Of a stretch of 64,000 nucleotides of DNA, positions 1-64,000 are shown piece after piece. The stretch covers positions 310,001 to 374,000 of the forward strand of contig NZ_CAJQTX010000009.1 of the NCBI RefSeq assembly GCF_907163085.1, given 5' to 3'. This DNA is from Candidatus Accumulibacter sp. ACC003 (lineage in GTDB: Bacteria; Pseudomonadota; Gammaproteobacteria; Burkholderiales; Rhodocyclaceae). The translations under genes were made by a program, and so were the position numbers. Each line of letters begins with the position of its first letter. Position 1 is the first letter of the stretch. The notes under the pieces are model-generated. The model was not told where the DNA came from. It did not search any database and saw only the letters and a list, made by a program, of their open reading frames with translations.

Positions 1-158
1 AGCAGCTCGGGCACCTCCTGGTCATCGGTGGTGGGACGGAACGGCCCCTTGCGGGTCGGCCCGACAAAGGCCGTGGTGCTGGTGCCGACGCCCTCGATTG
101 ACTTGGCGCGGAAGCTGGTTTCCTCGACATAGACGCCGGGAGCTAGGTACTCGGGCAT
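1..158 (-). CDS. Phage-tail-like sheath protein of a contractile injection system, N-terminal fragment
   Basis: Only the first 52 codons lie in the window; the gene continues past base 1. The start is the ATG at 158-156, with an AAGGAGA ribosome site a few bases upstream. The protein opens MPEYLAPGVYVEE, followed by S-x-x-I-x-G-V-x-T-S-T-x-A-F-V-G-x-x-x-x-G. This is the characteristic N-terminus of contractile tail sheath proteins of phages, R-type tailocins and extracellular contractile injection systems (eCIS). The sheath polymerises around the inner tube and contracts to drive it into a target. A DUF4255 gene, a marker of eCIS loci, sits two genes upstream in the same direction, so an eCIS sheath is more likely than a prophage one. 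The tube, baseplate and ATPase genes should follow outside the window. Confidence 0.85.
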   Translation of the reverse strand, partial: MPEYLAPGVYVEETSFRAKSIEGVGTSTTAFVGPTRKGPFRPTTDDQEVPEL

Positions 159-218
159 GGCAGGTCTCCTTCGATCGAGCGTGCCGGGCCATGGATGCCC
201 GGATTTCGGACCGTCTGC

Positions 219-1031
219 CTATGGCAGATCGAGGCCCAGGTTGAGATTCAGGGCGCCCCGCGCGGCGAGGCTGACGTTCTGCTGCGTTGTCGGCAGCGCC
301 GCGCGACGCGTTTCGATGTCGCTCGGGTCAAGCAGCGGCATGGCCGCCGGCTGGCGACCGGCGCGCACGTCGACGATCGGCGTGCGCGTTCCCAATGCCG
401 GGTCGAAATAGACCTCGACGGTGGCGGCGATGCTGCTCACGACGACGGCGTCCTCGTCGTCCGACCAGGTGGTGACCGGCACGCCGACCACCGGCACCAG
501 TGCCTCGCCACGCCAATCGCTCATGCCGCGCGCGAGCACCGCGGCACCGGCGACGACGCGCAGCAGCGCGCCGCCCAGGGCGGCGCCGTCGGCGTTGTCG
601 GTGATGCTCGCGCGCAGCGCGGTCCAGTTGCTTCCCAGCCCGGCCGTAGCGCTCGGGTAGAGCGGAACATCAACCGCCACGAACAGCGAGTTGGGTAGAT
701 CGACGCCCACCGCCGACGGGTCGCGTGGCAGGGCAATCGTCGCCAGACGCGACAGATAGGCGCCAAGCGGGTCGCGCAAGCGGATCTCGAGCGCCTCACT
801 GCCCGGCACCGGCAGCGCCGGTGGCGCTTCGAAAGCGGCGGCGTGCGTCGGCAGCCGCGACCATTCGTGGATCACGTAGAGACCGCTGCGATTGCGGGCA
901 ATGCGCGCGCCCGCTGCCGACACCTCGAGGGCGCCGCGCACGGCCATGCCGGTCGTTCCGTCGACGGCGCGCAGCGCACCGAGCACCCGCCATTCATGGC
1001 GTTCGAGTTCGTGCAGGGGACGGGCGCTCAC
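219..1031 (-). CDS. Conserved protein of contractile injection locus, function unknown (270 aa)
   Basis: A 270-residue protein between the DUF4255 gene and the sheath gene. Its start codon is GTG at 1031-1029, sharing the four bases GTGA with the stop of the DUF4255 gene, so the two are probably translationally coupled. There is no signal peptide or membrane segment. The sequence is rich in short beta-type segments (V-x-V-x-V patterns). Around residue 60 it has a stretch resembling a carboxypeptidase-regulatory or Ig-like fold, but I do not recognise a named family. Proteins of this size and place occur in eCIS clusters beside the DUF4255 cap gene. A structural or assembly role is inference from context only. 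Confidence 0.75.
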   Translation of the reverse strand: MSARPLHELERHEWRVLGALRAVDGTTGMAVRGALEVSAAGARIARNRSGLYVIHEWSRLPTHAAAFEAPPALPVPGSEALEIRLRDPLGAYLSRLATIALPRDPSAVGVDLPNSLFVAVDVPLYPSATAGLGSNWTALRASITDNADGAALGGALLRVVAGAAVLARGMSDWRGEALVPVVGVPVTTWSDDEDAVVVSSIAATVEVYFDPALGTRTPIVDVRAGRQPAAMPLLDPSDIETRRAALPTTQQNVSLAARGALNLNLGLDLP

Positions 1032-1615
1032 GACGCATCCTCGCCGAAGGCGAAACGGCCGCTGAGCACCGGACGGAAGCGCGCGTCGTCGCTGTCCGGG
1101 TCGATCCTGACCAGCCTGGCGACGTAGGAGACCGACAGCCGATACGAAGGCGACAGCGCGTCCCAGATGCGCATCACGTCCTCGGTGGCCAGCTCCGAGG
1201 GGACGATCTGGATGACCTCGTCGCTCGCCCAGCCGGCGTCGGGAGTCAGCGACGAGGCGTCGAGCACCGGGAATTCGTGCAGTTGCCGCAGTGCCCAGGT
1301 AAGCGCCACCTGTTCGTCCTGCGGCGCCATTCCCCAGCTGCTCATCAGGTAGTGTAGATCCAGGCCGAGCGGTGCCAGCCGACTGTCGGCCGTGCGCAGA
1401 TGGGCGCTTTGCCGCGAGTGCTCATTGACCGACAGGCGGTAGAGAAAGAGCGTGATGCGGTTGCGCTCTTCGCCGTCGCTGGCCAGTTGTCCGGCGCTCA
1501 CCAATTCGAATTCGCAGGCCGGCAAGGCGCGACCGCCGATCTCCGTCGGGTAGGTATTGCGCAGGAAAGTCGCAATCGAACTTCCCACCGAATGCACCGC
1601 GAATACGTTGGCCAT
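1028..1615 (-). CDS. DUF4255 (Pvc16/Afp16-like) tail terminator protein
   Basis: A 195-residue protein starting at the ATG at 1615-1613 behind a GGGGA ribosome site; an in-frame extension upstream looks non-coding. The N-terminal half carries the DUF4255 pattern: a helix with S-I-x-x-F-L, then P-x-x-C-E-F-E-L-V-S, then N-R-I-T-L-F-L-Y-R followed by R-L-A-P-L-G-L-D-L-H-Y-L. In Photorhabdus PVC and Serratia Afp particles, members of this family cap or terminate the tube and sheath. The gene is followed by the 270-aa gene (GTGA overlap) and the sheath gene. It is preceded by a 460-bp gap that holds a consensus sigma-54 promoter. The family assignment is firm; the cap role comes from the family. 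Confidence 0.85.
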   Translation of the reverse strand: MANVFAVHSVGSSIATFLRNTYPTEIGGRALPACEFELVSAGQLASDGEERNRITLFLYRLSVNEHSRQSAHLRTADSRLAPLGLDLHYLMSSWGMAPQDEQVALTWALRQLHEFPVLDASSLTPDAGWASDEVIQIVPSELATEDVMRIWDALSPSYRLSVSYVARLVRIDPDSDDARFRPVLSGRFAFGEDAS

Positions 1616-1772
1616 CGTCGTCCCCGCGAACTCAGCTGCGGCGAGCGCGCCGCCTCCCGATGCCTTTGCCGATTGCTGCAATTGCCGTGACAGCCGCCAT
1701 GCGCTTGCGCCCTCCGTGTTGATCTGCCGGCCAATGGCCCGACTTGCTCAGACCGTCTTTTCAACACATTCC

Positions 1773-1788
1773 AGCAAACGCCGTGCCA
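1773..1788 (-). promoter_or_regulatory. Sigma-54 (-24/-12) promoter for DUF4255-sheath genes
   Basis: On the minus strand this reads TGGCACG, four bases, TTGCT. It matches the RpoN consensus TGGCACG-N4-TTGCW at every defined position, with the required GG/GC spacing. Transcription would start near 1762, giving a leader of roughly 147 bases before the DUF4255 start at 1615. The gene for a sigma-54 activator lies upstream at 2452-3447 in the same orientation, and the 460-bp gap leaves room for upstream activator sites. Confidence 0.75.
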
Positions 1789-1917
1789 GTCATTAAGCGC
1801 CCGTCAAGTGCATGTATCCTTTAGAGTTTGTCGAAGACGATGCGGGGCGGCACGGCCGCATGGGTCAAACCGGACCCGTCGCCGCCACCATCTCGGCGAG
1901 TCAATCGCCCGCGTCCA

Positions 1918-1936
1918 TCGGCCAGCCGTTGGCCGA
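1918..1936. promoter_or_regulatory. Candidate upstream activator site (inverted repeat)
   Basis: TCGGCCA, five bases, TGGCCGA: a perfect 7-bp inverted repeat centred about 150 bases upstream of the sigma-54 element at 1773-1788. That is the usual distance for an enhancer-binding-protein site. GC-rich palindromes arise by chance, so this is only a candidate. Confidence 0.3.
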
Positions 1937-2077
1937 TCTGCCTTGAAAACCGGGCGCCAGGCAAGCGACGCGAATTTCTGGCAAGGCTGGGCTGGCGCTG
2001 ACCCGGGCGGGTCGAGATTGACCCACTGGTCGCGAAAGGGCGCGACGGCAAGCGGCCGTAGCGGCCGGCAGAGCACG

Positions 2078-2338
2078 CTAAATTCGATCAGAAGAACCGT
2101 CTGGCGTGAGTTCGGCGCGCGAAAAAACGACATGACGGTCGGCGTTCTGGCGGCGGCGAACGAGCTTCTGCGCCTGCAGACGATCGAGAGCCGCTTCGAC
2201 GCAGTGCCGATCGACTCGCCAGTAGCGCGGCAACCACCACTCGCAGACGCCATCGACGGTGTCGGCGGCGTCGGGATGGCTGTGCAGGTGACGCAGAATG
2301 GCGTCCACCACCTCGGAAAGGCTTGCTTGCGGCTCCAT
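2078..2338 (-). CDS. Small winged-helix-like protein of contractile injection locus
   Basis: An 86-residue protein starting at the ATG at 2338-2336 behind a strong GAGGGGAG ribosome site. It is mostly helical: a helix beginning L-S-E-V-V-D-A-I-L, a W-W-L-P-R-Y-W motif, and a helix V-E-A-A-L-D-R-L-Q-A-Q-K-L-V-R-R-R followed by a short strand. The layout resembles a winged helix-turn-helix, with the last helix and a basic wing as the nucleic-acid contact. It has its own sigma-54-like element just upstream (2372-2387) and lies between the activator gene and the DUF4255 gene. A role in regulating the injection system is inferred. I do not recognise a named family. Confidence 0.65.
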   Translation of the reverse strand: MEPQASLSEVVDAILRHLHSHPDAADTVDGVCEWWLPRYWRVDRHCVEAALDRLQAQKLVRRRQNADRHVVFSRAELTPDGSSDRI

Positions 2339-2371
2339 TGACTCCCCTCGCTGCGACGACACGAGAGCGCA

Positions 2372-2387
2372 AGCAATGATCGTGCTA
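2372..2387 (-). promoter_or_regulatory. Second sigma-54-type promoter, upstream of the small gene
   Basis: On the minus strand this reads TAGCACG, four bases, TTGCT. It differs from the RpoN consensus at one position, the first G of the -24 GG pair. The predicted start near 2361 is about 23 bases upstream of the ATG at 2338 and just before its GAGGGGAG ribosome site. It lies in the gap right after the sigma-54 activator gene. Confidence 0.5.
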
Positions 2388-2451
2388 TGCGCTCTTGCTG
2401 AGGGGGAAGAGGTGGCCGACGGGCAATACGCCGCGCCGCCAGCGCGGCACT

Positions 2452-3447
2452 TCAGGAGTGCCGGAACTGCTCGGGCTCGATACCGTGCTTCTTGAGCAAT
2501 TTACCCAGCGCGCGCCGCTCCTTGCCGGCCAGGCGCGCAGCGCCCGAGACGTTGCCGGCGCTTTCCAACATCAGGCGCTGCAACTGGCTGCGCTCGAAAG
2601 CGTGCAGCACGTATTGCTTGGCGTCGTTGAAATTGAGGGTTGTCGGCAAGGCAAGACGACGATCGTGCTGGCGTCGGCGATCACTGTCGGGCGCGCGCTC
2701 GCGGACCAGAACATCGGGCCCGTCGCAGAGCAAAAACTCGCGCTGGATACGGTTCTGCAACTCGCGAACGTTTCCCGGCCAGGCGTACGCGAGCAGCCAC
2801 TGCACGGTATCGGCGTGCAAGTCCTTGACCGCCAGCCGGTACTGGCGGGCGGCTTCGGCAATCACCTGCCGCGCCAACAGGACGACGTCGTGCTCACGCT
2901 CGCGCAGGGGCGGAACGAGCAGTTCCATGGCCGCCAGCCGGTAGTACAGGTCGGCGCGAAACTCGTGCCGATCGACGGCCTGCGAAAGGTCGCTGTTGCA
3001 CGCCGCAACAACGCGGATATCGGCGCTTTCGACGACGCTGCTGCCCAGTCGGCGGTACTGGCCGTCCTGCAGGAAGCGCAGCAGACTGACCTGCGCCTTG
3101 GCCGTCAAGGTGTCCACTTCATCAAGGAACAAGGTGCCACCCTCGGCCTGCGCGATCAGCCCGAGCTGGTTCTCGCGGGCGTCGGTGTAGGCACCACGGG
3201 CGTGCCCGAAGAGTTCGTTTTCGACCAGATGGTCGGGCAAGGCTCCGCAGTTGACCGGGATGAACGGCCGCTCGTGGCGTTGCCCCTGGTAGTGGATGGC
3301 GCGCGCCGCCATCTCCTTGCCACTACCGGTCTCGCCGCTGATCAGGACCGTCGTGTCGTAGCGGGCAACGCGAGCGAGAATCGCCAGCATCTTCCGGAAA
3401 GCCGGTGATTCGCCGATGAAACCATTCAGTAAAGGCTGCTTGCCCAT
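2452..3447 (-). CDS. Sigma-54-dependent transcriptional activator lacking a receiver domain
   Basis: A 331-residue enhancer-binding protein starting at the ATG at 3447-3445 behind a GGAGGA ribosome site; in-frame sequence upstream is implausible as protein. The AAA+ domain spans about residues 10-240: Walker A GETGSGKE at 38-45, the sigma-54 contact loop reading GAYTDA at 85-90, Walker B GGTLFLDE at 103-110, and the late motif WPGNVRELQ. The C-terminus (about 285-325) is a Fis-type helix-turn-helix. There is no N-terminal receiver, GAF or PAS domain, so activity must be set by expression, by a partner protein or by oligomerisation. Two sigma-54-type promoters lie immediately downstream, in front of the injection-system genes, which makes it the likely dedicated activator. 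The GAYTDA loop departs from GAFTGA but keeps the aromatic residue and threonine. Confidence 0.92.
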   Translation of the reverse strand: MGKQPLLNGFIGESPAFRKMLAILARVARYDTTVLISGETGSGKEMAARAIHYQGQRHERPFIPVNCGALPDHLVENELFGHARGAYTDARENQLGLIAQAEGGTLFLDEVDTLTAKAQVSLLRFLQDGQYRRLGSSVVESADIRVVAACNSDLSQAVDRHEFRADLYYRLAAMELLVPPLREREHDVVLLARQVIAEAARQYRLAVKDLHADTVQWLLAYAWPGNVRELQNRIQREFLLCDGPDVLVRERAPDSDRRRQHDRRLALPTTLNFNDAKQYVLHAFERSQLQRLMLESAGNVSGAARLAGKERRALGKLLKKHGIEPEQFRHS

Positions 3448-3813
3448 CGTCTGTCCTCCATCGCGTCGGCGGCGTAAGTGCCAGATATATCGAACTTCGA
3501 CAAGACAACTTAGCAGACGATCTGGCGTCGCGTCCACTGAAAATATTGCTTCAACAGGCGATTGGCCAGGGTCGTGCAGCTGATCATCGAACCGCATGGC
3601 GCCGCTTCCAGGCTGGCAATCGCCTGCCGAAGACACCCCGGCAGATCGCCTGCCGGACGCGTGCGCAAAGGTTGCGCTCGCGCCGCAACGAACGCGCGTC
3701 GCCGGCTCTTGACTTTTGTCAGCGATGGGGCCGACTATCGTTCGCAGATCGATTCTGGATGCTCACATGCGCCGTCGTATCTTTCACTGCCCTCGCCGTG
3801 TTGTTCGCTGCCG
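3448..3813. other. Intergenic region between divergent regulator and sensor kinase
   Basis: 366 bases between the sigma-54 activator (minus) and the first histidine kinase (plus). Open frames running into it are arginine- and serine-rich and lack ribosome sites. On the plus strand TTGACT at 3709-3714 and GACTAT at 3733-3738, 18 bases apart, form a weak sigma-70-like candidate promoter for the kinase. I see nothing else definite. Confidence 0.4.
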
Positions 3814-6800
3814 ATGACCGCCCGCGCCAACGGCGGCTTCGGCGCTGGCGGACGCGCCTGGCTCTTTGCTTTGCTGGCCGCACTGCTGGTACTGGCGACG
3901 GCGCAGATCGTCGAGTATTACGCGCAACAGAGCGAGCTCGAGCAGGAAAGGAGCGACGTTCTCAATCGTCTTTCGACGCTGCGCGCCCGCCTCGAAGGCG
4001 TCGTCAACATCAATCTCTCGTTGGTCCATGGCCTGACGGCGGTCATCGAATCCCGGCCTGAAATCGATCAAGCCGGGTTCGCGGCGATTGCCGCTGGCCT
4101 GGTCAGCGGACGCTATGCGCTGCGCCATATCGGCGCCGCGCCGGACATGGTGCTGTCGCTGATTTACCCGCTCACCGGCAACGAGGCGGCGCTGGGTCTC
4201 GACTACCGTACCCTGCCGCTGCAACGCGAGGCGGCGCTGCGTGCGCGCGACAGCGGCCAGGCGGTGATCGCCGGCCCGCTTGAGTTGCAACAGGGCGGCG
4301 TGGCGATCATCGCTCGCCAGCCGGTCTTCCTGCCACCCCTCGAGCCCGGCGGCGAACGGCGTTTCTGGGGACTGGTGTCGGCGGCGATCGATGTCGAAAC
4401 GCTCTATCGGCACGCCGGCTTGCGCGACGCCGACCTTGGCCTGCGCATCGCGCTGCGTGGCATCAACGGTAGCGGCGCGGGTGGTCCCGAGTTCTTCGGC
4501 GACGCGGCGCTTTTCAGCGCCGACCCGGTGAGTGTCGAGGTGACGCTGCCTGGCGGCGGCTCGTGGCAGATGGTTGCCCTTCCCGCCGCAGGCTGGGGAC
4601 GCACCACCCGGGGCATCGTCTTGCTGCGCCTGATAAGTTTCCTGCTGGCCCTGGCAGCGGCAGCCACGGCCTATCGGCTGCGCCGCGGCAACGAGCTTCT
4701 CGCCGCTCACAGCGCGAGAATGCACGCGCTATTGCAGACCATCCCCGACGTGGTCTGGCTCAAGGACGTCAAAGGAACCTATCTGCACTGCAATCCACGC
4801 TTCGCGCAACTCTTCGGTGCCGACGAGGCCGCTATCGTCGGCAAGACCGACCGTGATTTCGTTGCCGCCGACGTCGCCAACCACTACCGCGAGAACGACC
4901 TTGCCGCGATCGCTGCCGGTGCTTCGCGAGTCAATGAGGAGTGGCTGAGCTTCGCCAGTGATGGCCACCGCGAGCTGCTGGAAACGATCAGGTCGCCAGT
5001 CTACGACGAACGCGGCGAAGTCCTGGGGGTGCTTGGCATCGCCCGCGACATCACCCAGCGCAAGCTCGACGAGGCCGCGTTGCGTCGGCAGAAGGAACTC
5101 CTCGATCGCACCGGACGCCTGGCCAAGGTCGGGGGCTGGGAGTTCGACGTGTCCACCATGCGCGGCTCGTGGACCGATGAGACCGCTCGCATCCACGACC
5201 TCGAGCCCGCAGCCGAAGTAGACGTGACGCAAGGACTTGGCTTTTATCACGGCGAATCGCGGCGGGCCATCGAACAGGCGCTGCAGGATGCCGTTGCAAG
5301 CGGCCGTGCCTACGATCTGGAACTCGAATTCAATAGCGCCAAGGGGGTGAAGAAATGGCTTCGGACGATCGGCGTGCCGGTGCTGGAAGATGGCCAGGTG
5401 GTGCGCGTGCAGGGCGCGATCCAGGACGTTAGCGAACGCAAACTCGCCGAGGCCAAGGCCCGCCACGGCGAACTGGTACTCGATTCGGTTTTTCGGGCCT
5501 TGCCCGATCGCTTCTTCCTGATGGACCTCGACGGCACCATTCGCGACTACCGCGCCCGGCAAAGCGCCGACCGGGACGCGCCGCACGAGGTTTTCCTGGG
5601 CAGGCGCATGCAGGACGTATTGCCGGCCGAGATCGGCGAACTGCTGCACAGCAAGCTGACGGAGGTCGGCGAAAAAGGTGGTCTGGTGACCTGCGAGTAC
5701 GATTTGCCGATGACCGATGGCGCTCGCCGTTTCGAGGCTCGGCTGACGCGTTTGGCCAGCGAGGGTCCGCTGATCGCCGTCGTACGCGATATCTCGGCCG
5801 AGTACCAGAGCCGCTTGTCGCTGGCTGGCAGCGAAGCGCGCTATCGGCAGTTGTTCGAGCGCAATCCGGCACCGATGCTGGTCTATTCTCCCGCCAGTCT
5901 GCGCATGCTGGCGGTCAACGAGGCGTTCATTGCTCACTATGGCTATACGCGCGACGAAGCCCTCGCGCTGAGCCTCGCTGACCTGTATCCCGCGGCCGAC
6001 AAAGCGGCGCTGACCGAACTCGTGGCGCGTCTCGCCGGGCTGGCTTTCGTCGGCGAATGGCGCCACCTGCGAAAGGATGGCGGCGTCATCACCATCGAGG
6101 CGCGTTCGCATGACCTGCTCTATGAAGGCCATGCCGCGCACCTTGCCGTAATCACCGACATCACCGAGCGCAAGCGCATGGAGGACGAAATTCGCCGGCT
6201 CAACGCCGATCTGGAGGAACGTGTCGAGCAGCGCACGGCCGAACTCAACGCTGTCAACAAGGAATTGGAGACCTTCACGTATTCGGTCTCGCACGATCTC
6301 AAGGCGCCACTGCGCGGCATCGACGGCTACAGCCGCCTGCTACTCGACGGTCATTCGGCCGACCTGGGCGAAGAAGGCCGCCTGTTCGTCGACAACGTGC
6401 GCAACGGTGTCGCGCAGATGGCGCTTCTGATCGAAGATCTGCTGGCGTATTCCCGACTGGAAAGGCGTAGCCTGCACGGACAGACGGTGGACCTGTCGCA
6501 CGAGCTGGGTGCCATCCTCGACGACCGCCGGGCTGAGCTGCAGGCGCGCGAGGTGGTCGTCACGATCGAACTCGGCGGACTGAGTGCTTGCGCCGACCCG
6601 GAGGGCCTGCGCATGGTGCTGCGTAATCTGGTGGACAACGCGCTCAAGTTCACGCGCGACAGCGGCTCACCGACCCTGACCATCAGCGGCAGCCGTGCCG
6701 ATAAATCGGTGATCGTCGCGATCAAGGACAATGGCATCGGCTTTGACATGCGCTTTCACGATCGTATCTTCGAGGTCTTCCAGCGCCTGCAGCGCGCCGA

Positions 6801-6927
6801 AGACTATCCGGGCACCGGCGTCGGCCTGGCCATCGTGCACAAGGCCGCGCAGCGCATGGGTGGCCGCGCCTGGGCGGAAAGCCAGCCCGGCCAGGGCGCG
6901 ACCTTCTATCTGGAATTACCGCGATGA
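3814..6927 (+). CDS. CHASE-domain multi-PAS sensor histidine kinase
   Basis: A membrane-bound sensor kinase of 1037 residues from the ATG at 3814; the ribosome site is weak, so the start is uncertain. Order: transmembrane helix at about 21-40; a periplasmic CHASE-type domain at about 60-230; a second transmembrane helix at about 265-290; then four PAS/PAC units starting near 305, 430, 555 and 676. A coiled linker follows, then a HisKA domain with phospho-acceptor His827 in the motif [13 protein letters not shown]. The C-terminus is a HATPase domain with [16 protein letters not shown] and GTGVGLAIV. The SHDLKAPLR signature belongs to the phytochrome-like kinase group, which commonly pairs with Rcp1-type single-receiver proteins such as the one at 10831. 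Its stop overlaps the start of the next kinase (ATGA), and the two are paralogues from the third PAS unit onward. Confidence 0.92.
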
Positions 6928-9900
6928 TCGCCAGGGCGAAAGTGCTAGCCACTGCAAGCGCTCGCTTCCTTTGCCGACGTCTGCTGCTCGCCGTGGCGCA
7001 GCTCGGCACGGTCGCCAGACGCGGCGCTGCCGCGTCACTCATCACGGCGTTGCTGCTGCCCGCGCTACTGACCGCTTTGCTGACTATTTCCTCGGCGCCG
7101 GCGCACGCCGAGCAAAGGACGCTGCGCGTCGGCGTCGGCAGCAATCCGCCCATCGCCTTCAAGGATTCGAGCGGCGAGATGCAGGGAATCGCCGTCGACG
7201 TGTTGAACGACGTCGCCGAAAAAGAGGGATGGCAGCTGCAGTTCGTCCACGACGACTGGCAGGCGCTCCTCGGCATGCTCGACCGCGGCGAGATCGACCT
7301 GCAGACCGGCATCGCCTATACCCCTGAACGCGCCGAGCGATTTCAATTCACCCGGCAGACCTTGCTCAGCAACTGGGGAGTCGTCTACGCCAGGCCAGGG
7401 AGCAAGATCCAGTCGCTGCTGGCACTACAGGACAAGCGTGTCGCGCTGGTCCCCGGGGCGACGCACAGCGACGAGCTGAGCGAACTGGTCGACAAGCTTG
7501 GCGTGCGTATCGTCGCGCTTGCTGCCGAAGACTATCAGCAGGTGCTGGCGATGGTCGCCGCCGGGACCGCTGACGCCGGCGTCGTCAGCCGCGTTTTCGG
7601 CACGCTGCACGCGGCCACCTACGAGCTCGAGTCCACCGGCGTCGTCTTCAACCCGATCTCGGTCCGCTATGCCGCGCCGCGCGACGCCGACCCGGCGATT
7701 GTCGAAACGCTCGATCGCCACCTCGAAGCGCTGCTTGCCCGGCGCGACACGGCGTATTACGCGTCGCTTGATCGCTGGCTGGGCAATTCTCGCGCCGCGA
7801 GCTTGCCGGCCTGGGTCGCCTGGACCTTGATCGGAAGCGCCGGCACGCTCGGTCTGGCCGTTTTCTTCGTGTTTCTGCTTCGTCGTCAGGTCAGGCGGCG
7901 CACCGCGGCACTGCACGACAGCGAAGAATCGTTCCGGGCGACCTTCGAGCAGGCGGCCGTCGGCATCGCGCAGGTCGCACCGGACGGCAGTTGGCTCGAG
8001 GTCAACCAGCGGCTGTGCGACATCGTCGGCTACAGCCGCGAAGAAATGCTGCAACTCAGTTTCCAGGACATCACGCATCCAGACGACCTGGCGGCCGATT
8101 TGCAACTGGTCGGCGAAGCGCTGGCGGCAACGCGGCAAACCTACACCCTGGAAAAACGTTACCTGCACAAGTCGGGGGCGATCGTCTGGGTCCGCTTGAC
8201 GGTGGCGCTGTTGCGCGGCGAAGACCGAGCAGCGAAGTACTTTATCGCGGTGATCGAGGACGTCACCGATCGCAAGCTGACCGAAGCGGCGCTTGGCGAA
8301 AGTGACGAGCGGCTACGGATGTTCATCGACCACGCGCCGGCCGCGCTGGCGATGTTCGACCGGCAGATGCGCTATCTGTCGGTCAGCCGCCGCTGGTTGA
8401 GCGACTATGGACTGGCAGACGCCAAGGTTGTCGGCCGCTCGCACTACGAGATTTTTCCCGAAATCGCGGAAGCGTGGAAGGACGTCCATCGACGGGCCAT
8501 GGCCGGCGAGGTGGTGAGGGCCGAAGAGGATCATTTCGAGCGCCACGACGGCAGCGTCCAATGGCTGCGCTGGGAGGTGCGACCGTGGCATGCCGCCGAC
8601 GGCGCGGTCGGCGGCATCGTCATTTTCACCGAGGACATCAGCGCCCGCAAGCTTGCCGAGGCCTCGGCGCGACGCGGTGAGCTCCTGCTCGATTCGGTTT
8701 TTCAGGCCTTGCCCGACCTGTTCTTCCTGATGGACGCGGACGGCACGATTCGCGACTACCGCGCCCGCCAGGATGCCGAGCTCTACGTGCCGCCCGAGGC
8801 CTTCCTGGGCAGGTGCCTGCAGGACGTCCTGCCCGCTGAAATTGGCAGCATGGTCGCCAGCAAGATGGCCGAGATTGGCGAGTGCGGCGGCCTGGCTACG
8901 TACGACTACGAATTGCCGATCGGCGACGACCTGCGCCACTTCGAAGCCCGGCTGACGCGTTTACCCGATGACGGTCCTTTCCTCGCCGTCGTTCGCGATA
9001 TCACCCGCGAACACCAGAGCCGTTTGTCGCTGGCGATCAGCGAGGCGCGCTATCGCACGCTGTTCGAATACGCGCCGGACGGCATCGTTATCGTCGATCC
9101 GGCGGGCTACTACGCCGATGCCAATCCGGCCCTCGGCCGGATGCTCGGCTACACGCGCGCGGAACTGATCGGTCTGCACGCCTCCACCATCGTCGTCGCG
9201 AGTGAATACCCGCATGTCGCTCCGGCGCTCGACGCCATCAGAGCCGGAGCCGACTACCACCGGGAGTGGCTGCTGCAGCGCAAGGACGGCTCGACTTTCG
9301 TCGCCGACGTGATCGCAACGACGATGCCCGACGGTAGCCCGCTCGCCGTCATCCGCGACATCACCGCAATCAAGCACGCCGAGGCCAGCTTGCGCGAACA
9401 GGAGGAGTTCTTCCGCCTGATTGCCGAGAACATGGGCGACATGGTGACCGTTGTCGATCTCGAAGGACACCGCCTCTACAGCAGCCCGGCGTACCGTGCG
9501 CTGTTTGGCGAGCCGGCCGATCTGCCAGGAAGCGACGCCTTCGCCAGCATTCATCCCGATGACCGCGAACGCGTGCGCCGCGGCTTTCAGCAGACCATAG
9601 AGAGCGGCGCCGGCCAGCGCGGCAGCTTCCGTGTGGTCCTGGCCGACGGCAGCAGCCGCGACATCGAATCGCAAGGTGGGGTGATTCGAGATGCCGATGA
9701 TCGCGTCGAACGCGTCGTCGTGGTATCGCGTGACGTCACCGAACATCGGCAGATGGTCGACGAAATCAGCCAACTCAACAGCGAACTGGAAGAACGCGTA
9801 CGCCAGCGCACCGATGAACTGGCGGCGGCCAACAAGGCTTTGCGGACCTTCACCTATTCGGTGTCGCACGATCTGAAGGCGCCGCTGCGCGGTATCGACG

Positions 9901-10502
9901 GCTACAGCCAACTGCTGCTCGAGAGTTATCACACGCTGCTCGATGCAGAGGGACGCCTGTTTCTCGACAATGTGCGCAAGGGGGTCGCGCAGATGAGCCG
10001 TCTCATCGAGGATCTCCTGACGTATTCGCGCATGGAACGGCACAGCGTGCATCGCCAGACGCTCGACCTGTCGCAGCAGGTGACGCTGGTCCTCGACGAC
10101 CGCCGCGCCGACATCGAGGCGAGCGGCACGATCGTCAAGGTGGAATTGCACGGGTTGAGCGCGCACGGCGACCCGGAGGGGCTGACGATGATCTTGCGCA
10201 ACCTGGTGGACAACGCGCTCAAGTTCGCCCGCCACAGTCAGCCGCCGACGCTGACGATCAGCGCCAACCAGACCGAGCAATCGGTCGTCCTCGCGTTCAG
10301 CGACAACGGTATCGGCTTCGACATGCAGTTTCACGATCGCATCTTCGAGATTTTCCAGCGCCTGCAGCGCGCCGAAGACTATTCCGGAACGGGTGTCGGG
10401 CTGGCCATCGTCGACAAGGCCGCGCAACGGATGGGCGGGCGAACCTGGGGCGAGAGCGCTCCCGGACACGGCGCCACCTTCTATCTCGAATTGCCGCGCT
10501 GA
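6924..10502 (+). CDS. SBP-domain multi-PAS sensor histidine kinase
   Basis: A 1192-residue sensor kinase overlapping the previous gene by ATGA. Order: a long hydrophobic N-terminus ending in a signal-peptide-like S-S-A-P-A-H-A-E-Q (about 40-63); a periplasmic family-3 solute-binding domain at about 65-290, as in BvgS/EvgS sensors, implying an amino-acid-like or other small ligand; a transmembrane helix at about 296-320; five PAS units starting near 335, 460, 590, 707 and 828; HisKA with His982 in [13 protein letters not shown]; and a HATPase domain with GTGVGLAIV near the end. The C-terminal half is closely similar to that of the upstream kinase, including the shared PAS beginning LDSVF-A-LPD-FFLMD. 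This points to tandem duplication with exchange of the sensor. Confidence 0.93.
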
Positions 10503-10834
10503 TGGCAGCGGCCGCTAGCGGCGGCGTTCGGCGATCGCGCCCGGAAAAGCTTGCGCCAGACAGGGTCGGGGCTGCCGCTCAGACGCGTGCTGTCGTCAAG
10601 GAATGCCCTGGCGCAGGCGAGCCAGGGTCGTCAGCGGGGTGTCCGTTCCCTTCGCCACTCCTTTACCGTACATTACGAAGGGGTGGATACGCGCTTGACC
10701 GAAACAAGCGCCAGTCTGGCCCCGGTGGCGGACTGGCGACGCTCGGCAAGGCAAGCTGGGGCATGGCAATCGGCGTCTGGGCAAAGCGCTCGTCGACCTT
10801 GGCGCCGACGTTCTATCTGGAGGTTTCCGCATGA
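10502..10834 (+). pseudogene. Relic of a third histidine kinase (C-terminal ATPase fragment)
   Basis: This open frame of 110 codons is not a normal protein for its first 70 codons. Its last 38 codons, however, align without gaps to the end of the preceding kinase. The relic has G-P-G-G-G-L-A-T-L-G-K-A where the kinase has [12 protein letters not shown], and it ends P-T-F-Y-L-E-V where the kinase ends A-T-F-Y-L-E-L. The DNA is clearly related too (TTCTATCTGGA against TTCTATCTCGA). I read it as the decayed 3-prime end of a third kinase copy, deleted upstream. Its stop overlaps the response-regulator start (ATGA), as the original kinase-regulator junction probably did. Whether the peptide is still translated is unknown. 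Confidence 0.6.
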
Positions 10835-11262
10835 ATGCTGTCGAGCTCAGCAGACCGATACTGTTGGTCGAGGACAATCCGGCCGACGTCGATTTGACGC
10901 TGCGCGCGTTTGCCAGACGGCGACTGGCCAATCCGGTGCACGTCGCGCGCGATGGCGAGGAGGCGGTCGCCTGGATTCCCCGATGGGAAGCAGGAGAAAC
11001 GCTGCCGCTGTTGATTCTGCTTGACCTCAAGCTGCCGCGAATCGACGGCCTGGAGGTGCTGGCTCGATTGAAGTCGCACGCGGTCAGCCGGAAAACCCCA
11101 GTGGTCGTTCTGACGACTTCGGAAGAAGACAAGGACATCGAGACGGCTTACAGCCTGGGTGCCAATTCGTACATCCTCAAACCCGTCGATTTTGTCAAAT
11201 TCATCGATGTCGCGGCGCAGGTCGAAATGTACTGGTGCCTGTTGAACACTCCGCCACGTTGA
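10831..11262 (+). CDS. Rcp1-like single-domain response regulator
   Basis: A 143-residue receiver domain with no output domain. The acidic pocket is V-E-D-N near the N-terminus, the phospho-acceptor is Asp65 in LLDLKLPRIDG, the conserved Thr/Ser is in V-V-L-T-T-S, and the lysine is in Y-I-L-K-P-V-D. The L-x-L-P-R-x-D-G-L-E-V-L pattern is typical of Rcp1-type regulators that serve phytochrome-like kinases. It has a GGAGG-type ribosome site and overlaps the kinase relic by ATGA. It likely receives phosphate from one or both upstream kinases and relays it to a partner such as the downstream cyclic-di-GMP protein. That link is inferred from order. Confidence 0.93.
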   Translation: MNAVELSRPILLVEDNPADVDLTLRAFARRRLANPVHVARDGEEAVAWIPRWEAGETLPLLILLDLKLPRIDGLEVLARLKSHAVSRKTPVVVLTTSEEDKDIETAYSLGANSYILKPVDFVKFIDVAAQVEMYWCLLNTPPR

Positions 11263-11282
11263 ACCGTGAAAGCGAGCCGCCG

Positions 11283-14200
11283 ATGAGTACCGCGCCCGAG
11301 CGTGTCCTGTATCTCGAAGATAGCGCGGTCGACGCCGACCTGGGGTGCCGCGCACTGGCCCGTGGCGCTCCCGACACGGTCGTCGAAATCGTCACCACCG
11401 TCGGCGCCGCCATCGAGCGCTTGCACGCTGGCACGCCGGCGATCGACGTGATTCTCGCGGACCTCAGGCTACCCGACGGCAGCGGCCTCGACCTGCTGGC
11501 ACACGTGCGTGCGCAAGGCCTGCCGCATGCCTTCGTCGTCCTCACCGGCTCCGGCGACGAGGCCTCGGCACTGGCCGCACTGCGGGCCGGAGCAGACGAC
11601 TATCTGGGCAAGCACGGCGACTACGCTGATCACCTGGCGCGCGTCCTGGCGGGCGCCCTTGATCGTTTCCGCAGCGATTGGAGACGCAAGGGGCGGCTTC
11701 TGCGCGTGCTCTACGCCGAACGCAACCGCTTCGACGTCGATCTGACGCTTCGCTATTTCGCCGAGCACGCACCGCTGTTCCGGATCGACGTCGTAGCCGA
11801 CGGTGAGGAGGTGCTCAAACGCCTGCCACAACACGCCGAGGAAGCGCAGGACTATGACCTGCTGATGCTCGATTACCAACTACCGGTACGGAACGCGCTG
11901 GAAGTGGCCAAGACGGTGCGCGATCAGCGCGGCCTCGACCTGCCGATCGTGCTGGTGACCGGCCACGGTGACCAGGACGTCGTCGCCGCGTCCTTGCGGC
12001 TTGGCCTCGAAGACTACGTCGTCAAGAAGAGCGGCTACATCGAGAGGCTTCCAACGATCCTCGAAAACGCGCTCAGGCTGGCCGAGCTGCGGCGTGAGCA
12101 GTCGCGCCTGCGCCAGAGCACGACGCGTTTGACGTCTCTCCTATCGGCCAGTCCGACGATCCTCTACGCCCTGCGCGTGGACGGCGAAGAACTGTCGCCG
12201 ACGTGGGTCAGCGATAACATCGCCCGCGTAATGGGCTACACGCCTGCTGACTGCCTGGCGCCGGAGTGGTGGCACACGCACCTGCACGCCGACGATCGGG
12301 CGCGCGTGTTCGACGCCCGGAGCGATCTGCTGCGCCGCGGATCGCTGACGCACGAGTACCGTTTCAGCGATGCCAGGGGCGCTGTCCGCTGGCTGCGCGA
12401 CGACATGCGGGTGATTAACGATCGCCGCGGCAAGCCGAGTGAAGTGATCGGCAGCTGGAGCGACCTGACGGCCGAGCGCGAGTTTACCGAACGCCAACGC
12501 TTGTATGCCGCCGCCCTGGAAAGTACCCGCGACGGCGTCGTCATCACCGACCTGACGGGCGCGATCATCAGTGTCAACGCGGCGTTCACCGAGATCACGG
12601 GTTATGCGGCGGCGGACGTGATCGGCCAGAACCCGCGTCTCCTGCAATCCGGACGACACGACCGCGCGTACTTCCAGGCGATGTGGGGCAGCCTGCTGCA
12701 GAGCGGTCATTGGCAGGGAGAAATGTGGAACCGCCGCGCCGACGGCGAAATCTATCCGCAGTGGGCGACGCTGAACGTCGTCCACGATGAAGCCGGCTAC
12801 CCGTCGCACTACGTCGCCGTATTCACCGACCTCACCAGCCTCAAGCGCAGCGAACAACAGGTCGAGCGTTTGGCACACTACGATCCCTTGACGGCGCTGC
12901 CGAATCGCCTGCTGTTGCGCTCGCTGCTGCAGTACGCGCTTGACCGCGCGCAGCGGGAAGGCTGCCAGGCGGCGGTGTTGATCATCAACCTGGACCAGTT
13001 CAAGAGCGTCAACGAGAGCCTGGGTCACACCCTCGGCGATGAATTGTTGCGGGCCGTGGCCACTCGCCTGCAGGGGAGTTTGCGCCAGGGAGACAGCTTC
13101 GGACGCCTGGCGGCCGACGAGTTCGCCGCCGTACTGGAAGGCACACACGCTGCCGAAAATGCCGAAACCACCGCCCGTGACCTGCTGGCCACGCTCACCG
13201 CGCCCTTCGTCCTGAGCGACGGCCACGAAGCCTATGTGCGTGCCAGCGTCGGCGTCAGCGTCTTTCCACAGGACGGTGCGACGGCCAACGACATGCTGCG
13301 CTGCGCTGCTGCAGCGACGCACCGCGCCAAGGATCGCGGCGGCAATCAGTGCGCCGTGTACACCGGCGAGCTCGGCAAGGGTGCGCTCGAACGACTGGAG
13401 ATGGAAAATGCCCTGCGCCGCGTGCTGAGCCAGGGCGAGTTGCGGCTTCATTACCAGCCGAAAGTGGATCTTGCCAGCGGCCGCATCGTCGGCGCCGAAG
13501 CGCTGTTGCGCTGGCAGCGACCCGATGTTGGCCTGGTGCCGCCTGGCGACTTCATTCCCTTGGCCGAGAGAAGCGGCTTGATCGTCCCGATCGGCGCCTG
13601 GGTGATCGACGAGGCGTGTCGTCAGATCCGCGCCTGGATCGACGCCGGCCTGCCGGCCGTCAAAGTAGCCGTGAACGTCTCGGCCGGCCAGTTCGCCAGC
13701 GGCGACCTGGAGTCGGTACTCAGCGCTGCGCTGAGCCGCCATGCCGTCGATCCGGGAATGCTCGCGCTTGAACTGACCGAGAGCATGCTGATGGCCGCAC
13801 CCGAGCAGGACATCGAGCGACTGCAGCGCCTGCGAGCGCTGGGGTTGGGCTTGTCGCTGGATGATTTCGGTACCGGCTATTCCAGCCTCAGCTATCTGAG
13901 TCGCTTCCCGGTCGACGAACTCAAGATCGACCGCGCTTTGGTCAAGGACATCGTGACCGATACCAAGGCCGCCGCTATCGCCACCTCGGTGATCGCCCTG
14001 GCGCATCGCATGCAACTGAAAGTGGTTGCCGAAGGCGTCGAAACCGAGGCCCAACTGGGTTATCTGAGACAGTACCGCTGCGACCAGATGCAGGGCTATC
14101 TGTTCAGCAAGCCCGTTCCGGCCGACGATTTCGCTGCTCTGATCGGTGCCGGCAAAGCGCTGGCGCTTGCCAATACGCCGACTGACCTGCGCACCTTGCT

Positions 14201-14591
14201 GGTGGTCGACGACGAAGCCAACATCCTGGCGGCGATCCGCCGGGTGCTGCGCGGGCAGGGCTACCGCGTGCTGACCGCCGAGAGCGCCCAGGAGGCGCTG
14301 GTGTTAATGGCCAGCGACTCTGTGCAGGTGATCCTTTCCGACCAGCGGATGCCGCAGATGAGCGGCACGGAGTTCCTTGGCCGGGTCAAGCTTCTGCATC
14401 CGGACACCGTGCGGCTGGTGATTTCGGGATACACGCAGCTCGACTCGATCATCGATGCCGTCAATAAGGGCGCGATCTACAGGTTCCTGACCAAGCCGTG
14501 GGACGATAATCAATTGCGCGAGCACATCCGCGACGCTTTCGCGTACTACGAAGCGATTGTCAAACCGCGAATCGCCAGCGACCGAAATTGA
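11283..14591 (+). CDS. Three-receiver PAS-GGDEF-EAL signalling protein
   Basis: 1102 residues from the ATG at 11283; an in-frame ATG at 11235 would overlap the previous gene and looks less likely. Order: receiver 1 (Asp60), receiver 2 (Asp197), PAS units from about 283 and 406, GGDEF domain about 533-690, EAL domain about 706-950, and a C-terminal receiver (Asp1020 in S-D-Q-R-M-P, as in RpfG-type proteins). The diguanylate cyclase signature reads AADEF, so cyclase activity is doubtful. The EAL domain looks complete: E-A-L-L-R-W, E-L-T-E-S, D-D-F-G-T-G-Y-S-S-L, L-K-I-D, and A-E-G-V-E-T. It probably degrades cyclic-di-GMP under multiple phosphorylation inputs, acting as the output of the kinases at 3814-10502. 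Receivers at both ends are unusual. Confidence 0.92.
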   Translation: MSTAPERVLYLEDSAVDADLGCRALARGAPDTVVEIVTTVGAAIERLHAGTPAIDVILADLRLPDGSGLDLLAHVRAQGLPHAFVVLTGSGDEASALAALRAGADDYLGKHGDYADHLARVLAGALDRFRSDWRRKGRLLRVLYAERNRFDVDLTLRYFAEHAPLFRIDVVADGEEVLKRLPQHAEEAQDYDLLMLDYQLPVRNALEVAKTVRDQRGLDLPIVLVTGHGDQDVVAASLRLGLEDYVVKKSGYIERLPTILENALRLAELRREQSRLRQSTTRLTSLLSASPTILYALRVDGEELSPTWVSDNIARVMGYTPADCLAPEWWHTHLHADDRARVFDARSDLLRRGSLTHEYRFSDARGAVRWLRDDMRVINDRRGKPSEVIGSWSDLTAEREFTERQRLYAAALESTRDGVVITDLTGAIISVNAAFTEITGYAAADVIGQNPRLLQSGRHDRAYFQAMWGSLLQSGHWQGEMWNRRADGEIYPQWATLNVVHDEAGYPSHYVAVFTDLTSLKRSEQQVERLAHYDPLTALPNRLLLRSLLQYALDRAQREGCQAAVLIINLDQFKSVNESLGHTLGDELLRAVATRLQGSLRQGDSFGRLAADEFAAVLEGTHAAENAETTARDLLATLTAPFVLSDGHEAYVRASVGVSVFPQDGATANDMLRCAAAATHRAKDRGGNQCAVYTGELGKGALERLEMENALRRVLSQGELRLHYQPKVDLASGRIVGAEALLRWQRPDVGLVPPGDFIPLAERSGLIVPIGAWVIDEACRQIRAWIDAGLPAVKVAVNVSAGQFASGDLESVLSAALSRHAVDPGMLALELTESMLMAAPEQDIERLQRLRALGLGLSLDDFGTGYSSLSYLSRFPVDELKIDRALVKDIVTDTKAAAIATSVIALAHRMQLKVVAEGVETEAQLGYLRQYRCDQMQGYLFSKPVPADDFAALIGAGKALALANTPTDLRTLLVVDDEANILAAIRRVLRGQGYRVLTAESAQEALVLMASDSVQVILSDQRMPQMSGTEFLGRVKLLHPDTVRLVISGYTQLDSIIDAVNKGAIYRFLTKPWDDNQLREHIRDAFAYYEAIVKPRIASDRN

Positions 14592-14660
14592 GCGGCGGCA
14601 AACGAGCACCGCCTGCCGGCAGCAAGGCCGGTGACTGCGCACACCTGACGGGAGGACGAG

Positions 14661-16100
14661 ATGGTGGTAGAGCACCGAGCAGCACATGGCAGTAAGCCTG
14701 CGCCAACGAGCACGCCGAAAAAACGCCGAGCATTGCCGGGATTGCTGTCCCTGGCTTTGATTGCCACGACGGTTCTGGCGGTCATCTGGGGGGCTCTGGA
14801 GCATTTCGAGTACCCGCCACGCCTGGCAGGTCCATACGTCGAACGACGTTCGCTCGGACATAACGCGCTTATCAAGTCGATTGGCGCGACGACGCAAACT
14901 CTATTGATGAAAGCCGACCGTGGTGAACCCGTCGCTCATTCGGCTTATCCGGCTTGGGCCGGGGCGCGTGCCGACAGTCGACCGCTCGCCAGCGGAGCAA
15001 GATCGCCTGCTGAACGCGATGTCATGGTCGGATCAAACCGGGAACTCACGCACGCCATCGACACCGCCGAGCCGGGCGACGTCATCACCATTGCCCCGGG
15101 AACGTACCGAATCAAGGGCTCCAATAGCATTCAGGTGCGTCGTCCCGGCCGCCCGGACGCACCCATCAGCGTTCGCGCGGCAGCTCCCGGCGCCGTGACG
15201 CTCGAGCTCGAAATGCTGGAAGGCTTTCATGTGCATGCGCCGTACTGGCTATTCGAGAATCTGACGATCATTGGCGTGTGCAAAAACCACTCCGCGTGCG
15301 AACACGCCTTCCACGTGGTCGGCGAAGGTCACCATTTCGTCGCACGCAACAACACGATCATCGACTTCAATGCTCATTTCAAGGTCAACGGCGCCCACGC
15401 TCATTTCCCGGATCACGGCCGGATCGAATGGAATAGTCTGGTCAACAGCAGCCCCCGGTCGACCGACAACCCGGTCACCGTAATCGACATCGTAGCGGCC
15501 AGCGACTGGTCGATTACCGACAATCTAATCGCCGATTTCATCAAGGACGGGGGCGACCAGACGAGTTACGGAGTTTTTGCCAAGGGAGCAGGCGAGCGAA
15601 CCCGGATGGAACGTAACGTCGTATTGTGCGAATTTCGCTTTGCTGGACGCCAAGGGCGACGCGTCGGGATGTCGTTTGGCGGTGGCGGCAGCAATTCCAG
15701 CGCCTGCCGGGATGGGCGTTGTATTGTCGAGCAGGCTGGCGGCGTGATGGACGCCAACTTGATCGCCTATTGCGCTGACCAGGGGATCTATCTCAACAAG
15801 GCGGCGACGAGCACGATCACCCACAATAGCCTGATCGATACCGGGGGAATCAATGTCCGTTTCCCGGAGTCCAGCGCCGACGTCAGCGGCAACCTCGTCG
15901 ACGGCGTGATCGTTGCACGCGATGGCGGTCTGCTGCGCGCCGAAGACAATATCGTGACGGCCAACGCCTGGCTTTACCTCGGTCGGCATCCGGTACGCGA
16001 TCTCATGGCAAACTGGGCCGCGCTTGACCTCGCCTGGCAGACCGAGCCACCGCGACGATCGCACGCTGCGGGCAGCAAACAGGATCTCTGTGGAACGTAG
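14661..16100 (+). CDS. Membrane-anchored or secreted right-handed beta-helix protein
   Basis: 479 residues from the ATG at 14661 behind GGGAGGACGAG. A hydrophobic segment at about 27-45 acts as a signal anchor. From about residue 125 the pattern is that of parallel beta-helix proteins: an N-terminal region with D-V-I-T-I-A-P-G-T-Y-R-I, resembling chondroitinase-B/polysaccharide lyase family 6, then repeated short coils with N-T-I-I-D, D-N-L-I and N-S-L-I-D-T-G. Such proteins usually bind or cleave acidic polysaccharides at the cell surface. I cannot identify the catalytic Lys/Arg pair, so lyase activity is unproven. It is followed by a GtrA/GtrB pair, which would fit a cell-surface glycan setting. 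Confidence 0.75.
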   Translation: MVVEHRAAHGSKPAPTSTPKKRRALPGLLSLALIATTVLAVIWGALEHFEYPPRLAGPYVERRSLGHNALIKSIGATTQTLLMKADRGEPVAHSAYPAWAGARADSRPLASGARSPAERDVMVGSNRELTHAIDTAEPGDVITIAPGTYRIKGSNSIQVRRPGRPDAPISVRAAAPGAVTLELEMLEGFHVHAPYWLFENLTIIGVCKNHSACEHAFHVVGEGHHFVARNNTIIDFNAHFKVNGAHAHFPDHGRIEWNSLVNSSPRSTDNPVTVIDIVAASDWSITDNLIADFIKDGGDQTSYGVFAKGAGERTRMERNVVLCEFRFAGRQGRRVGMSFGGGGSNSSACRDGRCIVEQAGGVMDANLIAYCADQGIYLNKAATSTITHNSLIDTGGINVRFPESSADVSGNLVDGVIVARDGGLLRAEDNIVTANAWLYLGRHPVRDLMANWAALDLAWQTEPPRRSHAAGSKQDLCGT

Positions 16101-16411
16101 CGCAGTGCCACGCCAGCATACGGAGCAATCGAAGACTTCTTGCGCTGTTCCGACAGACCAGGATCTGGCGCAGCGTTGACCACACTCGCTGACGCCAGTC
16201 GGTCGGACGGCCACCGAATACTCTGGCAGCAGGCGCGGCCACCTTTTCAGCATGAGCAGCAGGGAATCGATCCGGCGTGCCCGGTAGTTCCCAGGCAGAG
16301 CGAGCAGAGGCTGCTAGAATTCGCCCCCCGATGCGCTTCGGTGAACTTGGCAATTGTCCGCGGAGCGAGCTCGCAACCGCGCCAAACGCACGGATCTTCC
16401 GATCGGCCGCC
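16101..16411. other. Intergenic region, no gene recognised
   Basis: 311 bases between the beta-helix gene and gtrA. In-frame sequence upstream of the gtrA ATG is charged and looks non-coding. A TGCTAGAAT stretch at 16312-16320 resembles an extended -10 element, but I see no matching -35. Nothing else stands out. Confidence 0.35.
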
Positions 16412-16801
16412 ATGAAACCACTGTTGCGACAACTCGCCTACTTCGTCGCCGTCGGCGGCGCCGCGTCGGCGACGCATTGGCTGACAACGGTCGTCTGTAT
16501 TGCCGCGTTCGACGTCCTTCCCTACCTGGCCAACTTTTTCGGCTGGTCGGTCGCCGTGCTGGTTTCCTTCTGCGGACACTATTTCCTGACCTTTCGTTAC
16601 CAGACGAAATCACTGGGGCCGGCGATCAGACGCTTCTTCACCGTCTCGCTGGGGGGCTTCGTGATCAACGAACTGGCCTTCGTCTATCTTCTCGATTCGA
16701 GCGGCATCGCGTATTACTGGCTGCTGGCAATCATCCTGGTGGCCGTTGCCGTGCTGACTTTCGTCCTCAGTCGCTACTGGGCGTTTCAGCACCGAAGCTG
16801 A
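16412..16801 (+). CDS. GtrA-like membrane protein
   Basis: 129 residues with four predicted transmembrane helices, the size and topology of the GtrA/DPMS1 family. Features include a basic N-terminus M-K-P-L-L-R-Q, a second helix containing the F-G-W-S-V-A-V-L-V-S-F motif followed by H-Y-F-L-T-F-R-Y, and the final S-R-Y-W-A-F. GtrA proteins are thought to flip polyprenyl-linked sugars across the inner membrane, or to anchor the partner transferase. A GtrB-type glycosyltransferase follows 165 bases downstream. The ATG at 16412 has no obvious ribosome site, but it is the only start consistent with the family length. Confidence 0.85.
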   Translation: MKPLLRQLAYFVAVGGAASATHWLTTVVCIAAFDVLPYLANFFGWSVAVLVSFCGHYFLTFRYQTKSLGPAIRRFFTVSLGGFVINELAFVYLLDSSGIAYYWLLAIILVAVAVLTFVLSRYWAFQHRS

Positions 16802-16965
16802 ACGGTCAGCGCCACCCCGTCGACGATGGGCAAGCGAGCTGGACGATTTTCGCTGGCGCCGCGCAGGCGGCTAGCGCTATCCTCTTGACCTTCCCCTGAC
16901 CTCGAGGCCGTCATCGTGCCCAAGCAAGCCCCTACTCTTCCGCCAAACGTCCGGCACGGACGCCG

Positions 16966-18018
16966 ATGAAAGCCGCCGCCGACGCCGGCCGCACAGCCGC
17001 CGAAGCCACCGCCGAGCGGGTCAGGCTCAGCCCCAGGCCCGAGAACTCGTTGCCGACAATTTCAGTGGTCGCGCCGGCGTACGACGAAGAGGCGGTGATC
17101 GGCGAGTTTTATCGCCGCGTCACCGAGACGCTGAGCGCCATTGGCGCGCCCTACGAAATCGTCCTGGTCAATGACGGCAGCAAGGACATGACACTGCCAC
17201 TGATGCACGCCATGCGCGCCAGCGATCCGCGCGTCACGGTCGTCGATCTGTCGCGGAACTTCGGCAAGGAACTGGCGCTGTCCGCGGGGCTGGACCATAC
17301 CAGCGGCGACGTCGTGGTGGTGCTCGACGCCGACCTCCAGGATCCTCCCGAGTTGATTCCCGAGTTGCTCGCCGGCTGGCGCCAGGGCTATGACGTCGTC
17401 TATGGCGTGCGCAGCCATCGTGAAGGCGAAAGCTGGATGAAGAAGACGACGGCGCAGCTCTTCTACCGCTTCATACGCCGCGTCAGCCGCGTCGACATCC
17501 CGCAAAACACCGGTGACTTCCGCCTGATGACCCGGCGCGTCGTGCACGAACTCAGCGGCCTTCGCGAGCAGCACCGATTCATGAAAGGGCTGTTTGCCTG
17601 GGTCGGTTTTCCGGCCAAGCCGATGCTCTACCGCCGCCAGCCACGACTCGCCGGCCAGAGCAAATGGAGCTACTGGCACCTGTGGAACCTGGCCCTGGAG
17701 GGAATCACCTCATTTACCATCGGGCCGCTGAAGATCGCTACTTACCTGGGGCTATCGGTCGCCGTTCTGTCGCTTCTGTACGCGGCGGTGGTGATCTGGA
17801 AGACCTTGATGTACGGTGACGCGGTCAGGGGCTACCCGTCGCTGATGGCTGTCGTGCTGTTCCTGGGTGGCGTCCAGTTGATCTCGGTCGGCGTCCTTGG
17901 CGAATACATCGGCCGGATCTTCGACGAGGTGAAGCAGCGCCCGCTGTACCTGGTCAACCATGTTCTCCCGTCGCAACTTCGCGAGCCGGCGAGCGACCCA
18001 CCGAGCGACAGCAGCTGA
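16966..18018 (+). CDS. GtrB-like polyprenyl-phosphate glycosyltransferase (GT2)
   Basis: 350 residues. A GT-A family 2 catalytic domain at about 30-250 has S-V-V-A-P-A-Y-D-E-E, I-V-L-V-N-D-G-S-K-D, the metal-binding V-L-D-A-D-L-Q-D-P-P, and Q-N-T-G-D-F-R-L-M. Two C-terminal transmembrane helices at about 250-315 match the GtrB/ArnC/DPM1 architecture. These enzymes move a sugar from UDP or dTDP onto polyprenyl phosphate at the cytoplasmic face. Together with the GtrA protein just upstream it would supply a lipid-linked sugar for periplasmic or surface decoration. The N-terminal 30 residues are outside the domain, so an alternative internal start is possible. Confidence 0.9.
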   Translation: MKAAADAGRTAAEATAERVRLSPRPENSLPTISVVAPAYDEEAVIGEFYRRVTETLSAIGAPYEIVLVNDGSKDMTLPLMHAMRASDPRVTVVDLSRNFGKELALSAGLDHTSGDVVVVLDADLQDPPELIPELLAGWRQGYDVVYGVRSHREGESWMKKTTAQLFYRFIRRVSRVDIPQNTGDFRLMTRRVVHELSGLREQHRFMKGLFAWVGFPAKPMLYRRQPRLAGQSKWSYWHLWNLALEGITSFTIGPLKIATYLGLSVAVLSLLYAAVVIWKTLMYGDAVRGYPSLMAVVLFLGGVQLISVGVLGEYIGRIFDEVKQRPLYLVNHVLPSQLREPASDPPSDSS

Positions 18019-18108
18019 CGGTCGCCGACGCGCCTCGCCGCCGACCTGCCGGCGCTGCTAACGTTCATGACATGTCGAGATACCCCAGATCATGAAAGTA
18101 ATGACCGC

Positions 18109-18151
18109 TCCCCTCTTCCCCTGGCCCTTCTCCCGCAAGGGGAGACGGGAG
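18109..18151. repeat. GC-rich stem-loop resembling REP-type element
   Basis: CTCCCCTCTTCCCCT pairs with AGGGGAGACGGGAG across a loop CGGCCCTTCTCCCGCA-like spacer, giving a stem of about 13 pairs with one mismatch and one wobble. Short C-rich/G-rich hairpins of this type with a TCTCCCGCAAGGGGAG core are dispersed repeats in many betaproteobacterial and xanthomonad genomes. It lies between the converging gtrB-like and btuF-like genes and may help end transcription. Only one copy is in the window. Confidence 0.5.
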
Positions 18152-18158
18152 TTTCGAG

Positions 18159-18174
18159 AGTCGCGTACGCGACT
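18159..18174. repeat. Perfect 16-bp palindrome
   Basis: AGTCGCGTACGCGACT is its own reverse complement, directly after the C-rich hairpin and 29 bases from the end of the btuF-like gene. It is probably part of the same intergenic repeat or terminator structure. A protein site is possible but unsupported. Confidence 0.5.
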
Positions 18175-18202
18175 TTCACATTAACTGCTGCCGTCCCGGT
18201 GC

Positions 18203-19111
18203 TCATTGCGGCCGCCGCGCCCGCGCCGTTTCAAGGTGCCGGCAAAGCCCCTCGGCACCGTCCAGCAGGCGCGGCGTGTGGCGTTGGATCAGGTCGGGCG
18301 GAACGAAAAAGAGGTTGTCGCGGGCGACCGCGGTGATCGACGTCCAGCGCCGCCAGTCGTCGAGCCACTCGGGCCGCGATTCGCCCATGCCGCTGGCGAT
18401 GATCGCTTCCGGATTGGCGGCGATGACCGCTTCGACGGTCACCGTCGGCGCCATCGTCTCGAGCTTGCCGAAGACGTTGTCGCCACCACACAGGCGGATC
18501 ACGTCGGAGATGATCTGCTTGCCGCCGACGGTCATCAGCGGCTGTTTCCAGATCTGATAGAAGCTGCGCACCGGCGGCCGACTGCCATAGCGTTTCTGCA
18601 GGCCCGCCAGGCGCTCGCGAAAACTCGCCGCCGCGCGATCGGCCACCGCCGAGCTGCCGGCCAGCACGCCAAGGCGCTCGATCTCACGGGCGACGTCTTC
18701 GATGCGATCGGGTTGCGAAATGTAGATCGGCAGGCCGAGCGCGCGCAGGCGATCGAGGTGCGCGGCAGCGTTGCCGCTCTGCCAGGCGATGACCAGGTCG
18801 GGCTGCAGCGCGGCGACGCGTTCGAGGTCGACCTGCGAGTAACCGCCGACGCGCGCGATCTTCGCCGCCGCCGGCGGGTAGTTGCTGTACTCGACGGTGC
18901 CGACGACGCGCTCGCCGGCGCCGGCGGCGAACAGTGTTTCGGTGAGGTGCGGCGCCAGGCTGACGATGCGTCGCGCCGGCCGCGCCAGGCGGATCGTCGT
19001 ACCCGCGTCGTCAACCACCGACACCGCGACTTCGGCGCACAGCACGCTACCGGCGCTCAGCAGACACGCGACGAGCAGTAGTTTCGAGCAACGGCTAGCG
19101 ATCTTGGCCAT
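18203..19111 (-). CDS. btuF: BtuF-like periplasmic cobalamin/cobinamide-binding protein
   Basis: 302 residues from the ATG at 19111-19109, with GGAG nine bases upstream; a second ATG at 19120 is too close to that ribosome site. A signal peptide (about 1-26, K-L-L-L-V-A-C-L-L-S-A-G) precedes a helical-backbone substrate-binding fold. The TroA/BtuF pattern includes R-I-V-S-L-A-P-H-L-T-E, Y-P-P-A-A, V-G-G-Y-S-Q-V-D-L-E and P-D-L-V-I-A-W-Q-S-G. BtuF delivers vitamin B12 or precursors to the BtuCD transporter; no transporter genes follow in the window. The start overlaps the end of the decarboxylase gene by 17 bases, within a cobalamin assembly operon, which supports a corrinoid rather than a haem or iron ligand. 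Confidence 0.87.
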   Translation of the reverse strand: MAKIASRCSKLLLVACLLSAGSVLCAEVAVSVVDDAGTTIRLARPARRIVSLAPHLTETLFAAGAGERVVGTVEYSNYPPAAAKIARVGGYSQVDLERVAALQPDLVIAWQSGNAAAHLDRLRALGLPIYISQPDRIEDVAREIERLGVLAGSSAVADRAAASFRERLAGLQKRYGSRPPVRSFYQIWKQPLMTVGGKQIISDVIRLCGGDNVFGKLETMAPTVTVEAVIAANPEAIIASGMGESRPEWLDDWRRWTSITAVARDNLFFVPPDLIQRHTPRLLDGAEGLCRHLETARARRPQ

Positions 19112-20123
19112 CGTCAGCATCTCCAGGGATCCAACTGGCCAGCGCGTCGGCCAGACGCTGCCATTCGGCTTCGCCGCCCGGCAGGCCGCAACGCAGCAGA
19201 CCATGTTCGGGAAAGTGCCGCAGCAGGATCGCCTGCCGGGCCAGGTGTTCGCACAGCGACCCGGCGTGTGGCGTCGCCAGCGTGGCGAACAGCGCCGTGC
19301 TGGCAATTTCGCCAAAGGGCGCCAGCAGCGCCGCCAGCCGTGCCGCAGCGGCCGCCAAATGCCGCCGCGTCTGCGCTTGCCAGGAGCGATCGGCGAGCGC
19401 CTGCCGGGCAACGGCACGAGCCGGGCCCGAGAGTGGCCAGGGACCGATCGCCGCGCGCAGACTCTCGAGCTTGTCGGCGGCGGCAAAGACGAAGCCGACG
19501 CGCGCGCCGGCGAGCCCGAAGAACTTGCCGAGCGAGCGCAGGACGATCAGATTCGGCGCCACGTCGCTACCGGCCAGCGCGCAGACGCCGTTCTCCGGCG
19601 CGGCGTCGGCAAAGGCTTCGTCGACGACCAGCCAGCCGCCGCGCCGCTGCAATTGCCTGGCGGCATCGAGAAGCGCGTCGGCCGACACACTGCTGGCGGT
19701 CGGGTTGTTCGGGTTGCAGAGCACGACCAGCGGCGTCGCCACCGCCAGCGCGCGCGTCAGCGACGCATGCTGCAGGCGACGCAAGCGGTGGCCGGCGCGT
19801 CGCCAGGCTTGCGGATGCTCTTCGTAGATCGGCGTCAGGCAGGCCACCGCCAGCGGCGCGAACAGCGTCGGCAGCAACTGGATCGCCACCTGCGAGCCCG
19901 GCATGGCGAGCAGTCGCGGGTTGCCGTAATACGCCGCCGCCGCGTCTTCGAGACCGTCGTCGTCCTCGGGCAGGCGTTGCCAGCACGCCGGGTCGATCGC
20001 CGGAACGGGATACGCGCAGGGATTGATGCCGGTCGACAAGTCCAGCCAGTCGGCCAGCGTCCAGTCGCCGAAGGACGCGTACTGGCGCGCCGCGGCGCGC
20101 AGGCGACCGCCGTGCTCAAGCAC
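19095..20123 (-). CDS. cobD: Threonine-phosphate decarboxylase (cobalamin nucleotide-loop arm)
   Basis: 342 residues of a fold-type I PLP enzyme. It has the substrate and cofactor motif C-N-P-N-N-P-T at 136-142, Asp168 in V-V-D-E-A-F, and the Schiff-base Lys200 in [13 protein letters not shown]. The N-terminal L-D-L-S-T-G-I-N-P is typical of CobD (named CobC in aerobic-pathway bacteria). It makes (R)-1-aminopropan-2-ol O-phosphate from threonine phosphate, the linker attached by CbiB. The gene overlaps cbiB upstream by 8 bases and btuF downstream by 17, so the three form one operon. Histidinol-phosphate aminotransferase is the main alternative, excluded mostly by context and the N-terminus. 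Confidence 0.9.
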
Positions 20124-21072
20124 GCGTCAAGCCCCAGCAAAGAATCGTCGCCAGCCACAGCAGCAGGCAGCGGCGTAACAGCGTCAAGGCCTTGCCGATA
20201 TCGTCGGCGCAGGCCGTGCGTCCCTCGCCGAGCAGCGGCCGCTGCTCACGGCGACCGTGGTAGACCGCCGCCCCGCCGAGGGCGACGCCGAGGCTGCCCG
20301 CGCCAGCGGCCATGACCGGGCCGGCGTTCGGGCTCTTCCAGTTCGGCGCCTGCGCGCGCCAGCAGCGCAGCGCGCTGCGCGTACGGCCGCAGAGCGCGTA
20401 CGACAGGGCCGTCAGGCGGGCGGGAACGAAGCCGAGCAGGTCGTCGAGGCGCGCCGCGGCGCAACCGAAATCGGCAAAGCGCTCGTTGCGGTAACCCCAC
20501 ATCGCGTCCAGCGTATTGGCCAGACGGAACAGCAGCGCGCCCGGCCCACCGAGCAGAGCGAACCAGAACAGCGCCGCGAAGACGGCGTCGTTGCCGTTCT
20601 CGAGCGTCGATTCGACGCACGCGCTGGCGACGCCGGCGTCGTCGAGATTCTCGGTCTGCCGCGACACCATCCAGCCGACGTGTCGCCGTGCCAGCGCCAG
20701 GTCGCCGCGCGCCAGGTCGCCGGCCACGCGGCTGGCGTGCTCGCCGAGGCTGCGGCCGCCGAGCGCCAGGTACAGGAGAACGACGTCAACAGCCCAGCCG
20801 GCCAAGCCTGCTGGCTTCAGCCAGAGCACCAGCGCCGGCACGGGCAAGACCAGCAATGACCACGCCAGCAAGCCGCGCAAAGTGCGCCCGCGGCCGCCAT
20901 TCAAAGCCGCTTCGAGGGCCTCGGCAAGCGCCCCGAAACCGACCAGCGGATGCCAGCGCCGGGGCTCGCCGAGCAGGCGATCGAGGGCGGCGCCGGCGAT
21001 CGCCGCCAGGGGCAGAGCAAGCGCCGCCGACCAGGCGAGCGGCAGCAATTCGGGGAAAGAATCGGTAGGCAT
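20116..21072 (-). CDS. cbiB: Adenosylcobinamide-phosphate synthase CbiB
   Basis: 318 residues, an integral membrane protein with several hydrophobic helices and the family landmarks [16 protein letters not shown] near residue 31, V-S-R-Q-T-E-N-L-D, and E-N-G-N-D-A-V. It joins adenosylcobyric acid to aminopropanol phosphate. The substrate comes from CobQ, encoded divergently 35 bases away, and the arm comes from the decarboxylase gene that follows with an 8-base overlap. No clear ribosome site precedes the ATG at 21072, but the N-terminal motifs fix the start within a few codons. Confidence 0.92.
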
Positions 21073-21107
21073 GCGAGAATCGCGCTAAGCAAACCCCGGA
21101 TTCTACG

Positions 21108-22586
<1,479 letters not shown>

Positions 22587-22617
22587 ACGCGCCGGGCTGC
22601 TGCGCCGAAGCCTCTAC

Positions 22618-23085
22618 TCAGGCGTCGTCCGGCTCTTCGCTGCGGACCAGCAGCAACGACCGGCGCCCCTTGCGTACCAGACGCTCGGCGACGCTGCCGA
22701 CGAAGTAGCGCTCGATGCCGCGACGGCCGTGCGTACCGACCACCAACAGGTCGGCGTGCCATTCGGCGGCGGCGTCGATGAGCATGTCCGAAACGTGCTT
22801 CTTCTCTGACTCGACGACCTTGATCTCGACTTCGACGCCGGCCGCACGCACAGTTTCTGCCGCCTTGCCGAGAAAGCCCTCGGCGCCCATACGCAGGCGC
22901 GCTTCGGTCTTGCCGACGCTGTTCGGCAACATCATCGCCACCTCGCGCTGCGAGAGAATCGTTTCGTCGATGGCGTGGCAAATGGCGATCTGCGCGCCGG
23001 TGCTCTTGGCCAGTTCGATGGCTGTTTCCAGGACCCTGCCGCTCATGAAACTCTGGTCGAGGGCGACCATGATGCGCTTGTACAT
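22618..23085 (-). CDS. Universal stress protein (UspA family, ATP-binding type)
   Basis: 155 residues from the ATG at 23085 behind AAGGAG; the longer upstream frame has no ribosome site. The N-terminal M-Y-K-R-I-M-V-A-L-D is typical. The ATP signature G-2x-G-9x-G-S is complete in G-T-H-G, nine residues, G-S near residue 120, so this is an ATP-binding member. USP proteins form dimers and help survival under stress or anaerobiosis; the precise target is unknown. The gene interrupts the cobalamin cluster. An inverted repeat (23111-23123) just upstream may be an operator. Confidence 0.92.
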   Translation of the reverse strand: MYKRIMVALDQSFMSGRVLETAIELAKSTGAQIAICHAIDETILSQREVAMMLPNSVGKTEARLRMGAEGFLGKAAETVRAAGVEVEIKVVESEKKHVSDMLIDAAAEWHADLLVVGTHGRRGIERYFVGSVAERLVRKGRRSLLLVRSEEPDDA

Positions 23086-23110
23086 TTGTTTCCGCTCCTT
23101 GATCTGCAAA

Positions 23111-23123
23111 GTTGTCAGACAAC
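23111..23123. promoter_or_regulatory. Inverted repeat upstream of usp gene, candidate operator
   Basis: GTTGTC, one base, GACAAC: a perfect 6-bp inverted repeat 25 bases before the usp start and beyond its ribosome site. The position suits a repressor or activator site; the factor is unknown. Confidence 0.3.
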
Positions 23124-23145
23124 CGCAAGAATAACACTCTTGCGG
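23123..23145 (-). terminator. Stem-loop downstream of cobU
   Basis: CCGCAAGA and TCTTGCGG form an 8-bp perfect stem with a 7-base loop, 19 bases past the cobU stop on the minus strand. The following sequence TTGTCTGACAACTTT has only a broken T-tract, so termination may be partial. It separates cobU from the usp gene. Confidence 0.45.
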
Positions 23146-23164
23146 GCGCCCGGAACAGCAAGCG

Positions 23165-23710
23165 CTAGCGTAACTCGAGCGGCAAACCGGCGACGACCAG
23201 CGTCACCCGCTCGCACACCGCGGCGACCTGCTGGTTCAGCCGACCCTGTTCGTCGGCAAAGAGCCGTGACAAAGGCGCCATCGGCACGATCCCGCTGCCG
23301 ACCTCGTTGCTGACCAGGATGACCCGCCCCGGCAGTTGCGGCAGCGTCTCGATCAGCGCCCGCGTCGCGCTGCCGAGAAGCGGGCACGAAAGCGCTTCGC
23401 CGGCTTCGGCCTGGCGCGCCGCATCGCCGGCAAACAACAGATTCGATAGCCACAAGGTCAGACAATCGACCAGCAGGCAGACCCCCGGCGCGGCATGCCG
23501 ACGCAGCGCGCCAGCCAGCTCGAGCGGCTCCTCGAGCAGACCCCAGTCGGCACAGCGCCGCGCCCGGTGGTGTTTGATGCGCTGCGACATTTCGCCGTCG
23601 AGGGCCTGCGCGGTAGCTACGTAGACAACCCGCAAAGCGCTCTCGGCGGCCCGGCGTTCGGCCAACATGCTCTTGCCCGAACGGGCACCGCCAATGATCA
23701 GTTCTCGCAT
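23165..23710 (-). CDS. cobU: Bifunctional adenosylcobinamide kinase/guanylyltransferase CobU
   Basis: 181 residues from the ATG at 23710. The P-loop G-G-A-R-S-G-K-S at 7-14 and the guanylylated histidine region R-I-K-H-H-R (His47/48) mark CobU/CobP. Other landmarks are V-D-C-L-T-L-W-L-S-N and V-S-N-E-V-G-S-G-I-V-P. It phosphorylates adenosylcobinamide and transfers GMP to give AdoCbi-GDP, which CobS would then use; cobS is not in the window. CobT is encoded divergently 64 bases away, so both halves of the nucleotide-loop pathway share one control region. Confidence 0.94.
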   Translation of the reverse strand: MRELIIGGARSGKSMLAERRAAESALRVVYVATAQALDGEMSQRIKHHRARRCADWGLLEEPLELAGALRRHAAPGVCLLVDCLTLWLSNLLFAGDAARQAEAGEALSCPLLGSATRALIETLPQLPGRVILVSNEVGSGIVPMAPLSRLFADEQGRLNQQVAAVCERVTLVVAGLPLELR

Positions 23711-23740
23711 GCCGTGAAGATTAACACGCGCCGTGGCGCG

Positions 23741-23746
23741 TATAAT
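23741..23746 (+). promoter_or_regulatory. Candidate -10 element for cobT
   Basis: A perfect TATAAT lies 29 bases upstream of the cobT ATG in the short cobU-cobT gap. The best -35 at normal spacing is poor (AGATTA at 23718); TTAACA at 23721 is closer than usual. It is plausible as the cobT promoter. Confidence 0.4.
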
Positions 23747-23774
23747 CGCGAGCTTTGCCGGGGATCGCCAGAGC

Positions 23775-24809
23775 ATGCAATTTTCCATCGCGCCAACCAC
23801 CGCCGTAGCCGCCCTGCAGGCACGGATCGACGGTAAGACCAAGCCACCGGGTTCGCTCGGCCAGCTCGAACGCCTGGCACTGCAGATCGGCCAGGTGCAG
23901 CAATCGTTGACGCCGGCCCTTGACCATCCGCATCTGCTGGTCTTCGCCGGCGACCATGGCGCCGCCCGCGCGGGTGTTTCGGCGTATCCGCAAGAAGTAA
24001 CCTGGCAGATGGTCGAGAACTTCCTCGCCGGCGGCGCGGCGATCAATGTTTTCGCGCGCCACAACGGCCTGCAGTTGCAGATCGTCGACGCCGGCGTCGC
24101 GCACGACTTCGGCGTTCGTCAAGGGCTGCTCGACGCCAAGGTCGCCAGCGGTACGCACAACTACCTCGAACAGCCGGCAATGAGCGCGGCAGAATGCGAC
24201 ACCGCGCTGAGCCGCGGCGCAGCAATCGCCCGCGACCTGGCCGACCACGGCTGCCGGGTGGTCGCTTTTGGCGAAATGGGGATCGGCAATAGCGCCGCCG
24301 CCGCGCTGCTGACGCAGCAACTGACCGGCACGCCGCTGGCCGACTGCGTCGGCCGCGGCACCGGCCTCGACGACGCCGGCCTGGCGCGCAAGCAGGCGCT
24401 GCTGGCGCAGGCGGTGCAGCGCGCGGCGCTGCCTGCGGACGCCGATGCGCTGACCGTCCTCGCCGAGTTCGGCGGCTTCGAAATAGCGATGATCGCTGGC
24501 GCCATGCTGGCCGCCGCCGAACGCCGCCTGCTGCTGCTCGTCGATGGCTTCATCGTCAGCTCGGCGCTGCTCGTCGCCGCGGCCATCTCGCCGAACATTC
24601 GCGACTACTGCGTTTTCTGTCACCGCTCGGCCGAGCCGGGACACGTCGCGCAACTGCGGGCGCTAAAAGCCGAGCCGCTGCTCGACCTCGGGCTGCGCCT
24701 CGGCGAAGGCACCGGCGCCGCGCTGGCCTGGCCGCTGGTCCGCGCGGCCGCCGCCTTTCTCAACGAAATGGCCAGCTTCGAGTCGGCCGGCGTCAGCGAA
24801 CACGCCTGA
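23775..24809 (+). CDS. cobT: Nicotinate-nucleotide:dimethylbenzimidazole phosphoribosyltransferase CobT
   Basis: 344 residues from the ATG at 23775; an ATG 42 bases earlier would overlap the -10 element. Family marks: K-T-K-P-P-G-S-L-G near residue 20, [15 protein letters not shown] (Glu167), and the general base Glu311 in L-G-E-G-T-G-A-A-L. It activates the lower ligand by making alpha-ribazole phosphate from nicotinate mononucleotide and dimethylbenzimidazole. It completes, with CobU and CbiB, most of the late cobalamin pathway in this region. Confidence 0.95.
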
Positions 24810-24872
24810 CGGCCAGCGCTGGTCGACGGCGCCGCTCGCCGCGACCGCTTCGGATGCGGCCAGGCGCACTGC

Positions 24873-24901
24873 TGTACAGCCCGCGCCGGCATCGCTATAT
24901 T
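24873..24901 (+). promoter_or_regulatory. Candidate sigma-70 promoter upstream of YbjQ-family gene
   Basis: TGTACA at 24873-24878 and TATATT at 24896-24901 are 17 bases apart. Four of six -35 positions and five of six -10 positions match consensus. The resulting leader would be about 125 bases. Confidence 0.35.
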
Positions 24902-25032
24902 CTCCTCAGGGGCCGCGCAAGGGGCGCGGCGGGCGAACGCCCTACGTTGACGCAGCGCCGACGCTCAAGCATCGGGCGGGGTTCGCCACGACGCCGGCGA
25001 TTCGACAGCAACCATAACCATCTGGAGCGAAC

Positions 25033-25354
25033 ATGCAAATTTGCCACCACGCACAACATCGAAGGCAAGAAGATCAGCCGCTACTACGGCCTCGTCGCCG
25101 GCGAAGCGATCCTTGGCGCCAACCTCTTCAAGGACCTGTTTGCCGGCATTCGTGACCTGGTCGGTGGCCGCTCGGCGACCTACGAGAAAGAGCTGCAGCG
25201 CGCCCGCGATATTGCCGTCCAGGAACTGCTGCAGCGCGCCCAGGAGTTGGGAGCCAACGCGGTGGTCGGCGTGGACCTCGACTATCAGGTCCTGGGCCAG
25301 AGCAATGGCATGCTGATGGTCTCGGCCAGCGGCACCGCCGTACTCGTCGAGTAG
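25033..25354 (+). pseudogene. YbjQ/UPF0145 family gene with a 1-base frameshift at codon 4
   Basis: From 25043 to the stop at 25354 the frame encodes a normal YbjQ-family protein of about 105 residues. It has [22 protein letters not shown], a heptad-like helix, [13 protein letters not shown] and a final S-G-T-A-V-L-V-E. The expected start ATG-CAA-ATT, behind GGAGCGAAC, sits at 25033 but in another frame: an extra T in the TTT at 25040-25042 separates it from the body. Without it the N-terminus would read [13 protein letters not shown], as in the family. Either the gene is a recent pseudogene, or the base is a sequencing error, or translation starts elsewhere in the body frame, where I see no good start. 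The family function (pentameric, unknown, possibly metal-related) is unclear. Confidence 0.7.
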
Positions 25355-25380
25355 CGCCGACCGCCCGGCGCAGCGGCCAG

Positions 25381-25782
25381 CTAGCGGCCGCTCGCCGAAT
25401 CCTCGCCGAGATCCTTTCCGCTGTGCTCGAACTCCGGGCGAATCTGGCTGGCGCCGCGATACCGTGGCTGGATGTGGGCAGCCGGCGTCGGTGGCACGTC
25501 ACGGGGCAGCGGCGGGTACTCGAACAGCGGCTTCTCGGGCAGCAAGCGTTGCCCATAGTTGCGTTCGTAACGATCAAGGAAACGTCGTATCTGTTCGTCG
25601 TCCGCGCACGGCCCAAAACAAGGCCCAAAGGCGCCGTAATAAGCAAATGGCGGAGCAAAGGCGCTTCCGTAGGGGGAAAACCAGGGCCCGACGGCGGCGC
25701 CGCCGCGGAGCGCGAAGTTTCCCGCAATAGCCTGGCTGGCGATCGCGGCGACTGCCGCAGCGATGAGCAAGGGCATACGCAT
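25381..25782 (-). CDS. Small secreted protein, unknown function
   Basis: 133 residues from the ATG at 25782. The first 20 residues form a clear signal peptide (P-L-L-I-A-A-A-V-A-A-I-A-S-Q-A-I-A). The mature part is rich in Pro, Tyr, Phe and Gly (G-P-W-F-S-P-Y-G-S, F-A-Y-Y-G-A-F-G-P-C-F-G-P-C) and contains two nearby cysteines that could form a disulphide. An R-R-F-L-D-R-Y-E-R-N-Y-G-Q-R helix follows. I do not recognise a family. It converges with the YbjQ-family gene. Confidence 0.6.
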   Translation of the reverse strand: MRMPLLIAAAVAAIASQAIAGNFALRGGAAVGPWFSPYGSAFAPPFAYYGAFGPCFGPCADDEQIRRFLDRYERNYGQRLLPEKPLFEYPPLPRDVPPTPAAHIQPRYRGASQIRPEFEHSGKDLGEDSASGR

Positions 25783-26025
25783 GGCGCGGAAGTGTAGCAC
25801 TTTCCGGGATCGCGGCAGCGCCCACTTCAAGCCTGCAACACGCCAAGAATCGATCGCCGCTGCGGGCGATCTCGGCCGCAACAAAAATCGCGCCTTTGCG
25901 ACAAAAAGCACAGTCGCCTGCCGGCACAGAGCGCATGCTGAGCCATCTGCCATCATTCACCGCCAGCTAGCCGGCCACGCAGCAGCCAGCGGCGGTGCTC
26001 ACCGCGAGGAGGCTTGCGTCGTGCC

Positions 26026-26415
26026 ATGAAATGCTCTGCCTGTCATTCGGAAGATACCCGCCGTTCGCGGCGCCGCGGCGTACGGGAAGGTATCACGCTG
26101 CGCCTGAAACAGCAGGCGCCGTTCCGCTGCCTGGCGTGCGGTTTGCGCTTCGTGGCCAAGATTGAGGACCGCCATTCCGCTGCCGCGCCGCATTACGTAT
26201 CGATTGCCGACTACCTCGGCCTGCGGGGTTGGGCGAGACGCGTCTTTACCGACTACCTGATCCTCGGCGGTCTGGGAACTTTCGTTCTGCTGACGCTGGT
26301 GGTCCTGGTTTTCGCCTTCGCGCTGGGCTGGATCCAACCACACTTCCTGCTTCCGGAAGCGAATTCGGAGCAGCCGCACTGGTCGCTCGGGACGGGCAGC
26401 AAGAGCGCGCACTGA
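26026..26415 (+). CDS. Zinc-ribbon membrane protein, unknown function
   Basis: 129 residues. The N-terminus holds two CxxC pairs about 30 residues apart (C-S-A-C at 3-6 and C-L-A-C near 35), a likely zinc ribbon, separated by a very basic stretch (R-R-S-R-R-R-G). One transmembrane helix (about 80-103, L-G-T-F-V-L-L-T-L-V-V-L-V-F) follows. The best ribosome site, GAGGAGG at 26006-26012, is 13 bases from the ATG at 26026 but adjoins a TTG at 26014, so the start could be four codons earlier. The function is unknown. Confidence 0.6.
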   Translation: MKCSACHSEDTRRSRRRGVREGITLRLKQQAPFRCLACGLRFVAKIEDRHSAAAPHYVSIADYLGLRGWARRVFTDYLILGGLGTFVLLTLVVLVFAFALGWIQPHFLLPEANSEQPHWSLGTGSKSAH

Positions 26416-26516
26416 CAGCCGCCGCGGAACGACGATGAGCGAGTGTCAGGCGACGCGGCGGCAGCGACGCCGATACTGCAACGCAGCAATTGTTGACTAT
26501 GGATGCCGACGATCAG

Positions 26517-26525
26517 TGCTAAAAT
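26517..26525 (+). promoter_or_regulatory. Extended -10 promoter for lipoprotein gene
   Basis: TGCTAAAAT is an extended -10 element (TGn plus TAAAAT). A TTGACT lies upstream at 26493-26498, slightly too far for a standard -35. The predicted start near 26532 gives a leader of about 78 bases to the ATG at 26610. Confidence 0.45.
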
Positions 26526-26609
26526 GCCGGCCTGATCGAGGTACAAGCCGGTCAACCATCAAGCTTTTGGCTCGTTGTAGTCATTTCATTGTCGATAAGG
26601 AACCCCATC

Positions 26610-26870
26610 ATGAAACACTCCCTCCTCGTTGCTGCTCTGCTCGCCCTGGCCCTTACCGCCTGTGGCAAAAAAGAAGAAGCCAAGCCCGTCGCAGCCCCCG
26701 CTGCTGCTGCCGCTCCTGCTGCTCCTGCTGCTGCCCCCGCGGACGCCGCCAAACCAGCCGACGCGGCTGCTCCTGCCGATGCCGCCAAGGAAGCTGCTGG
26801 TGCTGCTGTCCAGGGCGCAGCCGACGCCGCCAAGGGCGCTGCCGACGCCGCCAAGGAAGAGAAGAAGTAA
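26610..26870 (+). CDS. Small alanine-rich lipoprotein
   Basis: 86 residues from the ATG at 26610, with AAGGA upstream. A lipoprotein signal peptide ends in the lipobox L-T-A-C, with Cys about residue 18, followed by G-K-K-E-E-A-K. The rest is low-complexity Ala/Pro/Asp/Lys built from repeats of A-D-A-A-K and A-P-A, probably an extended or helical periplasmic spacer. It is followed by a strong terminator and has its own promoter, so it is a single-gene transcript. Similar small lipoproteins are abundant in beta-proteobacteria; a defined function is not known. Confidence 0.8.
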   Translation: MKHSLLVAALLALALTACGKKEEAKPVAAPAAAAAPAAPAAAPADAAKPADAAAPADAAKEAAGAAVQGAADAAKGAADAAKEEKK

Positions 26871-26883
26871 TTCTCGAACGGCG

Positions 26884-26914
26884 AAAAAAACCGGCTTCCG
26901 AGCCGGTTTTTTTT
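26884..26914. terminator. Bidirectional rho-independent terminator
   Basis: A7, the stem CCGGCT-TCCG-AGCCGG, then T8. The tetraloop stem is flanked by an A-tract and a T-tract, so it can stop both the lipoprotein transcript (plus) and the bamC-MBL transcript (minus), which ends at 26930. Confidence 0.9.
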
Positions 26915-26929
26915 GTCCTGCGAAGCCGC

Positions 26930-27697
26930 TCAACACAGCTGCCGCCAGCCGAAGCCACCCTCCTGATCGGCGACACCGACCCACTCCTTGCTGCAGCCAA
27001 GGGCGGCCGCGAGAGCGTTGACGGCCAGTTCCGGCCGGTTGTTCTCATGACTCAGATGGGCGGCAAGCAGATGTTGCAGGCGAGCCGTATCGAGCTGCCC
27101 TAGCAACATCGCTGCCTGACCGTTCTCGAGGTGACCGAAACGCCCGCCGATGCGCCGTTTCAGTGCCGCCGGATAGCGCGAGGCGGCGAGCAGCGCGTGA
27201 TCGTGATTGCACTCGAGCACCAGCGCGTCGCAGGCGCGCAGGCGTTCAACGATGTGCGGCGTGATCGAGCCGGTGTCGGTAAGCACGCCAAGGCGGTGCT
27301 GGCCGTCGGCAAAGGCATATTGCACGGGTTCACGCGCGTCGTGTGGCACAGGAAAGGGCGTCACTTCGAGACTCCCGATGGCAAACGGCGTGTGGCCGTC
27401 GATCAAGCGGCAATCGGGCAGCGACGAAGCGCCGCGCGCCGCGACGGCGTGCGTACCGTGCGTCAGATAGACCGGCAGGCGATGGCGACGCGCAAAAGCG
27501 AAGACGCCGCCGACGTGATCACCGTGTTCGTGGGTGACCACGATCGCCGTCAACTGCTCAGGGGTGGTGCCAAGTCGGGCCAGCCTCGCCGTTGCCGCCC
27601 GGGTCGAGAAGCCGCAGTCGACCAGCAGCTTGGTATCGCCGGCATCGACAATCAGGGCGTTGCCCTGACTGCCACTGCCCAGCGATGCAAAACGCAT
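26930..27697 (-). CDS. MBL-fold hydrolase, WalJ/YycJ-like
   Basis: 255 residues. The metallo-beta-lactamase metal motif is T-H-E-H-G-D-H near residue 58; further ligands are in V-P-H-D-A, L-T-D-T-G and L-E-C-N-H-D. It opens with M-R-F-A-S-L-G-S-G-S-x-G-N-A, the YycJ/WalJ signature. Members of this family are phosphodiesterase or nuclease-like enzymes. The ATG at 27697 overlaps the bamC stop as TGATG, so it is translated with bamC; a GTG one codon earlier is possible. The substrate in this organism is unknown. Confidence 0.88.
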   Translation of the reverse strand: MRFASLGSGSQGNALIVDAGDTKLLVDCGFSTRAATARLARLGTTPEQLTAIVVTHEHGDHVGGVFAFARRHRLPVYLTHGTHAVAARGASSLPDCRLIDGHTPFAIGSLEVTPFPVPHDAREPVQYAFADGQHRLGVLTDTGSITPHIVERLRACDALVLECNHDHALLAASRYPAALKRRIGGRFGHLENGQAAMLLGQLDTARLQHLLAAHLSHENNRPELAVNALAAALGCSKEWVGVADQEGGFGWRQLC

Positions 27698-28845
27698 CAC
27701 TTCAACTGATCGTAGAGCAGATTGAGAATCTTGCTGGACGTCTCCGAGCGATCGACGCCGCCCTCGGGAGTAAGCACCTGCACGGTCGACTGATTGCCGG
27801 CATCCTTGATGAAGATACGATACTGGATCTTCTGCTTGCTGCTCGAACTGTCCTTGAACGGATTCAGCTTGGCGAAGAAGCCGTCTTCCTGCTTCTCGTT
27901 GTCGACTTCGGGGTCGACATAACGAACGAAGTACAGCCCTCGCGAACGATCGCGATCGACGACGGTGAAGCCAACGCGATCGAGCGCCAGGCCGACTCGC
28001 CGCCAGGCCCGATCGAAGGACTCCTCGACTTCGAGCGTGCCGGCACCGTCAGGAGCACGCGACAGCTTGGCGCGTTCGACGGGCTTTTGCTTCGCCGCCT
28101 GCAAGGCCGCGGTCGCGCGCTTTTCGTCGCTGCCCAGGCGAACCATCAAGCGACGCAGCATCTCGGCTTCCAGCTCGGGATCGGCCGGACGCGGCTGCCA
28201 CTTGGTCTGATCCTTGCCCTCGGAGATGAAAATTTCGTACATCCCGCGATGGCTGATGAAAATATCGGTGGTCCCCGGCTTGCTCCCACGCTCCAGGCGC
28301 GTCCGGAACTTGTCGCGCTCGGCAGTCGAATAGACCGAATCGATGACCTTGCCGAGCATGTTGCGGATGAAGTCCTGCGGGATCTTGGCGCGGTTCTCGG
28401 CCCAATCGGTCTCCATCACGCCGGCGTCCGGGAGGTCGAGCTTGATCACGAAACCGGTTTCCTGCCAGAAGTCCTTGACCGGCCCCCAGAGTTTTTCCGG
28501 AGTCCCTTCGACGACCAGCCAGCGCTCGTTACCGGCGCGCTCGATGCGAGCGTTGTCCACCTCCGGCAGGACGTCGCCCTTTTGCTGGGCGATGGCCTGC
28601 GGCGAGCGCTCGGCCGCGTATGCCGAGAAAGTGGCCGTACCCTTGCCGCCGGTGTCGGGAACCGCGTAACGGTCATCGCGCGTCGGCGAGGTAAGGTCGG
28701 GAGGCACTTCAAGCGTCGGCACCTGGTTGGTGGACGCCGATTTGTAATCGATCTTCTTGGATTCGAGCAGCGAGCCACTGCAAGCCGCCAGCAACACCGG
28801 CAGCAGCACAAGGGTCGGTCGAAAGCGCGCCACAAGACGACTCAT
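27697..28845 (-). CDS. bamC: Outer-membrane assembly lipoprotein BamC
   Basis: 382 residues from the ATG at 28845; a GTG at 28860 directly after dapA is possible. Lipobox L-L-A-A-C at about 17-21. Two similar BamC (NlpB) helix-grip domains follow: the first around W-L-V-V-E-G-T-P-E-K-L-W, the second around L-E-V-E-E-S-F-D-R-A-W. The N-terminal unstructured segment with V-P-T-L-E-V-P-P-D-L-T is the part that binds BamD. It is an accessory of the BAM complex that folds outer-membrane proteins. The dapA-bamC order is the classical one in beta- and gamma-proteobacteria. Confidence 0.93.
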   Translation of the reverse strand: MSRLVARFRPTLVLLPVLLAACSGSLLESKKIDYKSASTNQVPTLEVPPDLTSPTRDDRYAVPDTGGKGTATFSAYAAERSPQAIAQQKGDVLPEVDNARIERAGNERWLVVEGTPEKLWGPVKDFWQETGFVIKLDLPDAGVMETDWAENRAKIPQDFIRNMLGKVIDSVYSTAERDKFRTRLERGSKPGTTDIFISHRGMYEIFISEGKDQTKWQPRPADPELEAEMLRRLMVRLGSDEKRATAALQAAKQKPVERAKLSRAPDGAGTLEVEESFDRAWRRVGLALDRVGFTVVDRDRSRGLYFVRYVDPEVDNEKQEDGFFAKLNPFKDSSSSKQKIQYRIFIKDAGNQSTVQVLTPEGGVDRSETSSKILNLLYDQLK

Positions 28846-28860
28846 CTGAGCACCCCGCAC

Positions 28861-29745
28861 CTAAACGACTACGCCGGCCTGGCGCATGGCAGCCAGAACC
28901 TGCTCATGACACGCCGCCGATAGTGGCGTCAGCGGCAGCCGCAAACCGCCGTCGATCAGACCCAGCTGCTGGCACGCCCATTTGACCGGGATCGGGTTCG
29001 CCTCGCAGAACAGCTGCCGATGCAAGCCGAGCAAACGAGCATGCAAGGCACGCGCGACGATGGCATTGCCGGCAAGCGCGGCGACACACATCTCGTGCAT
29101 CAGTCGCGGTGCGACGTTGGCGACCACCGAGATGTCGCCCTGGGCGCCCATCAGAATCAGCGCGCAGGCACTGGCATCGTCGCCGCTGTAGACCGCGAAG
29201 CCGGCCGGCGCCCGCGCGATCAGATCGGTACCGCGCTCGATATTGCCGGTGGCGTCCTTGATGCCGATGATGTTGGCGATTTCGGCCAGGCGCAGCGCCG
29301 TATCGTTGGCCATATCGGCGACTGTCCGGCCGGGCACGTTGTACAGGATGACCGGGATATCGACGGCTTCGGCGATTGCCTTGAAGTGGCGGTAGAGGCC
29401 TTCCTGCGTCGGCTTGTTGTAATACGGCACCACCGACAGCGCCGCGTTGGCGCCCGCCTGTTTGGCAAAACGCGTCAGCGCGATGGCTTCAGCGGTGGAA
29501 TTGCCGCCGGTGCCAGCGATCACCGGAATGCGACCGGCGGCCTGTTCGACGGTAACGCGGATCAGCTCGCAGTGCTCGTCAACATTAACCGTCGGCGACT
29601 CGCCGGTGGTGCCGACGATGACGATGGCGTCGGTCCCTTCCTGCACGTGGAAATCGACCAGCCGGCGCAGACCCGGCAGGTCGAGACTCCCGTCCTCGTG
29701 CATTGGCGTGACGATCGCGACGATCGATCCAGTAATCATGGTCAT
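28861..29745 (-). CDS. dapA: 4-Hydroxy-tetrahydrodipicolinate synthase
   Basis: 294 residues, normal length. G-T-T-G-E-S at 46-51, Tyr135 in L-Y-N-V-P-G-R, and the Schiff-base Lys163 in G-I-K-D-A-T-G. It condenses pyruvate with aspartate semialdehyde, the first committed step to diaminopimelate and lysine. Start ambiguity: ATGs at 29745 and 29739 are two codons apart. bamC follows after 15 bases, so they are co-transcribed. Confidence 0.97.
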
Positions 29746-29886
29746 GGCTAGGCGCCCGAGAGTTGGCCGAAAGGCTTCGACCGTTGAAATTCAAGCTGAG
29801 AATTCTAACCGAAGGCCGGCGCCTTGGCGATGGAAAAGGCCGCTAACGGGCACCGGTACTGGCGTTGCCGCGAAAAAAAACGGCCG

Positions 29887-30813
29887 TCAGAAGTCGCCCA
29901 GCACGCGCAGGTGAGCGACCACGCTGCGCGCCAGCGCCGACAGCGCATAGCCACCCTCGAGCATCGACACGATCCGCCGCTGCGCGCACTCTTCGGCCAG
30001 CTCGGTCATCTGGGCAGTAACCCAGGCGTAGTCCTTCTCGAGCAGTCGCAAGCCGCCCATCTCGTCTTCGTAATGGGCGTCGAAGCCCGCCGAAATGAGG
30101 ATCATCTCGGGCTTGAATGCACGCAGGCGCGGCATCCACAGTTCGCTGACGACGCTGCGGAACTCGTCACCGTCGGCGTCTCTGGCGAGCGGCACGTTGA
30201 GCATGTTCGGCGCCGGATGGTCGGTACCACTGTAGGGATAGAAAGGGTGCTGGAAGGTGCTGACCATCAGCACCCGCTGGTCGCCCTTGAAGCAATCCTC
30301 GGTGCCATTGCCGTGGTGCACGTCGAAGTCAACAATCGCGACGCGCGACAGCTTGTGCGCGTCAAGGGCGTGCGCCGCGGCCACCGCGATGTTGTTGAAG
30401 AAACAGAAGCCCATCGCCGCGGCGCGCTCGGCATGATGGCCAGGCGGACGGACCGCACAGAACGCGTTCTGCGCCTGGCCGGCCATGACCAGATCGACCG
30501 CCAGCACGCCAGCACCGGCAGCGCGCAGGGCAGCTTTCCAGGTGTGGCGGTTCATCGCCGTATCGGGGTCGAGGTGAACGATCCCCAACTCCGGCGAAGC
30601 ACGCTTCACACGTTCGAGATGCGCCGCGCTGTGCACCCGCCCGAGCTGCGCAAAGGTCGCTAGGGGGGCATCGTGATAGGCAAAATACGAGTCCAGCCCC
30701 TGCGCGATCATATGATCGCTGATCGCGCTCAGGCGCTCGGGACATTCCGGATGATACGAACCCATGTCGTGTAGCTGGCAGTCACGATGGGTGATGAATG
30801 CGGTGCTGGTCAC
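29887..30813 (-). CDS. Histone deacetylase family (AcuC/AphA-like) deacetylase
   Basis: 308 residues from a GTG at 30813 behind AGAAAGG; upstream in-frame ATGs lack ribosome sites. Metal and catalytic motifs of the arginase/deacetylase fold are complete: R-P-P-G-H-H-A, D-F-D-V-H-H-G-N-G-T, G-F-D-A-H, and E-G-G-Y. Bacterial members remove acetyl groups from polyamines (AphA), from acetoin-utilisation targets (AcuC) or from acetyl-lysine; the substrate cannot be read from sequence. Its neighbours (dapA, divergent moxR) give no clue. A T8 tract just past the stop may end transcription, though the preceding stem is short. Confidence 0.92.
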   Translation of the reverse strand: MTSTAFITHRDCQLHDMGSYHPECPERLSAISDHMIAQGLDSYFAYHDAPLATFAQLGRVHSAAHLERVKRASPELGIVHLDPDTAMNRHTWKAALRAAGAGVLAVDLVMAGQAQNAFCAVRPPGHHAERAAAMGFCFFNNIAVAAAHALDAHKLSRVAIVDFDVHHGNGTEDCFKGDQRVLMVSTFQHPFYPYSGTDHPAPNMLNVPLARDADGDEFRSVVSELWMPRLRAFKPEMILISAGFDAHYEDEMGGLRLLEKDYAWVTAQMTELAEECAQRRIVSMLEGGYALSALARSVVAHLRVLGDF

Positions 30814-30916
30814 TGTTGCCTTTCTGTCGCAACGGAAGCCGCCATGGGCACCCGGATCCGCGGGAAATTGAGTTATCTGCATTATTATCGTCCCAATTAC
30901 GCCCCAACGACAACCC

Positions 30917-31843
30917 ATGCCACTCGCCAACAGACAGTCCCCGCTCAGCGAAATCCTCGCGGCCGCCGATCAGGTCATTCTCGGCAAGAGCCGGCAGACG
31001 CGTCTGGCGCTGTGCTGCCTGCTGGCGAAAGGGCATTTGCTGATCGAAGATCTGCCCGGCGTCGGCAAAACGACGCTGGCGCATACCCTGGCGCGGCTAC
31101 TCGGTTTCCAGTTCTCGCGGGTACAGTTCACCAGCGACATGCTGCCGGCAGACATCCTCGGGGTGTCGATCTTCGACCGCGAGCGCAGCGCTTTCAGGTT
31201 CCTGCCCGGACCCGTGTTCTCGCAGGTCTTGCTGGCCGACGAGATCAACCGTGCGACACCCAAGACGCAGAGTGCCCTGCTCGAGGCGATGGAAGAGGGA
31301 CAGGTGACTACCGAGGGCGAAACACGACCACTGCCGCAGCCGTTCTTCGTGATCGCCACGCAGAACCCGTCGAACCAGATCGGCACCTTCCCCTTGCCCG
31401 AGTCGCAACTCGATCGCTTCCTGCTGCGCATCGACCTCGGCTACCCGGACCACAACGCCGAGCGCGCGCTGCTGGAAAGCGGTGGCCGACGCGAACAACT
31501 GCCGACGCTGGCGGCGCGTCTGGCGCCTGCCGCCTTCGCCGCACTGCAACAACAAGTAGCCGCGGTCCATGCCTCGCCGGCGCTGCTCGACTATCTGCAA
31601 CTGCTGGTCGAGGCCACTCGTAGGGATGCGCGCCTGGTGCACGGACTCAGCCCGCGCGCCGCCCTGTCGCTGCTGGCGGCAGCACGCGCCTGGGCGTTTA
31701 CCGACGGCCGCCAGATGGTCCTGCCCGAAGATGTGCAGGCGGTGCTACCGGCGGTCGCCCGCCACCGCCTGCGGCTGCTTAGCGGCAGCTACGCTGACGC
31801 CGAAGACATCGCGACGCTGATCCACAGCATTCCGGTCGCCTGA
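30917..31843 (+). CDS. MoxR-family AAA+ ATPase
   Basis: 308 residues. Walker A is D-L-P-G-V-G-K-T-T near residue 45, Walker B is V-L-L-A-D-E-I-N-R-A-T, and sensor I is A-T-Q-N-P. The Q-x-T-S-D-M-L-P-A-D-I-L-G motif is typical of MoxR. These ATPases act as chaperones for the maturation of partner proteins, often carrying von Willebrand or DUF58 domains. The next gene is a DUF58 protein overlapping by one base (TGATG), followed by a transglutaminase: the standard MoxR-DUF58-TgpA trio. Confidence 0.95.
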   Translation: MPLANRQSPLSEILAAADQVILGKSRQTRLALCCLLAKGHLLIEDLPGVGKTTLAHTLARLLGFQFSRVQFTSDMLPADILGVSIFDRERSAFRFLPGPVFSQVLLADEINRATPKTQSALLEAMEEGQVTTEGETRPLPQPFFVIATQNPSNQIGTFPLPESQLDRFLLRIDLGYPDHNAERALLESGGRREQLPTLAARLAPAAFAALQQQVAAVHASPALLDYLQLLVEATRRDARLVHGLSPRAALSLLAAARAWAFTDGRQMVLPEDVQAVLPAVARHRLRLLSGSYADAEDIATLIHSIPVA

Positions 31844-32835
31844 TGGCCGCGCTGGCCGCGTTCCAGCGCCGGCTCTTTCGCCCGGCGCCCGAGCAACAGC
31901 TACCGATCGTCCTCGGTCAACGGCGGATATTCATCCTACCGACGCGCGCTGGCGTCGTCTTCGCCGTCGTTCTGCTGGTGATGCTGATCGGCGCGATCAA
32001 CTACAACCTCGGCCTTGGGCACGCGCTGATCTTTCTGCTCGCCGGACTCGGCATCGTCGCCATGGTGCACACCTTCAACAACCTCTTCGCGCTGCGCCTG
32101 ACGCCCGGGCGTGCGCCGGCCGTTTTCGCTGGCGATCTGGCGCGCTTCCCGATGCAGCTCGAAAATTCCCGTCGGCAGTCACGGCGGGCGCTCGAGTTCT
32201 CGTTCGCCGAACAAGCGGCGGCCCGCATTGACCTGCCGGCAGAGGGCTCGGCGACGGTTGCCATCGCCTACGCAACGCAGCGGCGCGGTCGCCTCGACCC
32301 GGGTCGCATCACGCTCGCCAGCCGCTATCCACTGGGGCTGTTCCGCGCCTGGAGCTACCTGTATCCGCGGTGGTCGTGCGTGGTCTATCCGAAACCGCTT
32401 TGGACACCGCTCCCCGCCGCGTCGGCGGCCGTCCACGCCGACCATGTCCAGGGCGACAACGGCCAGGAAGACTTTGCCGGCTTGCGGCCGCGCCAGAACA
32501 GCGACCCGATCCGGCACATCGCCTGGAAAGCGGTCGCCCGCAGGCCCGACGACCAGGCGCACCTGGTCAAGCAGTTCGCCGGTGGCGCGGCCGAAGAACT
32601 GTGGCTCGACTGGTCGCTGACGCCAACCGGCCGCAGCGCTGAAGAACGCCTGTCGATCCTCGCCGGCTGGGTCCTGAGCGCCGACGAACAGCAGGCGCGC
32701 TATGGGCTGAAACTGCCGGGACGAGAGCTCGCTCCCGGGCACGGCGAGACGCACCGCGGACGCTGCCTGGAGATCCTGGCGCTGCATGGCGAGAACCCTG
32801 AAAGCAAGGCGCCAGGCGATCGCCAGGCCCGCTGA
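31843..32835 (+). CDS. DUF58 membrane protein
   Basis: 330 residues with two adjacent transmembrane helices (about 37-57 and 63-82) and a cytoplasmic DUF58 domain containing the invariant D-P-I-R-H-I-A-W-K and Y-P-K-P. The invariant tryptophan segment is preceded by the G-x-x-x-G-Q-E-D-F-x-G-L-R-x-x-Q loop typical of the family. It is a presumed client of the MoxR ATPase encoded just upstream. The function is unknown in biochemical terms. The stop lies 50 bases inside the next gene. Confidence 0.92.
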   Translation: MAALAAFQRRLFRPAPEQQLPIVLGQRRIFILPTRAGVVFAVVLLVMLIGAINYNLGLGHALIFLLAGLGIVAMVHTFNNLFALRLTPGRAPAVFAGDLARFPMQLENSRRQSRRALEFSFAEQAAARIDLPAEGSATVAIAYATQRRGRLDPGRITLASRYPLGLFRAWSYLYPRWSCVVYPKPLWTPLPAASAAVHADHVQGDNGQEDFAGLRPRQNSDPIRHIAWKAVARRPDDQAHLVKQFAGGAAEELWLDWSLTPTGRSAEERLSILAGWVLSADEQQARYGLKLPGRELAPGHGETHRGRCLEILALHGENPESKAPGDRQAR

Positions 32836-34801
32836 GCCACTCGAACACGGCGCCGTGCCGTGGCTGCTGGCGGTCGCCCTGGTGACCGCCGGGCCACACG
32901 TCGGGCACCTTCCCTGGTGGCTCTCGCTGGTCGTTGGTGGCGCCCTGCTGTGGCGTGCCTGGCTGTGGCAACAAGCTCGCCGCCTGCCGCCGCGCTGGGC
33001 GCTGTCCATGCTGGTCGTGGCGACGCTGGCGGCGATCGGCTGGCAATTCCGCACGCTCTTCGGCAAGGACTCCGGCGTCGCGCTGCTGGTCGTCTTCATG
33101 GCCCTGAAGCCGCTGGAGATGACCAGCCGCCGCGACGCGATGGTGATTGTCATGCTCGGCTATTTCTTGCTGCTCACCCACTACCTTTACTCGCAGAGCA
33201 TCGCCACCGGCGGCTGGCTACTGGGCGCCATCACGCTGCTCTCTGCGGCCTTGATCAGGGTGCACGGCGGCGCCCAACCGATCGCTGCCATCGCCCGTCA
33301 TGCCGGCCTGCTGCTGGCGCAGGCGCTGCCCTTCATGCTCATCCTGTACCTGCTTTTCCCGCGCGTCTCGGGTCCGCTCTGGGGATTGCCAGAAGACGCC
33401 CATAGCGGACTCAGCGGCCTCTCCGAGCAAATGGCGCCGGGGTCGATCAGCCGCTTGACGCAATCCGCGGCGATCGCTTTTCGCAGCCGCTTCGTCGGCG
33501 AACTGCCCGAGAAATCCGATCTCTACTGGCGCGGCCCGGTGTTCGACGACTACGACGGTCTGACCTGGCGCGCCAGCGTCACCACCAGCAAGCCGCCGCC
33601 GCAGGCACCGACCATCGACGGCATCGGCCCGCCCTACGCCTATACCAACATCATCGAAGCGCACAACCAGCGCTGGCTGTTGGCGCTCGACGTGGCGACG
33701 ACGCTACCGGCCGACGCCAGCCTGGCGCCAAGCCTGCAAGCGCTGGCGCGGGAGCCGCTGCGGGTCCGCTCGCGGTTTTCGTTTGCTTCTTCGGTAGACT
33801 ACCGCGCCAACGTCAGCGAAACGCCAGAGACGCTGCGACAGGCGCTGGCGCTGCCGCCGGAAATCAACCCTCGCAGCCGCGCGCTGGCCGCCGGCTGGGC
33901 CTCACGACCGCCGGCAGAGATCGCCGCGGCGGCCCTGGCGATGTTTCGCCAGCAGGACTTTTACTACACGCTGGAGGCGCCGCTGCTCGGCGCCAACGCC
34001 ATGGATGAGTTCCTGTTCGAGACGCGTCGCGGCTTCTGCGAGCACTACGCTTCGGCCTTCGTTTTCCTGATGCGCGCCGCCGGCGTGCCGGCACGGGTGG
34101 TCGCCGGCTACCAGGGCGGCGAGCTCAATCCGATCGACGGCTATCTGATCGTCCGCCAGTCCGATGCGCACGCCTGGGCCGAAATCTGGCTCGCCGGGCA
34201 AGGCTGGGTGCGCTTCGATCCGACGGCGGCGGTTGCCCCGGCCCGCATCGAGCAAGGCATCGCCGCGTCGCTGCCAGCGGGTGAAGCCTTACCGATCGTC
34301 ATTCGCCTCGACAACGACTGGCTACGGCAGCTGCACAACCGCTGGGAGGCGGCAAACAACACCTGGAACCAGTGGGTGCTCGGTTACAATCCGCAGCGCC
34401 AACGTGAAGTGCTGTCGCGCTTCGGCTGGCGCGACGCCGATTGGCGCCGCATGAGCGCGTCGCTGGCGGTGCTGTGCGGCGTCGCGCTGCTGCTTGTCGC
34501 CGTATGGACGCTGCCGCGACGGCGCGCCGTCGACCCGATCCAGCGCGCCTGGCAGAAGTACTGCGGCCAACTCCAGCAACGGGGAATAGCGCGCGCCGAA
34601 TGGGAAGGCCCTGGCGATTTCGCGCAACGCGTGGCGCGCGAGAGACCCGAGCTTGGCGAACTCACCCGCGAAGCAGCGGGCTATTATGCCGAACTGCGTT
34701 ATGGCCAGAGAGGTGGGATTGGCCAGAACCGCGCTGCCGCGCTGCACCGACTACAACAATGCATCACCCGCTTGCCACCGCGAAGGAGAAGTTCAACTTG
34801 A
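32786..34801 (+). CDS. TgpA-type membrane transglutaminase-like protein
   Basis: 671 residues from the ATG at 32786, which overlaps the DUF58 gene by 50 bases. Order: about six transmembrane helices (30-215, DUF3488); a periplasmic region; a transglutaminase-like core with the triad Cys418 (G-F-C-E-H-Y-A), His462 (D-A-H-A-W-A-E) and Asp478 (F-D-P-T); a last helix near 560; and a DUF4129 tail. Pseudomonas TgpA is essential, but its substrate is unknown; an envelope-protein or peptidoglycan substrate is likely. The stop overlaps the mltB start as TTGA. Confidence 0.94.
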   Translation: MARTLKARRQAIARPAEPLEHGAVPWLLAVALVTAGPHVGHLPWWLSLVVGGALLWRAWLWQQARRLPPRWALSMLVVATLAAIGWQFRTLFGKDSGVALLVVFMALKPLEMTSRRDAMVIVMLGYFLLLTHYLYSQSIATGGWLLGAITLLSAALIRVHGGAQPIAAIARHAGLLLAQALPFMLILYLLFPRVSGPLWGLPEDAHSGLSGLSEQMAPGSISRLTQSAAIAFRSRFVGELPEKSDLYWRGPVFDDYDGLTWRASVTTSKPPPQAPTIDGIGPPYAYTNIIEAHNQRWLLALDVATTLPADASLAPSLQALAREPLRVRSRFSFASSVDYRANVSETPETLRQALALPPEINPRSRALAAGWASRPPAEIAAAALAMFRQQDFYYTLEAPLLGANAMDEFLFETRRGFCEHYASAFVFLMRAAGVPARVVAGYQGGELNPIDGYLIVRQSDAHAWAEIWLAGQGWVRFDPTAAVAPARIEQGIAASLPAGEALPIVIRLDNDWLRQLHNRWEAANNTWNQWVLGYNPQRQREVLSRFGWRDADWRRMSASLAVLCGVALLLVAVWTLPRRRAVDPIQRAWQKYCGQLQQRGIARAEWEGPGDFAQRVARERPELGELTREAAGYYAELRYGQRGGIGQNRAAALHRLQQCITRLPPRRRSST

Positions 34802-35826
34802 AAAGACTAGGCAAAGCTCTGCTGTTCGGGCTGCTTGGCGGCCTGCTGCCACTGGCCGGCCACGGCGAGCAGGCGACAGAACGATTCAGCAAGGACCCGG
34901 AAGTCCAGGCCTTCATCCTCAACATGCACGAACAGCACGGCTTCGACATCAGCCACCTGAACAGCCAGTTCGCCGCCATTCAGTCGAACGCCACGGTCCT
35001 GCGCCTGATCCGCCCAGCGACCAGCCCCGGCACGCAGCGCTCGTGGCAACGCTATCGCCAGCGCTTCGTCAACGGCCGCCGCCAGGCCGGTGGCCAGAGC
35101 TTCTGGAACGAGCACGGGGCGCTCCTGCAACGCGCCGAAGCGATCTACGGCGTGCCGCCGGAGGTGATCGTCGCGATCATCGGCGTCGAGACCGAGTACG
35201 GTCAGAACATGGGCAACTTCGGCGTCTTTGAAGCGCTCGCGTCGCTGGCCTTCGATTACCCTCCACGCGCCGAGTTCTTTCGCGGCGAACTCGAGCAACT
35301 GCTGTTGCTGGCGCGCGAAAACGGCGTCAGCGCACTCGACATCAAGGGCTCCTACGCTGGCGCCATGGGAATCCCGCAGTTCATGCCGAGCAGCCAGCGC
35401 CGCTACGCCGTCGACTTCGACGGCGACGACCGCGTTGACCTGCGCAACAGCGCCGCCGACGCCATCGGCAGCGTCGCCCGTTACCTGCAGCAATACGGCT
35501 GGCAGAAGGGCGCGCCGATCGCTGTGCCGGCGCGGGTCAACGGCAACCCCGCCGCGCTGCTCGCCGAGGGCATCAAACCCGAGCAGACCGTACGGCAGCT
35601 CGGCGCGCGCGGCGTGGTGGTCGCTAGCGCCGCCGACGACGACGACCGCAAGGCGGCGCTGATCGACCTGGTGACGCCGGGCGAAGCGACCGAATACTGG
35701 CTCGGCTTCGACAACTTTTACGTGATTACCCGTTACAACCGCTCGAGTTTCTACGCGATGTCGGTCTTCCAGTTGGCCGAAGCGCTGCGCGAAGTGCGCA
35801 ACAATCGCCAGGCAGCGGAGCGCTAG
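34798..35826 (+). CDS. mltB: Lytic murein transglycosylase B
   Basis: 342 residues from a TTG at 34798, chosen because AAGGAG sits nine bases upstream and the resulting N-terminus ([13 protein letters not shown]) is a clean signal peptide; an upstream ATG at 34759 spoils it. Catalytic Glu131 lies in G-V-E-T-E-Y-G, with [10 protein letters not shown] and Y-A-V-D-F-D-G-D, the EF-hand-like calcium loop of Slt35. It cleaves peptidoglycan to 1,6-anhydromuropeptides. There is no lipobox cysteine, so the enzyme is probably soluble periplasmic. It overlaps tgpA at its start and rpoS (convergent) by 4 bases at its end. Confidence 0.93.
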
Positions 35827-36782
35827 AGAATGTTGTCGCGGCTCACGCCACCGCGCCGGATGATCCGCCGCAGCTCATCGAGCGCCTCGATCTGAATCTG
35901 GCGAACGCGCTCTCGCGTCAGATTCAGATCGGCGGCGATTTCCTCGAGGGTGGAAGTATTGGCGCCGGCCAGACCGTAACGACGTTGCAGCACCTGCTGC
36001 TGTTTTTCGCTGAGCTGACCAAGCCAGCTGCTCAGCAGGTCGCCAACCTCGTTGCACTGCAATAACTCGTCGGGATCGATCACGCTATCGTCGGCGATCA
36101 TCTCGCCGATGGTTCGCGACGGATCGACCTGCAGCGGTGCATCGAGCGACGTAATGCGCTCGTTGAGCGCCATCACCCGGCGCACATCCTCGACTGGCCG
36201 ACCGATCAGGTGGGCGATCTGATCGAGATCGATCTCGCTGCCGTTGGCGGATTCCAGATGCCGGATGGCGCGCAAAACGACGTTGATTTCCTTGACCACG
36301 TGCACCGGCAGGCGAATCGTCCGCGACTGGTTCATGATCGCTCGCCCGATGCTTTGCCGGATCCACCAGGTAGCGTAGGTCGAGAAGCGAAATCCGAGTT
36401 CTGGATCGAACTTTTCTATCGCATGGATGAGTCCAAGGTTTCCTTCTTCGATCAGGTCAAGCAAGGCCATGCCGCGGTTGAGGAAATGCTTTGCGAGGTT
36501 GACCACCAGCCGCAGGTTGTGCTCGATCATTTTCTGGCGCGCCAGAAACTCCCCTGCCCTGGCCCGCCGCGCCCACGCCGCCTCCTCGCTCGCCGAGAAC
36601 AGCGGTTTGGCGCCGATCTCGCTCAGATAGTGCTGCGTCAGATCGTTGAGCAGCTCCGCTTCGGGAGACTGGCCCGACGAGTCGTCGGACTCGGTCTCGG
36701 CGAGCGGCTCTTCGACTGAAAATCCTGGCTCACGAAGAAAGTCTTCGATGCGGTCGGGATCAGAGTCGTAATCGCCAGCCAT
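35823..36782 (-). CDS. rpoS: Stationary-phase sigma factor RpoS
   Basis: 319 residues with regions 1.2 to 4.2. Region 2 reads [18 protein letters not shown], then [12 protein letters not shown], the signature shared with RpoD. The short acidic N-terminus and the lack of region 1.1 and the RpoD insert identify RpoS. Region 4.2 has [20 protein letters not shown]. It directs the general stress response. It lies 5 bases after nlpD in the canonical surE-pcm-nlpD-rpoS order, so a main promoter inside nlpD is likely from the family pattern. Confidence 0.97.
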
Positions 36783-36787
36783 GGCAG

Positions 36788-37690
36788 TCAGCGTGGCGGC
36801 AGATACTGGAGTGGGTCGACCGGCTTGCCCTGGCGCCGGACCTCGAAGTGCAGCTTGACCTGGTCGGCGTCGGTATTGCCCATTTCGGCGATCTTCTGCC
36901 CCTTGCTGACGCTCTGACCTTCCTTGACCAGGACGCTTTGATTGTGCGCGTAAGCGGTCAGGAAGGTGTCGTTGTGTTTGACGATCACCAGCTTGCCGTA
37001 GCCGCGCAGACCGGTACCGCTATACACCACCTTGCCGCCACTGGCCGCCAGCACCGGGTCGCCAGCCTTGCCGGTGATATCGATGCCCTTGGCGCCACCC
37101 TCGCTGAAAGTGCCGATCACGCGGCCGCTGGACGGCCACATCCAGCTGACGTCGGTGCCGCCTGAAACCGGCCCGGCCGGCGCTTCGTCGGCTTTGGCCG
37201 TGGCCGTGGCCACGGGCGGCGGCGCCGCTTTGCCCTGTGCCTGCGCTTGCGCCCTGGCCAGGGTGCTTGCCGAGTAGGCTTCCTTGCCGCCCTTGGGATC
37301 GCTCTTCAGGTCAGAGCCGACGCTGCTCAGAGCGCGTTGCTCGACCGCCGAGTGGGCGTCGATCGGCCGCACGACGGTGCCCGCGGCGGCAGGCGCAGCC
37401 CCTGGCGGCCGCACCCGCAGCTCCTGGCCGACGAGAATGTGGTTCGGATTATCGATACTGTTCCAGATCACCAGACTGCGAAAGTCCACGCCCTGATCGG
37501 CGGCGATCGAATGCAGGGTGTCGCCTTTCTTGACGACATAAACATCCTTGCTCGCCGTCGTAACCGTGCTGGCGCCGGCACCACGGTCGCTGACCGGCGA
37601 TGGCGCCTTGCTGGCGCAGCCGGCGACAACGAGTGCTGTCAGAACAGCAACGACGGCACTATTGCTGGCGAGAAAACGTGGATCCTTCAT
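36788..37690 (-). CDS. nlpD: NlpD: LysM and LytM-domain lipoprotein
   Basis: 300 residues. Lipobox V-V-A-G-C near residue 24; a LysM domain at about 50-93 ([13 protein letters not shown]); a Pro/Ala-rich linker; and an M23/LytM domain from about 185 ([10 protein letters not shown]). The M23 metal ligands look degenerate: the usual H-x-x-x-D becomes G-I-D and H-x-H becomes L-H-F. As in E. coli NlpD, it would therefore activate amidase AmiC in cell separation rather than cut murein itself. ATGA overlap with pcm. Confidence 0.95.
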
Positions 37691-38346
37691 TCGACTCCCG
37701 TAAGTAGCGGCACGAAACGCACAGCGTCAAGCCGGGTTTCGACACAATCTTCGCCGCGTTTTTCGATCAGCGCCAGTTGCTGTGTCGCCGCCCCCAGCGG
37801 CAGAATCATTCTGCCACCTGCTGCCAGCTGCTGCAGCAAGGCGGGCGGCACGCGCAAGGCCGCGGCGGCAACAATGATCGTATCAAAAGGCGCCGCTTCG
37901 GGCAGTCCGAGGCGGCCATCGGCGTGCTTCAGGCGGACCTTGAGCTGCTTGATCGCGCGCAGGTTGAGCTTGGCCTTGGCGAGCAGCGGCGCGATGCGCT
38001 CGACCGCGTAGACCTGCTCGGTCAGTTGCGCGAGAACCGCCGCCTGATAGCCACAACCGGCGCCGATCTCCAGCGTCTTGCCGAGTGGCCGGCCACCCGC
38101 GCACAAGGCTTCGATCATCTTGGCGACGACGTAGGGCTGCGAAATCGTTTGCGAAAAACCCAGCGGCAACGCCGTGTCTTCGTAGGCCCGTGAGGCCAGC
38201 GCTTCCTCGACAAAAACGTGCCGGGGCACTGCGGCGATCGCCGCGAGAACGTCTTCGTCCACTATCCCCTGCTCGCGCAAGCGCTCGATCATACGCGCCC
38301 GCGTCCGCTGCGAGGTCATGCCGAAGCCCGAAACGACGCGGTTCAT
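37687..38346 (-). CDS. pcm: Protein-L-isoaspartate O-methyltransferase
   Basis: 219 residues from the ATG at 38346. It has the PCMT pattern [15 protein letters not shown]-x-F-V, the substrate loop [15 protein letters not shown], and SAM motif [14 protein letters not shown]. It repairs isoaspartyl residues in ageing proteins using S-adenosylmethionine. It overlaps surE (ATGA) and nlpD (ATGA), so it is one tightly coupled operon. Confidence 0.97.
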
Positions 38347-39086
38347 TGGCCCAGCCAGCCGCGCACCAGCGACAGCTGGGCGTTGTGCGTCAGGTCGACC
38401 TGCAAGGGCGTCACCGAAACCTGATTGTGGTGTACGGCGTGGAAATCGGTCCCCTCGCCGGCATCCTGCGCCGCGCCGGCAGCGCCGACCCAATAGACCG
38501 TCTCTTGCCGTGGCGACAGCGTGCGAACCACGGGCTCGGCCTTGTGACGCTTGCCAAGGCGGGTGACGACGGTGCCGCGCAGCGCCTCCCAGGGGACATC
38601 GGGAACATTGACGTTGAGCAATACCGGTTCGTGCAGAGCCTGCTTTTCGAGGATAGCGATCAGCTCGCAGGCGACCCGGGCGGCGCTCTCGAAGTGCTCG
38701 CCGGTCTTGCTGCACAGCGAAACGGCCAGCGACGGGACGCCCAGCAGAAAGCCCTCGGTAGCCGCCGCGACGGTCCCCGAATAAATCGTGTCGTCGCCCA
38801 TGTTGGCGCCGATATTGATTCCCGAAACGACCATATCGGGCAAGCCGTCGAGCATCCCGGTGACCGCCAGATGAACACAGTCGGTCGGCGTACCGTTGAC
38901 GTAATAGAAGCCGTTGGCGGCACGCCTGAGCGACAGCGGTCGATCGAGAGTCAGCGAATTGCTGGCACCACTGCGGTCGCGTTCGGGAGCAACCACGGTA
39001 ATCTCCGCGAGTTCCGACAGCGCCCGCGCCAGATGCTCGATCCCGGGTGCGAAATAGCCATCGTCATTGCAGAGCAGGATCCGCAT
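38343..39086 (-). CDS. surE: 5'/3'-nucleotidase SurE
   Basis: 247 residues from the ATG at 39086. Metal-binding L-L-C-N-D-D-G-Y at 4-11, the S-G-I-N-x-G-A-N-M-G loop, V-N-G-T-P-T-D-C-V, and the [10 protein letters not shown] end are all diagnostic. It hydrolyses nucleoside monophosphates and short polyphosphate under stress. It is the first gene of the surE-pcm-nlpD-rpoS operon. Upstream on the minus strand lies a tandem 9-bp repeat. Confidence 0.97.
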
Positions 39087-39120
39087 CTCAAGTCCACCAA
39101 CATTCCCGAAAATAAACGAG

Positions 39121-39138
39121 TTCAACGAATTCAACGAA
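39121..39138. repeat. Tandem 9-bp repeat upstream of surE
   Basis: TTCAACGAA occurs twice in immediate succession, preceded by a degenerate third unit (TAAACGAG). It lies 35 bases before the surE start, on the coding (minus) strand reading TTCGTTGAA. It could be an operator or chance. Confidence 0.35.
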
Positions 39139-39462
39139 ACCGGCACGAGCGTCCGGGCAGCTGCAAACAGACAAGGAAAGCGGCGATCTGCCGGTCTGTT
39201 CGCCAGCGACGGAAAGCGGCGCTGCCCTGGCGCGTCCGATCACCCACTCCGCCGCCCATCACGTCACCCGCAGCGGCTGATCGCCAGGCCCCTTGCTCGG
39301 CTTTCCGGCAGTGCCGACCGTCCACGCGCCGACGCTGGCAAAGCGGGGCTAATTATAACCGCCTGCAGGCATCGCTGAAAGCACCGTTGAAAGCGCCTGA
39401 AGGATCCGGCGAGCGTCCGCTCCGGCGGCAAGGCGCAGGACCAGCGCCTGCAAGTGCCGCCC

Positions 39463-39489
39463 TAAACTTCGCCAGCCGAATGCCGATAA
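39463..39489 (+). promoter_or_regulatory. FliA (sigma-28) promoter of fliC
   Basis: TAAACTTC at 39463-39470, 11 bases, then GCCGATAA at 39482-39489. The -10 is perfect and the -35 is TAAA plus a partial match, at the exact FliA spacing (consensus TAAAGTTT-N11-GCCGATAA). Transcription would begin near 39496, 146 bases before the fliC ATG. It shows that flagellin is a late, class 3 gene here. Confidence 0.88.
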
Positions 39490-39641
39490 AGAACTCACGC
39501 GGCAGGCCCACAGAAAAAACCTCAAGTTTTCCAGCAGCCAGTCGTAAGCAGAATTGTCAACCAAACAATCGCCACCCAGGCGGCGCCGGCAGGAAGCTCA
39601 CCGGCAACCGAAGTCCATCTGATCGTGATAGGAGAAGGAAA

Positions 39642-41387
39642 ATGCCCCAAGTCATCAATACCAACGTCGCCTCGCTGAACTCGCAGCGCAGCCTCAACAT
39701 GTCACAGAACACGCTGGCCACCTCGCTGCAGCGCCTGTCCTCCGGTCTGCGCATCAACAGCGCCAAGGACGACGCTGCCGGCCTGGCCATCTCGCAACGG
39801 ATGACCTCGCAGATCAACGGTCTCAACCAGGCATCGCGCAACGCCAACGACGGCATCTCGCTGGCGCAGACGGCTGAAGGCGGACTGCAGAGTATCACCG
39901 AGTCGCTGCAGCGGATGCGCGAACTGGCTGTGCAGTCGTCGAACGCGACCAACACCGCGACCGACCGCGCCGCCCTGCAGAACGAAGTCGACCAACTCGT
40001 TCAGCAGATCAACACCGTCGCCGGCCAGACCGCTTTCAACGGTGTCAAGGTGCTCGACGGCACCTTCAACTCGCAGTCTTTCCAGGTCGGTGCGAACAGC
40101 GGTGAAACCATTTCGATCACGTCCATAGCCAGCGCCAAGGCCAATTCGCTGGGCGTCGGGACCACATCAAGCTATACGACGTCGCTCACTTCGACAGTCA
40201 CCAATGGCGCTATCTCGACCGGCGGCATCACGGTCAACGGCTATGGCGTCGGCCCGTCGGTAAGCGACGGAGTTTCCAGCTCGGCCAGCGTCACCGGCGC
40301 GGCCGCGTCGTCCGGAGCCATTGTTGACGGCGACGTGAAGATCAACGGTGTGTCGATCGGGGCGACCAGCGCCGGCGCCGATGCCACGGCGCAGGGTACG
40401 GCCGTCGCCGCGGCGATCAACAGCGTGACAGCCACCACCGGCGTCGTCGCCACCGAGGCCGCCGGCGTCATCACCTTGACCTCCAAAGACGGTCGGGATA
40501 TCAAGATTGAATTCACCGGCATCGAAACCCAGGAAAATACTGGCCTGACGGCCGGCACCACGACAGTTGGATCGGACAGCGCCATCGCCAAAGCGGCAGC
40601 GTTCAACACAGTGAGCGGGCAAACCGGCGTATCGGCCGCGGCCACCAAAACGAGCGTCACCAGCGGCGCTCTCTCGGCCAATGCGGGCGTTGCCGGCGAC
40701 AGTAGCAACTACATCAAGATCAACGGCGTCAAGCTGGGCGCGATCTCGGCCGGCACCAATGGCAACTTCACGGACCAGGGCAACAACGTCGTCGCCGCGA
40801 TCAACGCCGTCTCCAACCAGACCGGTGTCACCGCCACCTTCGCCAGCGGGAAAGTCAGCCTCTCAGCATCCGACGGCCGCACGGTTACCGTCGAGACCAA
40901 GGGCGCTGCCGCGGCCAGCAACACCGGCTTTGTAGCGGATACCACCACCAACACCTATGGCGGCATCAAGCTCTCCTCGACCAGCAGCGCCGGGATCAAC
41001 GTCGGCGGCGCCAACCTCGCCACGACGGCACTGACCTCCGGCCAGCACGACGCCGAGGCAACCTTCGGCACCGGCGTCGCCAGCCTCGATCTGACCACCG
41101 CCAGCGGCGCGCAGAATGCGATTTCAACAATCGACTCGGCGCTGGCCAACATCAACGCCAGTCGAGCGAACCTGGGTGCGGTACAGAACCGGTTCAGCAG
41201 CGTCGTCAGCAACCTGTCAACGACGTCCGAGAACCTGTCGGCGTCGCGCAGCCGGATCGTCGATGCCGACTTCGCTGCCGAAACGGCCAACCTGACCCGC
41301 GCGCAGATTCTGCAACAGGCCGGTACGGCGATGCTGGCGCAGGCCAATTCGCTGCCGCAGAACGTGCTCTCGCTGCTGCGAGGCTAA
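39642..41387 (+). CDS. fliC: Flagellin with duplicated variable-region modules
   Basis: 581 residues from the ATG at 39642, behind AGGAGAAGGAAA. The conserved D0/D1 ends are complete: M-P-Q-V-I-N-T-N-V-A-S-L at the start and a C-terminal half ending A-N-S-L-P-Q-N-V-L-S-L-L-R-G. The central region (about 190-470) is Ser/Thr/Ala/Gly-rich. It contains two related flagellin_IN-type modules, each with I-K-I-N-G-V-x-x-G-A-x-S-A-G followed by A-A-I-N-x-V-x-x-x-T-G-V and a S-x-D-G-R strand. These surface-exposed Ser/Thr-rich domains are the natural targets for the glycosyltransferase encoded six genes downstream. It is longer than typical beta-proteobacterial flagellins of roughly 300-500 residues. 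Confidence 0.96.
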   Translation: MPQVINTNVASLNSQRSLNMSQNTLATSLQRLSSGLRINSAKDDAAGLAISQRMTSQINGLNQASRNANDGISLAQTAEGGLQSITESLQRMRELAVQSSNATNTATDRAALQNEVDQLVQQINTVAGQTAFNGVKVLDGTFNSQSFQVGANSGETISITSIASAKANSLGVGTTSSYTTSLTSTVTNGAISTGGITVNGYGVGPSVSDGVSSSASVTGAAASSGAIVDGDVKINGVSIGATSAGADATAQGTAVAAAINSVTATTGVVATEAAGVITLTSKDGRDIKIEFTGIETQENTGLTAGTTTVGSDSAIAKAAAFNTVSGQTGVSAAATKTSVTSGALSANAGVAGDSSNYIKINGVKLGAISAGTNGNFTDQGNNVVAAINAVSNQTGVTATFASGKVSLSASDGRTVTVETKGAAAASNTGFVADTTTNTYGGIKLSSTSSAGINVGGANLATTALTSGQHDAEATFGTGVASLDLTTASGAQNAISTIDSALANINASRANLGAVQNRFSSVVSNLSTTSENLSASRSRIVDADFAAETANLTRAQILQQAGTAMLAQANSLPQNVLSLLRG

Positions 41388-41418
41388 GCGGAGAGGCTGC
41401 AATCGCAGTAAGATCGGG

Positions 41419-41449
41419 GGCGCGGTCGCGGTGTTGCCGCGATCGCGCC
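41419..41449 (+). terminator. Strong stem-loop between fliC and flaG
   Basis: GGCGCGGTCGCGG pairs with CCGCGATCGCGCC: 13 pairs with one G-U, around a 5-base TGTTG loop, 31 bases after the fliC stop. No T-tract follows, so it is more likely a partial terminator or an mRNA-stabilising hairpin that keeps flagellin mRNA in excess over the downstream flaG-fliD genes. Confidence 0.6.
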
Positions 41450-41477
41450 TCAGTGCCTCTTCAGCAAGGAGTGTGAG

Positions 41478-41861
41478 ATGAGCATCGAAGCCACAGCCGC
41501 ATCTCTACCACCCCAGGGCAACCCGGTGGTCGGCGATACGGCGCGCGAAGTCAACAAGGCGCCCGCCGCGACCACGCCCAAGGCGGTCGATCCTTCGCAA
41601 GCGCCCGCGCAGCAAGTGCAGCAAGCACAACGCCCGGACCGCGAGAAGCTCGAAGTAGCCACGCAAAGCGTGCGTGACTTTGTCAAACCAATCAACAACA
41701 ATCTGGAATTCAGCGTCGACGGAGATACCCAGAAACTAGTGGTCAAGATCATCGACCGCACGACCAAGGAAGTCATTCGCCAGATTCCGTCGGTAGAAAT
41801 GCTGTCCATTGCCAAGGCACTGGACAGCATCAAGGGGCTGTTTGTCACGCAGAAGGCCTGA
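41478..41861 (+). CDS. flaG: FlaG family flagellar protein
   Basis: 127 residues. A disordered Ala/Pro/Gln N-terminal half is followed by the FlaG domain: N-N-N-L-E-F-S-V-D, then V-V-K-I-I-D-R-T-T-K-E-V-I-R-Q-I-P-S-V-E-M-L. FlaG influences filament length in several bacteria. The position between fliC and fliD is the usual one. It has an AAGGAG ribosome site. Confidence 0.93.
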   Translation: MSIEATAASLPPQGNPVVGDTAREVNKAPAATTPKAVDPSQAPAQQVQQAQRPDREKLEVATQSVRDFVKPINNNLEFSVDGDTQKLVVKIIDRTTKEVIRQIPSVEMLSIAKALDSIKGLFVTQKA

Positions 41862-41918
41862 AAAGCAAGCAGAACGCGCCGGCCGCAGCTTGTTCAGCAA
41901 ACGGCGCAGGAGAAAAGC

Positions 41919-43343
41919 ATGGCCATTGCCTCACCGGGCTTAGGCTCGAACCTCGACGTCAATAGCATCGTCAGTCAGTTGATGTCGCTGGAACAACGTC
42001 CGCTGACCGTTCTGGCGCAGAAGGAAGCAGGCTACCAGGCGAAAATCTCGGCACTGGGCTCGCTGCAGGGGGTGATTTCGGCGCTGCAAAGCGCCTCCGC
42101 GAACCTCGTTCCGGCAAGCGGCACGACCGCCACAGAAAAATTCTCGATTCTGAAGGCCGCGGTGACTGACTCGACCATCGCTTCGGTCACCACCTCGTCG
42201 AGTGCGGTTGCCGGCACCTACAGCCTCGAAGTGAACCAACTCGCCAAGCAGCACAGCCTGACCACGGCAACCGGCGCGCCATCGCCCTTTTCCGGCGCGG
42301 GCGAAACGCTGCCGCTGGGCGGCACGCTGACGCTCTCGCTGGACGCGCTCGGTGGCAGCAGCCCACACACGACGACCGACATCAGCATCGCCGATGGCGC
42401 ATCGCCCGAGGAGATCCGCGACGCCATCAACGGCGCCGGTGCCGGGGTAGTCGCACTGGTCATCAACGGCGTCGACGGCAAGCAGCTGCTCGTGACCAGC
42501 ACCGCGGCCGGCAGCAACCAGTTCATCAAGCTGTCCGGAATCGCCGGCCTGTCTTATGACCCCGACGCGGCACCGCAGCCGCTGACCGATGCCTTTGTCC
42601 AGTCGCAGGCCGCGCAGGGATCCAGCTTCAAGCTCAACGGGATTGCCGTCGAAGGCGTCACCAACAGCGTCACGACGGCTGTCGATGGCCTGACGATCAA
42701 CCTCATCAAGGGACCCGAAGCGCCAGCAACCGGGATCAGCACGACGCTGACCATTAGCAAGGACAACTCCAGCCTGACCGCCGGCGTCAATGCCCTGGTC
42801 AAGGCGTTCAACGATTTTCGAACCACCTCCAACAGCCTCGGCAGCTACAACGCGACCACCAAGCAGGCCGGCGCGCTCAACGGCGAAAGCACCCTGCGTA
42901 CCGCGCAGAACGCTTTTCGTAGCGCGCTTGGCAATGTCCCCGCCGAACTTTCGGGTGCCACGCTGCAACGCCTGTCCGACATCGGCGTGAGCATTCAGAA
43001 GAACGGGACGCTGGCGGTGGACGCGGCCGCGCTGAGCGCGGCAATCGGCGACGATTTGAGCGCCGTGGCCACACTGGTTGCCGCCTACGGCAGCGCGTTC
43101 AAGAGCGCCGCCGATGGCATGGTCGGCACCGGCGGACTGATTTCCGCGCGCAGCGAAGGCCTCAGTTCGTCGATCCAGGGCCTCGGCAAACAGTCCGAGA
43201 CCATAAACAAAAGGCTGACCGAGATCGAAGCGCGCTACCGCAAGCAATTCACCGCCCTCGACGTTCTGATCTCGGGGATGACCAAGACCAGCACCTTCCT
43301 CTCGCAACAGCTCGCCATCTTGCCTAATTTCAATCAGAGGTAG
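41919..43343 (+). CDS. fliD: Flagellar filament cap protein FliD
   Basis: 474 residues. The N-terminus has P-G-L-G-S-N-L-D-V-N-S-I-V-S-Q-L-M-S-L-E-x-R-P-L; the C-terminal coiled segment has Y-x-x-Q-F-T-A-L-D-x-L-I-S-x-M, both classic FliD ends. The middle (about 90-380) is the variable D2/D3 pentamer region with a flagellin_IN-like module. FliD caps the growing filament and folds flagellin subunits. It is expressed in the fliC-flaG-fliD-fliS order. Confidence 0.96.
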   Translation: MAIASPGLGSNLDVNSIVSQLMSLEQRPLTVLAQKEAGYQAKISALGSLQGVISALQSASANLVPASGTTATEKFSILKAAVTDSTIASVTTSSSAVAGTYSLEVNQLAKQHSLTTATGAPSPFSGAGETLPLGGTLTLSLDALGGSSPHTTTDISIADGASPEEIRDAINGAGAGVVALVINGVDGKQLLVTSTAAGSNQFIKLSGIAGLSYDPDAAPQPLTDAFVQSQAAQGSSFKLNGIAVEGVTNSVTTAVDGLTINLIKGPEAPATGISTTLTISKDNSSLTAGVNALVKAFNDFRTTSNSLGSYNATTKQAGALNGESTLRTAQNAFRSALGNVPAELSGATLQRLSDIGVSIQKNGTLAVDAAALSAAIGDDLSAVATLVAAYGSAFKSAADGMVGTGGLISARSEGLSSSIQGLGKQSETINKRLTEIEARYRKQFTALDVLISGMTKTSTFLSQQLAILPNFNQR

Positions 43344-43347
43344 AAGA

Positions 43348-43761
43348 ATGTTCGGTAACGCACGACAAGCAATCTCCGCGTATCAGAAAGTCGGCGTCGA
43401 CGCGGCGATCGAAGTCGCCGATCCGCACCGGCTGATCCTGCTGCTGTTCGCGGGTGCCCAGGCGGCGATCGGCAATGCCCGCGCGGCCATGCAGCAAAAA
43501 CAGATCGCGGCGCGCGGCGAGGCCATTTCGAAAGCCATCGACATCATCGGCAACGGCCTCAAGGTAAGCCTCGACCTCGAACAGGGTGGCGAGCTTGCCG
43601 AGCGGCTCGACGCACTTTACGACTACCTCGTGCTGCGCCTGTTGCGTGCCAATATGGGCAACGATCTGCGGGCGCTGGAAGAGGTCGCCGCCTTGCTCGA
43701 GGAAGTGCATGGCGCCTGGCGAGAAATCGCGCCGAGTGCGCAACAACAAGCGGTCGCATGA
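43348..43761 (+). CDS. fliS: Flagellin export chaperone FliS
   Basis: 137 residues, a four-helix bundle. Y-Q-K-V-G-V-D-A-A-I-E-V-A-D-P-H-R-L-I-L-L-L-F near the N-terminus and I-I-G-N-G-L-K-V-S-L-D-L-E-Q-G-G-E-L-A mark FliS. It binds the disordered C-terminus of flagellin to prevent early polymerisation. It follows fliD after 4 bases and overlaps the fliT-like gene by 4. Confidence 0.96.
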   Translation: MFGNARQAISAYQKVGVDAAIEVADPHRLILLLFAGAQAAIGNARAAMQQKQIAARGEAISKAIDIIGNGLKVSLDLEQGGELAERLDALYDYLVLRLLRANMGNDLRALEEVAALLEEVHGAWREIAPSAQQQAVA

Positions 43762-44048
43762 CGTCTTCGCTGGACGCGCTCGAACAACTGCAGGAACTCT
43801 CCGAGGCCATGCTGCGCGCGGCAATCGAGCAGAACTGGGAAACGCTGGCCAGTCGTGAAGCCGAACGGCGCGCGCTGGCGGATACCCTGCCCGACGCGGC
43901 GAACAGCCAGTCGACCAGCGCCGAGCAGGCGCGCGCGCGCGTTCTGATCGAGACCTGCCTGCACTGCGATGCCCGTATCCGGCCACTGGTGGCGACGCGC
44001 ATGAACGAACTCAGGGTGCTCCTGCGCGAATCGCCAGCAGGCGCCTGA
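43758..44048 (+). CDS. fliT: FliT-like flagellar chaperone
   Basis: 96 residues, all-helical. The leading L-E-Q-L-Q-E-L-S-E-A-M-L-R-A-A-x-x-Q-N-W-E-x-L-A-x-R-E-A-E-R-R-A-L pattern is typical of FliT-type proteins, which chaperone FliD and control FlhDC in enterics. Sequence conservation in this family is weak, so the call leans on its place after fliS (ATGA overlap). Confidence 0.75.
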   Translation: MTSSLDALEQLQELSEAMLRAAIEQNWETLASREAERRALADTLPDAANSQSTSAEQARARVLIETCLHCDARIRPLVATRMNELRVLLRESPAGA

Positions 44049-44052
44049 GGCG

Positions 44053-45150
44053 ATGATCCGCCCGGAAATCGCCACCCGAATACAGCCGTCGGCTGACCTG
44101 GCGTTGCGGCCGGCTCCGCCAGCGCAGGAAATCACCGACAAACTGCCTGGCCTGGTCGCCGGGCAACGGCTGCTCGCCGAAATCCAGTCGCTGATGCCCA
44201 ATGGCACCTACCGCGCGCTGATCAACCAGCGCAGTGTCACCCTCGCGCTACCCTTCGCCGCCAAGAGCGGCGACGCGATCGAGCTGGAAGTCGCCGAGAG
44301 CGACGGCAAGCTGACCCTGGCGGTCCTTGCCCGAGCCGGGTCGGACGCCAGCAAGGCGGGCGGCGAAGCCGCCACCAGCCTGAGCCGCACCGGGCAACTG
44401 ATCAGCGATCTGCTGACGGGTAGCCGCGATGGCAAAGCGCCCGCCGCGGCGCTGCCGCTCAACGGCAATCGACCGATCGCCGCCGCGCCGCCGAGCAACG
44501 GGCAGGCCCTGGTGCCCTTGCTCAAGCAGGCGCTCATCCAGAGCGGCATGTTTTACGAAGCGCACCAGGCCGAATGGGTAGAGGGTCGCTACAGCAAAGC
44601 GCAGTTGCTGCAGGAACCACAGGGCAAGCTGGCACCCGCAAGCACCGCAGCACAAGGCGCCCCAGCCACTGCGGGCGCGCCGTTGCCGAGCCCGGCGAGC
44701 GCGACCAGCCAGTCGGCTCAGGCGGCGGCGCCATCGCAGGCTGCCCAGCCGGTCGCCCCACAGGCCCAGGCGCTCGTCCAGCAGCAACTCGAAGCCTTCG
44801 CCAGCCAGAACTTTTCCTGGCAGGGACAGATCTGGCCCGGGCAGCAACTGGATTGGGAAATCGAAAAGCAGGCCGACGGCCGCGCCAGCGACGACGACAG
44901 CCCCGGCGAAAAATGGCAGACGCGGCTGCGCCTGACGCTGCCCAGGCTCGGCGAGGTCGACGCCCGATTGCACATCGAGGGTCAACAGCTTACGCTGACC
45001 GTCGCTGCCGGCGATGCGCAAACGCGCGCACTGTTGCGCCGCGAGGCTGCCAACCTGCACAGCCAGCTGGAACAGGCGGGACTGGACCTCGCGTCACTGG
45101 CTATCGGCGCCCCACAGGAGAATGAAGCGCATGTCCAGCTCGCAGACTGA
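44053..45150 (+). CDS. FliK-like hook-length control domain protein
   Basis: 365 residues. An N-terminal beta-rich part (about 30-110) is followed by a low-complexity Ala/Gln/Pro linker (about 195-250) and a C-terminal Flg_hook (FliK C-terminal) domain. The latter shows W-Q-T-R-L-R-L-T-L-P-R-L-G-E-V-D-A-R-L, then L-R-R-E-A-A-N-L-H-S-Q-L-E-Q-A-G-L. FliK measures hook length and switches the export apparatus; this copy sits in the filament operon, so it may be a second FliK-like protein. It follows the fliT-like gene after 4 bases and overlaps the glycosyltransferase start by 20 bases. Confidence 0.82.
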   Translation: MIRPEIATRIQPSADLALRPAPPAQEITDKLPGLVAGQRLLAEIQSLMPNGTYRALINQRSVTLALPFAAKSGDAIELEVAESDGKLTLAVLARAGSDASKAGGEAATSLSRTGQLISDLLTGSRDGKAPAAALPLNGNRPIAAAPPSNGQALVPLLKQALIQSGMFYEAHQAEWVEGRYSKAQLLQEPQGKLAPASTAAQGAPATAGAPLPSPASATSQSAQAAAPSQAAQPVAPQAQALVQQQLEAFASQNFSWQGQIWPGQQLDWEIEKQADGRASDDDSPGEKWQTRLRLTLPRLGEVDARLHIEGQQLTLTVAAGDAQTRALLRREAANLHSQLEQAGLDLASLAIGAPQENEAHVQLAD

Positions 45151-48067
45151 CGAAACGCAGCTTTCACCCGCAGGGCGCATGGCGCCTCGGCAGCTGACGC
45201 TTGACGAGACGCTTGCCCAAGCGCTCGGCAAGGCGCTCGCCTGCCACCATGCCGGTCAGCTCAACGAAGCCGAACAACTTTATCGGGCAATCGTGCGGGC
45301 GATGCCAAATCACGCCGAAGCTAATCACCAGCTGGGTCTGCTGGAAAAAGAACGGCAGCAGCCTGCCGCCGCCCTACCGCATTTCCTGGCAGCACTCGAA
45401 GCCAGCCCGGAGTCCCATCGCTACTGGCTGAGCTACATCGAGGCGATGCTGCTGGCAGGCCAGAACGACGCCGCGCGCGGAGTGCTCGCGCTCGGCCGGC
45501 AACACGGCCTGGCCGGTGAAGCCGTCGACGCCCTGGCGCGGCGCCTGGAGGATAGTGGCCAGGACAAACCCATCCCGAAAGAGCCAGAGCATGCTCAGAA
45601 ACCGGCAGCGCGCAAGCCGCCGGCCAGAAGCGCCAGCAAGCGCAGCGCGGCACCAAGCGACCAGGAAATGGACACGCTGGTCGAACTGTTCAATGCCGGG
45701 CGCCATGGCGAGGGAGAAAATCTGGCCACGGCACTGACCGAGCGCTTCCCGGAGCACGGTTTTGGCTGGAAAGTGCTGGGGGCGCTGCGCAAGTCGCAGG
45801 GGCGCAATGCAGAAGCGCTGACCGCGATGCAAAACGCCGTACGCCTGCTGCCACGCGACGCGCAAGTACACAGTAACCTCGGACTGGTATTGGCCGACCT
45901 GGGGCAAGCGATCGAAGCCGAAGCGTGCCAGCGGCGAGCGCTCAAGATCAACCGCCAGTTCGCCGAAGCACACTACAACCTGGGCAAGCTCCTCGGGGCA
46001 CAGGAACGCCACCAGGAAGCGCTGAGCAGTTATCGGCGCGCAGTGGCTTTGAAGCCTGACTTTGCCATCGCCCACAGCAACCTGGGAAACACCCTGGTGG
46101 CGCTGGAACGTCTCACGGAGGCCGAGGCGGCTTACCGGCGAGCGCTGAAGTCGCAACCAAACCTGGCCGAGGCGCACAACAACCTTGGCAGAAGCCTCAA
46201 GATGCAAAGCCGGCTAGACGAAGCGGAAGCCAGTTACCGACGGGCTCTGGAACTCAAGCCGGATTACGCCGAAGCGCATAGCAACCTCGGAGAAGTGCTG
46301 TCGGGACAGGGCAAACTGAGCGAAGCGGAGACCGCCGTGCGCCGTGCACTGGAGCTCAAACCCGATCTTGCCGAAGCATATTACAACCTGGGCAACGTCC
46401 TCTGCGACCTGAAGCGTCTCGCCGAAGCCGAAGCCGCGTGGCGCAGTGCGTTGGCCCACAAAGCAGATTTTGCCGAAGTGCTGGTAGTCATGGGCTCATC
46501 GTTCAAAGGCCAGGGGCGACTCGAAGACGCGGAGAATTGCCTGCTCCGGGCGCTGGAGTTGAAACCTGACTTTGCCGTGGCGCGCTACAACCTGGGCAAC
46601 GTCTTCCATGACCAGAGCCGCTTTGGCGATGCCGAAGCGAGCTTTCGCGGCGCGCTGGAGCTCTCGCCCAACATGGCCAATGCCTTCCTCAACCTCGGCG
46701 TGGTGCTGAACGCACTCGGCCGCTACATAGAGGCTGACGAGGCCTATGAGCGGGCGCTGGAGTTGCAACCCCACTACCCGCTGGCGTATAGCAACACGCT
46801 TTACAGCCACAGCCACAACGAAGCGGTCGATGCGCAGAAGCTGTTCGCCAGACACTGCGGCTTTGGCGAACGCTTTGAAGCCCCGCTGCGCCCTGACTGG
46901 CAGCCGCACAGCAATGGCAAAGATCCCGAGCGACGCCTGCAGGTAGGGATCGTGTCGGGCGACTTCCACAATCACGCCGTTGCCAACTTCATCGAACCGG
47001 TACTCATACACCTCGCCGACTCCGAGCGACTCTCGCTCCACGCCTACGACAACAGCCCCGTCGACGACCACGTGACACAGCGCCTGCGCTGCCACTTCGC
47101 GCACTGGCATCCGGTTACCGGCGTTTCCGACGCTGACCTCGCCGACCATGTCCGTGCCGACGCGATTGACATTCTCATCGACCTGACCGGTCACACCGCG
47201 CATAGCCGACTACTTAGCTTTGCTCGCAAACCGGCACCGCTACAGGCGAGCTGGATAGGCTACCCGGGCACCACTGGCCTGCAGGCGATGGATTACTTTG
47301 TCGCCGATCCTTTCTTTTTGCCGGGTAGCGAGTTTGACGAGCTGTTCACCGAGAAGATCGTTCGCCTGCCGGCGACGGCACCCTTCCTGCCTTTCGCCGG
47401 CGCGCCAGAGGTAGCTGCGCTGCCGGCTCTCAGCACCGGGCATATCACCTTTGGCAGCTTCAACCGGCCAACCAAGATCAGCCCGCCGGTGATCGCGCTG
47501 TGGTCGCAACTGTTGACCGCCTTGCCCAATTCCCGGATGCTTCTGGCCGCGATGCAGCCGGACGGACGAGTCGCCCGACTAATCGAGGACTTTGCGCGCA
47601 ATGGCATCGATCGAGACCGACTGAGCTTTCAGCCGCGCTCCGATATGCCGACCTATCTGGCGCAACATCACGAAGTGGACATTTGTCTCGACACCTTCCC
47701 CTATACCGGCGCAACGACCACCTATCACGCCTTGTGGATGGGCGTCCCGACACTGACGCTGGCTGGTCGAACGGTTGCCGGGCGCCCCGGTGCAGCGATC
47801 CTCGGCCAGGTTGGACTGGAATCCTTCATCAGCCGCGATACGGCCGACTTCGTTGCCCGAGGCGTCGCCTTGGCAGCAGATATTTCGGCGTTGGCCCGCC
47901 TGCGCAGCGAACTGCGCGAGCGTCTGGGTCGGTCGGCGATGGGCCAGCCAAAACTGATTGCGGCCAGCCTCGAGCGCGCCTTGCGCATCATGTGGCAACG
48001 TTGGTGCAAGGGCCTGCCCGCCGAGGCCTTCGAGGTGTGCGCGCAGGATCTCCAGGATCCATGCTAG
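45131..48067 (+). CDS. TPR-GT41 (SPINDLY/OGT-type) protein glycosyltransferase, likely flagellin-specific
   Basis: 978 residues from the ATG at 45131, with AGGAG ten bases upstream. An ATG at 45122 is too close to that site. Order: three degenerate TPRs (about 20-130), a basic Ala/Lys/Pro linker (about 140-175), then about eleven 34-residue TPRs up to 550. The C-terminus is a GT41 catalytic domain (about 590-970) with G-I-V-S-G-D-F-H-N-H-A-V (His615 at the position of the OGT active-site histidine). Lys782 lies in R-P-T-K-I-S-P, and F-P-Y-T-G-A-T-T-T-Y-H-A-L-W-M-G-V-P-T-L forms the nucleotide-binding loop. The gene overlaps the FliK-like gene, so it is made with the flagellar proteins. Caulobacter FlmG is a flagellin glycosyltransferase with TPR and GT-B parts, a good precedent. 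I infer O-glycosylation of the Ser/Thr-rich flagellin. The sugar donor is unknown. Confidence 0.9.
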   Translation: MSSSQTDETQLSPAGRMAPRQLTLDETLAQALGKALACHHAGQLNEAEQLYRAIVRAMPNHAEANHQLGLLEKERQQPAAALPHFLAALEASPESHRYWLSYIEAMLLAGQNDAARGVLALGRQHGLAGEAVDALARRLEDSGQDKPIPKEPEHAQKPAARKPPARSASKRSAAPSDQEMDTLVELFNAGRHGEGENLATALTERFPEHGFGWKVLGALRKSQGRNAEALTAMQNAVRLLPRDAQVHSNLGLVLADLGQAIEAEACQRRALKINRQFAEAHYNLGKLLGAQERHQEALSSYRRAVALKPDFAIAHSNLGNTLVALERLTEAEAAYRRALKSQPNLAEAHNNLGRSLKMQSRLDEAEASYRRALELKPDYAEAHSNLGEVLSGQGKLSEAETAVRRALELKPDLAEAYYNLGNVLCDLKRLAEAEAAWRSALAHKADFAEVLVVMGSSFKGQGRLEDAENCLLRALELKPDFAVARYNLGNVFHDQSRFGDAEASFRGALELSPNMANAFLNLGVVLNALGRYIEADEAYERALELQPHYPLAYSNTLYSHSHNEAVDAQKLFARHCGFGERFEAPLRPDWQPHSNGKDPERRLQVGIVSGDFHNHAVANFIEPVLIHLADSERLSLHAYDNSPVDDHVTQRLRCHFAHWHPVTGVSDADLADHVRADAIDILIDLTGHTAHSRLLSFARKPAPLQASWIGYPGTTGLQAMDYFVADPFFLPGSEFDELFTEKIVRLPATAPFLPFAGAPEVAALPALSTGHITFGSFNRPTKISPPVIALWSQLLTALPNSRMLLAAMQPDGRVARLIEDFARNGIDRDRLSFQPRSDMPTYLAQHHEVDICLDTFPYTGATTTYHALWMGVPTLTLAGRTVAGRPGAAILGQVGLESFISRDTADFVARGVALAADISALARLRSELRERLGRSAMGQPKLIAASLERALRIMWQRWCKGLPAEAFEVCAQDLQDPC

Positions 48068-48238
48068 ACCGCGCGGCGCATCTCGCATCCAGCGACCATG
48101 TCGACGGGCGTGCGGCGGCGAGTTCCCGCGTCGCCCGAGCGCCGACCGGCGCCGTGCCGCCAATCGCACGCGCCGACAAAGCGCTCGTGACGATGATTTC
48201 TCTCGCCAGCGACTGCACAACACCCTGGGCCGCCTGAC

Positions 48239-48919
48239 ATGGAGCGCGTAAAACTCATCATCTACGGTAACGGCCAGATGGCGCGCATGTTCCTTCATTT
48301 CGCACGCAGCGAATTCGACGTACTCGCCTTCACGGTGGACCGTGCGGTCTTGAACGAGACCGAAATCGAGGGTCTACCGGTGCTTGCCTTCGATCAACTT
48401 GAGCAGCAGTTTTCGCCAGGCGAGCACAAATTGATCACCGCCGTCGGCTACCTGGAAATGAACGAACTGCGCGCGCAAAAGTACGCCGAGGCACGCGCCA
48501 GAGGGTATCAATTCGCCAACTACATTCACCCGTCGGTGGTTTGGCACGCCAACATCATCGCCGGGGAAAACAACGTCGTTCTCGACCACGTGGCGATCCA
48601 TCCCTACACACGACTCGGCAACAGCAACTTCATCTGCAGCAACGCCTCGATTGGCCACGGCTGCACCATCGGGGACAATTGCTGGATCAACTCGGGCGTT
48701 GCCATCGGCGGTGAAACGCGACTCGGCGACGGCTGCTTCCTGGGACTTAACGCCACCATCGGCGACAACATCGCGCTGGCAGCTGGCTGCTACATTGGTG
48801 CGAACACGCTGCTGACGCGTAGCACGCAAGCCGAAGAGGTGTACATCTCCGGCAATGGCGAACGTTTCCCGCTCGCCGCCAAAGGCTTCCAACAGTTTAT
48901 TTCGCGTACGCCCCGCTGA
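48239..48919 (+). CDS. PglD/NeuD-like sugar O/N-acyltransferase (left-handed beta-helix)
   Basis: 226 residues. The N-terminal Rossmann-like domain (about 1-85) has I-I-Y-G-N-G-Q-M-A-R, and the hexapeptide-repeat beta-helix (about 95-210) has N-Y-I-H-P-S-V-V, A-S-I-G-H-G-C-T-I-G-D-N-C-W-I-N, and L-G-D-G-C-F-L-G. This is the PglD/NeuD/VioB architecture. Such enzymes acylate the amino group of a UDP- or dTDP-4-amino-sugar. It is preceded by 171 bases without a gene and followed 5 bases later by the acyl ligase. The acyl donor here could be acetyl-CoA, or the product of the ligase-ACP system encoded next. Confidence 0.88.
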   Translation: MERVKLIIYGNGQMARMFLHFARSEFDVLAFTVDRAVLNETEIEGLPVLAFDQLEQQFSPGEHKLITAVGYLEMNELRAQKYAEARARGYQFANYIHPSVVWHANIIAGENNVVLDHVAIHPYTRLGNSNFICSNASIGHGCTIGDNCWINSGVAIGGETRLGDGCFLGLNATIGDNIALAAGCYIGANTLLTRSTQAEEVYISGNGERFPLAAKGFQQFISRTPR

Positions 48920-48924
48920 CCACC

Positions 48925-50478
48925 ATGCCCGATAGTCTGTGCGCTTCGCCCATCTACCAGCGCTTCCAGCAGTGCGCGACGGCCAGCCCGGACAAGTCTG
49001 CGCTGGTCGTCGGCGACGACTGCCGCAGCTACCGCGAACTGCTGATGCAGGTCGATGCCCTGGCCGACGCCCTGGCCGCCGCCGGGCTGCGCTGCGGCGA
49101 GCACATTGGCGTGCTGCTCCCCAACTGCCCGGAGTTCGCCGTCGTCCTGCTGGCCGCCGCCCGCCTCGGCGCAGTCATCGTTCCGCAAAGCATGGGGCTG
49201 GCCGCCGCAGCGCTGGAAAACACCTTCACCAGCGCCGCTGTACAACACCTCGTCGCCTGGGCGGGTGCTGCCGACAAGCTCAGCCCGGCAACACTGGCGC
49301 TGGCCGATCGGGGCTTGCGCTTGAGCGTCGGCGGATCGCTGCCGGGCTGGACGGCGCTGACGGCAATGATGACCGCCGACCACCCTGGAAGCTCTGCCAC
49401 GCCCCTCGTCAAAGGCGAATTGCCCTTCTTGATGGTGCTCACCTCGGGCTCCACGGGCGAACCGAAACCGATCCTGCTCAGCCAGCAGACGAAGATCCTG
49501 CGTGCCGAAGCGGCGGCCAGCTTGTACGGTGTCGGCGCCGCCGACATCACCCTGGCGGCGACGCCGCTCTACCACTCCCTGGCTCAGCGCCTGCTGCTGA
49601 TGCCCTTGATGGCCGGTGGTACGAGCATCGTGATGGCGCATTTCTCAGCGGCCGCCTGGATCGACACCGTGCTGCGCTATCAGGTCAGCTTTTCGATCGC
49701 CGTGTCCTCGCAACTCAAGCAGATCCTGGCTCATCTGATCGCCTCCGGCCAAGCGCTGCCCTCTTTACGTTGCCTGGTATCGTCGTCGGCGCTGCTCGAC
49801 GACGATACCAAGGGGCAACTGCTGGCGCATCTGCAATGCGACTTCCACGAATGTTACGGCGCCTCCGAAATCGCCATTGCCACCAACCTGTCGCCGGCCG
49901 CTGCCGGGCACAAGCTCGGTTCGGTAGGCACGGCCATTCCCGGAACCGAAGTCGTGATCGTCGGCGAAGACGGTAAGCCGGCAGCCGTCGGCAACTCCGG
50001 CGAGATCGTCTGCCGCACGCCGATGTGCTACAGCGGTTACTACCGCCAAGCGGAGGCTACCGCCGCCGCCCGCTGGGGTGACTTTTTCCGCACCGGCGAC
50101 CTGGGGACTATGGACGACCAGGGTTTCCTCTATTTCCGTGGCAGAATCAAGGACATCATCATTACGGGTGGGGTCAACGTTTACCCCAGGGATATCGAGG
50201 ATATCGTCTCCAGCCATCCCGCGGTCAGGGAATGCGCGGCGATTCCCCTGCTCGACGAGCAGCTGGGCGAAGTAGCTGCAGTGGTGGTCGCCTTCAAGAA
50301 CCCCGACAAGCCGCCCGCGCTGCGCGATATACAACGCCTGTGCATGCAAAGCCTTGGCGACTTTCAGCAGCCTCGCCGTTTCTTCGTACTTCCCGAATTG
50401 CCCAGGAACGCCATGGGCAAGCTCGACAAGCCAGCGTTGCGGCACCTCTATTCATCGACCAACCGGAGTTCGTGCTAA
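48925..50478 (+). CDS. Acyl-adenylating ligase (ANL superfamily, acyl-CoA/ACP synthetase)
   Basis: 517 residues. The P-loop is T-S-G-S-T-G-E-P-K-P near 173, the A5 motif is C-Y-G-A-S-E, the A7-A8 region is G-D-L-G-T-M-D-D-Q-G-F-L-Y-F-R-G-R-I-K-D, and the C-terminal lysine is Lys499 in A-M-G-K-L-D. It activates a carboxylic acid to acyl-AMP and passes it to CoA or a pantetheine arm. A stand-alone acyl carrier protein is encoded two genes on, so loading of that ACP is the likely role. The acid cannot be read from sequence. It starts 5 bases after the acyltransferase gene, with Gfo/Idh/MocA 2 bases after. Confidence 0.92.
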   Translation: MPDSLCASPIYQRFQQCATASPDKSALVVGDDCRSYRELLMQVDALADALAAAGLRCGEHIGVLLPNCPEFAVVLLAAARLGAVIVPQSMGLAAAALENTFTSAAVQHLVAWAGAADKLSPATLALADRGLRLSVGGSLPGWTALTAMMTADHPGSSATPLVKGELPFLMVLTSGSTGEPKPILLSQQTKILRAEAAASLYGVGAADITLAATPLYHSLAQRLLLMPLMAGGTSIVMAHFSAAAWIDTVLRYQVSFSIAVSSQLKQILAHLIASGQALPSLRCLVSSSALLDDDTKGQLLAHLQCDFHECYGASEIAIATNLSPAAAGHKLGSVGTAIPGTEVVIVGEDGKPAAVGNSGEIVCRTPMCYSGYYRQAEATAAARWGDFFRTGDLGTMDDQGFLYFRGRIKDIIITGGVNVYPRDIEDIVSSHPAVRECAAIPLLDEQLGEVAAVVVAFKNPDKPPALRDIQRLCMQSLGDFQQPRRFFVLPELPRNAMGKLDKPALRHLYSSTNRSSC

Positions 50479-50480
50479 AC

Positions 50481-51608
50481 ATGGCCGAGAGCTTCCTCGC
50501 CCCGCTGCGTCTCGGTTTCATCGGTGGCGCGATTACCTCGGCGGTAGGCTACACGCACTTCAATTCGAGTCGTCTGGACGGCCATTTCCGCGTCGATTGC
50601 GGCTGTTTCAGCCGTCGTGCCAGCAACAATGAGGAAACAGCGCGCACCTACGGCGTCGCCAGCGAACGCACCCACGCCACCTGGCAGCAACTCCTCGAAC
50701 TTGAGCGCGACGCGCTCGATGCCATCGTGATCCTTACACCAACTCCCGATCATCGCCAGATCGCCATCGCCGCGCTCGACGCCGGCTACGCCGTAATCTG
50801 TGAAAAGGCGCTGGCGACATCCAGCGCAGAGTGCCGTGCGATCGGCGATGCGGTAAATCGCAACGGCGGCTTCCTGGCGGTTACCTACAACTATTCAGGC
50901 TATCCCATGGTGCGGGAACTGCGCCAACTCATCGCCAACGGCAGTCTGGGTCGCATTCAGCAGATCCACATCGAGATGCCGCAGGAAGGCTTCCTGCGCC
51001 AGGGCGCAGCCCCCCAGGCGTGGCGCCTCAAGGACTACGACATCCCGACGGTGTCGCTCGATCTCGGGGTACACGTACATCACCTGACTCATTTTCTGAC
51101 TGGTGGCCAGCGCCCGCTGGAAGTCGTCGGCGAACAGAGTACCTACGGGCAGTTCGAGGGCATCATCGACAACGTCTATTGCCTGGCCCGATACAACGAC
51201 GAGCTGCGCGTCCAGGCCTGGTACGGCAAGACCGCGCTAGGCTACCGCAATGGCCTGCGCATTCGCGTATTCGGTAGCCTGGCCAGCGCCGAATGGCTGC
51301 AGATGGAACCCGAAGATCTACGGCTTAATCGCGCCGATGGTAGCCACATCGTCCTCGACCGCGGGTCGGGCGACGCCGACGTCGCCCAACAGCCGCGCTA
51401 CAATCGTTTCAAGGCTGGCCACCCCTCTGGCTTCATCGAAGCTTTTGCCAACCTTTATGCGGACATCGCCGATCATCTGCGCCACTACCGCGCACGGCAG
51501 CCGACACCGAGTGAGTTCGTCTTCGGTGCGCGGGAATCAGAACAAGGGCTGCGCTTCCTCGAAGCGATCTCGCGCTCAGCCCGGACCAGACAATGGGAGG
51601 CACCGTGA
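50481..51608 (+). CDS. Gfo/Idh/MocA-family oxidoreductase
   Basis: 375 residues from the ATG at 50481, two bases after the ligase stop. The Rossmann motif is L-G-F-I-G-G-A-I-T-S-A-V near residue 12, the E-K-A-L motif (C-E-K-A-L-A-T) is near 110, and D-L-G-V-H-V-H-H-L lies near 195. The E-K-P/A lysine is the usual catalytic residue. These NAD(P) enzymes oxidise or reduce sugars and related polyols, for example UDP-sugar 3-dehydrogenases such as WlbA. A role in making a 3-oxo or 3-amino sugar fits with the aminotransferases in this island, but the substrate is not known. Confidence 0.9.
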   Translation: MAESFLAPLRLGFIGGAITSAVGYTHFNSSRLDGHFRVDCGCFSRRASNNEETARTYGVASERTHATWQQLLELERDALDAIVILTPTPDHRQIAIAALDAGYAVICEKALATSSAECRAIGDAVNRNGGFLAVTYNYSGYPMVRELRQLIANGSLGRIQQIHIEMPQEGFLRQGAAPQAWRLKDYDIPTVSLDLGVHVHHLTHFLTGGQRPLEVVGEQSTYGQFEGIIDNVYCLARYNDELRVQAWYGKTALGYRNGLRIRVFGSLASAEWLQMEPEDLRLNRADGSHIVLDRGSGDADVAQQPRYNRFKAGHPSGFIEAFANLYADIADHLRHYRARQPTPSEFVFGARESEQGLRFLEAISRSARTRQWEAP

Positions 51609-51630
51609 GTGCCCAGAACAAGGACTGCCC

Positions 51631-51879
51631 ATGACCGACGATTCAATTAAAAACTTCCTTGGCCAGTTGCTCAGCGAAAAGGGCTCACTGCCCGACGCCG
51701 TATCGCTAGCGTCTTACCGCTATCTTGCCAACGGCCACATAGACTCGCTTTCCTTCATTAAATTCACCTTCCGCATCGAGGAGCATTTCGGCTTTCGCTT
51801 TTCCGAGTCGGACCTGCTTAATGATCAAATAAAAACCGTCGGCGGTCTCGCCACCCTGATTGCCACGAAGCTGCGTTAA
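51631..51879 (+). CDS. Stand-alone acyl carrier protein
   Basis: 82 residues from the ATG at 51631 with AGGA upstream. A four-helix ACP with phosphopantetheine site Ser39 in G-H-I-D-S-L-S-F-I-K. Only one such ACP is in the island. It is very different from housekeeping AcpP, which has D-S-L-D-T-V-E. With the ligase and the acyltransferase it would carry an activated acyl group. It lies 22 bases after the MocA gene and 24 bases before the aminotransferase. Confidence 0.88.
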   Translation: MTDDSIKNFLGQLLSEKGSLPDAVSLASYRYLANGHIDSLSFIKFTFRIEEHFGFRFSESDLLNDQIKTVGGLATLIATKLR

Positions 51880-51903
51880 CCCTGGCCCACCGAGAAGGTA
51901 TTC

Positions 51904-53205
51904 ATGCACGCCCAAGAAATAGACAAGGCCGAGAGTAACGTGTCACTGCTAAGCGCCTACGGGAAATACCTGCTTCCTGTCCTCACGTTCCGCGATATAG
52001 TCCTCGTGCGCGGCCAAGGCTGCTACGTCTGGGACGCCAGCGGAAACAAATACCTGGACTTGAATAGCGGCCAGTTTTGCTCGATACTCGGCCACTCCAA
52101 CCCGGGAGTCGCCCGGCGAATGGTCGAGATCTGCCAAACCTTGCAGCACACGGATACCTCAACCCTGTCGGCACCGGTTCTACAGGCCGCCAGGAAAATT
52201 CACGACTGCGCACCGGAAATGAATGCTCGGACAATTTTCTTGTCGACTGGTGCGGAAGCGGTAGAATGCTGCCTCAAGTATGCGAAGCACATAAAGGAGC
52301 GGCCTGGAATTATCTCGTTTGATCGCGGTTACCACGGTCTGACGCACGGAACTGCAGCGTATTCGTTATCTCGAGACAAAATCAGACCGCCGGTCGACTA
52401 TTCATACGAAACCCCGGCACCTCTCGTCTATGGTGATGCCGATGACGCCCCAGAAATCGAGCGCTGCATCGAGCGCTTTCGGGAGATTGTCGCCTCTGAC
52501 CGGGAAAATATTGCCGCCGCGATCTTTGAGCCGATCATTTCCGGCGGCGGCTTCTTTTTTCCCCCGCGCCGGTATTTCAAGGCGATCAGGAAGATCTGCG
52601 ACGACAATGACATCTTTCTTATTTTCGACGAATGCCAGACCGGATTCGGGAGAACGGGCAGCTGGTTCTATTATCAGCAGCTCGAATGCATTCCGGATTT
52701 TGTCGTCTGTGCCAAAGCCATGGGCCTCGGCTACCCCGTTTCGTGCGTGATCGTCAATGGCAACACCATTGCGCACGTCAAATTCGCCATGGAGTACTTC
52801 AGCTCGCACCAGAATGAAGCCTTCGCCGGCGCCCTGGTATCTTATTTGATCGACGAGATCCACGCCGGCGACCTGTTGACCATCAACAAGCACTCCGGAG
52901 CGACCCTCCTGGCGACACTGACCTCGCTCGCCCGAGAGTTTCCTGTCATCAAGAATCCAAGGGGGAAAGGGTTGATGTGCGCATTCGATCTAGACACTCC
53001 CGGAGCGGCCGACAGCAAGAAAGCCGGTGACTATTTTTGCCGAATCGCGCAGGATAATGGCTTGCTCATGCAGCACTGCAACTTCGGGAAAACGATACGC
53101 CTATTGCCAAGTTATGTCGCCGAAAAGGACGACTTCAATTTCTTTTCCGCGCAGCTGGAAAAGACACTGAGCCACTTCCAGGCTTCACTTACTCCGTCAC
53201 TCTAA
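51904..53205 (+). CDS. Class III aminotransferase (PLP)
   Basis: 433 residues. Schiff-base Lys271 in V-V-C-A-K-A-M-G-L-G-Y-P, the aspartate motif F-D-E-C-Q-T-G-F-G-R-T-G, and S-T-G-A-E-A-V-E near the start of the large domain. Class III members act on omega-amino groups, and related enzymes include glutamate-1-semialdehyde aminomutase. In this setting it could aminate an aldehyde made by the alcohol dehydrogenase at 54356, giving an amino-acyl or amino-sugar group. GC content drops visibly from here on. Confidence 0.92.
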   Translation: MHAQEIDKAESNVSLLSAYGKYLLPVLTFRDIVLVRGQGCYVWDASGNKYLDLNSGQFCSILGHSNPGVARRMVEICQTLQHTDTSTLSAPVLQAARKIHDCAPEMNARTIFLSTGAEAVECCLKYAKHIKERPGIISFDRGYHGLTHGTAAYSLSRDKIRPPVDYSYETPAPLVYGDADDAPEIERCIERFREIVASDRENIAAAIFEPIISGGGFFFPPRRYFKAIRKICDDNDIFLIFDECQTGFGRTGSWFYYQQLECIPDFVVCAKAMGLGYPVSCVIVNGNTIAHVKFAMEYFSSHQNEAFAGALVSYLIDEIHAGDLLTINKHSGATLLATLTSLAREFPVIKNPRGKGLMCAFDLDTPGAADSKKAGDYFCRIAQDNGLLMQHCNFGKTIRLLPSYVAEKDDFNFFSAQLEKTLSHFQASLTPSL

Positions 53206-53217
53206 AGAGGCATCCGA

Positions 53218-54279
53218 ATGCTGTTTTCCGATCTGGACCTGACCCATTTGCGTGCTGCGATCAACGACATCCACGAGAAGAAACTCGTCCTGTGGGGGGC
53301 CGGACGACGACTCAAGGGCTTTATTGAAGAATTCTGCGGCGAGTCAAAGCTCTTGCCAAAGCCTCTGTGCGTTTGCGACAGCACGCGCGACATTCCCGAG
53401 AAGGAACTATTTGGCATCCCGGTAATGTCATTTTCAGAGGTACGGAACATGTCCCCTCAGGATACGGTGATCATCATGACTGCCGGGCTGCTCGAGCTAC
53501 AGGCAAAGGTCGTATCTAACGAACTGTACTATTTCCCAATCTATCACTGCCGGAGTTTCGAGGCCTACTCCTACCTCCAAGAAAACATGGCAGACTGTGA
53601 CCGCTGCATTGATCTGCTAGCCGACCAGAGATCGAAAGAAGTCTATCGTAAACGCATCGAAAACATACTTTTTGGCCAACTCTGGGATCAATCGCTATAC
53701 AGCGCCAACCCCTACTTCGGGAACGAGATCAACGAAGTTCTCGACGATTCAGGCCAGCTTGTTTTTGCCGGTGCTTTCAATGGCAAGCACATCGAACGTG
53801 CAATTCTGAATAACCCCGCAATACGGGTTACCGCGTTTGAGCCAAGTACAAGCTGGTCCAGATTTCTCGCCGAAAAATTCAAGAACAACCCTCGGATTAC
53901 GATCAACAACAAAATTCTCTGGAGCGAGAATCGCTTCCTCGCATTCGACGATGACGACTCCAATGCCGGCCTTGACGCGCATGTCTGCGGGGACGCTGCG
54001 CTCACTAAGCACAAGCGCGAAGCAGTAGCCATCGACGAGTACGTCGACGGAAAAGTGTCGATGATTGCCCTCGACGTCGAGGGCTCCGAGCAACTTGCAT
54101 TGAAAGGAGCCTCCGAGACCATCGCACGTGACCATCCAAAACTATGCATCTGCCTTTACCACACGCTTGACGATTACTTCAGGATTCCCCTCCTGATCAG
54201 TGAAAACTCGGACTACCAGCTACGCGTCAAACATCATTCCTGCATTAGCGTCATCGAGACCGTTCTCTACACCGTCTAA
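53218..54279 (+). CDS. FkbM-family methyltransferase with N-terminal nucleotide-binding-like domain
   Basis: 353 residues from the ATG at 53218. The N-terminal 110 residues form a Rossmann-like unit (K-L-V-L-W-G-A-G-R-R-L-K-G-F) similar to the first domain of PglD-type proteins. The C-terminal half is an FkbM SAM methyltransferase with T-A-F-E-P-S, V-A-I-D-E-Y-V and the diagnostic I-A-L-D-V-E-G-S-E. FkbM enzymes O-methylate sugars and antibiotic hydroxyls. It is likely to methylate the sugar or acyl chain of the flagellin glycan. The codon use is more AT-rich than in the flagellar genes. Confidence 0.88.
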   Translation: MLFSDLDLTHLRAAINDIHEKKLVLWGAGRRLKGFIEEFCGESKLLPKPLCVCDSTRDIPEKELFGIPVMSFSEVRNMSPQDTVIIMTAGLLELQAKVVSNELYYFPIYHCRSFEAYSYLQENMADCDRCIDLLADQRSKEVYRKRIENILFGQLWDQSLYSANPYFGNEINEVLDDSGQLVFAGAFNGKHIERAILNNPAIRVTAFEPSTSWSRFLAEKFKNNPRITINNKILWSENRFLAFDDDDSNAGLDAHVCGDAALTKHKREAVAIDEYVDGKVSMIALDVEGSEQLALKGASETIARDHPKLCICLYHTLDDYFRIPLLISENSDYQLRVKHHSCISVIETVLYTV

Positions 54280-54355
54280 CAGCATATGAAGCCGCCTCCG
54301 TATACGCTCGGTTGTTTTTTCTTCTACGCTGGCGCTGGCCACGAAGTGTCCCCGC

Positions 54356-55522
54356 GTGCTTGACTTCACCTTCTCCTTACCGACACGGATCCTCTTCGGG
54401 TCCGGTGCACGATCGCTCCTGGAGCAGGAACTGGGTAATCATTCGATAACCCGAACTCTTCTCGTGTATGGCCGTGGCAGCGTTCATCAGAACGGTTGCC
54501 ACCAGGAAATCACCGAGATTCTGAAAACACGTCGGATACCTTGCGTTGAGCACCCGAACTGCGGGGAGGATCCGGACGACCGTTTTGTCGCTGCCGGTAC
54601 GGCGCTGGCACTGGATTGCGGCGCAGATTTTGTCATCGGATTGGGCGGCGGTTCAGCAATCGACGCGGCCAAAGCCATCGCCTTGCTGGCTGCCAACAAA
54701 GTGCCGGATATCTGGGAGTATCGGCAGCGAAGAGCGCATTTCTCGGTTCCCGCACTGCCGCTCGGCGTGGTGCTCACCACCACTGGCACCGGCAGCGAAG
54801 GCAACGGCGGATTTGTGATCAGCAGGCAGTTGACCGATGAGAAAGTTGCTTTCACCGATCTATCGACACGCCCGCGCTTTGCTTACTGCAACCCAAATTT
54901 CACCAGAACGCTACCGCGTGCGGTATTGACTGACAATCACACGGACGTTCTTTCGCATCTGTTGGAACAGTTCTTTTCCATGGATGAAACACCTGGAATC
55001 GTCGACGCGATGATCCTGGAGGCCATGGACTATCTGCTACGCAATGCCCACGCCCTGGAATCCTGGCAGGATTCGTATAGCACGCGCGCGAACATGATGT
55101 TCGCTTCGACGATTTCACTTTCTTATCTATTCTCGTGCGGAAAGAAGATTCCATGGATATTGCATCATCTTGCGCATGCGCTTGCGGCGATTCGGCCAAT
55201 ATCTCATGGCGCATCGCTCAGGATTATTATCCCCGGCTGGCTCGCCTGGCTGGCGAGCCAACCGGCTTACGGGGTACGCAGCAATGACCTCTGTAAAAAG
55301 CTATCTGTCGTGCAGCCGGCGGAACTGGCGGCGTTTTTTGTTGACCATTTTTCGTCGCTATCCAGCCAACTTCATCCTCAGTTGAGCCGCTCTGAAAAGA
55401 GTCGAATGGTAGAGACTCTGTGCGCAGACGAGGCCTTTCTGGCCCGAGCAGGCCTTCGCAAGGCAGATCTGAGAAACATCGTCGACTGGACGCCGAACGA
55501 CGTCAAATGCTCGCCCGCCTGA
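54356..55522 (+). CDS. YqhD-like metal-dependent alcohol dehydrogenase
   Basis: 388 residues from a GTG at 54356; no in-frame ATG lies nearby. The family III (iron-type) ADH pattern is complete: G-G-G-S-A-I-D-A-A-K near 100, T-G-T-G-S-E-G-N-G-G near 145, and metal ligands Asp197, His201, His270 and His284 at the FucO/YqhD spacing. It interconverts an alcohol and an aldehyde with NAD(P)H. In this island it could make the aldehyde that the class III aminotransferase aminates, or reduce an acyl-derived aldehyde. It could also be a hitchhiker. It has no clear ribosome site. Confidence 0.88.
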   Translation: MLDFTFSLPTRILFGSGARSLLEQELGNHSITRTLLVYGRGSVHQNGCHQEITEILKTRRIPCVEHPNCGEDPDDRFVAAGTALALDCGADFVIGLGGGSAIDAAKAIALLAANKVPDIWEYRQRRAHFSVPALPLGVVLTTTGTGSEGNGGFVISRQLTDEKVAFTDLSTRPRFAYCNPNFTRTLPRAVLTDNHTDVLSHLLEQFFSMDETPGIVDAMILEAMDYLLRNAHALESWQDSYSTRANMMFASTISLSYLFSCGKKIPWILHHLAHALAAIRPISHGASLRIIIPGWLAWLASQPAYGVRSNDLCKKLSVVQPAELAAFFVDHFSSLSSQLHPQLSRSEKSRMVETLCADEAFLARAGLRKADLRNIVDWTPNDVKCSPA

Positions 55523-55597
55523 TTGCCGCTGCTATGGACTTTGGGCCGGCAACCACCCGGCTTCTCGACCACCCGATCGCATGACCGAGGATTGGCC

Positions 55598-56707
55598 TTG
55601 ACCAAAACGATAGTACTTGTTTTTCCGCTGGATATCGATGAGGCGAGCGCCTTCATCCGCGTCGCCCGCGCGCTTGATATTAAAATCATCGGTGCCAGTT
55701 CAGCGATGGCTGACCGAAATGGCGAGCCGATCGATTTGTTCATTCGGCTGCCATTCATTACCGACCCGGAGTTCGACGAGGCCTTGGGGCTGGCGATCGC
55801 GCGGCACTCGATCACCAGGATCTATTCGCCACATCAGGGCGTCTGGCGGCACTTGAAAAATCTTCTGCAGCGAGGTTCTGGAGGCCCTTCATTCGAGTTG
55901 TGCCAACCCGACCCATTTAGCGTCACCATGCAGCTTTTCAGCCCTCACGAAGACTGGGCGGCGTCCGTGGTGATCGACACGACGAGCGAAGAAATCCTGG
56001 GCAAGGCAACGATCCGTCCACCGCTGTCGCGTAGCTGCTATTCAGCGCTCCATCGCCAGTTCCTGAGCACACCGGGCCAGTGTGACGAGGGGAAACTACG
56101 CGCCCTATGCCACATCGTCCGTCAGCTTCCTCGCGGCGATTTTCTTGAGGTCGGGAGCCTTTATGGCCGTTCAGCGTTTGCCTTGGGTTACCTCGCTAGC
56201 CGTCACAATCTGGGAAGCCTGATTTGCATAGACCCCTGGAACACCAGCGAGCTGACCGATCAAGGCCCTCAAGCGGCAGTGCTGAACAGCGAACTCACCA
56301 ATACCGACATCGACGTCGAGCAGATTTTTCGAATCTTTCTGTCCACAATGGCGCTCCTCGACAACGTTGCTTACCTCCGCAAGACGTCCGCAGCCGCCGT
56401 CGCCATGTATCAGGCCGCGCGCAAGACGCGCGAGTTGCACAGTCCGGAGTTGGGCAAAGTTCCGCTGGCCGAGCAGCTGAGTCTACTGCACATTGATGGC
56501 AACCACCGCTACGACCAGGTGCGAACCGATGTCGAGACGTGGAGTCCCTTTCTCGCACCAGGCGGCTGGCTGCTACTCGACGATTACGTCTGGGCGTTCG
56601 GTGATGGCCCCCGTCGAGTGGGCGACGAATTGCTGGCAACACCGCTGTACAACTCGGCGTATGTCAGCGGCGACACGCTGTTCCTGCGCCGCAGCGAAAG
56701 CAGCTGA
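55598..56707 (+). CDS. Class I SAM methyltransferase with N-terminal pre-ATP-grasp-like segment
   Basis: 369 residues from a TTG at 55598, with GAGG upstream; the in-frame part before it lacks a ribosome site. The N-terminal 120 residues (V-L-V-F-P-L-D-I-D-E-A-S-A-F, then I-Y-S-P-H-Q-G-V-W-R-H-L) look like the first domain of ATP-grasp enzymes, without the rest of that fold. From about 190 it is a class I methyltransferase of the Methyltransf_24 type: F-L-E-V-G-S-L-Y-G-R-S-A-F-A-L-G, L-I-C-I-D-P-W-N, and L-L-H-I-D-G-N-H-R-Y. The combination is unusual. It probably methylates a precursor or the finished glycan. Confidence 0.82.
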   Translation: MTKTIVLVFPLDIDEASAFIRVARALDIKIIGASSAMADRNGEPIDLFIRLPFITDPEFDEALGLAIARHSITRIYSPHQGVWRHLKNLLQRGSGGPSFELCQPDPFSVTMQLFSPHEDWAASVVIDTTSEEILGKATIRPPLSRSCYSALHRQFLSTPGQCDEGKLRALCHIVRQLPRGDFLEVGSLYGRSAFALGYLASRHNLGSLICIDPWNTSELTDQGPQAAVLNSELTNTDIDVEQIFRIFLSTMALLDNVAYLRKTSAAAVAMYQAARKTRELHSPELGKVPLAEQLSLLHIDGNHRYDQVRTDVETWSPFLAPGGWLLLDDYVWAFGDGPRRVGDELLATPLYNSAYVSGDTLFLRRSESS

Positions 56708-56736
56708 GTGGCAAAAACCACGACGAGCATTACCGC

Positions 56737-57849
56737 TCAGACGGGCGCGCGGATGATCTCGATGATCCGATCGACTGTTCCAGAATCAAGGCCAGGAAAG
56801 ATCGGCAGGCAAAGGACACGATTGGCGATGCTTGTCGCTACCGGCAGGTTGGCGGGGGCTGCCGAGGCAATTCCCCGGTACATGGGAAGATTGCTGATCA
56901 GCGGAAAGAAGTAGCGGCGGACGTGGATGTCCTTGCTGCGGAACACTTCGTACAGCTGGTCGCGGGACAGCGCGTACTCGGGGCCGATGATCAGCGGGAA
57001 GTAGCCAGCATTCGGCTTCACGCCGTCAGAAATGGTCAGGCAGTGCACGCCAGCCACCTGTGCCAGCGCTTGACGGTAACGCTGGTCGATGTGCAGCCGT
57101 GCGGCAATAGCCTGGGCCACGTGCTTGAGCTGCAGCAAGCCCAGGGCCGCCTGAAACTCGTTCATCTTGCCGTTGATACCGGGTGCGACAACGGTGACTT
57201 CGTCGGCGAAACCGAAATTCTTGAGGTAATCGATACGCTGCTTGAGCTTCAGGTCGTGGCAGATGATCGCCCCGCCTTCAAAGGTATTGAAGACCTTGGT
57301 GGCATGGAAACTGAGCATCGCCAGGTCGCCATGATCGAGCAGCGATTGACCGCCCACCGAAACGCCAAAAGCGTGTGCCGCATCGTAGATCAGCTTCAGC
57401 CCGTAGGTGTCGGCGATCTGCTGCAGACGCTGGCTGGCACAGGGATTACCGTAGCAATGCACGGGCAGAATGGCGGTCGTCCGTGGCGTAATCGCCGCCT
57501 CGACCAGATCCTCGTCAAGGTTACAGGTATCGGCGCGAATATCGACGAAGACCGGTTTTATGCCGTTCCAGAGCAAGGCGTGCGTGGTTGCAGCGAAGGT
57601 GTAAGGCGTGGTGATGACTTCGCCGGTTACCCGCAGACTCTGCAAAGCGGTCATCAGCGCCAAGGTGCCGTTGGCAAACAGGGAGACGTAGGGAACGCCG
57701 AGATACTGCCTGAGTTGCTCCTCGAACTGCTGATGGAACGGCCCACCATTGGTAAGTCGTCCGCTCTCCCATATCTCGGCGAGATAGGGAAGAAATTCTT
57801 CCAGGGGCGGCAGATAGGGCCTGGTAAGGAGGATGGGCTTTTCTGGCAT
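56737..57849 (-). CDS. DegT/DnrJ/EryC1-type sugar aminotransferase
   Basis: 370 residues from the ATG at 57849 (an ATG at 57888 is possible). Schiff-base Lys185 in F-H-A-T-K-V-F-N-T-F-E-G-G, Asp156 in Y-D-A-A-H-A-F-G, and the N-terminal motif L-T-N-G-G-P. These enzymes aminate 3- or 4-keto nucleotide sugars. It runs opposite to the rest of the island and converges on the methyltransferase gene. Together with the PglD-like acyltransferase it forms the standard pair that makes an acylated 4-amino-sugar such as viosamine or bacillosamine. A 4,6-dehydratase to make the keto sugar is not in the window. Confidence 0.93.
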   Translation of the reverse strand: MPEKPILLTRPYLPPLEEFLPYLAEIWESGRLTNGGPFHQQFEEQLRQYLGVPYVSLFANGTLALMTALQSLRVTGEVITTPYTFAATTHALLWNGIKPVFVDIRADTCNLDEDLVEAAITPRTTAILPVHCYGNPCASQRLQQIADTYGLKLIYDAAHAFGVSVGGQSLLDHGDLAMLSFHATKVFNTFEGGAIICHDLKLKQRIDYLKNFGFADEVTVVAPGINGKMNEFQAALGLLQLKHVAQAIAARLHIDQRYRQALAQVAGVHCLTISDGVKPNAGYFPLIIGPEYALSRDQLYEVFRSKDIHVRRYFFPLISNLPMYRGIASAAPANLPVATSIANRVLCLPIFPGLDSGTVDRIIEIIRAPV

Positions 57850-58080
57850 GACTTCCAAGGCGATTGGAGATGACACGAAGCTGTTCATTATGCACCGTAT
57901 TACGGCAGCCGGGATTCTCCATTCGCCACCGACCGGCGGGCGCGACGCTCGTTTTCGCGCCGCACCGTCGCGCGCGGAGCGCTCGGAGTAAGATGCAGAA
58001 AAACAGCGTCAGCCGAGCAAATGAGCAACTCGCCGAGAGCTGCCTGACGGCGACGACGATGAAGCAGGAGAGCGAAGACA

Positions 58081-58407
58081 ATGCGCAAAGCTCGGGATGA
58101 TGGGCTGAAGAACGCCGTCGCGCTGGCCTACAGCCAGACCGACGCGGCGCCACGCGTCGTCGCCAAGGGCCGGGGCCTGATGGCCGAGCAGATCATTGCC
58201 CGCGCCCATGAGCACGGGGTCTACGTACACGAATCGCCCGAGCTGGTCTCACTACTGATGCAGGTCGACCTGGACCAGCACATCCCGCCGCAGCTGTATC
58301 TGGCGATCGCCGAACTGCTGGCCTGGCTGTACCGGCTGGAGAGCGGCCAGGCGGCGCCGGCGGCGGCCACTCTTGTCGCCGCAGTCGAAGCGAATCGGCA
58401 GCCCTGA
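58081..58407 (+). CDS. Stand-alone FlhB C-terminal-like protein
   Basis: 108 residues from the ATG at 58081, AGGAG 10 bases upstream. It matches the cytoplasmic tail of FlhB/YscU export-switch proteins: A-V-A-L-A-Y, P-R-V-V-A-K-G-R-G-L-M-A, then H-G-V-Y-V-H-E-S-P-E-L and I-P-P-Q-L-Y-L-A-I-A-E-L-L-A-W-L-Y. It lacks the transmembrane half and the NPTH autocleavage site. Such short homologues (FhlB-type) occur in many beta-proteobacteria and may replace the released tail of FlhB. It is divergent from the aminotransferase gene. Confidence 0.9.
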   Translation: MRKARDDGLKNAVALAYSQTDAAPRVVAKGRGLMAEQIIARAHEHGVYVHESPELVSLLMQVDLDQHIPPQLYLAIAELLAWLYRLESGQAAPAAATLVAAVEANRQP

Positions 58408-58498
58408 ACTCGGAGCGTCCGCTACCGGTGCGCCCGTTTTGCTTTAAACTGAGCCTTCAGGGCGCTCCGAGCCGCTCCAGCAAATTCCGGGAAAACAG

Positions 58499-59302
58499 AT
58501 GGAAGCAACGGATTTTCAGCCACAACCGCCAGCGGAAGACCTGCACTTCGAGATCGAACGAGCCGGGGACTACAGTCAATACCTGCTGCACTCGAAGGCC
58601 GAGATTGTCGCCGCGCTGCGCTCGCTGATCCAGCGGCGCGCCCTGGTCAGCGCGTGCATCGACCCCGGCCGGATCTTCCTGCTGACTTCCGTGCTCGACC
58701 TTGACTCCGATAGCGGCGAGCTGCTCCTCGACTGGGGTCACGACGAGCACGTCAACGGCCAGGCATTGGCGGCCAGCCAGCTTATCCTGAGCGCCGAAGT
58801 CGACAAGGTGAAGGTGCAATTCACGCTGCACGATCTCGCGGAGGGCAGCCTCGACGGGCGGCCGGCTTTTCGCGCAGCACTGCCGAACGAAGTCCTGCGT
58901 CTGCAACGTCGCGAATATTTTCGCCTATCGACGCCGATCGCCAGGCCGGTCAAGTTCGTCACCACGATCAAACGCGTCGACGGCAGCACGCTGGTCGCCG
59001 AAGCGTCCTTGCTTGACATCAGCGGTGGTGGCGTCGGCCTGATGGCCACTCCCAGCCTGGCGGCGCTACTGCCCCGCGGCAGCACGCTCAACGACTGCAA
59101 GATGACGCTTCCCGACGAGGGTCTGCTGGTCGGCAGGCTGTGCGTGCGCAACAAGTTTGACGTCACCACCAGGGGTGGCGCGCGCTACGTTCGCGTCGGC
59201 TGTGAATTCATCAATCTTCCGGGTGCGCGAATGAGCATGGTGCAACGCTACATCACGCGCATCGAGCGCGAGCGCAAGGCGCGGCTGAGCGGCATGGCCT
59301 GA
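58499..59302 (+). CDS. ycgR: YcgR-type PilZ flagellar brake protein
   Basis: 267 residues. An N-terminal YcgR domain (about 15-130) precedes a PilZ domain (about 135-255) with the cyclic-di-GMP motif R-R-E-Y-F-R near 140 and D-I-S-G-G-G-V-G near 175. Both halves of the binding signature (RxxxR and D/NxSxxG) are complete. Cyclic-di-GMP-loaded YcgR binds the flagellar motor and slows swimming. It links the cyclic-di-GMP protein at 11283 and the flagellar genes functionally, though any direct connection is inference. The ribosome site is weak. Confidence 0.92.
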   Translation: MEATDFQPQPPAEDLHFEIERAGDYSQYLLHSKAEIVAALRSLIQRRALVSACIDPGRIFLLTSVLDLDSDSGELLLDWGHDEHVNGQALAASQLILSAEVDKVKVQFTLHDLAEGSLDGRPAFRAALPNEVLRLQRREYFRLSTPIARPVKFVTTIKRVDGSTLVAEASLLDISGGGVGLMATPSLAALLPRGSTLNDCKMTLPDEGLLVGRLCVRNKFDVTTRGGARYVRVGCEFINLPGARMSMVQRYITRIERERKARLSGMA

Positions 59303-59386
59303 GCAACACGCTGGCCAGGGCGGCTGGGCTGGCAAAGCCCGGAGTCACCGCTCTGGAAGTGATGATCGAAGGTCGATGATCGAGAG

Positions 59387-59417
59387 CGTCGGGGTGCGCG
59401 GCTCGCGCGCCCCGACG
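59387..59417. terminator. GC-rich stem-loop between ycgR and frdD
   Basis: CGTCGGGGTGCGCG and CGCGCGCCCCGACG form a long stem with a short loop, in the gap where the plus-strand ycgR-like gene and the minus-strand frd operon converge. No T-tract follows on either strand. It may act as a rho-assisted stop or as an mRNA end barrier. Confidence 0.45.
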
Positions 59418-59432
59418 CGTCGGTGGCCCCGT

Positions 59433-59801
59433 CTAGAAACCGATCGCCAGCAGGGAGTACGCCGCGAACAGTGTTCCCAGCATGGCACCGCCGTAGCACA
59501 GCAGCTTGGCACCGATGCCAGCGTGAATGCCAATGTCGTGCAGGCTGTGGAAGATGCGGTGCGCCGCGTGCCACAGGAAGAGCGCGATGATCGCCAGAAT
59601 GAAACCCTTGCCGATCACGTTCTGCGAAAAGGCCAGCATGTTGGCGTAGCTCATGGTGTCGGCCGGCAACAGCAAGCCGAGCGGCACCGCGATGCCGGTA
59701 ATCAACACCAGCATCGGACCAAGCAAGGCCGACAGCATGCCGCCAGCACCGAACAGCGCCCAGAAAATAGGCGCGTTGGAACGTTTCAATGTCCTTTTCA
59801 T
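59433..59801 (-). CDS. frdD: Fumarate reductase membrane subunit FrdD
   Basis: 122 residues with three transmembrane helices. It begins [22 protein letters not shown] and contains W-H-A-A-H-R-I-F-H-S-L-H-D-I-G, the FrdD anchor pattern. It overlaps frdC by ATGA and is last in the operon. With FrdC it forms the quinol-binding anchor of the E. coli-type, haem-free complex. Confidence 0.92.
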   Translation of the reverse strand: MKRTLKRSNAPIFWALFGAGGMLSALLGPMLVLITGIAVPLGLLLPADTMSYANMLAFSQNVIGKGFILAIIALFLWHAAHRIFHSLHDIGIHAGIGAKLLCYGGAMLGTLFAAYSLLAIGF

Positions 59802-60196
59802 CGTGCCATCCCCCACACTGCAAGAAGCAAGACCAGACTGGCGGCGGCGGCTACTGCCAGCCCGCCACCGGTGATCGCGCCGTCCGGCAGCCGCTTGCCG
59901 CCGACGATTACCGGTGGCATGGTCCGCGGCATGATCTTGAACCAGGTATAGGTGTGGTAGCTGATGGCCACCAACGCCAGCACGTGAAAGGCGATGTACA
60001 AGGGGTTCTTGAGCCCTTCGAGCCAGACGTTCCACGCGGCCTCACCGCGCGACAGGTGCAACAAGCCATTCAACAGGATGCCGGCGTAGGCGGCGACAAA
60101 GAGCGCCGTTCCTTCGTGGATCATGTACTCGACGAAGAACGGATTCCTCCGCCACCACCCGTCCATCGGACGAACATAGGGACGACGTTTGTTCAC
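59798..60196 (-). CDS. frdC: Fumarate reductase membrane subunit FrdC
   Basis: 132 residues from a GTG at 60196, which overlaps the frdB stop as GTGA and has GGGAGGTG upstream. The N-terminus K-R-R-P-Y-V-R-P-M-x-x-W-W is diagnostic of FrdC, followed by three transmembrane helices and [10 protein letters not shown]. It binds the quinol at the membrane. FrdC and FrdD rather than SdhC and SdhD point to a fumarate-reducing enzyme. Confidence 0.94.
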
Positions 60197-60948
60197 TTGG
60201 CACCTCCCTTCGGAGCAAGGAAACGCAGAAAATAGTCGGCGGCCGCGTTGGTCTTGTTCTGGTTGACGGCGTTGGCCGGATCGACGTGCTTGGGACAGAC
60301 CTCGGAGCAATAGCCGACTGCCGTACAGTGGAAGACACCCTCTTCCGAAGCGACCAGCTCCATGCGCTCGGCTTTGCCGCCATCGCGCGAATCGACGTTG
60401 TAGCGATGCAGCAAGGCCATCGCTCCCGGTCCGATGAACTCGGGGTTGAGGCCGAACTGCGGACACGCGGCGTAGCACAGCATGCAGTTGATGCACGAAC
60501 TGAACTGCTCGTAAGCGTTGAGTTGCTCGGGCGTCTGCAGGTATTCGCCCTGCTCCAGCGTGCGCTTTTCCTTGGGAATGATGTAGGGCTGGATGCTTTC
60601 GAGCTTCTCGATGAAGCCTTCCATGTTGATCACCAGATCGCGTTCGATCGGGAAATGCGCCAGCGCTTCGACGCGTACCCGCGCCGGATAGTAGTCGCGC
60701 AGGAAGGTCTCGCACGACAGGCTGGGTTCGCCGTTGATCATCATCCCGCAGCTGCCGCAGATCGCCATCCGGCACGACCAACGAAAGCTCAGTGAGCCGT
60801 CGAGGTAGTCCTTGATGTACTGCACGCCCTGCAATACCGACATGTCGTCGGTAAACGGCACCTGGAATACCTGCTGGTACGGTACCTTGTCCTTTTCCGG
60901 GTGGTAGCGCAGCACCTCGATTTCAATCGTTCTCTGATTCTCAGACAT
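60193..60948 (-). CDS. frdB: Fumarate reductase iron-sulphur subunit FrdB
   Basis: 251 residues from the ATG at 60948. Cluster ligands are complete: [2Fe-2S] in [11 protein letters not shown] and the later C; [4Fe-4S] and [3Fe-4S] in [12 protein letters not shown] and [11 protein letters not shown]. Electrons pass from quinol through the three clusters to FrdA. It overlaps frdA by 8 bases and frdC by 4. Confidence 0.96.
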
Positions 60949-62728
60949 TGGAAGCCTTCCTTTCCTGCTCTGCCTTTTCGCCTGCGGCACCATAGGCGCG
61001 CGTGCCTGGTTTCGACTTGGTGATTTTGACCGGGCCGTAGTCGATGCGCGGCGCGCCGCCAGCGACATAATGCGCCTGCGAGTGTTGCAGGAAGTTTTCG
61101 TCGTCGCGCTTTTCGAAACCGTCGAGGCGCTGGTGGGCGCCGCGCGATTCGCGTCGATTGAGCGCCGAATAGGCCATGCTCTGCGCCACGTCGAGCTGGT
61201 ATTCGAGCTCGATGGCCAGTAGCCACTCGGTGTTCCAGACACTCGACTTATCCTCGACGTTGACCTGCTTGAAGCGTTCCTTGAGTTCGTCGAGTTTGTC
61301 GCAGGTTTTCTGCATCGTCTCGGCCAGGCGGTAAATGCCGCAACCGTCCTCCATGGTCTGCGCCATTTCCTTGCGCAGCGTGGCAATGCGTTCGTTGCCA
61401 CCGGTTTTCAGCTTCAGGCCCAGCACGCGTTGCTCGACCACCTGCGCCTGCTTGAGCAGGCTCGCCGAATCGCCCGGCGCCACAGCCTTGGCGAAACGAG
61501 CGGCTTCGACGCCGGCAACCTTGCCAAAAACGCAGAGTTCCGACAAGGAATTCGATCCCAGGCGGTTGGCGCCATGGATGCCGACACTGGAACATTCGCC
61601 GGCCGCATAGAGACCGGGCAACGGTGACGCACAAAGACCGTCGACCATGATTCCGCCCATGGTGTAATGCACCGCCGGCCGAACGGGAATCGGCGCACGC
61701 GCCGGATCGACACCGAGAAACTGCTCGGCCAGCTCGTAGATCTGCGGCAGACGCTCGCGCAGCTTGGCCTCACCGAGATGGCGCAGGTCGAGATGAACCA
61801 CCGAACCGTGCTGGCCCTCGATGGTGCGACCTTTTTGCTGCTCGTACCAGAACGCCTGGCTGAGGCGGTCGCGTGGCCCGAGTTCCATCGCCTTGTTGCG
61901 CGGCGACGGCTCGGCCGGGCCAAGACCGTAATCCTGCAGATAACGATAGCCGTCCTTGTTCACCAGAAAACCGCCCTCACCGCGACACGCCTCGGTGAAT
62001 AGCAGGCCGGTACCGGGCATGCACGTCGGGTGATACTGAACGAATTCCATATCGCGCAGCGGCACCCCGTGGCGGTAGGCCAGGGCCATGCCGTCGCCGG
62101 TGACGACGCCGCCATTGGTGTTCTCGCGGAAGACCCTGCCAGCGCCGCCGGTGGCGATGACCACCGACCGGCCTTCGACGAAGGTAAACTCGCCCGAGCC
62201 GATCTCGATCGCGACGACACCCTGCACGCGACCATTCGCAACGACCAGGTCGACACAGAAATGCTCGTCGAAACGCTTGATCGACGGATACTTGATCGAC
62301 GTCTGGAAGAGCGTATGCAGCATGTGGAAACCGGTCTTGTCGGCCGCGAACCAGGTGCGCTCGATCTTCATGCCGCCGAAAGCTCGGACGTTGACGTGCC
62401 CGTCAGGGGTACGACTCCACGGGCATCCCCAGTGCTCGAGCTGGGTCAGCTCTTCGTTGCAGTGCGCGACGAAGTACTCGACCACATCCTGCTCGCACAA
62501 CCAGTCGCCACCGCCGACGGTGTCGTTGAAATGGTATTCGAGGCTATCGGTCGGCAGCTTCACGCCCGCCGAACCGCCTTCGGCGGCGACGGTGTGGCTG
62601 CGCATCGGATAGACCTTGGAAACCAGCGCGATCTTCAGCGTCGGGTCGGACTCTGCGACGGCTATCGCCGCTCGCAAACCCGCCCCACCACCGCCGACAA
62701 TCACAACATCTGCTTTGAAACTCTCCAT
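60941..62728 (-). CDS. frdA: Fumarate reductase flavoprotein FrdA
   Basis: 595 residues from the ATG at 62728, with AAAGGA upstream. FAD motif [10 protein letters not shown]; flavin-attachment His45 in [10 protein letters not shown]; active-site H-P-T and R-G-E-G-G regions; and H-Y-T-M-G-G-I before the capping domain. It reduces fumarate to succinate, and the order frdABCD is that of the anaerobic enzyme. The C-terminal segment P-G-T-R-A-Y-G is somewhat longer than usual. An RquA-like gene lies 100 bases upstream, which suggests rhodoquinol as the electron donor. Confidence 0.96.
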
Positions 62729-62776
62729 GCTTGATCCTTTCTCGCGCCAGCCATCGCCAGTCGCGACTAACACGCC

Positions 62777-62812
62777 AAAAGCCCTGGCGGAGCTTGCGCT
62801 CAAGCAGGGCTA
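62777..62812 (-). terminator. Terminator-like stem-loop between rquA and frdA
   Basis: On the minus strand AGCCCTG and CAGGGCT pair around a loop that contains a second hairpin (GAGC-GCAA-GCTC), then TTTT. It sits right after the rquA stop and before frdA. It could end rquA transcripts, or act as a partial stop that sets different rquA and frd levels. Confidence 0.4.
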
Positions 62813-62828
62813 GCCAATAATCTGATTC

Positions 62829-63590
62829 TCAGCTCGCCGATCCTTCCGTCACGTCGACAAGCTTGAGGGTCAACATTTGATACATACCGCCAAAGAAGCG
62901 TTGCTTACTGAGAGTCACGAAAGAGCCATCTTGCGGCAACCAGGCAGTGACTTCCTCGCTGAGAAGGTCGTGCGCAAAAGGCTCCAGGCGGTCCAGGACC
63001 GGCTTCCAGAAGTAGAGTAAGGGGTTCAATCGACTGGGCGGCGCGTAGTCGACGATGGTCAGCGTGCCACCCGGGCGAACGACCCGCAGGGCCTCCGCCA
63101 GAGTTCGTTCACGGACTTCTTGCGGCTGTTCATGCAGCAGGAAGAACAACAAGGCCCGGTCGAAGCTGCCGTCGGCGAAAGTAAGCGCCGCCGAATCCAT
63201 GCAATGCAGCTTGATGGGCGCATCCGCCGGCAGCTTGCCGGCGACATTCTGCAGCTGGATCGGCAGGATGTCGGCGATCTCCAGCGAGCCTCCGGGGGCC
63301 ACGCAGGCGACCAGCCGCGGTGTCAGATCGCCGTAGGCACAAGCGATCTGCAGCGTGCGGCCGGGCAAATCATTGCCGTAGGCATGGAGTACCGCATTGC
63401 ACAAACGCTTGTAGTTGCCCCAGAGAATCAGGTTCACCAGCCACTGCCGCTCGAAGACGTGCACCGCCCGCGGATGGACGTAGGCCCACCAATAATGGGC
63501 TTGCAGGTAGTGCGGTACGGCCGGCACGGCAGGCACGGTTTCCTTGACGGCCACGCACGTGGCAGCCGATTGATTCAGGGGGTTTTTCAT
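62829..63590 (-). CDS. rquA: RquA-like rhodoquinone biosynthesis methyltransferase-family protein
   Basis: 253 residues from the ATG at 63590. The diagnostic N-terminal block has Y-W-W-A-Y-V-H-P-R-A-V, then F-E-R-Q-W-L-V-N-L-I-L-W-G-N-Y, as in RquA proteins, followed by a class I methyltransferase-like core with Q-I-A-C-A-Y-G-D-L-T (modified SAM motif). RquA converts ubiquinone to the amino-quinone rhodoquinone, a low-potential carrier used for fumarate reduction. FrdABCD lies directly downstream, supporting that role. The alternative is a UbiE-type methyltransferase, but the FERQWLVNLILWG block argues against it. There is no ribosome site: the bases before the ATG are anti-SD-like. Confidence 0.85.
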   Translation of the reverse strand: MKNPLNQSAATCVAVKETVPAVPAVPHYLQAHYWWAYVHPRAVHVFERQWLVNLILWGNYKRLCNAVLHAYGNDLPGRTLQIACAYGDLTPRLVACVAPGGSLEIADILPIQLQNVAGKLPADAPIKLHCMDSAALTFADGSFDRALLFFLLHEQPQEVRERTLAEALRVVRPGGTLTIVDYAPPSRLNPLLYFWKPVLDRLEPFAHDLLSEEVTAWLPQDGSFVTLSKQRFFGGMYQMLTLKLVDVTEGSAS

Positions 63591-63788
63591 TTTGTGAGGA
63601 GGTCAATGGTTATCTTCCGCAAGGCGTACTGCGAGACCGGCGCCCGACCGAGGCGCGCGCATCCAGCTTGCGCTCCCCCCGATACGTGCCTTTCTCATGC
63701 CCTGCTCATGTACTGCTGATCGCTGGCCCGCTGCTCACGCACTCGAAAAACTCGGAAGCCGGAAGCCGTCAGGCGGTAACGTACCCGA

Positions 63789-64000
63789 TCAACCAGGCAA
63801 ACGCAACTCGGGCAATACCGCCAGCGCATTGGCCGACGTCGCGCTCGCCAGCTGGTCCGCGTCGATGCCTCGCAAAGCGGCCAACACGCCGTTGATTCGC
63901 GGCAACTGCAGCGGTGTATTGCGAGCGCCCGCCAACCACGCCGGAGGCATATCGGGCGAGTCGGTTTCGAGAACGATCGAAGCGAGCGGCAGCGAGCACG
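63789..64000 (-). CDS. TatD-family DNase, C-terminal fragment
   Basis: The last 69 codons of a gene that enters from beyond base 64000. The peptide has I-V-L-E-T-D-S-P-D-M-P-P, the metal-binding aspartate motif of TatD/YcfH deoxyribonucleases, then R-N-T-P-L-Q-L-P and a helix with N-A-L-A-V-L-P. No start lies in the window. TatD enzymes are metal-dependent 3'-5' exonucleases. It ends 198 bases before the rquA-like gene, in the same orientation. Confidence 0.85.
   Translation of the reverse strand, partial: CSLPLASIVLETDSPDMPPAWLAGARNTPLQLPRINGVLAALRGIDADQLASATSANALAVLPELRLPG

Follow-up and report, generated by a model that had tools for sequence, protein, structure and literature searches.

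A predicted island for flagellin glycosylation with a TPR-GT41 transferase in Candidatus Accumulibacter, a variant of known islands

Introduction

Flagellin glycosylation islands bearing a GT41 gene have been reported from the Enterobacteriaceae, together with DegT, NeuD, FkbM, ACP and CoA-ligase genes, and the GT41 donor was suggested, from the domain alone, to be a GlcNAc derivative (De Maayer and Cowan 2016, PMC4875605). In Pseudomonas syringae, an N-acyl, O-methyl viosamine on flagellin has been proven by mutants and mass spectrometry (Yamamoto 2011, PMC3927599), and a table row in PMC12355684 gives the flagellin glycan of Burkholderia cenocepacia as Qui4N(3-OHBut). With GT41-bearing and N-acyl-viosamine islands both on record, the locus considered here, which a preliminary description had regarded as the most likely undescribed system in its surroundings, has less claim to that title: it varies a type of flagellin glycosylation island that is already known. 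It lies in a 64,000-nucleotide stretch (the window) of the genome of Candidatus Accumulibacter sp. ACC003. The Accumulibacter group is central to wastewater phosphorus removal.

The island and its insertion site

The island (Table 1) comprises a TPR-GT41 gene and then nine biosynthetic genes, all ten present as open frames. It had been described as a SPINDLY/OGT-type transferase gene overlapping the flagellar operon, and the GT41 gene does overlap fliK, by 20 bases; the nine genes said to follow were all found, except that the last (DegT) is convergent: it occupies the minus strand and reaches 57888. The gap between the GT41 and acyltransferase genes is 171 bases. The G+C content is 0.55 across 51631-56707 versus 0.65 outside 45151-58080.

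Table 1. Features of the island and its flanks, with positions in the window; Pfam families are given in gene order.
Feature	Position	Strand	Evidence
Sigma-28-like promoter box, TAAA-N15-GCCGATAA, upstream of fliC	39463..39489	+	Pattern scan with the sigma-28 consensus; best match in the region
fliC, flagellin, presumed acceptor	39642..41387	+	Flagellin_N + Flagellin_C; start and ribosome site read
fliK, left border of insertion	44053..45150	+	Flg_hook
TPR-GT41 protein O-glycosyltransferase (predicted)	45131..48067	+	TPR array + Glyco_transf_41; frame open from 45014
NeuD/VioB-like hexapeptide N-acyltransferase	48239..48919	+	Hexapeptide/PglD_N; TIGR03570; closest solved relative perosamine N-acetyltransferase
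AMP-forming acyl ligase	48925..50478	+	AMP-binding + AMP-binding_C; fatty acyl-CoA synthetase relatives
Gfo/Idh/MocA dehydrogenase	50481..51608	+	GFO_IDH_MocA; model pLDDT 93; inositol-dehydrogenase-like fold matches
Acyl carrier protein, DSL motif	51631..51879	+	PP-binding; motif read in sequence
Class III aminotransferase	51904..53205	+	Aminotran_3; 4-aminobutyrate aminotransferase and dialkylglycine decarboxylase relatives
FkbM-family methyltransferase	53218..54279	+	Methyltransf_21 (FkbM)
Iron-type alcohol dehydrogenase, GTG start	54356..55522	+	Fe-ADH; YqhD alignment
Methyltransf_24 protein	55523..56707	+	Methyltransf_24; probable TTG start 55598 (hand count)
DegT aminotransferase, DesI-like (dTDP-4-keto-6-deoxyglucose 4-aminotransferase)	56737..57888	-	DegT_DnrJ_EryC1; NCBIfam; PDB match
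FlhB C-terminus-like gene, right border of insertion	58081..58407	+	Bac_export_2
YcgR-like PilZ protein, conserved right flank	58499..59302	+	PilZN + PilZ

How did these genes come to lie here? They form a 13-kb insert between fliK and the flhB-like gene, regarded as an insertion because the site is empty in other genomes of the genus (6 of 28). DNA homology to four such genomes stops at 45101-45110 on the left, and homology to empty-site genomes is back from 58086 or later on the right. A glycosyltransferase with sugar-biosynthesis genes has been inserted at a flagellar locus, as in a flagellin island, and both the location inside the flagellar cluster and the insertion relative to empty sites support the original prediction of a flagellin glycosylation island on a TPR-GT41 protein. 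The island very probably serves that function.

Elsewhere in the genus, the same flagellar site is occupied by GT41-like islands of different make. GT41 is retained, mostly with the same DegT, flanking different cassettes that recur in class (hexapeptide acyltransferase, ligase, methyltransferases). A close GT41 is found in 14 of the 28 genomes and a close DegT in 12, all of which have GT41 (Fisher p 6e-6, kinship ignored); in G209, GT41 is fragmented, and the cassette and close DegT are both absent. GT41 and DegT stay constant, and strains exchange the cassette in between. A close DegT that is not adjacent to the island, as in G217, G218 and G219, counts against the reading preferred below. 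The proposed search for the gene set in other genomes recovered it from Thiobacillus and partially from further Accumulibacter genomes, so that the ten genes are not a chance assembly. In Thiobacillus thioparus DSM 505, locus L029 has all nine genes together with a GT41. Since relatives bear other versions of the island or none, strains seem to swap the flagellar coating among themselves.

Does the flagellin follow the island? Flagellin type was associated with the island in a Mann-Whitney test (p 0.009, uncorrected; 9 carriers and 12 non-carriers, leaving out the window, G209 and G079); paired on an rpoB tree, the p value was 0.125 (G079 not included; G219, a long odd branch with two rpoB copies and contamination 7, was later dropped from the tree). 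With significance lost on pairing and G079 as a counter-example, flagellin type was rejected as an island marker, and the association is suggestive only. The Ser/Thr content of the flagellin centre did not differ (0.26-0.29 in 4 carriers, 0.23-0.29 in 11 non-carriers).

Predicted glycan and its assembly

The reading that we prefer, and consider moderately probable on homology, is that of a horizontally exchanged flagellin O-glycosylation island working in four steps. First, RmlA and RmlB, encoded elsewhere in the genome (509.9 and 501 bits, both above cut-off), would make dTDP-4-keto-6-deoxyglucose, which DegT would turn into dTDP-Qui4N (dTDP-viosamine). Second, the AMP-ligase would activate a carboxylic acid and load the ACP; MocA, with the class III aminotransferase and Fe-ADH in the present cassette, would shape the acid or the sugar, and the NeuD-like enzyme would link acyl group to amine through an amide bond. 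Third, the FkbM and Methyltransf_24 proteins would supply methyl groups. Finally, the TPR part would grip flagellin in the cytoplasm while the GT41 part places the sugar on Ser/Thr, before export.

The best NCBIfam match of DegT is DesI, but its 294 bits fall short of the 650-bit cut-off, which makes the substrate no more than putative and counts against the preferred reading; 2po3 is its sole PDB match at E <= 1e-40. A Qui4N core is quite probable for the island glycan. The pairing of an Fe-ADH with a DegT protein has an analogy in KdnA/KdnB. However, a route of that kind, on an octulosonate, was rejected since DegT is closest to DesI, the Fe-ADH resembles YqhD and butanol dehydrogenases, and no Fe-ADH accompanies the cassette in G213. 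Aligned to YqhD, Fe-ADH retains the metal-site residues, an Asp and three His.

The hexapeptide enzyme matches the NeuD/PglB/VioB-like family TIGR03570 at 153.7 bits, slightly below the cut-off of 160.8, and an ACP gene accompanies it, giving the pair of N-acyl acyltransferase and ACP gene that marks a viosamine island. It is probable that the ligase, ACP and hexapeptide enzyme together carry out an N-acylation; that the acyl group bears an amino function is a more doubtful suggestion. The MocA model (pLDDT 93) was matched by Foldseek to general sugar and cyclitol dehydrogenases, and a substrate from fold was set aside on that account. (MocA sequences in plasmids comprise 208 records, with identity below 60% throughout and below 35% for 22 of the 25 listed.)

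Among 86 MocA loci surveyed, a carboxylate ligase stands beside MocA in 80, either an AMP-ligase (28 loci) or an unrelated ATP-grasp ligase (52), with both together in none; the two substitute for each other. An ACP match occurs in 22 and a hexapeptide enzyme in 17 of 29 AMP-ligase loci, and neither in any ATP-grasp locus. The 12 AMP-ligase loci with no recognisable hexapeptide enzyme count against the preferred reading, as do the Helicobacter loci L091 and L096, which have the hexapeptide enzyme and neither ligase. GT41 (>250 bits) is found in 11 of the 86 loci, all within the 30 having DegT at >300 bits (p 2e-6, kinship ignored); it was absent from the stretch read of locus L030.

Which donor would the transferase use? 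The gene product matches Glyco_transf_41 (150.4 bits) behind TPR families, and its catalytic domain can be aligned to Thermobaculum OGT (5djs) and Arabidopsis SPINDLY (7y4i/8dtf). The characterised GT41 enzymes OGT and SPINDLY use UDP- or GDP-sugars and are not known to take dTDP-sugars, a point against the preferred reading. Flagellin glycosylation in B. cenocepacia involves a TPR-type transferase. A dTDP donor is predicted for the island GT41 from the neighbouring genes alone. Speculatively, there might be a GT41 subfamily that uses dTDP-linked N-acyl-4-amino-4,6-dideoxyglucose on flagellin, with a constant GT41-DegT pair and plug-in acyl cassettes, the acyl group of the present cassette being an O-methylated, amino-bearing acid that ligase, ACP, MocA, class III aminotransferase, Fe-ADH and FkbM assemble; the flagellar surface could then be altered by swapping the acyl maker only. 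If right, the preferred reading would give a donor prediction for a bacterial flagellar GT41 group for which GlcNAc derivatives had been suggested (PMC4875605). It would also define a two-part design, in which the transferase and the amino sugar stay the same and acyl cassettes can be exchanged, and make the change of flagellar surface directly testable.

Alternative interpretations

MocA and one aminotransferase might instead work on the sugar ring, in the manner of WbpB/WbpE (ring oxidation, then a second amination), to give a diamino sugar with its amine or amines acylated by ligase and ACP; the product would still be a flagellin glycan. The sugar/cyclitol dehydrogenase model of MocA, the trio of MocA, aminotransferase and hexapeptide enzyme, and a class III aminotransferase and Fe-ADH that could aminate a carbon are all consistent with this. 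However, the survey ties MocA to the acid and not to one sugar, because the ligase accompanies it in 80 of 86 loci and a close DegT in just 30, and a profile search of the PDB at E <= 1e-25 returned inositol-dehydrogenase-like relatives with no WlbA/WbpB entry among them. A diamino sugar is unlikely on this evidence.

An island for a surface polysaccharide or another protein, with the flagellar cluster as a mere landing site, would agree with the Fibrobacter loci, where the MocA-ligase module lies near ABC-2 transporter and GT2 genes, and with a flagellar gene being visible, within the stretch read, in only 17 of 86 MocA loci. It is improbable here: GT41 overlaps fliK, other genomes have GT41-like islands of differing make at this very site, none of the ten genes matches a transporter or lipid-carrier transferase family (Pfam, NCBIfam), and TPR-GT41 enzymes are known from flagellin islands (PMC4875605). 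Least probable of the three is that GT41 transfers, like Caulobacter FlmG, a nonulosonate from a distant NeuB cluster and the island merely decorates it: the one NeuB, on contig C10, does adjoin a second TPR-GT41 (with ABC-2 transporter and GT2 genes nearby), and nonulosonates are reported in the Accumulibacter matrix, for which PMC13317340 names the group by citation, but NeuB lies outside the flagellar cluster and GT41 is coupled to DegT within the genus and beyond.

Comparison with known islands

Like the Enterobacteriaceae islands, the present one is a variable insert at a flagellin locus, with a SPINDLY-domain GT41, methyltransferases and horizontal exchange; their landing site, however, is downstream of fliC, most of their GT41s carry a methyltransferase domain, and MocA, class III aminotransferase and Fe-ADH are not named for them in the relevant passages of PMC4875605. 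With the P. syringae viosamine and P. aeruginosa a-type islands it shares a VioB-type acyltransferase, ACP and methyltransferase and, putatively, a VioA-type aminotransferase (PMC3927599). In P. syringae, the acyl chain depends on the ACP synthase/reductase pair vioS and vioR, domains of which are absent from the ten island genes, whereas an AMP-ligase, MocA and aminotransferase are present here; its 1,173-aa VioT caps a rhamnose chain (PMC3927599), and no such chain is predicted for the island. The N-acylated Qui4N on B. cenocepacia flagellin is as predicted here, with 3-hydroxybutyrate as the acyl group there (PMC12355684).

The precedent originally named was Caulobacter FlmG, and the TPR-GT plan is indeed common to both: the TPR part of FlmG binds flagellin, whose cytoplasmic modification is the task of the GT part (PMC7591256), as proposed here. 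For the glycan, FlmG is not the nearest precedent, its donor being pseudaminic acid made with NeuB (PMC7591256). The locus has no nonulosonate synthase, as had been noted, the genome's only NeuB being the one on C10, and a nonulosonate route encoded at the locus was rejected. The glycan is probably unlike pseudaminic acid for that reason, although "must differ", in the earlier wording, was too strong.

In Shewanella oneidensis, flagellin modification by sfmABCDE involves a methyltransferase, the 412-aa ATP-grasp protein SO_3265 and a NeuB-based nonulosonate with a substituent of 236-264 Da; MocA is not in the operon as described in PMC3765264. Compared by size, SO_3265 and the MocA-linked ATP-grasp type are alike. 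In the open-access literature searched, no paper joined four of the five terms ATP-grasp, MocA, aminotransferase, glycosylation and FkbM, from which absence from print is not claimed. Two unrelated carboxylate ligases alternating beside one MocA family offer a handle on uncharacterised acyl-sugar chemistry from Proteobacteria to Fibrobacter.

Insertion site and gene content

The preliminary description had proposed a flagellin-glycosylation island, built on a TPR-GT41 transferase that overlaps the flagellar operon and is followed by nine biosynthetic genes. These gene calls are borne out and the flagellar reading is upheld, the island being a variant of the already known GT41 and viosamine flagellin islands. 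Three things are added: the place of insertion, seen also in an empty and in a decayed state; a frame of GT41 and DegT that stays constant while the cassettes are exchanged; and the way in which an AMP-forming acyl ligase (AMP-ligase) and an ATP-grasp ligase alternate beside MocA.

The island and its surroundings in the window
Feature	Coordinates	Position
TPR-GT41, eight co-directional biosynthetic genes, convergent DegT aminotransferase	45131-57888	island
fliC, flaG, fliD, fliS, small ORF, fliK		left flank
FlhB-C-terminus-like gene, then YcgR/PilZ gene		right flank
Sigma-28-like box		upstream of fliC

The host genome comprises 13 contigs (5.39 Mb; the window is C9:310001-374000), and the window's G+C is 0.55 at 51631-56707 versus 0.65 outside the island. 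The island is an insertion: homology to the DNA of genome G206 stops at window position 45101 and restarts at 58086, the two edges lying 33 bases apart in G206 itself. The empty site, in which fliK is directly followed by the flhB-like gene, occurs in 6 of the 28 genomes of the genus, Ca. Accumulibacter (G206, G204, G201, G212, G214 and G186), and other GT41-like islands lie downstream of fliK in G207 and G018. FliD was found in 25 of the 28, including all 23 of good quality, which shows that the flagellar cluster as such is general in the genus. On an rpoB tree from which G219 is omitted, the island must have changed state at least six times among the 20 genomes scored, 12 of which have it. 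No call on the site was made for G125, G220, G203, G208, G211 and G210, mostly because of contig ends. G219 carries rpoB twice and its rpoB row does not fit, which suggests a mixed assembly. The islands of G207 (locus L166, 4573-12415) and G018 (L170, 4393-13798) include distant GT41-like proteins.

A constant frame with exchangeable cassettes

The transferase and the aminotransferase are the island's constant parts. Twenty of the 28 genus genomes matched GT41 at E <= 1e-60, and 14 of these hold a close orthologue, at 52% or more across most of the protein or across whatever portion was read; the others have weaker relatives only. Among the 14, the copies of G200 and G199 break off within the sequence read and that of G209 is fragmented. 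All 12 genomes with a DegT at 79% identity or more are among those 14 (Fisher p 6e-6 over 28 genomes, kinship ignored). In nine of the 12 this DegT adjoins the cassette; those of G217, G218 and G219 are on a different contig or some 120 kb distant. The window's sister on the rpoB tree, G209, is without a cassette, and its sole DegT is a 63% one located elsewhere; its transferase seems to have decayed as the genes that supplied it were lost. The GT41 fragments (L158, contig C2 of G209, 12010-15103) adjoin an otherwise empty site.

What, then, is exchanged? It is the cassette between GT41 and DegT. In G213 it holds the window's genes, 60-77% identical, minus Fe-ADH, which is therefore optional. 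The G079 cassette shares the hexapeptide enzyme, ligase, MocA and ACP (53-78%), with GT2-radical SAM and B12-radical SAM proteins in place of the aminotransferase, FkbM and Fe-ADH. A second kind (G202, G205, G158, G215 and, as far as read, G200) contains three methyltransferases, WbqC, a hexapeptide enzyme (36-37% to the window's) and a ligase (26-28%), WbqC not being found in the stretch of G200 read; a third kind occurs in G216, G199 and G217. G218 and G219 have WbqC and one further gene of the second kind. With G079 scored as the window's kind and G219 omitted, cassette kind needs at least four changes over 12 genomes on the rpoB tree. The window's DegT is nearest to those of G199 and G216 (87%), both with a different cassette kind, and its cassette is nearest to those of G213, G079 and Thiobacillus; the cassette has therefore moved independently of the frame.

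Does the island follow the flagellin? By our own grouping, flagellin central domains from 23 genomes comprise 13 window-like (69% or more within the group), five of a second type and five short or divergent. The nine other island carriers with a readable flagellin all belong to the window-like group, but that group also takes in G209 and two genomes with the empty site, G212 and G214; in G079, which has the triple GT41, the flagellin is of the second type. The link between flagellin type and island was not significant when genomes were paired on the tree (p 0.125).

Transferase and donor sugar

The GT41 catalytic domain, preceded by a long TPR array, can be aligned over its whole length with Thermobaculum OGT and Arabidopsis SPINDLY. 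Caulobacter FlmG is reported to bind flagellins by its TPR part and to be required and sufficient for their modification (PMC7591256).

A search of 199 genomes of the family found MocA in 12 (E <= 1e-30). For wider comparison, the best 80 of 552 loci from a scan of named genomes were joined with eleven regions of relatives, minus duplicates (L017, L019) and distant loci (L025-L027), giving 86. GT41 exceeds 250 bits in 11 of these, all within the 30 with a DegT over 300 bits (p 2e-6, kinship ignored), so the donor of this GT41 group probably derives from what DegT makes. In L039, L065, L080, L103 and L107 there are GT41/HMW1C-like proteins that are more distant and score below the 250-bit threshold. 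Three of the 11 (L036, L037 and L075, a Leclercia locus adjoining fliC and fliD) have ATP-grasp instead of the AMP-ligase.

The best NCBIfam relative of DegT is DesI, a dTDP-4-keto-6-deoxyglucose 4-aminotransferase (294 bits, where the cut-off is 650), and 2po3 alone matches it in the PDB at E <= 1e-40. RmlA and RmlB, both over cut-off, are encoded elsewhere in the genome, and together with the DesI-like DegT they point to dTDP-Qui4N as the sugar. Precedents are N-acyl-viosamine on P. syringae flagellin (PMC3927599) and Qui4N(3-OHBut) on that of B. cenocepacia (PMC12355684).

Two ligases beside MocA

Among the 86 loci, a same-strand ATP-grasp lies near MocA in 52 and an AMP-ligase in 28, never both (p 4e-17 under independence, kinship ignored). 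Six loci have neither: L044 and L105, both on short contigs, L089, whose ligase is on the opposite strand, and L047, L091 and L096. When the 80 loci that have one or other enzyme are mapped on a quick MocA tree, the most parsimonious history takes eight switches, and the well supported branches force at least four changes for each ligase label. Counting either strand, 29 loci have the AMP-ligase; ACP matches occur in 22 of these and a hexapeptide enzyme in 17, and no ATP-grasp locus has either. A hexapeptide enzyme is also present in two Helicobacter loci that lack both ligases. Ligase and ACP, often with the hexapeptide enzyme, therefore replace one ATP-grasp type of amide-forming enzyme. We read the two as alternative ways of linking the amine of a sugar with a carboxylic acid, MocA presumably belonging to the acid side. 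In the 12 ligase loci without the hexapeptide enzyme, either another acyltransferase serves or the reading is incomplete.

The MocA model (pLDDT 93) is that of a predicted inositol-dehydrogenase-like enzyme, a fold that does not discriminate between acid and sugar substrates. Aligned with YqhD, Fe-ADH retains the Asp and three His of the metal site; the class III aminotransferase is akin to 4-aminobutyrate aminotransferases, and together the two could convert an alcohol to an amine. Few genomes of the order have this aminotransferase (2 of 399 at E <= 1e-110), and in the neighbourhoods read its close homologues accompany MocA, ligase and ACP in the window, G213, L029, L030, L031 and L033. The Thiobacillus loci L029 and L033 have the same nine genes plus GT41, and L031 is interrupted by a contig end; L030 has the nine, with no GT41 within the stretch read. 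The record of L030 is titled Rhizobium sp. MAG, and the locus closely resembles the Thiobacillus one; the bin name may be wrong.

Fibrobacter loci among the best 80 of 552 (e.g. L041-L043, L053) have the same MocA with an ATP-grasp ligase, several also with GT2 and ABC-2 transporter genes; this genus is not known to have flagella.

Further GT41 genes

In Accumulibacter aalborgensis (G079 contig C35, L159/L017), three tandem GT41 catalytic domains, two of them 91% alike, lie in a single 2703-codon open frame beginning at L159:10924. In the window's own genome (C10, 83000-120800; L113/L114), NeuB, ABC-2 transporter, DegT and GT2 genes are accompanied by a second TPR-GT41, a 712-aa frame on the opposite strand; this may be a glycosylation or polysaccharide locus in its own right. 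The same genome has a third GT41-like stretch at C5:3160-5385, within a 1509-aa open frame.
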